From contig CANRDF010000012.1 of assembly GCA_947629255.1 (NCBI GenBank), positions 1 to 36,378 of the forward strand: a stretch of 36,378 bases of DNA, given 5' to 3'. The position numbers were made by a program, and so were the translations under genes. A model generated the notes under the pieces. It made no database searches. It was not told the DNA's origin and saw only the letters and a list, made by a program, of their open reading frames with translations. The DNA is from an uncultured Bacilli bacterium (GTDB taxonomy: Bacteria > Bacillota_I > Bacilli_A > RF39 > UBA660). This document shows positions 1-36,378 of this stretch, one piece after another. Each line of letters begins with the position of its first letter. Positions within the stretch are counted from its first letter, which is position 1.

Positions 1-159
1 TTATCATCACATCATCGGTTCCTGAAATTTTGATGGCAAATTGGAATAACTGTCACACTTCTATTTTAATTGCACATTCAAAACTTTCAAAACTTTTGTG
101 TGGTACTATCATACAAATACTAAAGTTATTTTTAATGCTTTAAAAAATTTGTACGTAAA
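1..159. other. left-edge stretch, no gene recognised
   Basis: I see no convincing gene here. All reading frames on both strands are broken by stops within about 20 codons. It is AT-rich and ends in the A-tract that serves the minus-strand tRNA terminator. It may be the tail of something beyond the left edge, but nothing supports that. Confidence 0.5.
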
Positions 160-187
160 AAAAAAATAAAACCTCGTAATAACGAGG
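160..187 (-). terminator. Rho-independent terminator of tRNA-Leu
   Basis: On the minus strand a stem CCTCGT/ACGAGG with a 4-nt loop is followed by a long T-rich run. It lies just 3' of tRNA-Leu. The terminator of the tRNA-Glu gene at 25136-25212 uses the same stem. Confidence 0.85.
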
Positions 188-199
188 GTTAATGACTAT

Positions 200-286
200 T
201 GGTGCTTCTGGTCGGACTTGAACCGACACGATACAAGTATCATTGGATTTTGAGTCCAACGCGTCTACCAATTCCACCACAGAAGC
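200..286 (-). tRNA. tRNA-Leu (anticodon CAA)
   Basis: Read on the minus strand, the acceptor arm GCTTCTG pairs with CAGAAGC and is followed by discriminator A and an encoded CCA. The anticodon stem TTGGA/TCCAA encloses the loop CTCAAAA, which gives anticodon CAA and reads UUG. The 87-nt length and long variable arm fit a class II leucine tRNA. The T arm contains GGTTCAAGTCC. Confidence 0.93.
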
Positions 287-298
287 AAGTACATGTTC

Positions 299-326
299 AT
301 TATAGCATGGATTTTAAAATTTGAAA
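299..326 (-). promoter_or_regulatory. promoter of tRNA-Leu
   Basis: On the minus strand TTTCAA, a 16-nt spacer and TATAAT precede the tRNA. The -10 box carries an extended TGC just upstream. The predicted start lies about 6 nt before the mature 5' end. Confidence 0.65.
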
Positions 327-334
327 CATTTTTC

Positions 335-364
335 TTGTCAAGAATAGAAAAAATGTTATATACT
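335..364 (+). promoter_or_regulatory. promoter of the unknown gene at 392
   Basis: TTGTCA, an 18-nt spacer and TATACT. The predicted start is near 371, about 20 nt before the ATG at 392. This argues against beginning the protein at the far-upstream in-frame codon at 293. Confidence 0.6.
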
Positions 365-391
365 TGTAATATAGATAGGGGTTTTAGAAAC

Positions 392-1021
392 ATGAAATTA
401 AGAATCAACTTATCGAATTATTCTCTAGCATATCTCATGGGGGACCGTGTTTTCCAAGATTCCTTTTTGTTATCTAGAGAAATTATAAAAAAAGCATATC
501 AAGAAAAATTATATTATATTTCAAATGAAAAAAATATAGAGGAACTTATTCAAGATAAAAATTCAAGAAGAGTCTTGTTAGTTTATGCTGGTATTCCAAC
601 ATTCTCTGAAATATGTACAGAAAGTTCTCCTTCTAAATTATTACATGCTGCGAAGATTTCTTTAAACTATGAAGAACTTGCTGAGTTAAAACAAAATGGT
701 GAGTTTTTAGAGCATCCCTCTATTAAATTAGAAAACGTCGAGAAAACAACTTTATATTTAGCGATCGAAAATGGAAATTTAGTTTATAAAGAAAACGAAG
801 AAAACTCTTTAGATTTAACTAAACCTTGTGAAGAAGTTCAAAAACACTTTTTAAATGAACTTCAAACGTTTCATTATGAATTTGTGAAAGAATTAGAATT
901 TATGAAAAGAAGAATTACAGATTTTTTAAAGTCAGAAGAAAGTCGTTCTCGTTTAAGAGATGAAGAAATTGTGCAAGAAATGAAAGAAATTTATGAGATG
1001 TTTATTTTTCTTCATTTGTGA
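392..1021 (+). CDS. hypothetical protein, 209 aa
   Basis: I do not recognise this gene. The open frame reaches back to 293, but a promoter-like sequence lies at 335-364, so the ATG at 392 (MKLRINLSNYS) is the better start. The ribosome-binding site is weak. The product is predicted soluble, without a signal peptide or membrane helix. Its C-terminal third (about residues 145-205) is strongly charged and likely helical, rich in Glu, Lys and Arg. It lies 21 nt upstream of lspA and may be co-transcribed with it. No catalytic motif is visible. Confidence 0.7.
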   Translation: MKLRINLSNYSLAYLMGDRVFQDSFLLSREIIKKAYQEKLYYISNEKNIEELIQDKNSRRVLLVYAGIPTFSEICTESSPSKLLHAAKISLNYEELAELKQNGEFLEHPSIKLENVEKTTLYLAIENGNLVYKENEENSLDLTKPCEEVQKHFLNELQTFHYEFVKELEFMKRRITDFLKSEESRSRLRDEEIVQEMKEIYEMFIFLHL

Positions 1022-1042
1022 TAAAATGAGAGTGTGATGTTT

Positions 1043-1522
1043 ATGAAAAAGAAAGAATTCTGTCTTTTATTTCTATTTGTAGGAATCGATCAAATATCAA
1101 AAGTTTTGGTAACAAAGTTTTTAACTTCATCAATTCCTGTGATTCCTCATTTTTTTACTTTAAGTTATACAGAAAACACTGGGGCAGCTTGGAGTATTTT
1201 TTCGGGTCAAAGAATTTTTTTAATTCTTTTAAGTATTATTGCCTTGGTGCTCTTATATCAAATGTATCCGAAGTGTAAAGGAAAGCACAAAAAATTCTTT
1301 TATATTGTTTTATGTTCGGGAATTTTAGGAAATTTAATTGATCGAGTTATCTTTGGATATGTAAAAGACTTCTTAAGCTTTCAGATTTTTGGGTATCTTT
1401 ATCCCGTCTTTAATCTTGCTGATGTGATGATTGTCGTGGGAGCTTTAGTCGTTTTCATATATGTATTGTGGGAGGATAAAAATGAAATTCGAAGTCGAAA
1501 CAGAAGAAAAAATAAGAATTGA
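1043..1522 (+). CDS. lspA: lipoprotein signal peptidase II
   Basis: LspA is the membrane aspartyl protease that removes the signal peptide from prolipoproteins after lipidation. The 159-aa product has the usual four membrane helices. The family signatures are present: NTGAAWSIF in the first extracytoplasmic region, GNLIDR with the first catalytic Asp, and FNLADVMI with the second. In-frame GTG and ATG codons at 1034 and 1037 are alternative starts; 1043 gives the typical MKKK N-terminus and better spacing from GAGAG at 1028-1032. Its 3' end overlaps rluD by 41 nt, the common lspA-rluD arrangement in Firmicutes. Confidence 0.95.
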   Translation: MKKKEFCLLFLFVGIDQISKVLVTKFLTSSIPVIPHFFTLSYTENTGAAWSIFSGQRIFLILLSIIALVLLYQMYPKCKGKHKKFFYIVLCSGILGNLIDRVIFGYVKDFLSFQIFGYLYPVFNLADVMIVVGALVVFIYVLWEDKNEIRSRNRRKNKN

Positions 1523-2366
1523 TAAATACTTAAGTGAGCATACAGAGTATTCTAGAAGTGTCATTCAAAAAATGATGGAACAAGATTGTATCTTATTAAA
1601 TGGGAAAACGGTGACAAGTCATGCGACTGTCAAAAATGGGGACTCTATTGAGATTGTGAAGGAATTAGAAAGTGTTATTTCGAATGCTCCAGAGGACATT
1701 CCTTTAGATATTGTATTTGAAGATGAAAATGTCATCCTTATTAATAAACCAAGTGGCATGGTTGTTCATCCAGGAAGTGGGAATCATCATGGGACTTTAG
1801 TGAATGCTGTTTTAGGTTATACTGATTCTTTAAGTGATATGAATGGGGAAGAAAGACCTGGTATTGTTCATAGAATTGATAAAGACACTTCAGGACTTAT
1901 TTTGATTGCTAAAAATAACAAAGCTCATGAAATCCTTGCTGATGATTTTAAAAATAAACGAATTGAAAGAAAATATATAGCTTTAGTAAAAGGTGTCCTT
2001 CCTCATAATCATATTACGATTGATGCCCCGATTGGAAGAGATGAAAAAAATCGAAAAAGAATGTGTGTGACAGAAAAAAATAGTAAACATGCAGTCACTC
2101 ATGTGAATGTTTTAAAAAGATATGAGCATTATACTTTAGTAGAATGTGTTTTAGAAACAGGAAGAACTCATCAAATTAGAGTACATATGGCTTATATTGG
2201 TTATCCTTTGTTTAATGATCCCGTGTATGGGAAAGAAGTTTTAGAGGGATTTGGACAATTTTTACATTCGAGTGAAATTACTTTTGAAGAACCAATTACC
2301 AAAGAAAAACTCCATTTTAAAGTCAATTTACCAAAAGAATTTCAAGACTATATAGATCATCTTTAA
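1482..2366 (+). CDS. rluD: RluD-family 23S rRNA pseudouridine synthase
   Basis: This enzyme isomerises uridines of large-subunit rRNA to pseudouridine. The 294-aa protein has an N-terminal S4 RNA-binding domain (about residues 10-65) and a RluA/RluD catalytic domain with the HRIDKDTSGL motif that contains the catalytic Asp. RTHQIRVHM is the second family signature. GGGAGG at 1470-1475 fixes the start at 1482, so the gene overlaps the end of lspA and is probably translationally coupled. Its end overlaps the convergent small membrane-protein gene by 4 nt. The exact target positions (RluD-like versus another RluA-family enzyme) cannot be read from sequence. Confidence 0.93.
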   Translation: MKFEVETEEKIRIDKYLSEHTEYSRSVIQKMMEQDCILLNGKTVTSHATVKNGDSIEIVKELESVISNAPEDIPLDIVFEDENVILINKPSGMVVHPGSGNHHGTLVNAVLGYTDSLSDMNGEERPGIVHRIDKDTSGLILIAKNNKAHEILADDFKNKRIERKYIALVKGVLPHNHITIDAPIGRDEKNRKRMCVTEKNSKHAVTHVNVLKRYEHYTLVECVLETGRTHQIRVHMAYIGYPLFNDPVYGKEVLEGFGQFLHSSEITFEEPITKEKLHFKVNLPKEFQDYIDHL

Positions 2367-2683
2367 AAAAAGATTTCAAAAATAAGAAATAGGAAAAAAC
2401 ATAATGTAAATAGAAGATAGGGAAGACAAAGATAAAATGTCTTTTCTTTTTTTAAATTTAAAATTAGGAGAAGAGCATATCCAAATAAAAAGAAAGAAGA
2501 AAAGAATGCCAAAAAAGTTTCGTGGATTGTATAATAAAAATAAGTTGTCGTGAGAAAGAAAAGGGCATTGCAAAAAGTTAAAAAAAGTAAATGATTTATG
2601 TTCTGTTCACTTATCATTTTTTTAATAAGGGGAATTCCTAAAGAAACAGTAGAGAAAAAAGAAAGAATTAAGAAGTAAAACAC
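2363..2683 (-). CDS. small hydrophobic membrane protein, 106 aa
   Basis: The family is not recognised. The protein has three or four predicted membrane helices, is very rich in Phe and Leu, and has a short basic loop (NLKKEKT). It probably starts at a GTG, preceded by a good AGAGGTGG about 8 nt upstream. It is convergent with rluD and overlaps it by 4 nt. A decayed second copy of the same locus lies at 4474-4570 on the other side of the AAA-ATPase gene. That supports this being an ancestral gene of the region whose neighbourhood was duplicated. Phe-rich translations also arise by chance in AT-rich DNA, so confidence is moderate. Confidence 0.55.
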   Translation of the reverse strand: MFYFLILSFFSTVSLGIPLIKKMISEQNINHLLFLTFCNALFFLTTTYFYYTIHETFLAFFSSFFLFGYALLLILNLKKEKTFYLCLPYLLFTLCFFLFLIFEIFF

Positions 2684-2731
2684 GAGACCACCACCTCTTT
2701 CTAATTTTATGTTTTTAGTACAATATTATTC
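2672..2731. repeat. direct repeat, copy 1 (flanks the AAA-ATPase gene)
   Basis: About 60 nt nearly identical to 4559-4620. The first 29 nt (2672-2700) match exactly, and the rest differs only by two single-base insertions in copy 2. It spans the start codon and ribosome-binding site of the minus-strand small membrane-protein gene and a TACAAT box on the plus strand. Confidence 0.9.
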
Positions 2732-2761
2732 CAAAAATAGATCAAGTAAAACTAATAATAC

Positions 2762-2790
2762 TTGTATTATAACGTAATATTTAGTATAAT
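2762..2790 (+). promoter_or_regulatory. promoter of the AAA-ATPase/PDDEXK gene
   Basis: TTGTAT, a 17-nt spacer and a consensus TATAAT (2785-2790). The predicted start is about 18 nt before the ATG at 2815. Confidence 0.65.
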
Positions 2791-2814
2791 GGATATAAGA
2801 AAAGAGGGATACTC

Positions 2815-4470
2815 ATGAATTTAAAAACCGTACCAGTTGGAAAAGATGATTTTGCAAAATTAATTAATGAGGGTTGTTATTACGTAGATAAAACAATTGC
2901 CATTGAAGAATTATTAAGTAAAAATAGTGAAGTAGTTTTATATCCAAGACCAAGAAGATTTGGAAAAAGTCTGTTTATTTCCATGTTAGAAAACTTTTTT
3001 GATATTGATAAAAAGGAAGAAAATAAGCATTTATTTGATGGACTAGCCATTCAAAAAAGTGAATATTATAAAGAGTTTGGTGAATATCCTGTTATTACTT
3101 TAGATTTTAAAAATTTAAAACAAGATACTTATGAAAGTGTTTATAATCAGTTCGTTTTTAAAATACAAGAAGTCTATAAGCAAAAAGAATATATACTAGA
3201 AATTTTAGATGAAGATGAATCATTAAAGTTTAAAAAAATAAAAAGTGGAAATGCAAGTGAAGATGAATATAAAAATTCTATTTATCAGTTATCTAATTGG
3301 TTAGAAAGATATTATCATAAAAAGACTATTATATTAGTTGATGAATATGATATACCTATTCAACATGGATATTTAATGGGATTTTATGACAAGAGCGTAA
3401 GTCTTATAAGAAGTGTATTATCTAGTTCATTAAAGGGAAATGATAGTTTAAAAATGGGTATCATGACTGGAGTTTTAAGAGTCAGTAAAGAAAGTATTTT
3501 TAGTGACTTAAATAATCCTGTCATATATGATATGATGAGCCCTTCTTATAATGAAGCTTTTGGTTTTACTGAGAAAGAAACAAAAGAACTACTTGAATAT
3601 TATGGATTAGAGCTTACGAATGATGTAAAAAATATGTATGATGGATATAATTTTAGTGGTACTTCTATTTATAATCCTTGGAGTATTCTAAATTATATAG
3701 ACCAAAAAAAGTTGGAACCTTATTGGATGAATACATCAGGAAATGTACTCATTAAAAAAATGCTAGGTGAAATTAGTGAAAGTGATAAAATAGTGATTGA
3801 AAAGTTACTTCAGAAAAAAAGTATTTCTTTTGGATATGATAATCGAACCACATATCAAGATTTTGAAGAAACGACAGATTTAACAAAAGTATTGAATTTA
3901 CTTTTTGCATCTGGGTATTTGACTTATGATAAAAAAGTGATAGATGATTTGACAGGGAATACGTATCATTATTTTCAGATACCAAATGAAGAAGTTAGAT
4001 ATGATTTAACAAAAATGGTTCAGAGTATTACTTTTCAAAAAGAATTATTAGAAACAAATGAATATAAAGATTTTATTAGAAATTTATTATTAGGGGAAAA
4101 AGAAGAAGTAGAGAAGTATTTAAGTAAGTTATTACTAAGTATAAGCTTTTATGATACAAAGGAAAGTTTTTATCATGGATATATGATAGGGTTACTTGGA
4201 GGGTTCTTAAATTCTAGATTTATGATAAAATCGAATCGAGAAACAGGAAGTGGAAGAGCAGATGTATTCCTTGAAAAAAATGACCACAGTGTGGGATGTG
4301 TTTTTGAATTTAAGATAGCCGAGAGTGAAAGTGAGATGGAAAGTTTTGCTAACGCTGCGAAAGAACAAATGAAAGAGAAAGAATATTATAAAGAATTAGA
4401 GTTAAATAAAGTACAAAATATTCAAAAATATGCTATTGTATTCTGTGGCAAAAAGTGTATTGTTAGATAA
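2815..4470 (+). CDS. AAA-ATPase-like / PD-(D/E)XK nuclease-family protein
   Basis: 551 aa, matching the family with an N-terminal AAA-ATPase-like domain and a C-terminal PDDEXK nuclease domain that is common and multicopy in gut anaerobes. PRPRRFGKS (residues 44-52) is the Walker A-like loop and ILVDEYD (around 172) the Walker B. Near residues 482-503 GRADVFLE followed by CVFEFK supplies the D...ExK nuclease core. GAGGG precedes the ATG, and the gene has its own promoter and terminator. The cellular role of the family is not established; mobile-element or defence-like behaviour is often suggested. Here a duplication of host DNA flanks it (2672-2731 and 4559-4620), which points to acquisition by insertion. 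The ORF looks intact. Confidence 0.88.
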   Translation: MNLKTVPVGKDDFAKLINEGCYYVDKTIAIEELLSKNSEVVLYPRPRRFGKSLFISMLENFFDIDKKEENKHLFDGLAIQKSEYYKEFGEYPVITLDFKNLKQDTYESVYNQFVFKIQEVYKQKEYILEILDEDESLKFKKIKSGNASEDEYKNSIYQLSNWLERYYHKKTIILVDEYDIPIQHGYLMGFYDKSVSLIRSVLSSSLKGNDSLKMGIMTGVLRVSKESIFSDLNNPVIYDMMSPSYNEAFGFTEKETKELLEYYGLELTNDVKNMYDGYNFSGTSIYNPWSILNYIDQKKLEPYWMNTSGNVLIKKMLGEISESDKIVIEKLLQKKSISFGYDNRTTYQDFEETTDLTKVLNLLFASGYLTYDKKVIDDLTGNTYHYFQIPNEEVRYDLTKMVQSITFQKELLETNEYKDFIRNLLLGEKEEVEKYLSKLLLSISFYDTKESFYHGYMIGLLGGFLNSRFMIKSNRETGSGRADVFLEKNDHSVGCVFEFKIAESESEMESFANAAKEQMKEKEYYKELELNKVQNIQKYAIVFCGKKCIVR

Positions 4471-4473
4471 TTA

Positions 4474-4570
4474 AAAAGATTTCAAAAATAAAAATAAGAA
4501 AAAGCTTTAAATGTGATTTGATGCTTTTTCTTGTTTTATTTTAAAAAGAAAGAAAGTGGAAGTAAAACAC
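4474..4570 (-). pseudogene. decayed copy of the small membrane-protein gene
   Basis: On the minus strand this keeps the start (GTG TTT TAC TTC) and ribosome-binding site of the 2363-2683 gene at one end, and at the other the 3' segment around TTATTTTTGAAATCTTTT. The middle is replaced or deleted, and a TAA stop comes after nine codons. It is best read as a remnant of a duplicated flank of the inserted AAA-ATPase gene. Confidence 0.55.
4496..4537 (+). terminator. terminator of the AAA-ATPase gene
   Basis: A stem AAGAAAAAGC/GCTTTTTCTT (4496-4505 with 4523-4532) with a 17-nt loop and a T-rich tail, starting 26 nt after the stop codon. Confidence 0.55.
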
Positions 4571-4620
4571 GAGACCACCACCTCTTTACTAATTTTATGT
4601 TTTTATGTACAATATTATTC
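4559..4620. repeat. direct repeat, copy 2
   Basis: Second copy of the repeat at 2672-2731, directly upstream of the rhomboid gene. The inserted A near 4588 and T near 4606 alter the promoter-like sequence relative to copy 1. Confidence 0.9.
4585..4613 (+). promoter_or_regulatory. promoter of the rhomboid gene
   Basis: TTTACT, a 17-nt spacer and TACAAT (4608-4613), preceded by TG. It lies inside repeat copy 2 and ends 21 nt before the ATG. Confidence 0.5.
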
Positions 4621-4634
4621 GTTGGAGGTAGTTT

Positions 4635-5777
4635 ATGGAATTTTCAGTCGATGGAAAAGATGAATTATTAATGCGTTTAGTGAATTACTTTGTAACAGAA
4701 GAAAACTATTCACCCATTGTTGTGAATGGAGTGAGAGATGAAATATGGTTACAAAATCAAGAAGGACCTTATAAAATCATTCGTATTAATTGTAACTATA
4801 TTCATAATCAAGAACAATTAGAATATGATTTATCTAAAGTGAAAAATGTCATGAAACAAGTGAAGAAAAAGACACTTAGCTTTACAATGAATGCTTTAAA
4901 TATTTTATTAGACTTAAATGAAGATGTAAAATTAGAAGAAGAAAAAAATATTTCAAGTATCTCCATTAAAGATGTGAAAGATGTAAATTCAAAAGAATTA
5001 AAGGAAATATTTCCACATATAAATGAAAAACTTTTATTAGATGAAAAAGGTTTAGAATTAATCTTTAATGTAACGAATAATATTAATGAAAAAACAGAAA
5101 AAGAAAATAAAGTGTTTGAAAATATATTTAGACCCAAGAAAATTGTAGTCACTCATATATTAGTTGTAATTAATGTTGTCTTATTCCTTATTATGGTAGC
5201 TATTGGAGGAATGGACTTTTCAGGAAGTTTCTTAGTGAAATTTGGTGCGATGTTTACACCACTTGTGAAGACAGGAGAAGTATGGAGACTTGTGACGGCT
5301 GGTTTCTTACATGGTGGAATCTTACATCTATTCTTTAATATGTATGCTTTGTACTTAATTGGAACTCAAGTTGAAAATTTTGTTGGAAAATGGAAATTTC
5401 TTCTCATTTATTTCTTAAGCATGATTGCTGGAAGTCTTATGAGTGCCGTGATTCATCCTACAACGGTGAGTGTAGGTGCTTCTGGAGCAATATTTGGTCT
5501 TCTCGGAGCCATGCTTTACTTTGGATATACTTATCGTGTTTATTTAGGAAATGTGATGCGTAGTCAAATTATTCCTGTCATTCTCTTTAATTTAATTTTA
5601 GGATTTATGATGCCAGGTATTGATAATACAGCACATATTGGAGGACTTATTGGAGGAGTCTTAGCGGCTATGGCTCTTGGAGTTCAAAGAAAAGAAAATT
5701 CTATTCAAAAAATAAATGGTTGGGTTGTTCTTATTATTTATTATGTTTTCTTTCTTTATTTGTTATTTGGAAGATAA
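4635..5777 (+). CDS. rhomboid-family intramembrane serine protease
   Basis: Rhomboids cleave membrane proteins within the bilayer. The 380-aa protein has a soluble N-terminal part of about 165 residues, then a six- to seven-helix rhomboid domain. Visible motifs are HGGILHLFFNMYAL (the conserved helix-2 His/Asn region), GASGAIFG with the nucleophilic Ser, and TAHIGGLIGG with the catalytic His. A large soluble N-domain plus rhomboid core resembles Bacillus YqgP/GluP, but the C-terminal TPR part of that protein is absent. GGAGG precedes the ATG. A 37-nt gap separates it from the RDD gene, with which it may share an operon. Confidence 0.93.
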   Translation: MEFSVDGKDELLMRLVNYFVTEENYSPIVVNGVRDEIWLQNQEGPYKIIRINCNYIHNQEQLEYDLSKVKNVMKQVKKKTLSFTMNALNILLDLNEDVKLEEEKNISSISIKDVKDVNSKELKEIFPHINEKLLLDEKGLELIFNVTNNINEKTEKENKVFENIFRPKKIVVTHILVVINVVLFLIMVAIGGMDFSGSFLVKFGAMFTPLVKTGEVWRLVTAGFLHGGILHLFFNMYALYLIGTQVENFVGKWKFLLIYFLSMIAGSLMSAVIHPTTVSVGASGAIFGLLGAMLYFGYTYRVYLGNVMRSQIIPVILFNLILGFMMPGIDNTAHIGGLIGGVLAAMALGVQRKENSIQKINGWVVLIIYYVFFLYLLFGR

Positions 5778-5779
5778 TG

Positions 5780-5788
5780 TGGTAGAAT
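5780..5788 (+). promoter_or_regulatory. possible extended -10 promoter of the RDD gene
   Basis: TGGTAGAAT fits TGn plus a -10-like hexamer, 26 nt before the ATG at 5815. No clear -35 box is seen. Confidence 0.3.
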
Positions 5789-5814
5789 AAATTTTGGAAA
5801 AGGAAAGTGATTTT

Positions 5815-6528
5815 ATGTTAGGAACTTTTTTTCGAAGATTAGGAGCATATTTTATTGATACGTTTATTGTATCTATGATTGGTCTTTTACTCTCTATGAT
5901 TCCATTCTTATATCCAAATCGAAATGCATATGTGGAAAAATATGAAGAACTTGCAACTGTAAGTGAAAAGATGTTAAATCAAGAAATGAGTGAAGAAGAG
6001 TATAGAGAAGCCTCTATTCCCATCGAGTATGACTTATATCGATTAAATACAAATTATGTTGTGATTGATATTATTTGTGTATTACTTTACTTTGGTGTAT
6101 TCCAAGCTTTCTATCATGGACAAACTTTGGGTAAGAAATTATTAAAGATTCGTGTTGTAGGAAAAGATGGAGAACCTGTATCTGTTTGGAACTTTTTACT
6201 TCGAACCATTATCCTTAATAATGTTTTAATTACCATAGCGCTTCAAATTGTCATTTATGTAATGAGTCGAGATAACTTCTATGATGTTTATAATAACATT
6301 AATTTAGTGGGATCTATTATTCTTTATATTACTTTATTTATGGTATTAGTTAGACAAGATGGAAGAGGTCTTCATGATATGGTAGCAAGTACAAAAGTGG
6401 AAATGGTAAGTGTACCTTCTAAAGAAGAAGTGATTGAAGTTGAAGCTATAGAAGAAAAAGAAGAAACACCAAAAAAAGAAGTGAAAAAGAAAACAAAAAC
6501 AACAAAAACGAAAAAAGCAAAAAACTAA
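5815..6528 (+). CDS. RDD-family membrane protein
   Basis: The 237-aa protein begins with the RDD signature region (FFRRLGAYFIDTFIVSMI) and has about four membrane helices, including a long hydrophilic loop at residues 35-75. The last 40 residues are an alternating Glu/Lys-rich cytoplasmic tail (KKEVKKKTKTTKTKKAKN). A TTG at 5794 is in frame, but the AAAGGAAAG site favours ATG 5815. RDD proteins are poorly characterised; some have been linked to ion transport. The following gene starts 32 nt downstream. Confidence 0.85.
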   Translation: MLGTFFRRLGAYFIDTFIVSMIGLLLSMIPFLYPNRNAYVEKYEELATVSEKMLNQEMSEEEYREASIPIEYDLYRLNTNYVVIDIICVLLYFGVFQAFYHGQTLGKKLLKIRVVGKDGEPVSVWNFLLRTIILNNVLITIALQIVIYVMSRDNFYDVYNNINLVGSIILYITLFMVLVRQDGRGLHDMVASTKVEMVSVPSKEEVIEVEAIEEKEETPKKEVKKKTKTTKTKKAKN

Positions 6529-6560
6529 AATATCAGTACAAAAACAGGAGGGTTTGATAT

Positions 6561-7283
6561 ATGGAAAATGATAGAATTATGAGACAAAATAATGGCGAAT
6601 GGCTAGGTAAAATGTATCTCGAAATGGCCATCAAGGCATTGAATATTATAAAAAAGTATTTTGGAGAAGATTATATTTTTCCCATTGATATTGAAACGAT
6701 TGCAAGAAATGTGGGAATTGAAATTATATATAGTCCATTAAATGGTGAAAACGTGTCGAGGCCAGATGTGCCATATCATAGAGTAGTTGGAAAAACAATA
6801 CTATATAAAAATATTATCACGCAAGAAAGAGTGATAAGCGTCTTAGTAGATGATGAATCTAGCCAGGCAGAGCAACATTATGCAATTGCTCATGAGCTTG
6901 CACGATTTATTCTGAGAACCGAAGAACAATATAGCTCTGAATATCATTTGATGACCATATTGGATACGGAAGAGGACGAAATAGAAATCGAACTTTTGGC
7001 AAATCTTTTAATGTTACCATTACCTTTGGTTATCAAAGAATATTATGAATATATTGGAAACTGGCCAATTCCAAAACAAACTTCCGAGTGGCTTCAGTAT
7101 CTAAGTTACTGTGCTCAAGTTCCTTATGAGAACGTTGTCACTGGATATCAAAACATAAGATATGCTGCTTGTGCAGCGCATACCTATATGGAAAAAAATG
7201 TACCGGATTGTGAATGGCCTGGCTTTGAAAATGCAGAACCAATCAACCAGATAAAGAAACAATTAAGTTTCAAAAAAAAGTAG
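6561..7283 (+). CDS. ImmA/IrrE-like metallopeptidase-fold protein with altered zinc motif
   Basis: 240 aa. ImmA/IrrE-type proteins are zinc peptidases that often cleave a partner repressor. The fold markers are the central YAIAHELARFIL segment and a downstream acidic helix, EIEIELLANLLMLP, corresponding to the usual E..A..LLMP. The catalytic motif should read HExxH, but here it is HELAR, so the second zinc-binding His is replaced by Arg (codon CGA). It may be inactive, bind metal differently, or be a repurposed sensor. A strong AGGAGGG precedes the ATG. Codon use (several CTG, GCC, CGA and TGG codons) looks less AT-biased than its neighbours, which suggests transfer. No partner repressor gene is adjacent. 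Confidence 0.75.
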   Translation: MENDRIMRQNNGEWLGKMYLEMAIKALNIIKKYFGEDYIFPIDIETIARNVGIEIIYSPLNGENVSRPDVPYHRVVGKTILYKNIITQERVISVLVDDESSQAEQHYAIAHELARFILRTEEQYSSEYHLMTILDTEEDEIEIELLANLLMLPLPLVIKEYYEYIGNWPIPKQTSEWLQYLSYCAQVPYENVVTGYQNIRYAACAAHTYMEKNVPDCEWPGFENAEPINQIKKQLSFKKK

Positions 7284-7298
7284 GGAGACCTACTTTTT
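7275..7298. terminator. bidirectional terminator
   Basis: A ten-base stem AAAAAGTAGG/CCTACTTTTT with a GAGA loop, A-rich on one side and T-rich on the other. It overlaps the stop codons of both convergent genes and should serve both strands. Confidence 0.85.
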
Positions 7299-8594
7299 TT
7301 CGTATATAATTTCTGTTTCATTTTCTTTTACAATCATATCTGTATTATAAAAAGATTTCATCATTTCATATAAAGAATAGTAATCTTCTAAAGAACAAAC
7401 TTCCATAGAAGAATGCATCGCGAGTTGTGGGAGACCAACATCAATGGATGTGACACTGACATGTCTTAAAGAAAGTCCACTTAAAGTCGAACCTCCAGCT
7501 AAATCATTTTTTGCTGTTGTATCTTGGTACTTAATATGATTCTCATCACAAATTTGTTTTAGAATGCTTGAAAAATAAGCATCTGTTGTGGAAGAAATTT
7601 CTTTTACTATTGAAAATCCTTGATGGAAATAAGCACATCCTGTATCATCCATAAATTCTTTGTGATTTGGGTGAACAGCATGGGTATTATCGGAACTAAT
7701 GACAAAAGATTTCGATAAAGAACTTACGATATCCATATCAAAAGCTCCAGCAATTCTTTTTAAAGAATCAAGTAGAAAGTCACTTTCTGCTCCTTCTTTG
7801 GTTAAGCTTCCAATTTCTTCATCATTAAAAGTACAAAAGACATTGATATGATTTGCCTTACTTTCTAAGAAACTATCTAAAGATGCAGAGACACTGGTGA
7901 TATTATCAATTCGAGGAGAAAGTAAGATATTTTCCTCTTTACCAAAAACTTCAGGTTTTTGATTATTATATAGAAAGAAGTCATAATCTAAAATTTTTTC
8001 GCTTTTGTCTTTTATAATTTCATTTTCAATCAGTTGATACCAATCTTCTTTATCTTTGGCAATATCAAAGATAGGTTGAAGATCGATTTGCATATTTAAA
8101 TCTAAATTTGAATTGGCTTTATCATTTTGATGAATGGCAACACTTGGAACAACGGCCATAGTTTTCTTAAAATCTACAATTCTTTTGATAATTTTATTTC
8201 CTTTTTTAATAAATACGCGACCTGCTAGAGATAGTGGATGATCAAGCCATCCATAGTTTAATAAGCCTCCATAAGGCATAATGTTATACTGTAAATAACC
8301 AACGTTCACTCTTTCCCCTTTTGGTTTTAATAGTAGGGCAGGTGTGTCACAGTGAGTTGTTATAATATGAAATGTTTCTTTCTTTTTAGGAATCTTAAAA
8401 GCAATTAGAGAAGCATCATTTCGAGTGACATAGTAACTTCCTTCTTTCAAATCCCATTTATCTTGTTCTTCTAATTCTTGAAATCCTTCTTTTTCAAGAA
8501 TTTCCTTTAAGTAAGAGACACATGTGAATGCACAGGTGCTATGCTCGATTAAATCTAATAAATTTTGTTTTAAGTTTTCTTTTTTCATATTCAT
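7290..8594 (-). CDS. apeB: M18-family aminopeptidase
   Basis: A cytosolic dinuclear zinc aminopeptidase that trims N-terminal residues from peptides. The M18 metal ligands are recognisable in order: THCDTPA, PRIDNIT, FNDEEIGS, SSDNTHAVHPNH and a C-terminal QLAMHSSME. A start at the ATG at 8594 (or 8588) gives about 434 aa, the family's usual size. The open frame continues upstream to 8696 with a hydrophobic segment that no M18 enzyme needs and that overlaps promoter sequence, so it is probably not translated. The ribosome-binding site is weak. It is divergent from the secretion-like locus. Confidence 0.92.
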   Translation of the reverse strand: MNMKKENLKQNLLDLIEHSTCAFTCVSYLKEILEKEGFQELEEQDKWDLKEGSYYVTRNDASLIAFKIPKKKETFHIITTHCDTPALLLKPKGERVNVGYLQYNIMPYGGLLNYGWLDHPLSLAGRVFIKKGNKIIKRIVDFKKTMAVVPSVAIHQNDKANSNLDLNMQIDLQPIFDIAKDKEDWYQLIENEIIKDKSEKILDYDFFLYNNQKPEVFGKEENILLSPRIDNITSVSASLDSFLESKANHINVFCTFNDEEIGSLTKEGAESDFLLDSLKRIAGAFDMDIVSSLSKSFVISSDNTHAVHPNHKEFMDDTGCAYFHQGFSIVKEISSTTDAYFSSILKQICDENHIKYQDTTAKNDLAGGSTLSGLSLRHVSVTSIDVGLPQLAMHSSMEVCSLEDYYSLYEMMKSFYNTDMIVKENETEIIYEKK

Positions 8595-8635
8595 CACAGG
8601 TTTAGTATGAGAAAGAAAGAAAAAAATATTCGAAA

Positions 8636-8665
8636 AATAGACAAAAATTTTACAAAAAATGTCAA
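8636..8665 (-). promoter_or_regulatory. promoter of the M18 aminopeptidase
   Basis: On the minus strand a consensus TTGACA, an 18-nt spacer and TCTATT (a 4/6 match to the -10). It is divergent from the secretion-locus promoter, the two -35 boxes being about 16 nt apart. Confidence 0.45.
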
Positions 8666-8681
8666 TTTTGATAGAAAGAAT

Positions 8682-8710
8682 TTGACAAGAGAACAATAAT
8701 TTTATATACT
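8682..8710 (+). promoter_or_regulatory. strong promoter of the type IV secretion-like locus
   Basis: TTGACA, a 17-nt spacer and TATACT: near-consensus vegetative promoter. The predicted start is about 25 nt before the ATG at 8743. Confidence 0.8.
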
Positions 8711-8742
8711 TATTTTAGTTGAAAGAGATGGAGGTTATTTAT

Positions 8743-9123
8743 ATGGGTGATATTGTACCAGGAAGTGAAACACTTGGCTTTTGCGCGAATACTGCAAATA
8801 TATGGCAAATTGTAGGAATTGCATTATTAATCTTTAAGATTGTTATTCCGATTTTGTTAATTATTTGGGGTATGTTAGATTTAGGAAGAGCAGTTATTGC
8901 TTCTAAAGATGATGAAGTTAAAAAATCAGTAAAATCTTTGGCAATGAGAGCTGTTTCAGCAGTCGTTATTTTCTTTATCCCAACTATTGTAAGTTTAGTT
9001 GTAGGATTAATATCTAACTTCAATGAGAGTGCAAAAGAAGATTGGGAAGTTTGTAGATCTTGTATTACAAATCCTAACGATCCAAGTGGTGATTGTGCTA
9101 TTTATGCTGAACAAGCATGGTAA
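8743..9123 (+). CDS. minimal VirB2/TrbC-like pilin (paralogue 1, likely major subunit)
   Basis: 126 aa, essentially the bare pilin module shared by six consecutive genes. A short N-terminus with Cys14 leads into helix 1 (about 20-46, FKIVIPILLIIWGMLDL), a basic loop SKDDEVKKSVKSLAMR and helix 2 (70-91, VVIFFIPTIVSLVVGLI). The tail carries CRSC (Cys104, Cys107) and Cys118. The loop is predicted cytoplasmic and both ends outside, as in VirB2 pilins. No classical signal peptide is present. AGATGGAGG places the start at 8743. It alone follows the strong promoter and is followed by a terminator, as expected for the most abundant subunit. The pilin function is inferred from fold and context. Confidence 0.8.
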   Translation: MGDIVPGSETLGFCANTANIWQIVGIALLIFKIVIPILLIIWGMLDLGRAVIASKDDEVKKSVKSLAMRAVSAVVIFFIPTIVSLVVGLISNFNESAKEDWEVCRSCITNPNDPSGDCAIYAEQAW

Positions 9124-9136
9124 AAAGTGTAAAGAT

Positions 9137-9159
9137 AAACTAGTTTTACTAGTTTTTTT
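9137..9159 (+). terminator. terminator or attenuator after pilin 1
   Basis: An 8-bp stem AAACTAGT/ACTAGTTT with a 3-nt loop, then a T run. Each arm contains ACTAGT. It would reduce read-through from the strong promoter into the next gene. Confidence 0.85.
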
Positions 9160-9169
9160 CTTTGTTTAT

Positions 9170-9178
9170 TGATATAAT
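9170..9178 (+). promoter_or_regulatory. extended -10 promoter of paralogue 2
   Basis: TGATATAAT, a perfect TGnTATAAT extended -10, lies 24 nt before the ATG at 9203 and just after the terminator. There is no clear -35 box. Confidence 0.55.
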
Positions 9179-9202
9179 CTTTTTAGAAACGGAGTGGGTC
9201 AC

Positions 9203-10417
9203 ATGAAGAAAGTAAAATATTTTCTTTTTAGTCTTTTCCTTTTTATTCCAATACTTGTCCATGCGGAAACAAGATGTATTTATGAAGTTTATCCGGAAAA
9301 GGATAATCCAAAAGTGGTTTGGAAGTTTGCAATTGAAACAGAAAATAATTCAAATTTGTTAACAAAGTTAAGTGATGAGGAATATTATGAAATAGCAAAA
9401 AATCAAACTATAGAATTGGAAAATGGAAATTGTCCAGAAGTTGTTCTTTATTATACAACTTGGATGGAGCGATTTGGTAATACTTTAAACCTTTTTGAAT
9501 CTGAAAAAAATTATTATTATCTTTATTCTGATTTTGGCACTTGTGCAAATCAACATAAGCAAGAGGGAAATACAGTAGAAGGAAGATGCTTTGATGCTGA
9601 TTTTATTGGGCAAGAAGATTCAGAAAGCCAATCTATTTCTAGTGCAACTGGAATTAATTTTCAAATGGAATTAAGTGCTTCTACATCTGATTCTTGTACA
9701 TATGTTGATAATTCTGGAATTTCTGATTTAAAGAATTTAAACTATAAGATAACCTATAGTAATGGAGATGTAAAAGCTAATTCTTGTTCTTTTGTTCATA
9801 ATAATTTCTTTCATATGAATCAGCCGTTTTGTGGAGTTACTTTTAAGTATAATAGTAATGAAGATTTTTTTGATGAAAATGGAGATTTTAGTTGCCCAGA
9901 ATATACTTATATCACTTATGAAATTGATAGCGCTCAAACAACTGAGTATAATACATATTATGCTATTCATGTGGTAGATACTGGAACTAGTGATGATGGC
10001 GATAGAAGTGTTTCTTCTACAAATAATGGCTCTTTTGATCCAAATAATTTATGTTCTAATGGTAGTTGCGATATTAGTTTAAGTGGAGTGTGCTATGTCC
10101 CAACTGTTGCAAGGACTTTACAATTTTTAGGCTTTTTATTGTTTATTATTAAAATTTTAGTACCTGCAATTATTATAATTATGGGTTTTATAAATTTATT
10201 TAAAATTATTATTGAAAGTAAACCTGAAGAAGCACCAAAATATGCAAAAAACATTATTACTAGAGTTATTATTGGAGTTATTATATTTTTAATTCCAACA
10301 TTAGTCAAATTTGTGTTTGATGTTGTAGATACAACTATTTATGGTGGAATGTCTAATCCTTTAGAAAATTGTACAAATTGTATTTTACATACAGAAGATT
10401 GCAAAATTTATAAATAA
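9203..10417 (+). CDS. secreted-domain VirB2/TrbC-like protein (paralogue 2)
   Basis: 404 aa. A signal peptide (KKVKYFLFSLFLFIPILVHA, residues 2-21) precedes an ectodomain of about 270 residues that I do not recognise. It is rich in Tyr, Asn and acidic residues with about ten Cys. The C-terminal 110 residues are the shared pilin module: pre-helix Cys in GVCYVP, helix 1 IIKILVPAIIIIMGF, a loop with SKPEEAPKYAK, helix 2 VIIFLIPTLVKFVF, then NCTNCIL and a final Cys. GGAG upstream supports ATG 9203 over the in-frame GTG at 9194. It is the most divergent pilin module of the five N-terminal members. A role as minor pilin or adhesin tip is an inference from context. Confidence 0.78.
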   Translation: MKKVKYFLFSLFLFIPILVHAETRCIYEVYPEKDNPKVVWKFAIETENNSNLLTKLSDEEYYEIAKNQTIELENGNCPEVVLYYTTWMERFGNTLNLFESEKNYYYLYSDFGTCANQHKQEGNTVEGRCFDADFIGQEDSESQSISSATGINFQMELSASTSDSCTYVDNSGISDLKNLNYKITYSNGDVKANSCSFVHNNFFHMNQPFCGVTFKYNSNEDFFDENGDFSCPEYTYITYEIDSAQTTEYNTYYAIHVVDTGTSDDGDRSVSSTNNGSFDPNNLCSNGSCDISLSGVCYVPTVARTLQFLGFLLFIIKILVPAIIIIMGFINLFKIIIESKPEEAPKYAKNIITRVIIGVIIFLIPTLVKFVFDVVDTTIYGGMSNPLENCTNCILHTEDCKIYK

Positions 10418-10440
10418 TTAGATGCAATTGCTAGTTTTTT
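10416..10440 (+). terminator. weak terminator after paralogue 2
   Basis: A short AATTAG/CTAGTT stem (one G-U pair) with a 9-nt loop and a run of six T. It shares the CTAG core of the stronger hairpins at 9137 and 13178. Confidence 0.4.
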
Positions 10441-10451
10441 AAAATAATTAT

Positions 10452-10460
10452 TGTTATAAT
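10452..10460 (+). promoter_or_regulatory. extended -10 promoter of paralogue 3
   Basis: TGTTATAAT, a perfect TGnTATAAT match, 25 nt before the ATG at 10486. Confidence 0.5.
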
Positions 10461-10485
10461 AAAATGGAAAAGAAGAGTTGATGTT

Positions 10486-11682
10486 ATGAAAAAAATAAAA
10501 CTAATACTTTTTAGTTTATTGATGATATTTATATTTCCTGTATTGAGTTTTGCTAGGACATGTACATATACGGATCAATACAGTGGAAATGGAATTCAAA
10601 ATACAGTGGTTTTGGAATTAACTGCTGAAAATAACGGACAAACAAGTTGCGAAGCAAGAATTACATTAAATAATTCTAAAACAATGAATAATAAAGAAGA
10701 TTGCCAAAATTGGATAGGCGAAGTACGAAATACTTATTATTTAAATGATGAATGTCCTTATTATGTTTTTATGACGAATGCGCCAGGAGTGCCATTTTCT
10801 GCCAGTGTTAAAGTAACTTATAATTATAATTCGGCTCAACAATGGAAGCAAGAAAACTCTAATGGATATATTCTTAGAAATGATGAATATGATCCTGATA
10901 AAATTCATGAAAACTTGAAAGAAAATTGTAATGATTATACTTCTCACGAGGAATGCTATTATGGTGTCACGGATAAGGAAGGAAATGCTTGTTTATGGAA
11001 TCCTACTACTAAAATTTGTGAACGAAGATATAAGTGTAGCGATTATACTTCTGAAAGTACCTGCCCTGAAAAAAATAGTTATGGAAGATGCCGATGGAAT
11101 TCTACGAATAATAAATGTGAAAAATATGATATCTTTTTCTGTGAAGATTATATTTCAGAAGATACATGTCCTAAAGTTGATGAGGAAGGTAATAACTGTA
11201 AATGGATTAGTGGACAAGGATGTGTTCAAATAAAGGTTAGTGGAGGAGAAGAAGATCCTAATGATCCAAGTGGAGGTCAAGAATATCCTGATTATCAAGT
11301 TGACCCCTCAACTAATATCAACAATATTTGTTCTAAATCTGAATTTAGAAAACCAGCGAGATTAATAGGAATTGTTGTAACTTTTTTAAAAATACTTGTT
11401 CCTATTTTCATTGTATTATTTGGAGCTGTTGATTTTTATAAAGCTATTACTTCTCAAAAAGATGATGGAGTAAAAAAAGCTGCAAAATCTATTGCTATTC
11501 GAGCTGTTGCTGGAATTGCGATATTCTTATTGCCTGGTTTAGTACAAATGGTATTAAATATGGTTAATGAGTGGAGTGAATATAAAAATAATTGGTGTTG
11601 TTGTACAGAATGTATTTTGAATTCAAATTGTGATGTAAACTCTTGTAGTAGTGAAAGTTGTCATATAGAAGGGACGAATTAA
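10486..11682 (+). CDS. Cys-repeat VirB2/TrbC-like protein (paralogue 3)
   Basis: 398 aa. A signal peptide (about residues 1-23) precedes an ectodomain that contains three tandem Cys-rich repeats at residues 148-178, 184-211 and 219-246. Each runs C-x-DY-x-S-x-E-x-x-C, then C-x-W and a fourth Cys, so each probably folds as a small disulfide knot. A Gly/Pro/Asp-rich linker (250-275) leads to the shared pilin module: NICSK, helix 1 LKILVPIFIVLFGAVDF, loop SQKDDGVKKAAKS, helix 2 IAIFLLPGLVQMVL, then CCCTECIL and more Cys. It starts a tight cluster of three genes; the next ATG is 1 nt after its stop. The repeats suggest a binding or structural surface role, which is inferred. Confidence 0.8.
   Translation: MKKIKLILFSLLMIFIFPVLSFARTCTYTDQYSGNGIQNTVVLELTAENNGQTSCEARITLNNSKTMNNKEDCQNWIGEVRNTYYLNDECPYYVFMTNAPGVPFSASVKVTYNYNSAQQWKQENSNGYILRNDEYDPDKIHENLKENCNDYTSHEECYYGVTDKEGNACLWNPTTKICERRYKCSDYTSESTCPEKNSYGRCRWNSTNNKCEKYDIFFCEDYISEDTCPKVDEEGNNCKWISGQGCVQIKVSGGEEDPNDPSGGQEYPDYQVDPSTNINNICSKSEFRKPARLIGIVVTFLKILVPIFIVLFGAVDFYKAITSQKDDGVKKAAKSIAIRAVAGIAIFLLPGLVQMVLNMVNEWSEYKNNWCCCTECILNSNCDVNSCSSESCHIEGTN
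10927..11223 (+). repeat. three tandem Cys-rich repeats within paralogue 3
   Basis: Repeat units begin at Cys148, Cys184 and Cys219 of the protein. Each has four Cys and a C-x-W motif, with conserved spacing of nine residues between the first two Cys. DNA identity between units is low, so the duplication is old or the unit is under protein-level selection. Confidence 0.85.
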
Positions 11683-11683
11683 A

Positions 11684-12538
11684 ATGAAAAAAATAGTAGT
11701 ATGGTTTAGTTTCTTATTCTTCATATTTATTTCGAGTGTGTTTGCTGGAAGTTATTATGAAACAGAAGATGGAAATTATATGTTATGTGAAGATTATGGA
11801 CCTGGATCTAGTGGAAATTGTTTTTCTATCAATCGTAATGCTCCTGGTTTTGGAATTAATACACGAGATAAGATTATAACGTATAATAATGAAGAATATT
11901 ATTATAATGAATATTTACAAGAAGAATATGATGAAACTTTAGTTGGTGTTAGTCGAATGTTTTATTATATGGAAAATGATCAATATGTATTATGTATAAA
12001 TAAAGATAATTGTAGAAAATATACATATGATCAATTAGATGAAAGGGGAGCGATCATTTATAATAATAATAGAATTGTTTTAAGCGGACAAGAAGGGCCT
12101 GGAGCAGAAGAAATTTATTATTATAATCCAAGTCAAAGTGTGACAGTTATTCCTAGTGGACCAGGGGAAAGTTCTGTTAGTGGGCAAACCACTATACCTC
12201 CTAAAGCTGATCCACAGCCAACTACAGATACATGTACAAGATTAAAAGCACCTTTACAATTTATTGGACAAATTGTAAGGATTGTAAAAATATTAATTCC
12301 TATTGCAATTATTGGTTTGGGAATGATTGATTTCTTTAATGCTATAATTGGTTCTAAAGATGATCAGTTAAAGAAGTCGGCACGTTCTTTGCTAATGAGA
12401 ACTATTGCTGGAGTGGTGATATTCTTTATTCCAACAATCATTAGCGTAGTATTTTCTTTGATTAGTGATTTTGGTAATATAAAAGGTGATTTCAATGCAT
12501 GTCAAAAATGTGTTTTTAGAGTAGAAAAATGTGAGTAG
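11684..12538 (+). CDS. secreted-domain VirB2/TrbC-like protein (paralogue 4)
   Basis: 284 aa. A signal peptide (KKIVVWFSFLFFIFISSVFA) precedes a Tyr/Asn/Glu-rich ectodomain of about 150 residues with many YY pairs. A Ser/Pro/Gly/Thr linker (about 150-180) leads to the pilin module: DTCTRLK, helix 1 VKILIPIAIIGLGMIDFF, loop SKDDQLKKSARS, helix 2 GVVIFFIPTIISVVFSLI, then ACQKCVF and a final Cys. The start is 1 nt after the stop of paralogue 3, with GAAGGGACG upstream, so the two are co-transcribed. The ectodomain has no recognised fold. Confidence 0.8.
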   Translation: MKKIVVWFSFLFFIFISSVFAGSYYETEDGNYMLCEDYGPGSSGNCFSINRNAPGFGINTRDKIITYNNEEYYYNEYLQEEYDETLVGVSRMFYYMENDQYVLCINKDNCRKYTYDQLDERGAIIYNNNRIVLSGQEGPGAEEIYYYNPSQSVTVIPSGPGESSVSGQTTIPPKADPQPTTDTCTRLKAPLQFIGQIVRIVKILIPIAIIGLGMIDFFNAIIGSKDDQLKKSARSLLMRTIAGVVIFFIPTIISVVFSLISDFGNIKGDFNACQKCVFRVEKCE

Positions 12539-12546
12539 GTGGACTA

Positions 12547-13179
12547 ATGATAAATAAAAAAATTTTAATATTTTTAATCTGTTTATTTCTCTTTCCTTGT
12601 ATGGTAAGTGCGGAAACTCCAGAAGGGACAGCGACGACATGTCCTGCAGGAACCATTGATACTACAAAATATCAATTTACGAGATATGTTACAGGGCAAA
12701 ATGCATCTACATATGTAGAGACTCATTATCCATCTCCTGATTATGTATCTACATGTTGTAATTTAAATAATGTGTATAGATGTGATGTTTATAAATTAAT
12801 AGAAACAAATAATAATGAGACGAATAATGGCTCAAATGGTGGGACTAATACATCAAATTCTATAAATTATTGCTCTGGTTTAAAATCAACATTTATAATT
12901 ATTGGGCATGTTGTTAATATTGCTAAAATTTTAATTCCTATTATTATTATTGGTTTAGGAATTATGGATTTCTTTAGAGCTGTGATAGGTTCTAAAGATG
13001 ATGAAATTAAAAAATCAACAAAATCTCTTATTATGAGAACCATAGCAGGTGTTGTTATATTCTTTATTCCAGTATTTATTGAACTTATTTTTAGCTGGGT
13101 AAGTGGATGGTCCGAAAATTACGAAAAACAATACCAAGAATGTTTCAAATGTATTTGGGATGTAAATAGTTGTAAATAA
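12547..13179 (+). CDS. secreted-domain VirB2/TrbC-like protein (paralogue 5)
   Basis: 210 aa. A signal peptide (about residues 1-22) precedes a short ectodomain with a CC pair and an Asn/Thr/Gly-rich linker (NNETNNGSNGGTNTSNS). The pilin module then runs YCSGLK, helix 1 AKILIPIIIIGLGIMDFF, loop SKDDEIKKSTKS, helix 2 GVVIFFIPVFIELIFSWV, ECFKCIW and a terminal Cys. Its module is closest to that of paralogue 4, so these two look like the most recent duplication. AGGTGG precedes the ATG, 8 nt after paralogue 4. A strong hairpin terminator overlaps its stop codon. Confidence 0.8.
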   Translation: MINKKILIFLICLFLFPCMVSAETPEGTATTCPAGTIDTTKYQFTRYVTGQNASTYVETHYPSPDYVSTCCNLNNVYRCDVYKLIETNNNETNNGSNGGTNTSNSINYCSGLKSTFIIIGHVVNIAKILIPIIIIGLGIMDFFRAVIGSKDDEIKKSTKSLIMRTIAGVVIFFIPVFIELIFSWVSGWSENYEKQYQECFKCIWDVNSCK

Positions 13180-13203
13180 AACTAGTGCTGACTAGTTTTT
13201 TTC
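13178..13203 (+). terminator. terminator after paralogue 5
   Basis: A 9-bp stem AAAACTAGT/ACTAGTTTT with a GCTG loop and a following T run. It overlaps the TAA stop. Its arms carry the same ACTAGT core as the hairpin at 9137. Confidence 0.88.
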
Positions 13204-13257
13204 TATTGTGGTATAGTTAAGTTTATTGTATAATAAAATTGTCAAGATATTGTTTTA

Positions 13258-13288
13258 ACTAGTAATCTAGTGATTAAAATGATATAAT
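13258..13288 (+). promoter_or_regulatory. extended -10 promoter with adjacent inverted repeat, before paralogue 6
   Basis: TGATATAAT (13280-13288) is a perfect TGnTATAAT box 27 nt before the ATG at 13316. Just upstream, ACTAG-TAAT-CTAGT (13258-13271) is an inverted repeat that lies where a -35 box or operator would be. No T run follows, so it is more likely a protein-binding site than a terminator. Confidence 0.45.
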
Positions 13289-13315
13289 AATTTGGTAAAT
13301 GAGTGTGAAATATCT

Positions 13316-14428
13316 ATGAAAAAAAATTTTTTCCTATTTTTAATTTTAATTCTAATAATGAGTTGTATAAATACACATGCAGCAGATATGTGTAAACCTG
13401 GTGCTTTAGAAGAAATAAATTATCTTCAAGGTGATGATACATATGCAACTATGACGTATTGTACTAAAACACTTTTTAAGAGTGCGGGTTGTATGCCAAG
13501 TTCTTATGCAATGATAGTCGCTAATTTATCAGATCGAAGTGTCACTCCAAAAGAGATTAGAGACTATATATGCGCTGGAGGACTTAAAAGCGTAGTAAGA
13601 ACTGCTGAAGATAATGGAAACTGTGCATCTTGTGCACTTAAAACAAACGAATATCCTGCAGCTAAGGAAATGGCGGAACATTTTAATGTTACATTTTCTC
13701 AATTATCAATCTCGACAAGTGATGCTACTGATCAAAAAGTTAATGAATTAAAAGATATTTTAAATAGTGGTAAAATGATTATAGCCTCTATTGTATGTCC
13801 AAATCCTGGTCAAGGTAATGATGTAAAAGGTTGCAAATTTACAAGTAGTTCCTCTGGACATTATATAGTATTATCAAACGTAGATAGTAATGGACAAATT
13901 GTAGTTTTAAATCCTGGAAGTCAAGCAACAGCTAAAAATGCTTGGAGCGATCAAGTCATTAAGGACGAAGTGATCGCGGTTCTTAATCAAGGTATGTGGG
14001 AAGCAACTGGGACAGCTACTACTTGTAATACAGGAACAGGTTCCCAAAGTGGTGGATCCAGTGGTGGAATGATGAATGATCCACATTCTAATATTTTTCC
14101 AAATATTGAAGGAACTAAATGTGAAAATGGAAATGAATCAACAATCTTTGTTGATTGCAATGGAGAATATACTGTCTTGAAAGAATTTTTAGATGATTTA
14201 TTTCTTCTTATTAAGATTGCTGCACCTGTTTTAGTTATTGTTTTATCTACTATTGATTATGTAAAGGCTTTGGCAAATTCCAATGCTGATGAGCTAAAGA
14301 AAACAAATAAAAGAACAATTATGCGATTAATTATTGGTTTGTTGATATTTTTGTTACCATTTTTATTAGATTTACTATTCCAATTATTTGGATTATATGG
14401 CTTAAATACGTCTGGAATTGGAAAATAA
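13316..14428 (+). CDS. C39-like cysteine peptidase fused to a VirB2/TrbC-like module (paralogue 6)
   Basis: 370 aa. A signal peptide (about residues 1-23) precedes a domain resembling the C39-like papain-fold family. The nucleophile is Cys59 in SAGCMPSSYAM, with His182 in SSGHYIVLSNV and Asn199 in VVLNPGS as the likely rest of the active site. A Gly/Ser-rich linker (about 240-260) leads to the two-helix module (LLIKIAAPVLVIVLSTIDY, loop SNADELKKTNKRT, then LLIFLLPFLLDLLF). The module keeps the pre-helix Cys but lacks the C-terminal CxxC of the others. In Gram-positive secretion systems a wall-lytic or processing enzyme is expected; this could fill that role, but its substrate is unknown. An in-frame TTG at 13292 is a less likely start. 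Confidence 0.78.
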   Translation: MKKNFFLFLILILIMSCINTHAADMCKPGALEEINYLQGDDTYATMTYCTKTLFKSAGCMPSSYAMIVANLSDRSVTPKEIRDYICAGGLKSVVRTAEDNGNCASCALKTNEYPAAKEMAEHFNVTFSQLSISTSDATDQKVNELKDILNSGKMIIASIVCPNPGQGNDVKGCKFTSSSSGHYIVLSNVDSNGQIVVLNPGSQATAKNAWSDQVIKDEVIAVLNQGMWEATGTATTCNTGTGSQSGGSSGGMMNDPHSNIFPNIEGTKCENGNESTIFVDCNGEYTVLKEFLDDLFLLIKIAAPVLVIVLSTIDYVKALANSNADELKKTNKRTIMRLIIGLLIFLLPFLLDLLFQLFGLYGLNTSGIGK

Positions 14429-14441
14429 AGGAGGCGAGTAG

Positions 14442-16583
14442 ATGAAACTGTTATTAAATTCTTCTATGGGCATGAACATTGTTTGGGACTTCGTAAACAC
14501 AGGAATTCAATCCGTCTTTTTATGGATTGATTCTGTAGTTTATTGGTTTGCATCACAATGCTATCAATTATTTATTAAATTAGCTGGTACAAAGATTTTT
14601 GAAGATAGCTTTTTTGCTAACTTTGCTAATCGAATTTATGTTATATTAGGTGTTTTCATGTTGTTTTATCTTGCCTATGCTTTACTTAATGCGATAGTAG
14701 ATCCTGAAAAATTAACAAAAGGTGATAAAGGCGTAGGAAAGATTGCTACTAATCTTATTGTGTCTTTGGTTATTTTAGGATTTTTACCTACAATATTTAG
14801 TTATGCTTATCGTTTGCAAAATTATATTTTAGCATCAAATGCGATAGGCTCATTAATTTTAGGAACACCTGTACAAGATGTTGATAGTGAAGATAATAGT
14901 GTAAATGATAATGAGATGTTAGCTTATGGAGATGTTTTGTCTTTCACTATATTAAATACGTTTTTAAATCCCGATAATATAAATTTTAATGTATCAGATG
15001 ATTACACTTGGTATAATTTTAAAAATGATGTTTTGGAATATGGGGATTATAGTGCAATGCCGAATATGGGCAAAGCTGTATCTACTGGTGTCAATGCTTT
15101 AAGTGGAGAGTATGCTGGTACTACGATGCGTATTGATTATAAAGTTGTAATTTCTACTGCAGCCGGTGTTTTTCTTATTTATGTTATGTTATCTTTTACT
15201 TTAGACTTGGGGGTACGAGTTGTTAAATTAGCTTTTTATCAATTAATTGCTCCAATACCAGTGATTATGAGAATTTTGCCAAGTAAGAAAAATACTTTTG
15301 ATAAATGGTTAAAACAAACGTTATCTGTATATTTTGAAGTTTTTGTTCGAGTAGCTATCATGTATATTGCTATTTATTTCATTAATACTATTGTCAATAA
15401 TAATACTTTAAAACAATTTTGGGAAGGTGGTTTACAAGGAAAACTTGCATTAGTTATTATTATCTTGGGTATTTTTGCTTTTGCTAAACAAGCACCAAAA
15501 ATGATTAGTGATTTATTAGGTATTGATACAGGAGGACTTAAACTTGGAATTAAAGATAAGTTAAAAGCGAGTGGATTCCTAGGAAATGCTATAAATAATG
15601 GAATTGGACGTGTCGTTGGTGCAACAACAGGTGCTGTTGGTGCTGGAATTTCTGGATTTGCAAATGGTGCAGGACCAGCTGGTTTCCTTTATGGTGCTGC
15701 GAATGGATGGAAAAATAAAGGGATGCAATTTAGTAAGCAACGTCAAGATATGTATTCTAAATTGACGGGTGACTATAAAGGAAAAGTTGGCTTGTTTGGT
15801 GGACAAAGTTTTGGTACCAAGATATTTAATCGTATGGGTGGTTTAGCATCAGAAATAGCTATAGATCAAAGAACAGCTGAAATTAAAGCTTATGAGGATA
15901 AGAGGATAAAGGGTGAAAGAGAAGCATATAATGAACAAATTAATGCATTAAAAAATCAATATTCACAAGAAAAATCTGCTTATGATGCAGAAACTCAAAA
16001 TCTTTTAAGTAATTTAACAAAAAAATATAATGATAATGAATCAAGGTTTAATGCAAATAATAGTAGTCAACTTGCTTCATTGACGAAAAAACGTGATCAA
16101 GAAGAAGCTGAATTTAATAGAAATAGAGATTTGAAAATAGCTAATTTAAGAAAAGCACAGGCTTCTACTGGTAGATCTAATCGACAAGAATATTACAAGT
16201 TAGAAAATGAAATTTTAGATTTACAAAAATCTCAATATGAAAATACTTCTTTAGATAATCAAATTAACGGATTAAGAAATGCTAGTTATGCTGCTACTTC
16301 TGAAGGTCAAGAATTGCAACGTCAAATTGAGGGAGCAAGAAATAGAGTATACGTAAATGATGAATTACAACGTCAAATAGATAATTCTATATTTGATGAG
16401 GATGCGATTAGATCACGAATTAAGGAAGAGAAAGAATTAATTAATGATCTTGAATCTAAAAAGTATCATGCTAATGTAAAAATAGCTAATAGATTAGGTG
16501 AAATGAAAGCAACTAAGCAACAACAAGAGGCATTTGATAAAGTATTGAAAGACTATGTAGCTAAAAGTAACAATAATAAATAG
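14442..16583 (+). CDS. VirB6/TrbL-like channel protein with coiled-coil tail
   Basis: 713 aa. VirB6/TrbL proteins form the inner-membrane channel of type IV secretion systems. Residues 1-365 hold about six or seven helices, including DLGVRVVKLAFYQLIAPIPV and the conserved end KQAPKMISDLLG. Residues 380-425 are a Gly/Ala-rich stretch (GAVGAGISGFANGAGPAG). From about 478 to 705 the protein is hydrophilic, rich in Gln, Lys and Glu, and predicted coiled coil; it is likely cytoplasmic and may contact the ATPase. AGGAGG lies before the ATG, 13 nt after paralogue 6. The next gene starts 15 nt later, so 13316-19253 is probably one operon. Confidence 0.85.
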   Translation: MKLLLNSSMGMNIVWDFVNTGIQSVFLWIDSVVYWFASQCYQLFIKLAGTKIFEDSFFANFANRIYVILGVFMLFYLAYALLNAIVDPEKLTKGDKGVGKIATNLIVSLVILGFLPTIFSYAYRLQNYILASNAIGSLILGTPVQDVDSEDNSVNDNEMLAYGDVLSFTILNTFLNPDNINFNVSDDYTWYNFKNDVLEYGDYSAMPNMGKAVSTGVNALSGEYAGTTMRIDYKVVISTAAGVFLIYVMLSFTLDLGVRVVKLAFYQLIAPIPVIMRILPSKKNTFDKWLKQTLSVYFEVFVRVAIMYIAIYFINTIVNNNTLKQFWEGGLQGKLALVIIILGIFAFAKQAPKMISDLLGIDTGGLKLGIKDKLKASGFLGNAINNGIGRVVGATTGAVGAGISGFANGAGPAGFLYGAANGWKNKGMQFSKQRQDMYSKLTGDYKGKVGLFGGQSFGTKIFNRMGGLASEIAIDQRTAEIKAYEDKRIKGEREAYNEQINALKNQYSQEKSAYDAETQNLLSNLTKKYNDNESRFNANNSSQLASLTKKRDQEEAEFNRNRDLKIANLRKAQASTGRSNRQEYYKLENEILDLQKSQYENTSLDNQINGLRNASYAATSEGQELQRQIEGARNRVYVNDELQRQIDNSIFDEDAIRSRIKEEKELINDLESKKYHANVKIANRLGEMKATKQQQEAFDKVLKDYVAKSNNNK

Positions 16584-16598
16584 AAAGAGGGTTAAAGA

Positions 16599-16919
16599 AT
16601 GGAAGGAAATGGACAGACTTATTTGATACCAGCAAATACAAAGAAATCTAAATTGATATTAGGTTTCTTTACACCCATTGATTTAGGAATTTTTGGTGTT
16701 GGAGTACTTATTACAGTCACTATGTTATTCTTATTTCAAGGAATGTCTTTTCAAACGGCACTTATAGTTTTAATGCCTGCTTTAATTTCGGGATTTTTAG
16801 TTATCCCTGTACCAAATTACCATAATGTGTTACAATTATTAACGAATATAATCACATTCCTGATGAATAGAAAGAGGTATTATTGGAAAGGCTGGTGTAT
16901 TAAAGATGGCGAAAAATAA
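16599..16919 (+). CDS. PrgI/VirB3-like membrane protein
   Basis: 106 aa. Two hydrophobic helices (about 25-45 and 50-72) lie between a short N-terminus with TYLIPANTKKSKLILGFFTP and a C-terminal MNRKRYYWKGWC, the typical arrangement of PrgI proteins encoded just before VirB4 in Gram-positive conjugation clusters. The family is thought to link the ATPase to the membrane channel. AGAGGG precedes the ATG. Its 3' end overlaps the next gene by 14 nt, which implies coupled translation. Confidence 0.85.
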   Translation: MEGNGQTYLIPANTKKSKLILGFFTPIDLGIFGVGVLITVTMLFLFQGMSFQTALIVLMPALISGFLVIPVPNYHNVLQLLTNIITFLMNRKRYYWKGWCIKDGEK

Positions 16920-17472
16920 AGAAGAGTTATCAAGTAAATGGAGTGAAGATTGGGTACCACTTAAAAATATTATGAATGGTATGATTCAACTTGAAAATGG
17001 AGAATATGTAACAGGAATAAAAATTTCACCAAGAAATATTTTTATTCTAGATGCTGCGACAAGAGATAATGTGATTTATCAGTTACAAAATTTCTATAAT
17101 GCCATTAATTTTGAATTTTGGTTAGTTGTTGCTGATCGACCTGTAGATATTAATGTGTATTTATCACAGTTACAAATTCTTTATAATGAGGCGAGAAATG
17201 CTGTGACAAGAAAGTTAATTGCACAAGATATTAATAAAGCAAACATGTTTATGAGTGCTGAATACAACGTTGTTGATACAGAATATTATATTTTGTTTAA
17301 AGAAAAGAAAATGGATGTGATTCAAAAAAGATTACATACCATGATTAGTAATTTAGCCAATTGTGGATTAAATAGTCAACAAACAAGTAATAATGACTTA
17401 AGAGTTATATTAGATAATTTCTTTAATGGTGGTGCGGCCACGACTTTTAGTGGGATGGTGAGTCCAAGATGA
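16906..17472 (+). CDS. TraC-like N-terminal part of a VirB4 ATPase (separate polypeptide)
   Basis: 188 aa, soluble. It matches the N-terminal region that elsewhere is either fused to VirB4/TraC ATPases or made as a separate TraC-like protein: WVPLKNIMNGMIQLENG opens the domain and YYILFKEKKMD closes the mixed alpha/beta part. There is no nucleotide-binding motif. The stop overlaps the start of the ATPase gene as ATGA, so the two are translationally coupled and likely act as one unit. It could instead be a broken VirB4, but the clean overlap and intact frames argue for a genuine two-gene arrangement. Confidence 0.8.
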   Translation: MAKNKEELSSKWSEDWVPLKNIMNGMIQLENGEYVTGIKISPRNIFILDAATRDNVIYQLQNFYNAINFEFWLVVADRPVDINVYLSQLQILYNEARNAVTRKLIAQDINKANMFMSAEYNVVDTEYYILFKEKKMDVIQKRLHTMISNLANCGLNSQQTSNNDLRVILDNFFNGGAATTFSGMVSPR

Positions 17473-19253
17473 ATATAAAAGCTCAAATAGCTCCAAAGGG
17501 AGTTGAATTTAAAGCAACTGAATTTATTATGAGTGGTAAATATTGTACTATTTTAACTATTGTGAGTTACCCTAAGTTTATTCAACAAGGGTATTTAGCA
17601 AATTTAACGAATTTATCAGGTATTAAAGTTGTTGCTAAACATATTCCGATTGAACTTACAACTTTACAAAGAATGATTAATAAAGAGATTGCTGATTTAA
17701 AATTACGATATCAAACTGAAAGAGATAAAACGATTCAAGAAAGAATACGTCAAGATTACGAATCTTTAGAGCAATTTATTTCGATGTTAGTCGCAACTCA
17801 AGCAAGAATATTTGATTTCCAATTACATATTATTATTTCTGCTGATACCAAAGATGAAATGGAAGGAAGAAAGATGCAAGTTCGAAACTATTTGGATGCT
17901 CTAGGTATGAGAGGAATTCCTTTGATGTTTGAACAAGAAAAAGTTTTAAAATCGATGATTCCAATTTTTCCTAAACAAGATATTGAAGATAGAGTTGGCG
18001 CTCCAATTCCATCTGTTACCATTGCGGCGATGTATCCATTTATCTTTGATAGTATTAAAGATCCAGGCAATAGTACTTTATTAGGAGTTGATTTCTCTGG
18101 TGGAGTCATTCTATTTAATCAGTTCTTATATCAAATTAAGAAAGAAAATAATCGAAATAATGCGAATATGATTATACTTGGTACTTCTGGTTCTGGTAAA
18201 TCAACGGTTGCTAAACTTCTTCTTCGAAGTCATATTCGAAATGAATATAAACTTGTTTGTATTGATCCAGAAGGTGAGCTTGAAGAAATGGCACGTTCGA
18301 TGGGTGGAGATTTCTTAGACCTTGGAAAAGGTGGGGAATTTGGAATGGTAAACCCTCTAGAAGTTGTTATTGATGCTGATGAAGAAGAAATTAATCAAGG
18401 ACTTGGATATACCGTTTTAACAAGAACGATTCAACAATTAAAAGCATTTATGAAATATTATAATCCTGATATTGAAGAAGATGTTTTAACTATGTTTAGT
18501 GAAGTCGTACAAGATACCTATAAACGTTATAAAATTGATTTTGATACGGATTATACAAAATTTACAAGTGCTGATTATCCAACATTTGATGATGTATATG
18601 CAACGATTAAAGGTCGATTATTATCCATGACTGAAAAAACACATGAAAAAGATGTTATGGAAAGATTAGAACTTAAGATTCGCCCATTAGTCAAAGAATT
18701 ACGTTATTATTTTACGGGACATACAACCTTAAATATTCAAAGTGATTTTATTGTATTTAATATTAAAGAACTTATGAATGCAGATGAAAATGTTAGAAAT
18801 GCTTTATTCTTTAATATCTTAAAATATGCTTGGGGCTTATGCTTAGATCCATCTGTAAACACTGTTATGTGTGTAGATGAAGCGCATGTTTTATTATCAA
18901 CAAGAAATGAACTTGGAGCAGAATTCTTAGCTCAAATTCAACGTCGTAGTAGAAAATACAATACAGGAACTATTATTATTACTCAACAGCCAACAGACTT
19001 TGCGGCTCCAAATGTGATTGTTCATGGAAAAGCTATTTTTGATAATGCTGCTTATTATTTAGTCATGAATTTGAAGAAACAAGCAGTAGATGATTTAGGA
19101 CAGTTAATTGATTTAAATGATAGTGAGAAAGATAGTATTAAATATTATAATCAAGGAGAAGCTCTGTTTGTTTGTGGAAATCGAAGGATGAGAATTAATG
19201 TGATTGCTACTCAAGAAGAATTAGATTCCTTTGGTTCTGGTGGAGGATTATAA
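17469..19253 (+). CDS. VirB4/TraE-family secretion ATPase
   Basis: 594 aa. VirB4 ATPases power assembly and transport in every type IV secretion system. Walker A is GTSGSGKST (residues 238-246) and Walker B is VMCVDEAHVLLS (around 465). LAQIQRRSRKYNTG and IIITQQPTD follow, as in VirB4/TraC/HerA-like ATPases. The first 200 residues are the alpha/beta N-domain; the most N-terminal piece is in the preceding gene. GGTGAG lies upstream within the previous gene. It is the last gene of the locus and is followed by a strong terminator. No VirD4 coupling ATPase or relaxase follows. Confidence 0.92.
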   Translation: MNIKAQIAPKGVEFKATEFIMSGKYCTILTIVSYPKFIQQGYLANLTNLSGIKVVAKHIPIELTTLQRMINKEIADLKLRYQTERDKTIQERIRQDYESLEQFISMLVATQARIFDFQLHIIISADTKDEMEGRKMQVRNYLDALGMRGIPLMFEQEKVLKSMIPIFPKQDIEDRVGAPIPSVTIAAMYPFIFDSIKDPGNSTLLGVDFSGGVILFNQFLYQIKKENNRNNANMIILGTSGSGKSTVAKLLLRSHIRNEYKLVCIDPEGELEEMARSMGGDFLDLGKGGEFGMVNPLEVVIDADEEEINQGLGYTVLTRTIQQLKAFMKYYNPDIEEDVLTMFSEVVQDTYKRYKIDFDTDYTKFTSADYPTFDDVYATIKGRLLSMTEKTHEKDVMERLELKIRPLVKELRYYFTGHTTLNIQSDFIVFNIKELMNADENVRNALFFNILKYAWGLCLDPSVNTVMCVDEAHVLLSTRNELGAEFLAQIQRRSRKYNTGTIIITQQPTDFAAPNVIVHGKAIFDNAAYYLVMNLKKQAVDDLGQLIDLNDSEKDSIKYYNQGEALFVCGNRRMRINVIATQEELDSFGSGGGL

Positions 19254-19254
19254 T

Positions 19255-19288
19255 AAAAGAGATTTCAAAAATGTGAAATCTCTTTTTT
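19255..19288 (+). terminator. terminator of the secretion-like operon
   Basis: A 13-bp stem AAAAGAGATTTCA/TGAAATCTCTTTT with a 6-nt loop and a T run, directly after the VirB4 stop. Confidence 0.92.
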
Positions 19289-19322
19289 GGATTTAAGAAT
19301 AAAGGAATGAGAGGTTAAGTTT

Positions 19323-20372
19323 TTATGGAGTTTCAGTGGCTGGGCTTAATTTTTTAACAGTTAAGAAGGCATTGGATACGTCAATTGCATCTGTTCCACT
19401 TGATTCAGCAGCAAGGTCTATGGTTTGACCAGCAGTTAAAGGTAAAATTGTTGTTCCTGTAAATGTTCCCCCTGTGGTAGTTGTTAGATCTTTTGTGGTA
19501 TTTGTTGCTGTGATTTCCGTAGTCCCATCGGTTCTTGCATAGACCTCGATTGTTGCGTCTGTAGTTACAGGCGCGACATCTAAACTATATGTTACTTCAT
19601 AATTCCCATCTTCTGGAACTGTAAGAGCATTTGCGGTACCTGTGACTCCAACATTTGTCATATCATTGGCAAGAGCGACTTGAACTGGGGTTGCAGCTGT
19701 TGTTGTTGCCACAGATTGAGTTTCATTTTGATAAAGACCACCGTAGGCTGCTAGTCCTCCACCTGCAGGCCCTGTAGGTCCAGTAGCACCTTGAGGAATT
19801 GTGAAGGCAACTTCATACGTTCCATCTGTTCCTGTGATATCTACTTCAGGAGGATTATCTGGTCCAGTTGCTGTTACTGCTCCTGCTGTAATGATTGGAG
19901 CCGGTCCTGTAGGCCCTGTTGGACCCGTTGGCCCTGTGGGACCTGTAGGTCCTTCTGCACCAGGAGTTCCAGCAATACCTTGTAATCCTTGAGGACCGAT
20001 TGGTCCTGTAGCTCCAGTTGGTCCCGTAGGTCCCGTTGGACCAGTAGCTCCTATGGTACCAGCAGTTCCAGGTAACCCTTGAGGTCCTGTTGGACCTGTC
20101 GCACCCGTTGGACCAGTCGCTCCTGCAGGAATGACAAAATTTAAAATAGCATTTTGACTTGTTCCCGCATTTATGACAGAAGGTTCACTTCCAGGTAATC
20201 CTTGGGTTGTCGTACCAATGGTAATGGTTGCAGGTCCTTGAGGCCCTGTAGGCCCTGTAGGCCCTGTAGGTCCTACGATGTTGCGACCAGAACAACAACA
20301 TCCTTGTCTAAATGAGTTTTGTTGATAATTTTTGACATAATTATATGCTTTTTGATATTCACAACTATTCAT
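19323..20372 (-). CDS. collagen-like spore-surface (BclA-like) protein
   Basis: 349 aa. Gly-X-Y tracts, mostly GPT, GAT and GPQ, make up much of residues 34-210 and should form a collagen-like triple helix. The N-terminal 33 residues are Tyr/Asn/Gln-rich and contain a CCC triplet. Two non-collagen inserts share a pattern (each ends in [12 protein letters not shown] or [12 protein letters not shown]). The last 130 residues (from [10 protein letters not shown]) are Thr-rich and predicted beta-sandwich, like the C-terminal trimerisation domain of BclA exosporium proteins. No signal peptide is present, as expected for a protein made in the mother cell. AGAAGGGAG precedes the ATG. A SigK-like promoter upstream supports spore-coat or exosporium expression, which is inferred. 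Confidence 0.85.
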
Positions 20373-20392
20373 ATTTTTTCTCCCTTCTAGTG

Positions 20393-20420
20393 TAAATTAT
20401 GAAAAAATACAAATTTTGTT
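20393..20420 (-). promoter_or_regulatory. SigK-like promoter of the collagen-like gene
   Basis: On the minus strand AACA, a 15-nt spacer and CATAATTTA match the SigK pattern (AC, 16 nt, CATAnnnTA) known from Bacillus. The -10 lies 21 nt before the ATG. SigK drives late mother-cell coat and exosporium genes, which fits the product. Confidence 0.55.
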
Positions 20421-20458
20421 TGTACTCTTGTCACATTTTAAAAATTTTCGCATAGATT

Positions 20459-21340
20459 TTATACGAAAATGAGAAAAATGATACTAAAAAAAACTTGTTT
20501 TATTCTTCCTTTTAAAAATTCTTGATAAGAAATGGGTGTATCACTTAAAATACCTTTTATTTGTAAATGAATGGAAAGTCCTCCAAAACTGACAAAGAGA
20601 ATAGTCATAAGTTCCTTTATTTTTAAGGAATAAGAAATAGTTGTTAAACTATGAAGACCTTGACTTACTTCTAAAATACCAGATATAAGTGGAATTTGAT
20701 TGGGATTTAAAAGGGTATTTAAAATAAAGAAAAGAGTAACAGATCCTAAAATAAACATTAATGTATTCATCGCGTGATTGATACTATTTGATAAAAAGAT
20801 TCCAAAATTTTGTTTTTGTTTTGATGGAGATAATTTCGTGATTTGTGTTTTTGGAGGATTTAAAATACCTATTAAGATATTTACACAATAGGGGAGAAAA
20901 AAGAGTTTCCAAATGATTCTAGTGTTTCCTTGAAATAAAACATTTAGCATTGTGTAATAAAATAATGGATTTGTAAAAAATGAAAAAGATAGAATATGAG
21001 ATGCTTCTTCTTTTGTTAAAACTTGTTCTAAATATAAATTTTTAATCATATAAGCATTTGATGGAGTTCCTGAAAAACAAGAAATAAAAAAGGCAAATGC
21101 TCCACTTGGAGAAGTATGAAATATTTTAGAAAAAAGAGGTCCAAAATATTTACAAAAAAATTCTGGTAAATCAAAAAAAATAAGGAAATCACATAAAATC
21201 ATCATTGGAAATAAGGAAGGAAAAAGTTTTGTGATAAATAATTCGCAGCTATTCATGATGGCTGCTTGAACTTCTTGATTTTGATAAAATATCAAAAAGG
21301 TAAATAAAAATAATAAAAAGATAGGAATATTTTTTTTCAT
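20459..21340 (-). CDS. ylbJ: YlbJ-like sporulation integral membrane protein
   Basis: About 293 aa with some seven membrane helices and the nucleoside-recognition (Gate) domain. The signature FSGTPSNAYMIKNLYL and the following KEEASHILSFSFFTNPLF match YlbJ, which is needed for spore formation in Bacillus. The usual protein is about 400 aa, so this one is short, mostly in the central region. Start choice is uncertain: ATG 21340 lacks a ribosome-binding site, and an in-frame TTG lies at 21367. It is divergent from the SepM/YlbL gene; in Bacillus ylbJ and ylbL are also close neighbours, which supports both calls. Confidence 0.82.
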   Translation of the reverse strand: MKKNIPIFLLFLFTFLIFYQNQEVQAAIMNSCELFITKLFPSLFPMMILCDFLIFFDLPEFFCKYFGPLFSKIFHTSPSGAFAFFISCFSGTPSNAYMIKNLYLEQVLTKEEASHILSFSFFTNPLFYYTMLNVLFQGNTRIIWKLFFLPYCVNILIGILNPPKTQITKLSPSKQKQNFGIFLSNSINHAMNTLMFILGSVTLFFILNTLLNPNQIPLISGILEVSQGLHSLTTISYSLKIKELMTILFVSFGGLSIHLQIKGILSDTPISYQEFLKGRIKQVFFSIIFLIFV

Positions 21341-21394
21341 ACTATATTTTATCAGTTCTATTGTCAAATTATGTAAAAAATAGATGATTTTGTA

Positions 21395-21421
21395 TTGAAA
21401 GTGTTTCTTTTTTGATACAAT
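21395..21421 (+). promoter_or_regulatory. promoter of the SepM-like protease
   Basis: TTGAAA, a 15-nt spacer and TACAAT, with an extended TGA before the -10. The predicted start is about 15 nt before the ATG at 21443. Confidence 0.55.
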
Positions 21422-21442
21422 AAATTATGGAGGATATAAAAC

Positions 21443-22438
21443 ATGTGGGAAAAAATTAAACAATTTTGGAAAGAAAACTATAAATTTTTAATCGTATTAC
21501 TCATCATTTTTGTTGTATTTCAATACGAATTACCTTTTAAGATCTATACACCAGGAGGAATGGTTGATTTAGGTTCAAGAGTAAGTGTTGAAAATGGATA
21601 TTCATCAGAAGGAGAACTTGGCATGGCTTATGTAACGATGGTGAGAGGAAGTCTTCCGTTTCTTGCCTTATCCTATGTCATTCCTGATTGGGATATTGTT
21701 CCTGTTTCCGAGCTTACTTTGGATCATGAAACTTTTGAAGAACGGTTTGAAGCTGATAAAATTGCGACTCAACAATCCATTGATGCGGCGATTATTTCTT
21801 CTTTCACTTTGGCTGGAAAAGAAGTCTCTATCGAAAAAGAACTTGTTCATGTTACATATATAGATGAAAGAGCTAAAAGCGATATTAAGTTATTTGATAT
21901 TGTGTTAAGTGTAGATGGGAAAGAAATCAAAAGTACGGATGAATTAAGAAGTATTGTGGAAAGTCATAAAGAAAAAGATTTGATTCCTATTCGAGTACTG
22001 CGAGATGGAAAAGAAGTGGATACGACAGCTGAAGTCTTTTTATTAGATGGTGTGTCTAAAATTGGAATTTCCATGACAGTGACTTATGAGTATGAAGAGT
22101 CTCCAAAAGCAAGTATTAAAATGAAATCTAGTGAATCTGGCCCATCTGGGGGGCTAATGATGGCTTTATCTTTATATAATTCATTAGTAGAAGAAGATAT
22201 TACTAAGGGCAAAAAAATTATTGGAACAGGAACTATTTCGATTGATGGAAGTGTTGGTGAAATTGGTGGAATTCGGTATAAATTAATTGGAGCCGTGAAT
22301 CAAAAAGCTGATGTTTTCTTGGTGCCTGAAGCCAATTATGAAGAAGCTGTAGATGTGAAAAATGAAAAAGGTTATGATATTCGTCTTATTTCTGTATCAA
22401 CGTTAGAAGAGGCTGTGAAAGAATTAAAAAGTCTTTGA
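21443..22438 (+). CDS. sepM: SepM/YlbL-family PDZ-Lon serine protease
   Basis: 331 aa, membrane-anchored and extracytoplasmic. One N-terminal helix (about 13-31) is followed by a region ending in a PDZ-like domain (about 130-205, with IKLFDIVLSVDGKEI). The C-terminal Lon-type proteolytic domain has SGPSGGLMMALS with the catalytic Ser and GGIRYKLIGA with the catalytic Lys. SepM processes a peptide signal in streptococci; Bacillus YlbL has been linked to cell-division control. GGAGG precedes the ATG. It lies between ylbJ and sigG, but nothing shows that it is sporulation-specific. Confidence 0.92.
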   Translation: MWEKIKQFWKENYKFLIVLLIIFVVFQYELPFKIYTPGGMVDLGSRVSVENGYSSEGELGMAYVTMVRGSLPFLALSYVIPDWDIVPVSELTLDHETFEERFEADKIATQQSIDAAIISSFTLAGKEVSIEKELVHVTYIDERAKSDIKLFDIVLSVDGKEIKSTDELRSIVESHKEKDLIPIRVLRDGKEVDTTAEVFLLDGVSKIGISMTVTYEYEESPKASIKMKSSESGPSGGLMMALSLYNSLVEEDITKGKKIIGTGTISIDGSVGEIGGIRYKLIGAVNQKADVFLVPEANYEEAVDVKNEKGYDIRLISVSTLEEAVKELKSL

Positions 22439-22483
22439 TGTATAAAAAGTGATTGTTTTTACCATAAATAATGTGGTGAGAAT

Positions 22484-23263
22484 ATGGCAAAATATAAAGT
22501 AGAAATTACAGGTGTGAATACAAATGAATTAAAAGTTTTATCACAAGAAGAACAAATTCATTTATTTGAAGAAATGAAAAAAGGGAATGAAAATGCAAAA
22601 GAAGAACTTATCAATGGCAACTTGAAACTTGTTTTAAGTGTATTAAGACATTATCGAAATCGAAATGTGAATTTAGATGATTTGTTTCAAGTAGGAGTGA
22701 TGGGTCTTATTAAAGCCATTGATAATTTTGATTTATCTTATAATTTAAAACTGAGTACTTATGCAATACCTCTTATTTCTGGGGAAGTCCGTCGTTATAT
22801 ACGTGATAACCAAAGTTCTTTGAGAGTCAGTAGGGGAATTAAAGATTTAGCATATCAAATTTTAGGATTTAAAGAAGAATACTTACAAAAGAATGGAACG
22901 GAGCCCACTGTAGAACAAATTGCTGATCATTTACATATTAGCTTATATCAAATTAGTAATGCATTAGATTCCTTAAAAGAACCAGTGAGTATTTTTGAAC
23001 CGATTTATAATGATGGTGGAGAACCTATTTTTTTAGCAGATCAACTGGCTGATGAAAAAGAACAGAATGAAAATAGAGACCAAATGATTTTACTTAAGAA
23101 ATCGTTAATGAAATTAAAAGAAAGAGAAAAAAATATTTTAATTGACCGTTATATTATGGGAAAGACTCAAATTGAGATTGCTTCTATGTTAAGTATTAGT
23201 CAAGCTCAAGTATCTAGAATTGAAAAAAGTGCGATACGAAATATGAAAAGAATGATGAAATAA
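22484..23263 (+). CDS. sigG: RNA polymerase sporulation sigma factor SigG
   Basis: 259 aa, directing late forespore transcription. The N-terminus KVEITGVNTNELKVLSQEE resembles the SigG-specific leader. Region 2 is ELINGNLKLVLSVLRHYRNR and DDLFQVGVMGLIKAIDNFDL, and region 4 contains KTQIEIASMLSISQAQVSRI. The segment EPVSIFEPIYNDGGEPIF is typical of SigG/SigF. The protein is full length. GTGGTGAG precedes the ATG. In Bacillus the gene is SigF-driven; GTATA lies upstream, but I see no matching -10 element. Its presence is the main evidence that the organism forms endospores. Confidence 0.95.
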   Translation: MAKYKVEITGVNTNELKVLSQEEQIHLFEEMKKGNENAKEELINGNLKLVLSVLRHYRNRNVNLDDLFQVGVMGLIKAIDNFDLSYNLKLSTYAIPLISGEVRRYIRDNQSSLRVSRGIKDLAYQILGFKEEYLQKNGTEPTVEQIADHLHISLYQISNALDSLKEPVSIFEPIYNDGGEPIFLADQLADEKEQNENRDQMILLKKSLMKLKEREKNILIDRYIMGKTQIEIASMLSISQAQVSRIEKSAIRNMKRMMK

Positions 23264-23287
23264 GTTCTTTTTTTTGTATCTAAAAAA

Positions 23288-23296
23288 TGATATAAT
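23288..23296 (+). promoter_or_regulatory. extended -10 promoter of the anchored protein at 23323
   Basis: TGATATAAT, a perfect TGnTATAAT box, 26 nt before the ATG. No clear -35 box is seen. Confidence 0.5.
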
Positions 23297-23322
23297 GAGT
23301 CTTGGAAATGGAAGTTTGACGT

Positions 23323-24069
23323 ATGAAAAAATATATTCCTTATGTTGTAATGATTGTTGTAATCATAAGCGTGGTTTCCTTATTTTTATGGATAGATAGA
23401 AAACCAGAAGTTGTGAAAGAAGAGTTTGAACCGATTCCGGTGACAGATCCAGGAGTACAGCTCCTTTATAGTAGGGCAAATCCTTCTGACAGTGTGACTT
23501 CTCTAATCGATGTTTATCGAAAGGAAAGTTTTTCAAATGAATTTATTTTAGGAACTGCTTTTGTCGATTATTTAAAAGAACATCCAAATGCCGAAGTAGT
23601 AGATGAAAAAGAAATTGACAAAAGTATTAAAAAGATTTTTGGAGATACCACTTATGCGCATGATTCTGGTTATATTGTAAGTTCTTATGTTTGTGCCTTT
23701 CGTTATAATAAGGGTGAAAAAAATTATACTTATTTAACGGGTTGTGATGGTTCCCTAAATACCTCTATTGATAGAAAGATTGTTTCAGCAAGAAAAAGTG
23801 AAACGGAATATATTATTACTGAGAAAATGATTTATATAAAAAGTGACTGGGATACTGTCATGAATACGGATGAAGAATATGCAACCATAAAAGTTTACCG
23901 AGATGTTCAAGAATCGAAACAAATTGATGAAATCAAGTATTTGTGGGAAACAGATCAAGTGCCTCATATTACCATTGATGATTATTTAGAGAATGCTTCT
24001 ACTTATGAATATCATTTTGTGTTTGATGGAGAAAATTTTGTATATAAGAAATTGGAAAAAATAAATTAA
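23323..24069 (+). CDS. hypothetical membrane-anchored extracytoplasmic protein
   Basis: 248 aa; family not recognised. One N-terminal helix (about 4-24, YIPYVVMIVVIISVVSLFLW) anchors a soluble outer domain. There is no lipobox Cys, so it is an anchored protein rather than a lipoprotein. The outer domain is acidic, Tyr-rich, and has two Cys (in SYVCAF and TGCDG) that could form a disulfide. It has its own promoter-like box and a terminator, and lies just after sigG. A sporulation role is possible from position only. Confidence 0.75.
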   Translation: MKKYIPYVVMIVVIISVVSLFLWIDRKPEVVKEEFEPIPVTDPGVQLLYSRANPSDSVTSLIDVYRKESFSNEFILGTAFVDYLKEHPNAEVVDEKEIDKSIKKIFGDTTYAHDSGYIVSSYVCAFRYNKGEKNYTYLTGCDGSLNTSIDRKIVSARKSETEYIITEKMIYIKSDWDTVMNTDEEYATIKVYRDVQESKQIDEIKYLWETDQVPHITIDDYLENASTYEYHFVFDGENFVYKKLEKIN

Positions 24070-24105
24070 AATGTACGATTCTTCAATGATTTTGTACGTT
24101 TTTTT
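24068..24105 (+). terminator. terminator of the anchored protein gene
   Basis: AAAATGTAC pairs with GTACGTTTT (one G-U pair), and the loop holds a small inner ATT/AAT stem. A T run follows. Confidence 0.65.
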
Positions 24106-24109
24106 GACT

Positions 24110-24213
24110 TTTTATTAAATGGTGGTGATATATAATTTTTGCTGACACCATTCGACAAGTTTCGACATACCCCTTGTTGTAGAATAGCGGACTTAAGGGG
24201 GAAAATGATCCGT
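24110..24213 (+). promoter_or_regulatory. leader of the Rpn-like pseudogene
   Basis: An AT-rich TATATAAT box (24129-24136) is followed by two direct copies of TTCGACA (24151 and 24161, 10 bp apart) and by CCCCTT/AAGGGG (24170-24175 with 24195-24200). The right arm of that pair includes the ribosome-binding site AAGGGGG. Occlusion of the site by this hairpin is possible but unproven. Confidence 0.35.
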
Positions 24214-25083
24214 ATGGCAAAAAAAGATGCTTATTTAACTGCTAAAATTGATCGAATTTTTAAAACCGTTTTTGTAAATCCTGATAATACGAAATTTATG
24301 AATGCGCGTGCTTAGGAAGTTTTAGAACAAGAAGTGAAAGTCTTAAAGTTTTATCCAACGGAACTTCCTGTTCGTAATAAAAAAGAAAGAGTGAAAGTTT
24401 TAGATGTCTTACTTAAAACAAAAGATGGAAAATATACTCATGTGGAAGTAAATACATCTTTTGGTGAAGCCACAAGAGTTCGTAACCTTTGTTTCTTTAA
24501 TTCTTATTATTCTGAAAAAGTAAAAAGAGGAAATAAATATGATACCAAGAGCGAATTCGTACATCTAGACTTCAATTTTATTAGAGAAGAAAAAGAAGAG
24601 CCAAAGAAAGTTTACCAACTTTTAAATCCTAAAACATTAAAACCATATGTCGAAAATTATAAAATTATAACCGTCAATCTTGCAACAATCAAAAAAGAGT
24701 GTTATCATAAGAACATACAAGGAGAGAAAGAGAATATCCATTTAGTGATGTTAAGTGCAAATGAAAAAGAATTAATGGAATTATCAAAACAAGATGAATT
24801 AGTAAAGGAGTTTGATGAGAAAATGTTTATATTAAATAGTGATAATACTTTTACAAGAACAATATCTGAAGAAGAAGACCAAAAACTACTTATAAATGCA
24901 ATGATTGAAGAAGCTCAAGAAGAGGCAGCTGAGAAAGCCACTAAGAAAGCAACAAATAACCGTAATATTGAAATAGCAAAAAGGATGCTACAAAAAACGG
25001 ATGATATATCTTATATATCAGAAATAACAGATTTACCTAAAGGAAAAATCAGAAAGTTACAAAAGAAATTAAATCAAAATTAA
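24214..25083 (+). pseudogene. Rpn/PD-(D/E)XK transposase-family protein, interrupted by a TAG
   Basis: Reading from ATG 24214, 33 codons (including KIDRIFKTVFVNPDNTKFMN) run into a TAG at 24313-24315. The same frame then continues without a break to 25083, so the intact protein would have been about 289 aa. The first part is the conserved start of the Rpn/PDDEXK nuclease family, and VLDVLLKTKDGKYTHVEVN after the stop is the nuclease core, with an Asp and a Glu. The usual ExQ is ExN here. The C-terminus has the family's helical tail ending in KGKIRKLQKK. Re-initiation at 24334 would give 249 aa lacking the first helix. Rpn proteins are recombination-promoting nucleases, so this is a decayed copy. 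Confidence 0.8.
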
Positions 25084-25096
25084 AGATGTTATCACA

Positions 25097-25123
25097 TCAA
25101 ATAAAAACCTCGTAAAAACGAGG
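25097..25123 (-). terminator. terminator of tRNA-Glu
   Basis: On the minus strand a CCTCGT/ACGAGG stem with an A/T loop, then a T-rich run. The stem is identical to that of the tRNA-Leu terminator at 160-187. Confidence 0.8.
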
Positions 25124-25135
25124 GTGATATTCATT

Positions 25136-25212
25136 TGGTGATCCTTAGGAGGCTCGAACTCCTACTCTTTTCCTTGAGAGGGAAACGTGTTAACCAGTTC
25201 CACCAAAGGACC
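25136..25212 (-). tRNA. tRNA-Glu (anticodon CTC)
   Basis: On the minus strand the acceptor GGTCCTT pairs with AAGGATC (one G-U pair), followed by A and an encoded CCA. The anticodon stem TTTCC/GGAAA encloses CTCTCAA, giving anticodon CTC (reads GAG). The T arm contains GAGTTCGAGCC. Length is 77 nt. Bacteria always have a UUC isoacceptor for Glu, so this is an additional one. Confidence 0.9.
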
Positions 25213-25224
25213 AACAGCAAATTC

Positions 25225-25253
25225 ATTATAACATTTCTCTTTTTGAAGTGCAA
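25225..25253 (-). promoter_or_regulatory. promoter of tRNA-Glu
   Basis: On the minus strand TTGCAC, a 17-nt spacer and TATAAT, with an extended TGT before the -10. Confidence 0.75.
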
Positions 25254-25284
25254 GTGTAAACATGGTGTAAATTAAGAATTGTTC

Positions 25285-25313
25285 TTGCATTTTGTGATAC
25301 TTTTCAGTAAAAT
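25285..25313 (+). promoter_or_regulatory. promoter of the MBL-fold hydrolase
   Basis: TTGCAT, a 17-nt spacer and TAAAAT, ending 18 nt before the ATG at 25332. Confidence 0.6.
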
Positions 25314-25331
25314 GATTATGGAGATGATTAG

Positions 25332-26207
25332 ATGGAACTAATCAAAGTAGGAGAAAAAACGTATTATATTGCAAATCGAACAAATATTGGTATATATAAA
25401 GTAAATAACACAGATGTTTATTTGATTGATACAGGAAATGATAAAGATGCTGGCAAAAAAATCTTAAAAATTATAGAAGAACAAGGTTGGAAAGTCATAG
25501 GTATTATTAATACACATGCTCATGCGGATCATATTGGTGGAAATAAAGTGATTCAAGATAGAACTGGATGTAAAATATATGCTTATGAAAGAGAAGCAAG
25601 TTTTACAAAATATACAGATTTAGAATCGTCATTCCTCTATGGTGGGTGTCCATCTAAAAGTTTACAAAACAAATTTTTTTATGCATCTTCTTCTCATGTA
25701 GAAAAAGAGTTTTTGTTACCGGAAGGTCTTGAAATGATTTTACTTCCTGGACACTTCTTTGATATGATTGGAATTCGAACAAGTGATGATGTTTTGTTTT
25801 TAGGAGATGCACTCATTGATGCAGAAACCATTTTAAAATATCATATTTTTTACTTATATGATGTATCTTGTTATGAAAAGATGTTAAATGAATTAGATGC
25901 TACTTCAGCAAAACTTTTTATCCCGTCTCATGGTGTTCCTTTGGAAGATATTCATTCTTTGATTCAAATTCATAAAGAGAAAATGAAAGAAATTTGTGAT
26001 GTGATTTTGAAAATATGTGAGACTCCATGTACTTTTGATACTTTATTAAAACAAGTTTTTGATTCTTATCATCTGACCATGGACCAAAATCAATTTTTCG
26101 TTGTTGGAAGTACCATTAAATCGTATTTGAGCTCGTTAAAGGAGAAAGGACAAATTGATTTTTCTTTTGAAGAAAATCAAATGATTTGGAAGTGTGTGAA
26201 AGAATGA
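25332..26207 (+). CDS. MBL-fold metallo-hydrolase
   Basis: 291 aa with the metallo-beta-lactamase metal-binding motifs: NTHAHADHIGG (HxHxDH), LPGHFFDMIG, FLGDALID and IPSHGVP. Two metal ions would be bound. After the catalytic core (about 1-210) comes a helical C-terminal domain that resembles a small winged-helix unit found in many glyoxalase II-like and lactamase-like hydrolases. The substrate cannot be told. GGAGATG precedes the ATG. Its stop overlaps the next gene's start as ATGA. Confidence 0.88.
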   Translation: MELIKVGEKTYYIANRTNIGIYKVNNTDVYLIDTGNDKDAGKKILKIIEEQGWKVIGIINTHAHADHIGGNKVIQDRTGCKIYAYEREASFTKYTDLESSFLYGGCPSKSLQNKFFYASSSHVEKEFLLPEGLEMILLPGHFFDMIGIRTSDDVLFLGDALIDAETILKYHIFYLYDVSCYEKMLNELDATSAKLFIPSHGVPLEDIHSLIQIHKEKMKEICDVILKICETPCTFDTLLKQVFDSYHLTMDQNQFFVVGSTIKSYLSSLKEKGQIDFSFEENQMIWKCVKE

Positions 26208-26665
26208 AAAGAAAAAAAATTGTGATACTAGGAATTGGTGTGTTTTTATTAGTTCTTTTATTATATTTGTTAAGTGAGTCCATTGAAAGGTTTCAAAATC
26301 ATATTTATCATGTGGAAGATATGAAAGTGGAATCTCAAGTCTGTGAGAAATATGAACTTTATTATCAAAAAAGACAAGAAAAAATCTATACAGATTGTCA
26401 AAGTAGGATTGAGTTTAATGTGAATGGACGTTGGGTAGAAGGATCCACTTTTTTGAAAAATCATTCGATGTCGATGGAAAGAATTGTAAATATTCTTATG
26501 AATAAAAAAGAATTTACGGTGACAAAATCTTTAGAGGGTAATATGATTTTATATCAAAAAGATGATTTTGAGATTATAGAATGTACTTCTAAAGAACAAC
26601 ATATTTTTTATATTGGAAATAGAAGAAATGCAACTCAAATTTGCATGGATTTAGGAGAGAAGTGA
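26204..26665 (+). CDS. hypothetical membrane-anchored protein, 153 aa
   Basis: Family not recognised. A basic N-terminus (MKRKKIVILG) and one helix (about 6-24) anchor a small outer domain. That domain has four Cys (SQVCEKY, TDCQS, IECTS and QICMD) that could pair as disulfides. The ATGA overlap with the MBL gene implies coupled translation, and copA begins only 5 nt later, so the three genes probably form one operon. A metal-related role is possible from context only. Confidence 0.7.
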   Translation: MKRKKIVILGIGVFLLVLLLYLLSESIERFQNHIYHVEDMKVESQVCEKYELYYQKRQEKIYTDCQSRIEFNVNGRWVEGSTFLKNHSMSMERIVNILMNKKEFTVTKSLEGNMILYQKDDFEIIECTSKEQHIFYIGNRRNATQICMDLGEK

Positions 26666-26670
26666 TTATT

Positions 26671-28905
26671 GTGAAAAAAGTAATTTTAAAAATAGATGGA
26701 ATGACTTGCAGTGCTTGTTCAAATGGTTTAGAAAAATATTTGAATGCTCAAGAGGGAGTCGAAGCTACAGTAAACTTGGTTCTTGCTCAAGCTTTTTGTT
26801 ATTATGAAGATCCTGTAACAATTGAGGACTTGGAAAGATTTGTAAAAGAAGCAGGTTTTGTAAGTCTTGGAGTTTATGATGGAAAGAGTGAGAATAAAAA
26901 AGTCAGAAAATATCCTTATGTTTTGTTTGGACTTTTAGCGATTTTACTTCTTTATATTTCGATGGGACATATGGTTGGACTTCCTTCTATTCCTTATCTT
27001 AGTCCACACGAAAACCCTTTCTATTATGCTGTTTGTCTTTATGTTTTAACGATTCCATATCTCTTTTTTGCCAAAGATATTTTTGCAAATGGAATTAAAA
27101 ATTTGATTCATCGAACTCCAAATATGGATACTTTGGTGATGGTGGGTTGTTTATCCAGTTTCATTTATAGTTTATATCATTTTGTTTTGATTCTTTTAGG
27201 TATTGATGTTATGATGGCTGTGGAAAGTCTTTACTTTGAGTCTACCGCGATGGTTATCTATTTTGTGAAATTAGGAAGATACTTTGATGGACGTAGTAAA
27301 GAGAAAACGAAAGAAGCTATTAAAGAGCTCGTTAGTTTCACACCTGCCGAAGCCACTTTGAAAGAAGAAAAGGGTGAAAGAAAAGTAACTTTAGATGAAA
27401 TTCATGTTGGTGATATTTTGATATGTAAGCCTGGAGAAAAAGTTGCTGTGGATGGAACCATTTTAAAAGGGACGGTTCATTTGAATGAAGCTTTTATTAC
27501 AGGAGAATCTCGTCCAAGTAAAAAGGGGGAAGGAGATTCTGTCGTAGCAGGAAGTATGAACTTAGATGGCTATATCGAATATCAAGCCGAAAAGATTGGC
27601 AAAGATTCTACCATCAGTGAAATTGTTAGATTAGTGATTGAAGCAAGTAATACGAAAGCAAAAATTCAAAAAATTGCTGATAAAGTCAGTTGTTATTTTG
27701 TTCCTTTTATTATTCTTCTTGCTATTCTTACTTTAGGTGGTTCCATTCTTCTTAAAATTCCTATGAATGAATCTATGACTTCTTTTGTTAATGTTTTAGT
27801 TGTTGCTTGTCCATGTGCTTTAGGGCTTGCAACCCCTCTTGCCATGATTGTTAGTATTGGTTCCTGTGCGAAACATGGAATTTTAGTGAAAAATAATGAA
27901 ACGTTAGAAAAAGGAAGTAAGATTGATACGGTTGTTTTTGATAAAACAGGAACACTTACTTATGGGGAACTCAGAATTCAAAAAATTTATCTGGAAAAGT
28001 CTACGACTCAAGAAGAACTTTTAAATCTTGTGATTCCTTTAGAAGAAAAATCAACTCATCCAATTGCAAGTGCTTTCTTAAAATATAAAGAAACTCATGA
28101 GATCAAAGAAAAAGAAGTTCAAAATTTTCAAAATAGAGAAGGGATGGGTGTTGTTGGTGAGATAGAGGGAAGTCGTATTTTTATTGGAAATGAAAAACTA
28201 CTTCAAGAAGCTCATATTAAAATTTTACACGAAGAAATGACTAAAAAACAAGAAAAAGAGGGAGCTACAGTTATTTATGTGGCCAAAGATGAAGCATTTT
28301 TAGGTTCTATTGTTCTTCAAGACGCGATTCGTGAAAATGCAAAAGAAGTGATTTCTGAACTTAAAAGAATGGGAAAAGAAGTTATCCTTTTAACTGGTGA
28401 TAATAAAGGGGCAGCTGTTTCTGTTGCTAAATTAGTAGGCATTGATACCGCGATATCAAGCGTTGTTCCAAAACAAAAATTGAAAGTTTTAGAAGGACTT
28501 TTAGAAAATAAAAAGGTCATGATGGTCGGGGATGGTATGAATGATGCACCTTCTCTTGCGAAAGCCACGATTGGTGTGAGTATCAGTGGGGCGACTGATA
28601 TCGCGACTGATTCTGCAGATGTCATCTTACTTCATGATGACCTTGATAAATTAATTGACTTTTTCCTTGTAAGTAAAAGAACCATGAGAAATATTAAACA
28701 GAATTTGTTTTGGGCATTCTTTTATAATCTTTGTATGATTCCAATCGCGATTGGTTTCTTAAAACCATGGGGGATTTCCTTTAATCCGATGATTGCTGGA
28801 CTTGCCATGACTCTTAGCAGTTTAACTGTAGTCATGAATGCCCTTCGACTTAAAAGATGGAAAAAACGTAAGAAAAAGAAAGAAAGAAAAGAGAAAAAGA
28901 AGTAG
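26671..28905 (+). CDS. copA: copper-translocating P1B-type ATPase
   Basis: 744 aa. It exports Cu(I) from the cytosol across the membrane. A single N-terminal heavy-metal domain has GMTCSACSN; eight helices are predicted. The metal site is CPC (VVACPCALGLATPLA). The phosphorylation loop is DKTGTLTYGE, with TGDNKGAA and GDGMNDAPSLAKATIGVS in the nucleotide/hinge domain. The last 20 residues are almost all Lys, Arg and Glu, which is unusual. GTG 26671, with AGGAGAG at 26653-26659, is preferred; GTG 26662 is an alternative. No CsoR or CopY gene is adjacent. Confidence 0.95.
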   Translation: MKKVILKIDGMTCSACSNGLEKYLNAQEGVEATVNLVLAQAFCYYEDPVTIEDLERFVKEAGFVSLGVYDGKSENKKVRKYPYVLFGLLAILLLYISMGHMVGLPSIPYLSPHENPFYYAVCLYVLTIPYLFFAKDIFANGIKNLIHRTPNMDTLVMVGCLSSFIYSLYHFVLILLGIDVMMAVESLYFESTAMVIYFVKLGRYFDGRSKEKTKEAIKELVSFTPAEATLKEEKGERKVTLDEIHVGDILICKPGEKVAVDGTILKGTVHLNEAFITGESRPSKKGEGDSVVAGSMNLDGYIEYQAEKIGKDSTISEIVRLVIEASNTKAKIQKIADKVSCYFVPFIILLAILTLGGSILLKIPMNESMTSFVNVLVVACPCALGLATPLAMIVSIGSCAKHGILVKNNETLEKGSKIDTVVFDKTGTLTYGELRIQKIYLEKSTTQEELLNLVIPLEEKSTHPIASAFLKYKETHEIKEKEVQNFQNREGMGVVGEIEGSRIFIGNEKLLQEAHIKILHEEMTKKQEKEGATVIYVAKDEAFLGSIVLQDAIRENAKEVISELKRMGKEVILLTGDNKGAAVSVAKLVGIDTAISSVVPKQKLKVLEGLLENKKVMMVGDGMNDAPSLAKATIGVSISGATDIATDSADVILLHDDLDKLIDFFLVSKRTMRNIKQNLFWAFFYNLCMIPIAIGFLKPWGISFNPMIAGLAMTLSSLTVVMNALRLKRWKKRKKKKERKEKKK

Positions 28906-28932
28906 AACCACTTGCTTTTTCTTCTTTTTTTC
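28893..28932 (+). terminator. terminator of copA
   Basis: Two stacked stems (GAAAAAG/CTTTTTC and AAGT/ACTT, with one bulged G) and a 6-nt loop, then a T-rich tail. It begins inside the copA 3' end and includes the stop codon. Confidence 0.75.
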
Positions 28933-28965
28933 TTTAAAATACTGGATAGATTTGGGGTGTTATGA

Positions 28966-30279
28966 ATGAAAGTTGGATTTATATCATTAGGTTGTTCTAA
29001 AAATTTAGTTGTTACTGAAAACGTAATGGGTTTGTTTCAAAAACATGGATATGAGATTGAAAGTGATCCGAGTCTTGCGGATATGCTTGTTATTAATACC
29101 TGTGGTTTTATTGAATCGGCTAAACAAGAAGCGATTGATACGATTTTAGAAATGGCTGAATATAAAAAGCAAAAATGTAAATATATTATTGTTATGGGTT
29201 GTTTGGTAGAAAGATATGAGGAAGAACTAAAGAAAGAACTTCCTGAAGTCGATTTATTTTTATCAATTCATAATTACCGAGAACTCTGGGCACGTATTCA
29301 AAAATTACAACGTAAAGAAGAAGATGATGTTTTATCTTATAAAAATCGAGTTCTTACTACAGGACCTGTCACTGCTTATTTAAAAATTGCGGAAGGGTGT
29401 AGTAACTTCTGTACTTACTGTGCGATTCCTTATATTCAAGGAAAGTATATTTCTAGAGATTATGAAGAGATTTTAGATGAAGCAAGAATGTTGAAAGAGA
29501 AAGGCATTGAAGAACTTGTGGTGATTGCCCAAGATACCAGTAAATATGGGATTGATTTATACGGTCGTAATAGACTCGCAGAATTATTACAAGATTTAAG
29601 TGATATGGGATTTACTTGGATTCGTACTTTGTATGCTTATCCAGAAACGATTACTGATGAATTTATTGATGTTGTGAAAAAAAATGAAAATGTAGTTCCT
29701 TATTTTGATATTCCCATTCAACATATTTCTGATTCTATTTTAAAGAAAATGAATCGTAAGAGTGATGGAGATTCTATTAAAAATTTAATTCAAAAGTTAC
29801 GTACGGAAATTCCAGATGTCATTATTCGTTCGACTTTAATTGTAGGATTTCCGGGAGAAACAGATGATGATTTTGATCGCCTTATGGATTTTGTGGGAAA
29901 CTTTCATATGGACAAACTCGGAGCATTTGCTTATTCGAAAGAAGATCATACGCCCGCGGCTGATTATCCAAATCAAATTGAGGAAAAAGTAAAGGAAGAA
30001 AGACGTGACAAAATTATGCGTCTCCAACAAGAAGTATCCAAAGAAAATTTAAAAACAAAGATTGGGAAAGAGTATCTTTGTCTCATTGAAGATATGACAG
30101 AAGATGGAGAATACTTTATTGGAAGAACATATATGGATGTACCTTCAGAAGATGGTGTTGTCTATGTGAAATACTCAAGTGATACTCTTTTATATACTTT
30201 TGTTCCGATTGTTATTACCGATACCATGGAATATGATTTGGTAGGCGAGGTAGTCAAAGAAAAAGTGTCTTTATCATGA
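28966..30279 (+). CDS. rimO: ribosomal protein S12 methylthiotransferase
   Basis: 437 aa radical-SAM enzyme that adds a methylthio group to Asp of ribosomal protein S12. The N-terminal UPF0004 domain has GCSKNLVVTE, NTCGFIESA and MGCLVERY, each with a cluster-binding Cys. The radical-SAM motif is EGCSNFCTYCAIP (CxxxCxxC). A C-terminal TRAM-like domain covers about 370-435. GGGGTG lies 6 nt before the ATG at 28966. Its 3' end overlaps convergent ftsW by 6 nt, and no separate terminator is seen. Confidence 0.94.
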   Translation: MKVGFISLGCSKNLVVTENVMGLFQKHGYEIESDPSLADMLVINTCGFIESAKQEAIDTILEMAEYKKQKCKYIIVMGCLVERYEEELKKELPEVDLFLSIHNYRELWARIQKLQRKEEDDVLSYKNRVLTTGPVTAYLKIAEGCSNFCTYCAIPYIQGKYISRDYEEILDEARMLKEKGIEELVVIAQDTSKYGIDLYGRNRLAELLQDLSDMGFTWIRTLYAYPETITDEFIDVVKKNENVVPYFDIPIQHISDSILKKMNRKSDGDSIKNLIQKLRTEIPDVIIRSTLIVGFPGETDDDFDRLMDFVGNFHMDKLGAFAYSKEDHTPAADYPNQIEEKVKEERRDKIMRLQQEVSKENLKTKIGKEYLCLIEDMTEDGEYFIGRTYMDVPSEDGVVYVKYSSDTLLYTFVPIVITDTMEYDLVGEVVKEKVSLS

Positions 30280-31368
30280 TTTATTTAAAGTTCTGCTTAC
30301 ACTTAAAATGATACCAATCGATGCTAAAGTGACAAGTAAACTACTTCCTCCATAACTAAAGAAGGGAAGTGTGACACCTGTAACGGGAATAAGACCAATT
30401 ACGACACAGAGATTTAAGGTGGCTTGAATTAAAATTCCAATCGATAAACCAAAAACTAGAAATTTAGCAAATAAATCACTACTTTGTAAAGAAATTTTTA
30501 AAGAACGATAGAAAAGAAAGAAGAAAAAATTTACAACAATTAAAACTCCAAGGAAACCAAATTCTTCACTGATAATGGAAAAAATAAAATCTGTTTGAGG
30601 TTCTGGTAAATAAAAATGTTTCTGATGCGAATTTAAAAAACCTTGACCAAGTAAACCACCTGGTCCAATGGCATATAAGCTTTGGATAATTTGAAAACCA
30701 CTTCCTAAAGGGTCGGACCAAGGATTTAAAAATGATACAATTCTTGCCATTCGATAAGGTGCCACGATGATAAGACCAACAATGCCTAAAAGCCCTAGTA
30801 AACCAATTTTTAGAAAGAAAGAAATTTTAACACCACTGATAAATATCAAACTGATAAGAGTAAGAGCGATGACCATTGCCGTTCCAAAATCGGGCTCTAA
30901 CATAATTAAAAGAAAGAATAAACCAATGACTCCTAAAATGGGGAAAACCCCTTTTTTAATACTTCGTAAATCTTTTTGATTTTGACTTAAATATTTAGAG
31001 ACAAAAATAATAAGTCCAATTTTGGCAAATTCAGAAGGTTGGATTCCAAGTCCTCCAATTCCAAACCAACTCCGTGATCCATTACGAACGGTTCCAATAC
31101 CAGGTATTAAGACAAGTACGAGTAAGATCAGACAGCCTAGTAAGATTTTATTCGCGTGTTTCTTCCAAAAATCAAAAGGAATTTTACTAATTGTGAGACA
31201 TAATAGAATACCAATTACAAAAAAGAGACTTTGACTTTTAATAAAATGAAAAGCATCATGAAATTTATATTCAGCCCAGATACTACTTGCTGAATAAATC
31301 ATGATAATTCCAAAAATACCAATTAAAAGAACAGAGAAAAATAAAGGAATATCAAACTTTTTTTTCAT
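30274..31368 (-). CDS. ftsW: SEDS-family peptidoglycan polymerase (FtsW/SpoVE)
   Basis: 364 aa with about ten membrane helices. SEDS proteins polymerise lipid II into glycan strands with a partner penicillin-binding protein. Visible signatures are IYSASS near the N-terminus, NGSRSWFGIGGLGIQPSEFAK, EPDFGTA, QSLYAIGPGGLLGQG and the C-terminal TLPFFSYGGSSLL. AGAGGAG lies before the ATG. It faces away from murG. In Bacillus spoVE sits in the same place upstream of murG, so this could be FtsW or the spore-cortex paralogue SpoVE. Confidence 0.93.
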   Translation of the reverse strand: MKKKFDIPLFFSVLLIGIFGIIMIYSASSIWAEYKFHDAFHFIKSQSLFFVIGILLCLTISKIPFDFWKKHANKILLGCLILLVLVLIPGIGTVRNGSRSWFGIGGLGIQPSEFAKIGLIIFVSKYLSQNQKDLRSIKKGVFPILGVIGLFFLLIMLEPDFGTAMVIALTLISLIFISGVKISFFLKIGLLGLLGIVGLIIVAPYRMARIVSFLNPWSDPLGSGFQIIQSLYAIGPGGLLGQGFLNSHQKHFYLPEPQTDFIFSIISEEFGFLGVLIVVNFFFFLFYRSLKISLQSSDLFAKFLVFGLSIGILIQATLNLCVVIGLIPVTGVTLPFFSYGGSSLLVTLASIGIILSVSRTLNKS

Positions 31369-31474
31369 AGGCTCCTCTTTTCTTTTAAAGTATATGAAGA
31401 AAAAGAATTTATAGAAGAAGGTAGACTGCTAAGAAAGTTTACATCGAATACTAGTTTTTGTTATTAAATCATAG

Positions 31475-31480
31475 TATAAT
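31475..31480 (+). promoter_or_regulatory. -10 box of the murG operon
   Basis: Consensus TATAAT, with a poor TAGTTT 17 nt upstream. It starts 28 nt before the GTG at 31503. Confidence 0.45.
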
Positions 31481-31502
31481 ATAGAAAATAAAGGTGATAT
31501 AT

Positions 31503-32582
31503 GTGAAAATTGTAGTGACGGCAGGTGGAACGATGGGGCATATTAATCCAGCCCTTGCAATCATAGAAGAATTTAAAAAACAAGAGAAAAATTTAGAAGT
31601 TTTATATATTGGAACTCATAATCGAATGGAAAAAGAAGTGATTCCTAAAAAGGGAATTCCTTATGAAGAAATTGAAGTCTATGGGTTTAGTTCTGATGTG
31701 TTTTTAGATATCAAAAATTTTTTTCTAATTCAAAAAGGTGTCAAGAAGTGTAAAGAAATATTCAAAAAATTTCAACCTGATGTTGTGATTGGTGTAGGGG
31801 GTTATGTGACATATCCAGTTTTAAAAGCTGCTCATGAACTTGGGATTAAAACATTTATTCATGAACAAAATAGTATTCCTGGAAAAAGTAATAAAATGAT
31901 TAGTAAATATGCTGATTTGATTGGTGTTACTTTTGAAAATAGTGCTAAGTATTTTAAAACGAAAGGTAAGATTGTTTTAACGGGACATCCTTGTGGGGCT
32001 CTTGCTAAAAGAGTACCTAAAAAAGATAAAAAAGCTTTAGGATTATCTTATGACAAACCTCTTTTAACCATTGTGGCAGGTTCTCTTGGAAGTGGAAGCT
32101 TAAATGAAAAAATGATCACTTATTTGGAGAGTTTGGGTTCTGCAGATTATGAAGTTTGTTATATTACTGGGAAAATCCATTATGATCATTTTGTGAAAGA
32201 TAAAACTTTTCCTTCCAATGTCAAAATATTCCCTTATATGGAAGAACTTCCGGGGCTTCTTAAAATAAGTGATGCTGTAGTCTCGCGTGCTGGGGCTGGT
32301 TCTTTAAGTGAAATTTTATCTTTAGGAATTCCTTCTTTAATTATTCCTAGTCCTAATGTTGCAAATAACCATCAATATTATAATGCGAAAGAACTTGCCG
32401 ATAAAAACTGTGTGATTTTATTAGAAGAAAAAGAGTTAACCGTAGAAAAATTAGAAAAATATGTTGATGATTTAATTCATAATGAATTTTTAAGAATGAA
32501 TTTAATAAATCATATGAAAAAAGAGACTGCCCTTGATAGTTCGGCTCTGATTTATAAAGAAATAAAGGATTTGATCAAATGA
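31503..32582 (+). CDS. murG: UDP-GlcNAc transferase making lipid II
   Basis: 359 aa GT-B glycosyltransferase that adds GlcNAc to lipid I. The N-terminal TAGGTMGHINPALAI is the usual GGTxGH loop with Met in place of the frequent Gly/Ala. GVGGYVTYPVL and HEQNSIPGKSNK follow, and the UDP-sugar site is SRAGAGSLSEIL with PSPNVANNHQYYNA. GTG 31503, 6 nt from AAAGGTG, fits the family N-terminus better than the GTG at 31494. The stop overlaps murB as ATGA. Confidence 0.95.
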   Translation: MKIVVTAGGTMGHINPALAIIEEFKKQEKNLEVLYIGTHNRMEKEVIPKKGIPYEEIEVYGFSSDVFLDIKNFFLIQKGVKKCKEIFKKFQPDVVIGVGGYVTYPVLKAAHELGIKTFIHEQNSIPGKSNKMISKYADLIGVTFENSAKYFKTKGKIVLTGHPCGALAKRVPKKDKKALGLSYDKPLLTIVAGSLGSGSLNEKMITYLESLGSADYEVCYITGKIHYDHFVKDKTFPSNVKIFPYMEELPGLLKISDAVVSRAGAGSLSEILSLGIPSLIIPSPNVANNHQYYNAKELADKNCVILLEEKELTVEKLEKYVDDLIHNEFLRMNLINHMKKETALDSSALIYKEIKDLIK

Positions 32583-33463
32583 AATTAAATGGAAAATTAG
32601 AAGAATATGTCTCATTAAAGAACAAGAATACATATCGAATTGACACAACAACAAGATATTTTTATGAACCAGAAAGTTTGGAAGATTTAAAGTCTTTCCT
32701 TTCTTTGGCACAAGAAAATCACTGGGAATATTTTGTGATTGGGAATGGTTCGAATCTAATCCTATCTGATACAATGTATCCTGGAATTGTTGTGAAACTT
32801 GATTCTTCAGAATTTCGTAGTATTGAGTATCATGAAAACAAAGTTACGGTTGGAGCTGGAGTGATGATTAATAAACTTTCTTATGATATTTTAGATCATG
32901 GTTTATCTGGACTTGAATGGGCAAGTGGAATCCCTGGAAGTATGGGAGGTTGCATTTTTGGCAATGCTGGTGCTTATAATAGCGCGACTTTTGACTTTTT
33001 AGAATCTGTTACTTATCTCACAAAAGACGGGGAATGCATTACTAAATTAAAAGAAGAAATATCTCATGGATATCGTACGACTTGGTTTAAAGAACATCCT
33101 TTAAATATTATTGTAAAAGCAACGTTTGCATTTCCAAAGGGAAACAAGGAAGAGTCTTTAGAACTTATAAAAGACCGTTTTGAAAGAAGAAAAGCATCTC
33201 AACCGATTGATAAACCATCGGCAGGAAGTGTTTTTCGTAATCCTAGTCCTGAGCTTGCCAGTTGGAAACTCATTGATGAAGTGGGACTTAAAGGTTACCG
33301 TATCGGAGATGCTATGGTGAGTGATAAACATGCAAATTTTATTGTGAATATGGGGAGTGCTACTGGAAAAGATATTAAAAGTTTGATAAAATTAATAGAG
33401 GAAAAAGTAAAAAAAGAAAAAAATGTAGATTTGGTATTAGAACAAGAAATAAGAAATTGGTGA
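32579..33463 (+). CDS. murB: UDP-N-acetylenolpyruvoylglucosamine reductase
   Basis: 294 aa flavoenzyme that reduces UDP-GlcNAc-enolpyruvate to UDP-MurNAc. FAD-binding signatures are GNGSNLILSD and GLEWASGIPGSMGG, and the catalytic Ser region is PSAGSVFRNP. The C-terminal SDKHANFIVN matches the family. Translationally coupled to murG. Its 3' end overlaps the largest open frame of the next gene, whose chosen ATG lies 5 nt after the stop. Confidence 0.95.
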   Translation: MKLNGKLEEYVSLKNKNTYRIDTTTRYFYEPESLEDLKSFLSLAQENHWEYFVIGNGSNLILSDTMYPGIVVKLDSSEFRSIEYHENKVTVGAGVMINKLSYDILDHGLSGLEWASGIPGSMGGCIFGNAGAYNSATFDFLESVTYLTKDGECITKLKEEISHGYRTTWFKEHPLNIIVKATFAFPKGNKEESLELIKDRFERRKASQPIDKPSAGSVFRNPSPELASWKLIDEVGLKGYRIGDAMVSDKHANFIVNMGSATGKDIKSLIKLIEEKVKKEKNVDLVLEQEIRNW

Positions 33464-33468
33464 AGATA

Positions 33469-34185
33469 ATGACAAAGAAGAAAGTAATAAAAAGGGTAAA
33501 ATGGAAAGTCGTTGGAAAGATCTTCTTTCTTCTTTTTTGCATTGGACTTATTTATGTTTATTTTGCCAATTTAAATATGAAAAATATTATCATTAAAGGT
33601 AATGAATATGTGAGTGACAATGAGATTATCATGCTTGCCGGAATTAAAGATTATCCAAAATTATTTCAAATTTCTTCTTTAAAAATGAAAGAAAATATTT
33701 TAAAAAATGATTATATTGATTCTGTGAAAATTCATAAAAGTATAACGGGCACTTTAACGATTGAAATAAGTGAAGCATCTTCCTTATTTTATAACCGAAA
33801 TCATAATCGGTTGGTGTTATCGAATCATAAAGAGATTCAAAGTGAAAACTTAAATGGTGTTCCAATTTTAGTGAATTATGTTCCAGATAGTTTTAATACA
33901 AGACTCATTGATGAACTAGCGGGTATTCATAAAGATGTGTTAACTCTCATTAGTGAGATTGAATATCAACCTTGGAAGAGTAATGATGTCGTGATTGATG
34001 ACACGAGATTCTTCTTAAGAATGAATGATGGAAATACTGTATATGTCAATTTACTTCATATGGAAAAATTAAATAATTATATTGAAATTTATGCCACTTT
34101 AGAAGGAAAACATGGTATCTTGTATTTAGATTCGGCAAGTGATAAAATATCTTTCGGCGAGTACAAAGTAGGTGAGCAAAAATGA
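33469..34185 (+). CDS. divIB: cell-division protein DivIB/FtsQ
   Basis: 238 aa bitopic division protein. A basic cytoplasmic stub (TKKKVIKRVKWK) is followed by one helix (about 16-35) and a POTRA domain starting at MKNIIIKGNEYVSDNEI (about 40-110), then the beta domain. GGTGAAG upstream supports ATG 33469. The murG-murB-divIB order matches the Bacillus dcw cluster, although ylxW, ftsA and ftsZ do not follow here. Its stop overlaps queH as ATGA. Confidence 0.9.
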   Translation: MTKKKVIKRVKWKVVGKIFFLLFCIGLIYVYFANLNMKNIIIKGNEYVSDNEIIMLAGIKDYPKLFQISSLKMKENILKNDYIDSVKIHKSITGTLTIEISEASSLFYNRNHNRLVLSNHKEIQSENLNGVPILVNYVPDSFNTRLIDELAGIHKDVLTLISEIEYQPWKSNDVVIDDTRFFLRMNDGNTVYVNLLHMEKLNNYIEIYATLEGKHGILYLDSASDKISFGEYKVGEQK

Positions 34186-34814
34186 ATTATAATACAGTGA
34201 TGGAAAGTATTTTAGAAAATTTAAGCGGAGAAGAAACACTTCTTTTACATACGTGCTGTGCACCTTGTTCTTCGGCTGTGATTTCTAGGTTATCTGATTC
34301 TTTTCATATTACTGTTTTTTATTATAATCCGAATATTGAACCAGAGGAAGAATATATAAAAAGAAAAGAAGAACAAAAAAGATTTTTAAAAGAATATCCT
34401 TCTAAATATCCTATTTCTTTTTTAGACTGTGATTATGAACATGAGGAATTTGAAAGTATTGCATGTGGACTTGAAGAAGAAAAAGAAGGTGGCAAGAGAT
34501 GTGCGAAATGTTACCGTTTAAGACTTGAAAAAACAGCTCTTATTGCTAAAGAAAAAAACTTTGATTATTTTGGAACAAGTTTGACGGTGAGTCCTTATAA
34601 AAATGCTATCCTTTTAAATAAAATAGGAGAAGAACTAGAAAAAAAATATCATGTAAAGTATTTGTATAGTGATTTTAAAAAACAAGATGGGTATCAGAAA
34701 AGTATAGAATTATCTAATAAATACAATCTCTATCGTCAAGATTACTGTGGTTGTCATTATTCTAAAGAGGAAAGAGAAAAAAATTTAATTTCTAGATCTG
34801 TTAATAGCAAATAA
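34182..34814 (+). CDS. queH: epoxyqueuosine reductase QueH
   Basis: 210 aa. QueH reduces epoxyqueuosine to queuosine in tRNA. LLHTCCAPCSS near the N-terminus has the paired Cys, RCAKCYRLRL follows, and YCGCHYS lies near the C-terminus; these fit the iron-sulfur and metal ligands of the family. It is coupled to divIB through an ATGA overlap, with AGGTGAG in the divIB 3' end. A tRNA-modifying enzyme at the end of a cell-wall operon is an unusual partner. No other queuosine gene is in the window. Confidence 0.92.
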   Translation: MNYNTVMESILENLSGEETLLLHTCCAPCSSAVISRLSDSFHITVFYYNPNIEPEEEYIKRKEEQKRFLKEYPSKYPISFLDCDYEHEEFESIACGLEEEKEGGKRCAKCYRLRLEKTALIAKEKNFDYFGTSLTVSPYKNAILLNKIGEELEKKYHVKYLYSDFKKQDGYQKSIELSNKYNLYRQDYCGCHYSKEEREKNLISRSVNSK

Positions 34815-34854
34815 TTATTTTTAACCACCATATTAAAAAAGTTATTAAAAAAAC

Positions 34855-34888
34855 TTGACGTGTGGGGGGGGGGTATATGTGATATGAT
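34855..34888 (+). promoter_or_regulatory. promoter with poly-G spacer, candidate phase-variable switch
   Basis: TTGACG (34855-34860) is a good -35 and TGATATGAT (34880-34888) an extended -10. The spacer is 22 nt because it holds ten G in a row. Loss of five G would give the optimal 17 nt. Runs of A lie upstream like an UP element. Confidence 0.6.
34864..34873. repeat. homopolymeric G10 tract
   Basis: Ten consecutive G in a window where runs of more than four or five G are otherwise absent. Such tracts slip during replication and are typical phase-variation sites. Confidence 0.9.
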
Positions 34889-34919
34889 GAACCTATGATA
34901 GAAAGTAGGTTCATTTTTT
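34887..34919 (+). terminator. terminator-like hairpin between the promoter and the surface-protein gene
   Basis: A perfect 9-bp stem ATGAACCTA/TAGGTTCAT (34887-34895 with 34906-34914) with a 10-nt loop, followed by T6. Transcripts arriving from queH would form the whole stem; those starting near 34895 would lack most of the left arm. Confidence 0.75.
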
Positions 34920-36378
34920 ATGGAGAGAAGAAAAACAAGTTTATTCATTATAGGATTGTGTGCATTTATATTAAGTGTAATAGGAGTGACTTATGCGTTT
35001 TGGATGTTAAGGCTATCTCAAACAGATGAAAATAATATTGCATCAAGTTGTTTTGAAGTAACATTAACGAATGAAGGAGCAGCCATTCATTTAGATAAAG
35101 CATATCCTATTCTAGATAGTGATGGAGAACAATTAGAACCATATACATTTACAATTACAAATACATGTGATGCCTATGCAGGATATCAAATCAATTTAGA
35201 ATCATTAAGTAAGAGTGGTGATACACCTATTCCTGTTAGTGATAGATTAAGTGCTCAATATTTAAAAGTAAAAATCAATGAAGTTGATACAGAAGGAATC
35301 ATAAGTATTTTAGGAGCAAATGATGTTGTTACTGAAACATTAAATGATGCTTATGAATCCCATAAATTAATGACAGGATATTTAGGACCAGCAGAAACAG
35401 AAAATGCTTCAAAAGATTTTGAATTCAGATTATGGTTAGATGGAGCATTAACCATGGAAGATACAGATGCTATGAATAAAACATTTGTAAGTAAAATTAC
35501 AGTGACAGCAAGTTATTTAACAGAAGAGAAAGTTCCACCAACCATAGATTTAGAATTAGCAGTATGTGAAAACACAATTACAGCAACAGGAAGTGGAACA
35601 CCAAGTGGAAATAAAAGCATTGAAAAATATGAATTTAAGTTAGATGATGACGCAGAATGGAAAGATAATAATGGAGAACAAACAAAAGAATTTACAGGAT
35701 TAGAGAAAGGACAACACACGATAAAACTTAGAGTAACAGATAATAAAGGAGCAACAAGTGAATTCAGTAAACAAATAGAAGTGAACTATGAAGAACCAAC
35801 AACAGCCAACTTGGGAGGAAAAACAATAGAATTAACACGTAGTGGAAATGGATTATATAGAGTGAGTCATTGTGGGGTAACAGGAACAGTAGATGATATA
35901 GGATTTAGCAAAGAAGAATATCGATTTGCAGGGTCAAGTCCAGATAACTATGTATGGTTTAACTGTGAGGAAGGATATCCAAAATCAGATGAAGATAATA
36001 CTTCCCATTGCGAGAAATGGCGAATTATAGGTTTAGTAAATGTTATTACTAGTGATAATCAAGTAGAACAAAGATTAAAAATAATAAGAGCTGATAGTAT
36101 AGGAAATTATAGTTGGGATTATAAAACAAGTGGAAAAGGAAGTTCAACAAGTAGTATTGGAAGTAACGATTGGACAGATAGTCAACTCATGGAAATGTTA
36201 AATGATGGATATTATAATTCTTCTTCCAGTGTATCTTGTTATCAAGGAAGTAGTTCTCCAAGTACATGTGATTTTACAAGTAACGGATTGAAAGAAACAG
36301 TAAGAGATATGATAGATAAAGAAATTATATGGAATCTTGGTGGATGGAGTACAAATCAGGAAGTAACTTCAGATATGT
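34920..36378 (+). CDS. large cell-surface protein, 5' part (runs off the window)
   Basis: 486 codons are open to the right edge. The N-terminus MERRKTSLFIIGLCAFILSV with TYAFW resembles SipW-dependent or TasA/CalY-type signal peptides. The next part (about 35-200) is a CalY-like beta domain. About 205-295 is an Ig/PKD-like domain (KYEFKLDDDAEW, LRVTDNKGATSEFS). Then comes a module around GFSKEEYRFAGSSPDNYVWF and EKWRIIGLV, which I know from other Firmicute surface proteins but cannot name. The ribosome-binding site is weak (AAAGTAGG). The promoter upstream has a G10 spacer, so expression is probably variable. The C-terminus and any anchor are outside the window. Confidence 0.8.
   Translation, partial: MERRKTSLFIIGLCAFILSVIGVTYAFWMLRLSQTDENNIASSCFEVTLTNEGAAIHLDKAYPILDSDGEQLEPYTFTITNTCDAYAGYQINLESLSKSGDTPIPVSDRLSAQYLKVKINEVDTEGIISILGANDVVTETLNDAYESHKLMTGYLGPAETENASKDFEFRLWLDGALTMEDTDAMNKTFVSKITVTASYLTEEKVPPTIDLELAVCENTITATGSGTPSGNKSIEKYEFKLDDDAEWKDNNGEQTKEFTGLEKGQHTIKLRVTDNKGATSEFSKQIEVNYEEPTTANLGGKTIELTRSGNGLYRVSHCGVTGTVDDIGFSKEEYRFAGSSPDNYVWFNCEEGYPKSDEDNTSHCEKWRIIGLVNVITSDNQVEQRLKIIRADSIGNYSWDYKTSGKGSSTSSIGSNDWTDSQLMEMLNDGYYNSSSSVSCYQGSSSPSTCDFTSNGLKETVRDMIDKEIIWNLGGWSTNQEVTSDM

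Follow-up and report, generated by a model that had tools for sequence, protein, structure and literature searches.

What does a type IV secretion system (T4SS) locus with six tandem pilin-like genes, and no relaxase beside them, do on the chromosome of a gut bacterium? We address this question in RF39, an abundant but still uncultured order of genome-reduced Bacilli that is widespread in the guts of vertebrates. A sequence-only reading of the window, the whole 36,378-nt stretch of DNA that was analysed, had described ten consecutive genes encoding six pilin-like paralogues and VirB6-, PrgI/VirB3- and VirB4-like proteins. The open reading frames and their translations bear this out: the cassette at 8743-19253 consists of ten co-directional genes on the + strand, in the order pil1-pil6, VirB6, VirB3/PrgI, TrsD-like and VirB4, and Pfam and NCBIfam matches support the VirB6, PrgI and VirB4 identities. 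The features are as follows.

8682..8710, +: predicted sigma-A-type promoter TTGACA-N17-TATACT, 5′ of pil1 (11/12 consensus bases)
8743..9123, +: pil1, VirB2-like pilin of 126 aa, module alone without N-domain (PF18895 E 0.0011)
9203..10417, +: pil2, secreted N-domain (~290 aa) and VirB2-like module (PF18895 E 4.5e-5; module match)
10486..11682, +: pil3, Cys-rich secreted N-domain (~280 aa; 24 Cys) and VirB2-like module (module E 1.6e-30)
11684..12538, +: pil4, secreted N-domain (~180 aa) and VirB2-like module (module E 1.7e-34)
12547..13179, +: pil5, secreted N-domain (~105 aa) and VirB2-like module (PF18895 E 0.001; module E 1.6e-39)
13316..14428, +: pil6, secreted C39-like peptidase domain and VirB2-like module (Peptidase_C39_2 E 9.5e-10; module E 8.9e-17)
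14442..16583, +: VirB6-like polytopic membrane protein with a long C-terminal cytoplasmic-type tail (TrbL E 3.9e-4)
16599..16919, +: VirB3/PrgI-like protein (PrgI and TcpE E ~1e-3)
16906..17472, +: TrsD-like protein of 188 aa, VirB4 N-terminal domain as its own gene (NF045975 E 1.4e-15)
17469..19253, +: VirB4 ATPase, TrsE-like (P-loop_TraG E 1.1e-12; AAA_10 E 8.5e-12; NF045975 E 3.5e-104)

Pilins and translocon proteins of the cassette

The six pilin-like proteins have in common a C-terminal module of ~105-120 aa, in which two hydrophobic helices are joined by a conserved KxDExKK...R loop and followed by a C-x2-C...C tail. Using an HMM of the module built from 26 module-bearing pilin proteins (alignment A4), we found six matches in the genome, every one in the window; with E-values of 1.7e-48 to 8.9e-17, the family is far beyond chance. 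PF18895 is matched at E ≤ 0.01 by 57 of 121 proteins (best 6e-7), and the window's own pilins score below its Pfam cut-off. An AlphaFold2 model of pil1, whose orthologue is kept across the order, has two long helices (residues 18-53 and 56-91; pLDDT 78). Foldseek of this model against the PDB returned generic helical hairpins only and was uninformative, and alignment profiles of the pilins, VirB6 and TrsD had no meaningful match among PDB sequences. Matches of the pilins to eukaryotic 7TM/Frizzled Pfam families were dismissed as hydrophobicity artefacts.

As the sequence-only reading had proposed, five of the six pilins carry a secreted N-domain: pil2-pil6 each combine a signal-like hydrophobic stretch at the N-terminus with a large extracytoplasmic domain. 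The Peptidase_C39_2 match of pil6 spans residues 55-199, where the expected Cys and His motifs are present by reading, and the N-domain types found among the pilins include Peptidase_C39_2 (6), Amidase_3 (5) and NlpC/P60 (4). These secreted domains diverge fast, with VirB4 and TrsD ~90% identical across the genus as against 24-28% for the N-domains of pil2, pil3 and pil5 and 39% for that of pil4. Pilin arrays are present in 37/37 genus genomes, with 1-12 module copies each, and form a natural series for learning the targets of the variable domains.

The translocon genes have the VirB4, VirB3 and VirB6 content of a Gram-positive (MPF_FATA-type) T4SS in one cluster. The VirB6-like protein matches the MMCAP2_0566 conjugal transfer family of NCBIfam at E 3.4e-9, under its cut-off. 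NF045975, a model of the fused VirB4 of mycoplasma ICEs (a VirB3-VirB4 fusion), is tiled collinearly by three consecutive proteins: PrgI covers its positions 2-96, the 188-aa protein 95-276 and VirB4 294-891. The top Foldseek and VIA matches of an AlphaFold2 model of the 188-aa protein (pLDDT 78) were residues ~11-330 of R388 TrwK/VirB4 (Z 9.7), and hhalign against a single ICE VirB4 gave no significant match. Collinearity and predicted fold together indicate that this gene encodes the VirB4 N-terminal domain as a separate, TrsD-like protein. All 105 loci surveyed have TrsD as a gene of its own, PrgI adjoins TrsD-VirB4 in nearly all relatives, and VirB4 is a ~600-aa ORF throughout the order. 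By eye, candidate VirB8 proteins with an N-terminal TM segment and an NTF2-looking domain were seen in some genera and none in the window; several genus members have, 3′ of VirB4, a ~820-aa gene that matches nothing in Pfam.

Throughout the order, most pil1 orthologues have an equivalent site of the form TTGACN-N16-18-TA---T at 31-68 nt on their 5′ side. For the pil1 promoter, a score of at least 10 was reached in 65 of 2000 shuffles, and its motif is that of a predicted vegetative sigma-A type. Spore formation is predicted for the order (PMC10868615); because the pil1 promoter is of the vegetative type, sporulation is not implicated in the locus.

Inheritance of the cassette and a second locus with Tad and VirD4 genes

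We found VirB4 in 35/37 genus genomes, 172/193 order genomes and 72/83 order genera, and in the VirB4 tree each of the five genera with at least two sequences forms a single clade. The same flanking genes and genomic site recur across the genus, as a check suggested with the original reading had asked. Order-wide presence, a genus-coherent tree and a recurring site show that the cassette is not a mobile element; it is chromosomally fixed and vertically inherited, which agrees with the earlier view of a chromosomal, relaxase-free locus. The host genus includes Candidatus Ventrenecus.

No relaxase, VirD4 or integrase was found among the window ORFs examined. An order-wide scan confined to MOBP relaxases (PF03432) gave matches above cut-off in 34/193 genomes, none near VirB4 among the places listed, and BLAST of the 105 loci revealed no ICE-type relaxase. 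The host genome's own relaxase sits in a complete, separate ICE on another contig (C14). An ICE would carry a relaxase and an integrase and spread sporadically and horizontally, which is not what the cassette does; an integrated-element reading is ruled out by the lack of a relaxase at the locus, the conserved site and the vertical VirB4 tree.

The proposed absence of a coupling protein held for the window and not for the genome, which has VirD4 homologues elsewhere, one of them assigned to the system of the cassette. In other genera a single strand carries a Tad pilus operon, the cassette, a lysozyme/M23 hydrolase and VirD4, in the explicit order Tad operon, pilins, VirB6, PrgI, TrsD, VirB4, Lys/M23, VirD4, rhodanese and RmuC. 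In the host genome the Tad genes, the Lys/M23 hydrolase and VirD4 are on contig C4, apart from the cassette, and the TadZ and Lys/M23 genes lie 60 bp apart, precisely at the place of the cassette in relatives. Ancestrally linked to the Tad, hydrolase and VirD4 genes, the cassette has been relocated in this genus. Because these genes and the cassette form one operon-like block in other genera, we assign the VirD4, hydrolase and CpaF of C4 to the cassette.

The C4 genes supply further components known from Gram-positive T4SSs. VirD4, with 282 bits, exceeds the 250-bit cut-off of NF045973, and the membrane-anchored hydrolase, with Phage_lysozyme and Peptidase_M23 domains, provides a VirB1-like peptidoglycan hydrolase and is encoded directly 3′ of VirB4 in other genera. 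CpaF is a VirB11-superfamily ATPase. A Tad (type IVc) pilus is indicated by RcpC/CpaB and T2SSE Pfam matches; TadB, TadC, Flp, TadE and TadZ were assigned by position, size and topology, with TadB, TadE and TadZ lacking a Pfam match. The giant proteins encoded 5′ of CpaB have no domain in common with the pilin N-domains in RF39 except C39-type regions.

Across the order, VirD4 is present in 177/193 genomes, and 13 lack both VirB4 and VirD4 (Fisher p 1.8e-12). Of the 111 genomes in which one contig carries both genes, 109 have VirD4 3′ of VirB4 on the same strand, at a median of +5.25 kb. CpaF comes within 25 kb of VirB4 in 69 genomes and is 5′ of it on the same strand in 68 of these, and all three are linked in 54 genomes. 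CpaF is found in 159/193 genomes, and its presence is associated with that of VirB4 (p 1.4e-6). The two systems are separable: G131 and G144 have Tad without an RF39-type VirB4, some order genomes have VirB4/VirD4 without a CpaF match, and in the single-contig genome G145 the Tad, cassette and VirD4 parts are far apart.

Readings of the function

The linked Tad and T4SS block suggests a single contact-dependent machine. We infer that the cassette is the pilin/translocon half of a chromosomal, relaxase-less MPF_FATA (Gram-positive) T4SS, which together with Tad would form one machine for contact-dependent transfer to or from neighbouring, probably bacterial, cells; taken jointly, we rate this as slightly better than an even chance. 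A neighbour cell would be gripped and drawn in by the Tad pilus, with CpaF as its motor, TadB/C as platform, Flp and TadE as pilins and the secreted giant proteins as candidate tips. The Lys/M23 hydrolase and the hydrolase domains of some VirB2-like pilins would make a local opening in the wall. Several pilin paralogues, whose extracellular domains vary, would be assembled by VirB4 and its TrsD domain, together with VirB3 and VirB6, into a VirB2-type filament or channel, through which VirD4 would pass a substrate, most likely protein effectors, into the partner cell. The filament and export roles put forward in the sequence-only reading are both plausible. RF39 may further live in contact with other bacteria as an epibiont, parasite or predator, tapping or injecting them via a composite of Tad and a VirB2-pilus T4SS in which the wall-cutting and recognition domains of the pilins are interchangeable, a suggestion that we make tentatively and at somewhat less than even weight.

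The same parts could instead serve uptake, with Tad capturing DNA and a T4SS-derived channel importing DNA or nucleotides from neighbours, like Helicobacter ComB or archaeal Ced. Imports would feed an organism that does not make nucleotides de novo; a Saccharibacteria T4SS has been suggested to acquire nucleotides (PMC11665869), the host genome has ComEC, and Tad pili of Liberibacter are tied to DNA uptake (PMC8513845). However, VirD4 is conserved with the RF39 system whereas ComB has none (PMC12857230), competence in S. epibionticum is separable from its essential T4SS, and hydrolase-bearing pilins suggest wall penetration rather than capture of free DNA, so that we regard uptake as unlikely. 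How RF39 cells, without nucleotide synthesis, get their building blocks becomes directly testable through the Tad and T4SS block.

A multi-subunit pilus that varies in antigenic or adhesive properties and translocates nothing, as proposed for Bartonella Trw with its multiple VirB2/VirB5 copies, would account for an array of divergent pilins with fast-evolving N-domains. Trw has no VirD4, whereas in RF39 VirD4 is co-conserved and co-absent with VirB4, and a surface filament alone is improbable. We give even less credence to cryptic conjugation, in which the machine would still transfer DNA with the help of a relaxase from another locus or from a family that has escaped recognition. The genes are homologous to T4SSs of conjugative plasmids and ICEs, and the zrk4 plasmid has the same T4SS and Tad layout and also encodes VirD4 and a protein bearing a relaxase-like HLH motif; against this stand the scarcity of MOBP relaxases and their listed places away from VirB4, the confinement of the host's relaxase to the C14 ICE, and vertical inheritance at a fixed site.

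Comparison with known systems

The best family models for VirB4, TrsD and VirB6 come from the mycoplasma ICE T4SS (Mbov_0397/VirB4_plasma, MMCAP2_0566), and the Halobacillus plasmid NZ_CP121672 (pGO1/Halobacillus-type) has the order VirB2-PrgI-TrsD-VirB4-lysozyme/M23. Unlike the RF39 cassette, these are mobile or plasmid-borne, neither a Tad operon nor a pilin array was seen with them, and the mycoplasma ICEs have a fused VirB4 in place of separate TrsD and VirB4. The plasmid of Mycoplasmatota bacterium zrk4 (CP074574) encodes a pilin with a ~690-aa N-domain and a PF18895 module, TrbL, PrgI, a gene in the TrsD position and VirB4, then CpaB-TadZ-CpaF-TadB-TadC-Flp, with VirD4 elsewhere on the plasmid. 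It differs in being plasmid-borne with a putative relaxase, in a VirB4 only ~28% identical and in its reversed module order, and is likely a relative of the ancestral element. In Myxococcus, the Kil Tad pilus, which has variable tip domains, is coupled to a second translocation machine and kills prey (PMC12075869), but the base is T3SS-like (T3SS*) and the host diderm. Our literature search for Tad and T4SS operons in Gram-positives returned only the Cutibacterium acnes tad plasmid (PMC5696575), which co-encodes a Tad pilus and a VirB4-like ATPase but is mobile, its T4SS link not being described as an operon; our searches turned up no published account of an RF39 T4SS.

In gene content and layout, the chromosomal, relaxase-less T4SS of Patescibacteria comes closest among the systems described. 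That system (Southlakia epibionticum SEML1_0006-0019) is phylum- or class-wide, mostly relaxase-less and of MPF_FATA affinity, with a separate TrsD beside VirB4, PrgI/VirB3, VirB6, and a lysozyme and peptidase just 3′ of virB4; its hosts are genome-reduced and possess a type IV-family pilus as well. The RF39 system matches it in these genes, in MPF_FATA affinity and in a genome-reduced host with a pilus of that family, and its cassette likewise is fixed on the chromosome across a higher taxon, has an array of divergent VirB2-like pilins and is relaxase-free (for MOBP order-wide and for ICE-type relaxases in the 105 loci). Patescibacteria VirB2 arrays hold 2-11 genes, with an essential array of six in S. 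epibionticum (PMC12102498, PMC12857230, PMC10633639). The array itself is therefore not unprecedented, contrary to the sequence-only reading, which knew of no described system with such paralogues. Epibiosis of Patescibacteria needs T4P as well as T4SS (PMC12857230, PMC10633639), and a contact-living RF39, if true, would have the counterpart of this apparatus in another phylum.

The RF39 system differs in its host, a member of the Bacillota, in a VirD4 normally inside the cluster rather than mostly far off, and in a linked Tad rather than a separate T4P; the large pilin N-domains, including peptidoglycan hydrolases, are a trait examined on the RF39 side only. What appears new is a T4SS fixed in a Bacillota order, joined to Tad, with fast-diverging secreted pilin N-domains that include peptidoglycan hydrolases. 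According to a 2025 review, VirB2 pilins are absent from Gram-positive T4SSs save those of Patescibacteria (PMC12857230); RF39 is a second case, in Bacillota.

The pilin cluster and the split VirB4

The window comprises all of contig C12, part of a draft genome of 1.59 Mb, and holds a run of ten genes in the same direction:

8743-19253: six genes (pil1-pil6) with a common two-helix C-terminal module, then VirB6-, PrgI/VirB3-, TrsD- and VirB4-like genes

The pilin module has a positively charged loop separating its helices and a Cys-rich tail. AlphaFold2 gives it as a hairpin, and it would fit the topology of VirB2, in which both ends face outward. A module search found six copies in the genome, all at this cluster. 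Five of the six proteins have an extracytoplasmic domain, ~105-290 aa long, together with a signal-like segment; in pil6 the domain is a C39-like peptidase. The cassette (pilins-VirB6-PrgI-TrsD-VirB4) has its own vegetative-type promoter upstream of pil1, recognisable order-wide.

A Pfam search with the 188-aa protein gave no informative match. Because NCBIfam NF045975, which models the fused VirB3-VirB4 of mycoplasma ICEs, is spanned end to end by the consecutive PrgI, 188-aa and VirB4 proteins, and because the top structural match of the predicted 188-aa structure is the N-terminal region of R388 VirB4 (TrwK), we assign the protein as TrsD-like and the VirB4 as split. A separate TrsD gene lies 5′ of VirB4 in all surveyed loci (105/105). 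The split is not unique, since a Halobacillus plasmid and other elements from Bacilli share it.

Genus-wide, VirB4 and TrsD are ~90% identical to those of the window, against 64% for a neighbouring peptidase, 50-71% for the pilin modules and 24-39% for the secreted N-domains preceding them (24-28% in pil2, pil3 and pil5; shuffled control, 14%). Pilins occur in 37/37 genus genomes at 1-12 copies each, counts that are limited by draft contigs. Among the N-domains a scan found C39 peptidase, Amidase_3 and NlpC/P60 domains, which are peptidoglycan hydrolases.

Inheritance and genomic site

The T4SS locus of the window is not a mobile element. VirB4 is present in 35/37 genus genomes, mostly at 87-98% identity with the most divergent members down to 71%, and in 172/193 genomes and 72/83 genera of the order, very probably RF39. 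Matches in the wider class are much weaker (~30% identity) and resemble ordinary conjugative VirB4s. In a tree of 51 VirB4 sequences each of five genera forms one group, the number of changes being the minimum possible. Named relatives are Candidatus Ventrenecus species in the genus and, in the order, Candidatus Coprovivens, placed in RF39 by its naming paper; the genome of the window therefore almost certainly belongs to RF39 as well. The flanking genes recur across the genus: an M18 aminopeptidase gene precedes the cassette and collagen-like/YlbJ genes follow it. Two genes were observed next to VirB4:

19323-20372 (-): collagen-like, with BclA C-terminal domain (exosporium-type spore surface protein); adjoins VirB4 and is conserved at this place across the genus
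Locus L036, 17471-19942, with equivalents in L037-L041: ~820-aa gene directly 3′ of VirB4 in several genus members

The ~820-aa gene has no Pfam match, is absent from the window and is possibly a substrate or accessory.

The MOBP relaxase family scored above cut-off in 34/193 genomes of the order, with no listed match near VirB4. Apart from the first two genes below, nothing resembling a mobile element was noticed in the window; the third gene is cut by the contig end:

2815-4470: AAA-ATPase_like/PDDEXK_9 protein
24334-25083: PDDEXK_2 family transposase-type protein
34920-36377 (+): incomplete gene whose product has a signal peptide and PKD-like domains

Linkage to VirD4 and a Tad pilus

We observe two VirD4s in this genome. 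One, on contig C14, is part of a complete ICE that has a relaxase, VirB4, PrgI and hydrolase of its own and is distinct from the window system. The other is on contig C4, where a Tad pilus operon, a lipoprotein gene and a gene for a membrane-anchored lysozyme/M23 hydrolase precede it.

Features on contigs C14 and C4 (positions within each locus)
L034 (C14:8000-27000), 1615-17448: conjugative ICE-like element with MOBP relaxase, MobC, VirD4, 780-aa VirB4, PrgI and hydrolase
L226 (C4:8000-19000), 5555-9990: giant secreted protein (1338 aa) and minor-pilin-like protein (139 aa), upstream of CpaB

The 1338-aa and 139-aa proteins are candidate components of a Tad tip complex, and similar giants (~940-1180 aa) occupy the same place 5′ of CpaB in other genera.

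Gene order in other genera is CpaB-CpaF-TadB-TadC-Flp-TadE-TadZ, pilins, VirB6-PrgI-TrsD-VirB4, hydrolase, VirD4, rhodanese and RmuC. Computed from order-wide coordinates of VirB4, VirD4 and CpaF, VirD4 lies 3′ of VirB4 on the same strand in 109/111 genomes with both on one contig, and CpaF lies 5′ on the same strand in 68/69 genomes with CpaF ≤25 kb away; all three are linked in 54. Loss of VirB4 and VirD4 coincides across the order (p = 1.8e-12). In the genus of the window 60 bp separate TadZ from the hydrolase gene, and the pilin-VirB4 cassette therefore relocated as a unit. Some genera have the block broken at other points, with PrgI-TrsD-VirB4 adjacent in nearly all, and in the single-contig genome G145 Tad, VirB4 and VirD4 lie at three separate places. 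Two further reading frames were noted around these genes:

Locus L111 (genus g40), 3640-5058 (-): apparent fusion of a SpoIID-like domain with a C39-like peptidase, its gene lying with the hydrolase gene on one side and VirD4 on the other
Genome G169, contig C2, ~46622-47749: ORF around CpaF with a listed length of 24,789 aa, probably an artefact or masked stretch

Proposed function and related systems

Identity and linkage of the Tad and T4SS parts are established at the level of gene sequence; we infer the function, direction and partner of the machine, guided by two published parallels. Growth of Southlakia epibionticum on host bacteria depends on two systems, a type IV pilus and a chromosomal T4SS that has six VirB2-like pilins and no relaxase (PMC12857230, PMC10633639), and Myxococcus kills prey by a Tad pilus with variable tips together with a T3SS-like complex (PMC12075869). 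The Tad pilus would attach and retract, the cell wall would be opened locally, several pilin paralogues would form a VirB2-type filament or channel, and VirD4 would feed transfer into the partner cell. RF39 bacteria have been characterised as having reduced genomes and no de novo nucleic acid synthesis (PMC13155120).

The Mycoplasmatota zrk4 plasmid encodes a pilin (large N-domain plus PF18895 module), TrbL, PrgI, VirB4, a Tad operon, VirD4 and a putative relaxase. Its ingredients match those of the RF39 system, apart from the putative relaxase. Together with CpaF- and TadC-like genes beside VirB4 at L217, a locus from another family of the class, this content suggests that a plasmid-borne T4SS and Tad module was domesticated in the RF39 ancestor, with loss of the relaxase. 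The sequence-only reading had held the set of pilin paralogues to be undescribed, a claim weakened by the VirB2-like arrays of Patescibacteria. What appears to be new is this kind of T4SS throughout a Bacillota order, the ancestral fusion of its cassette with Tad, a VirD4 conserved inside the cluster, and hydrolase domains borne by the pilins.
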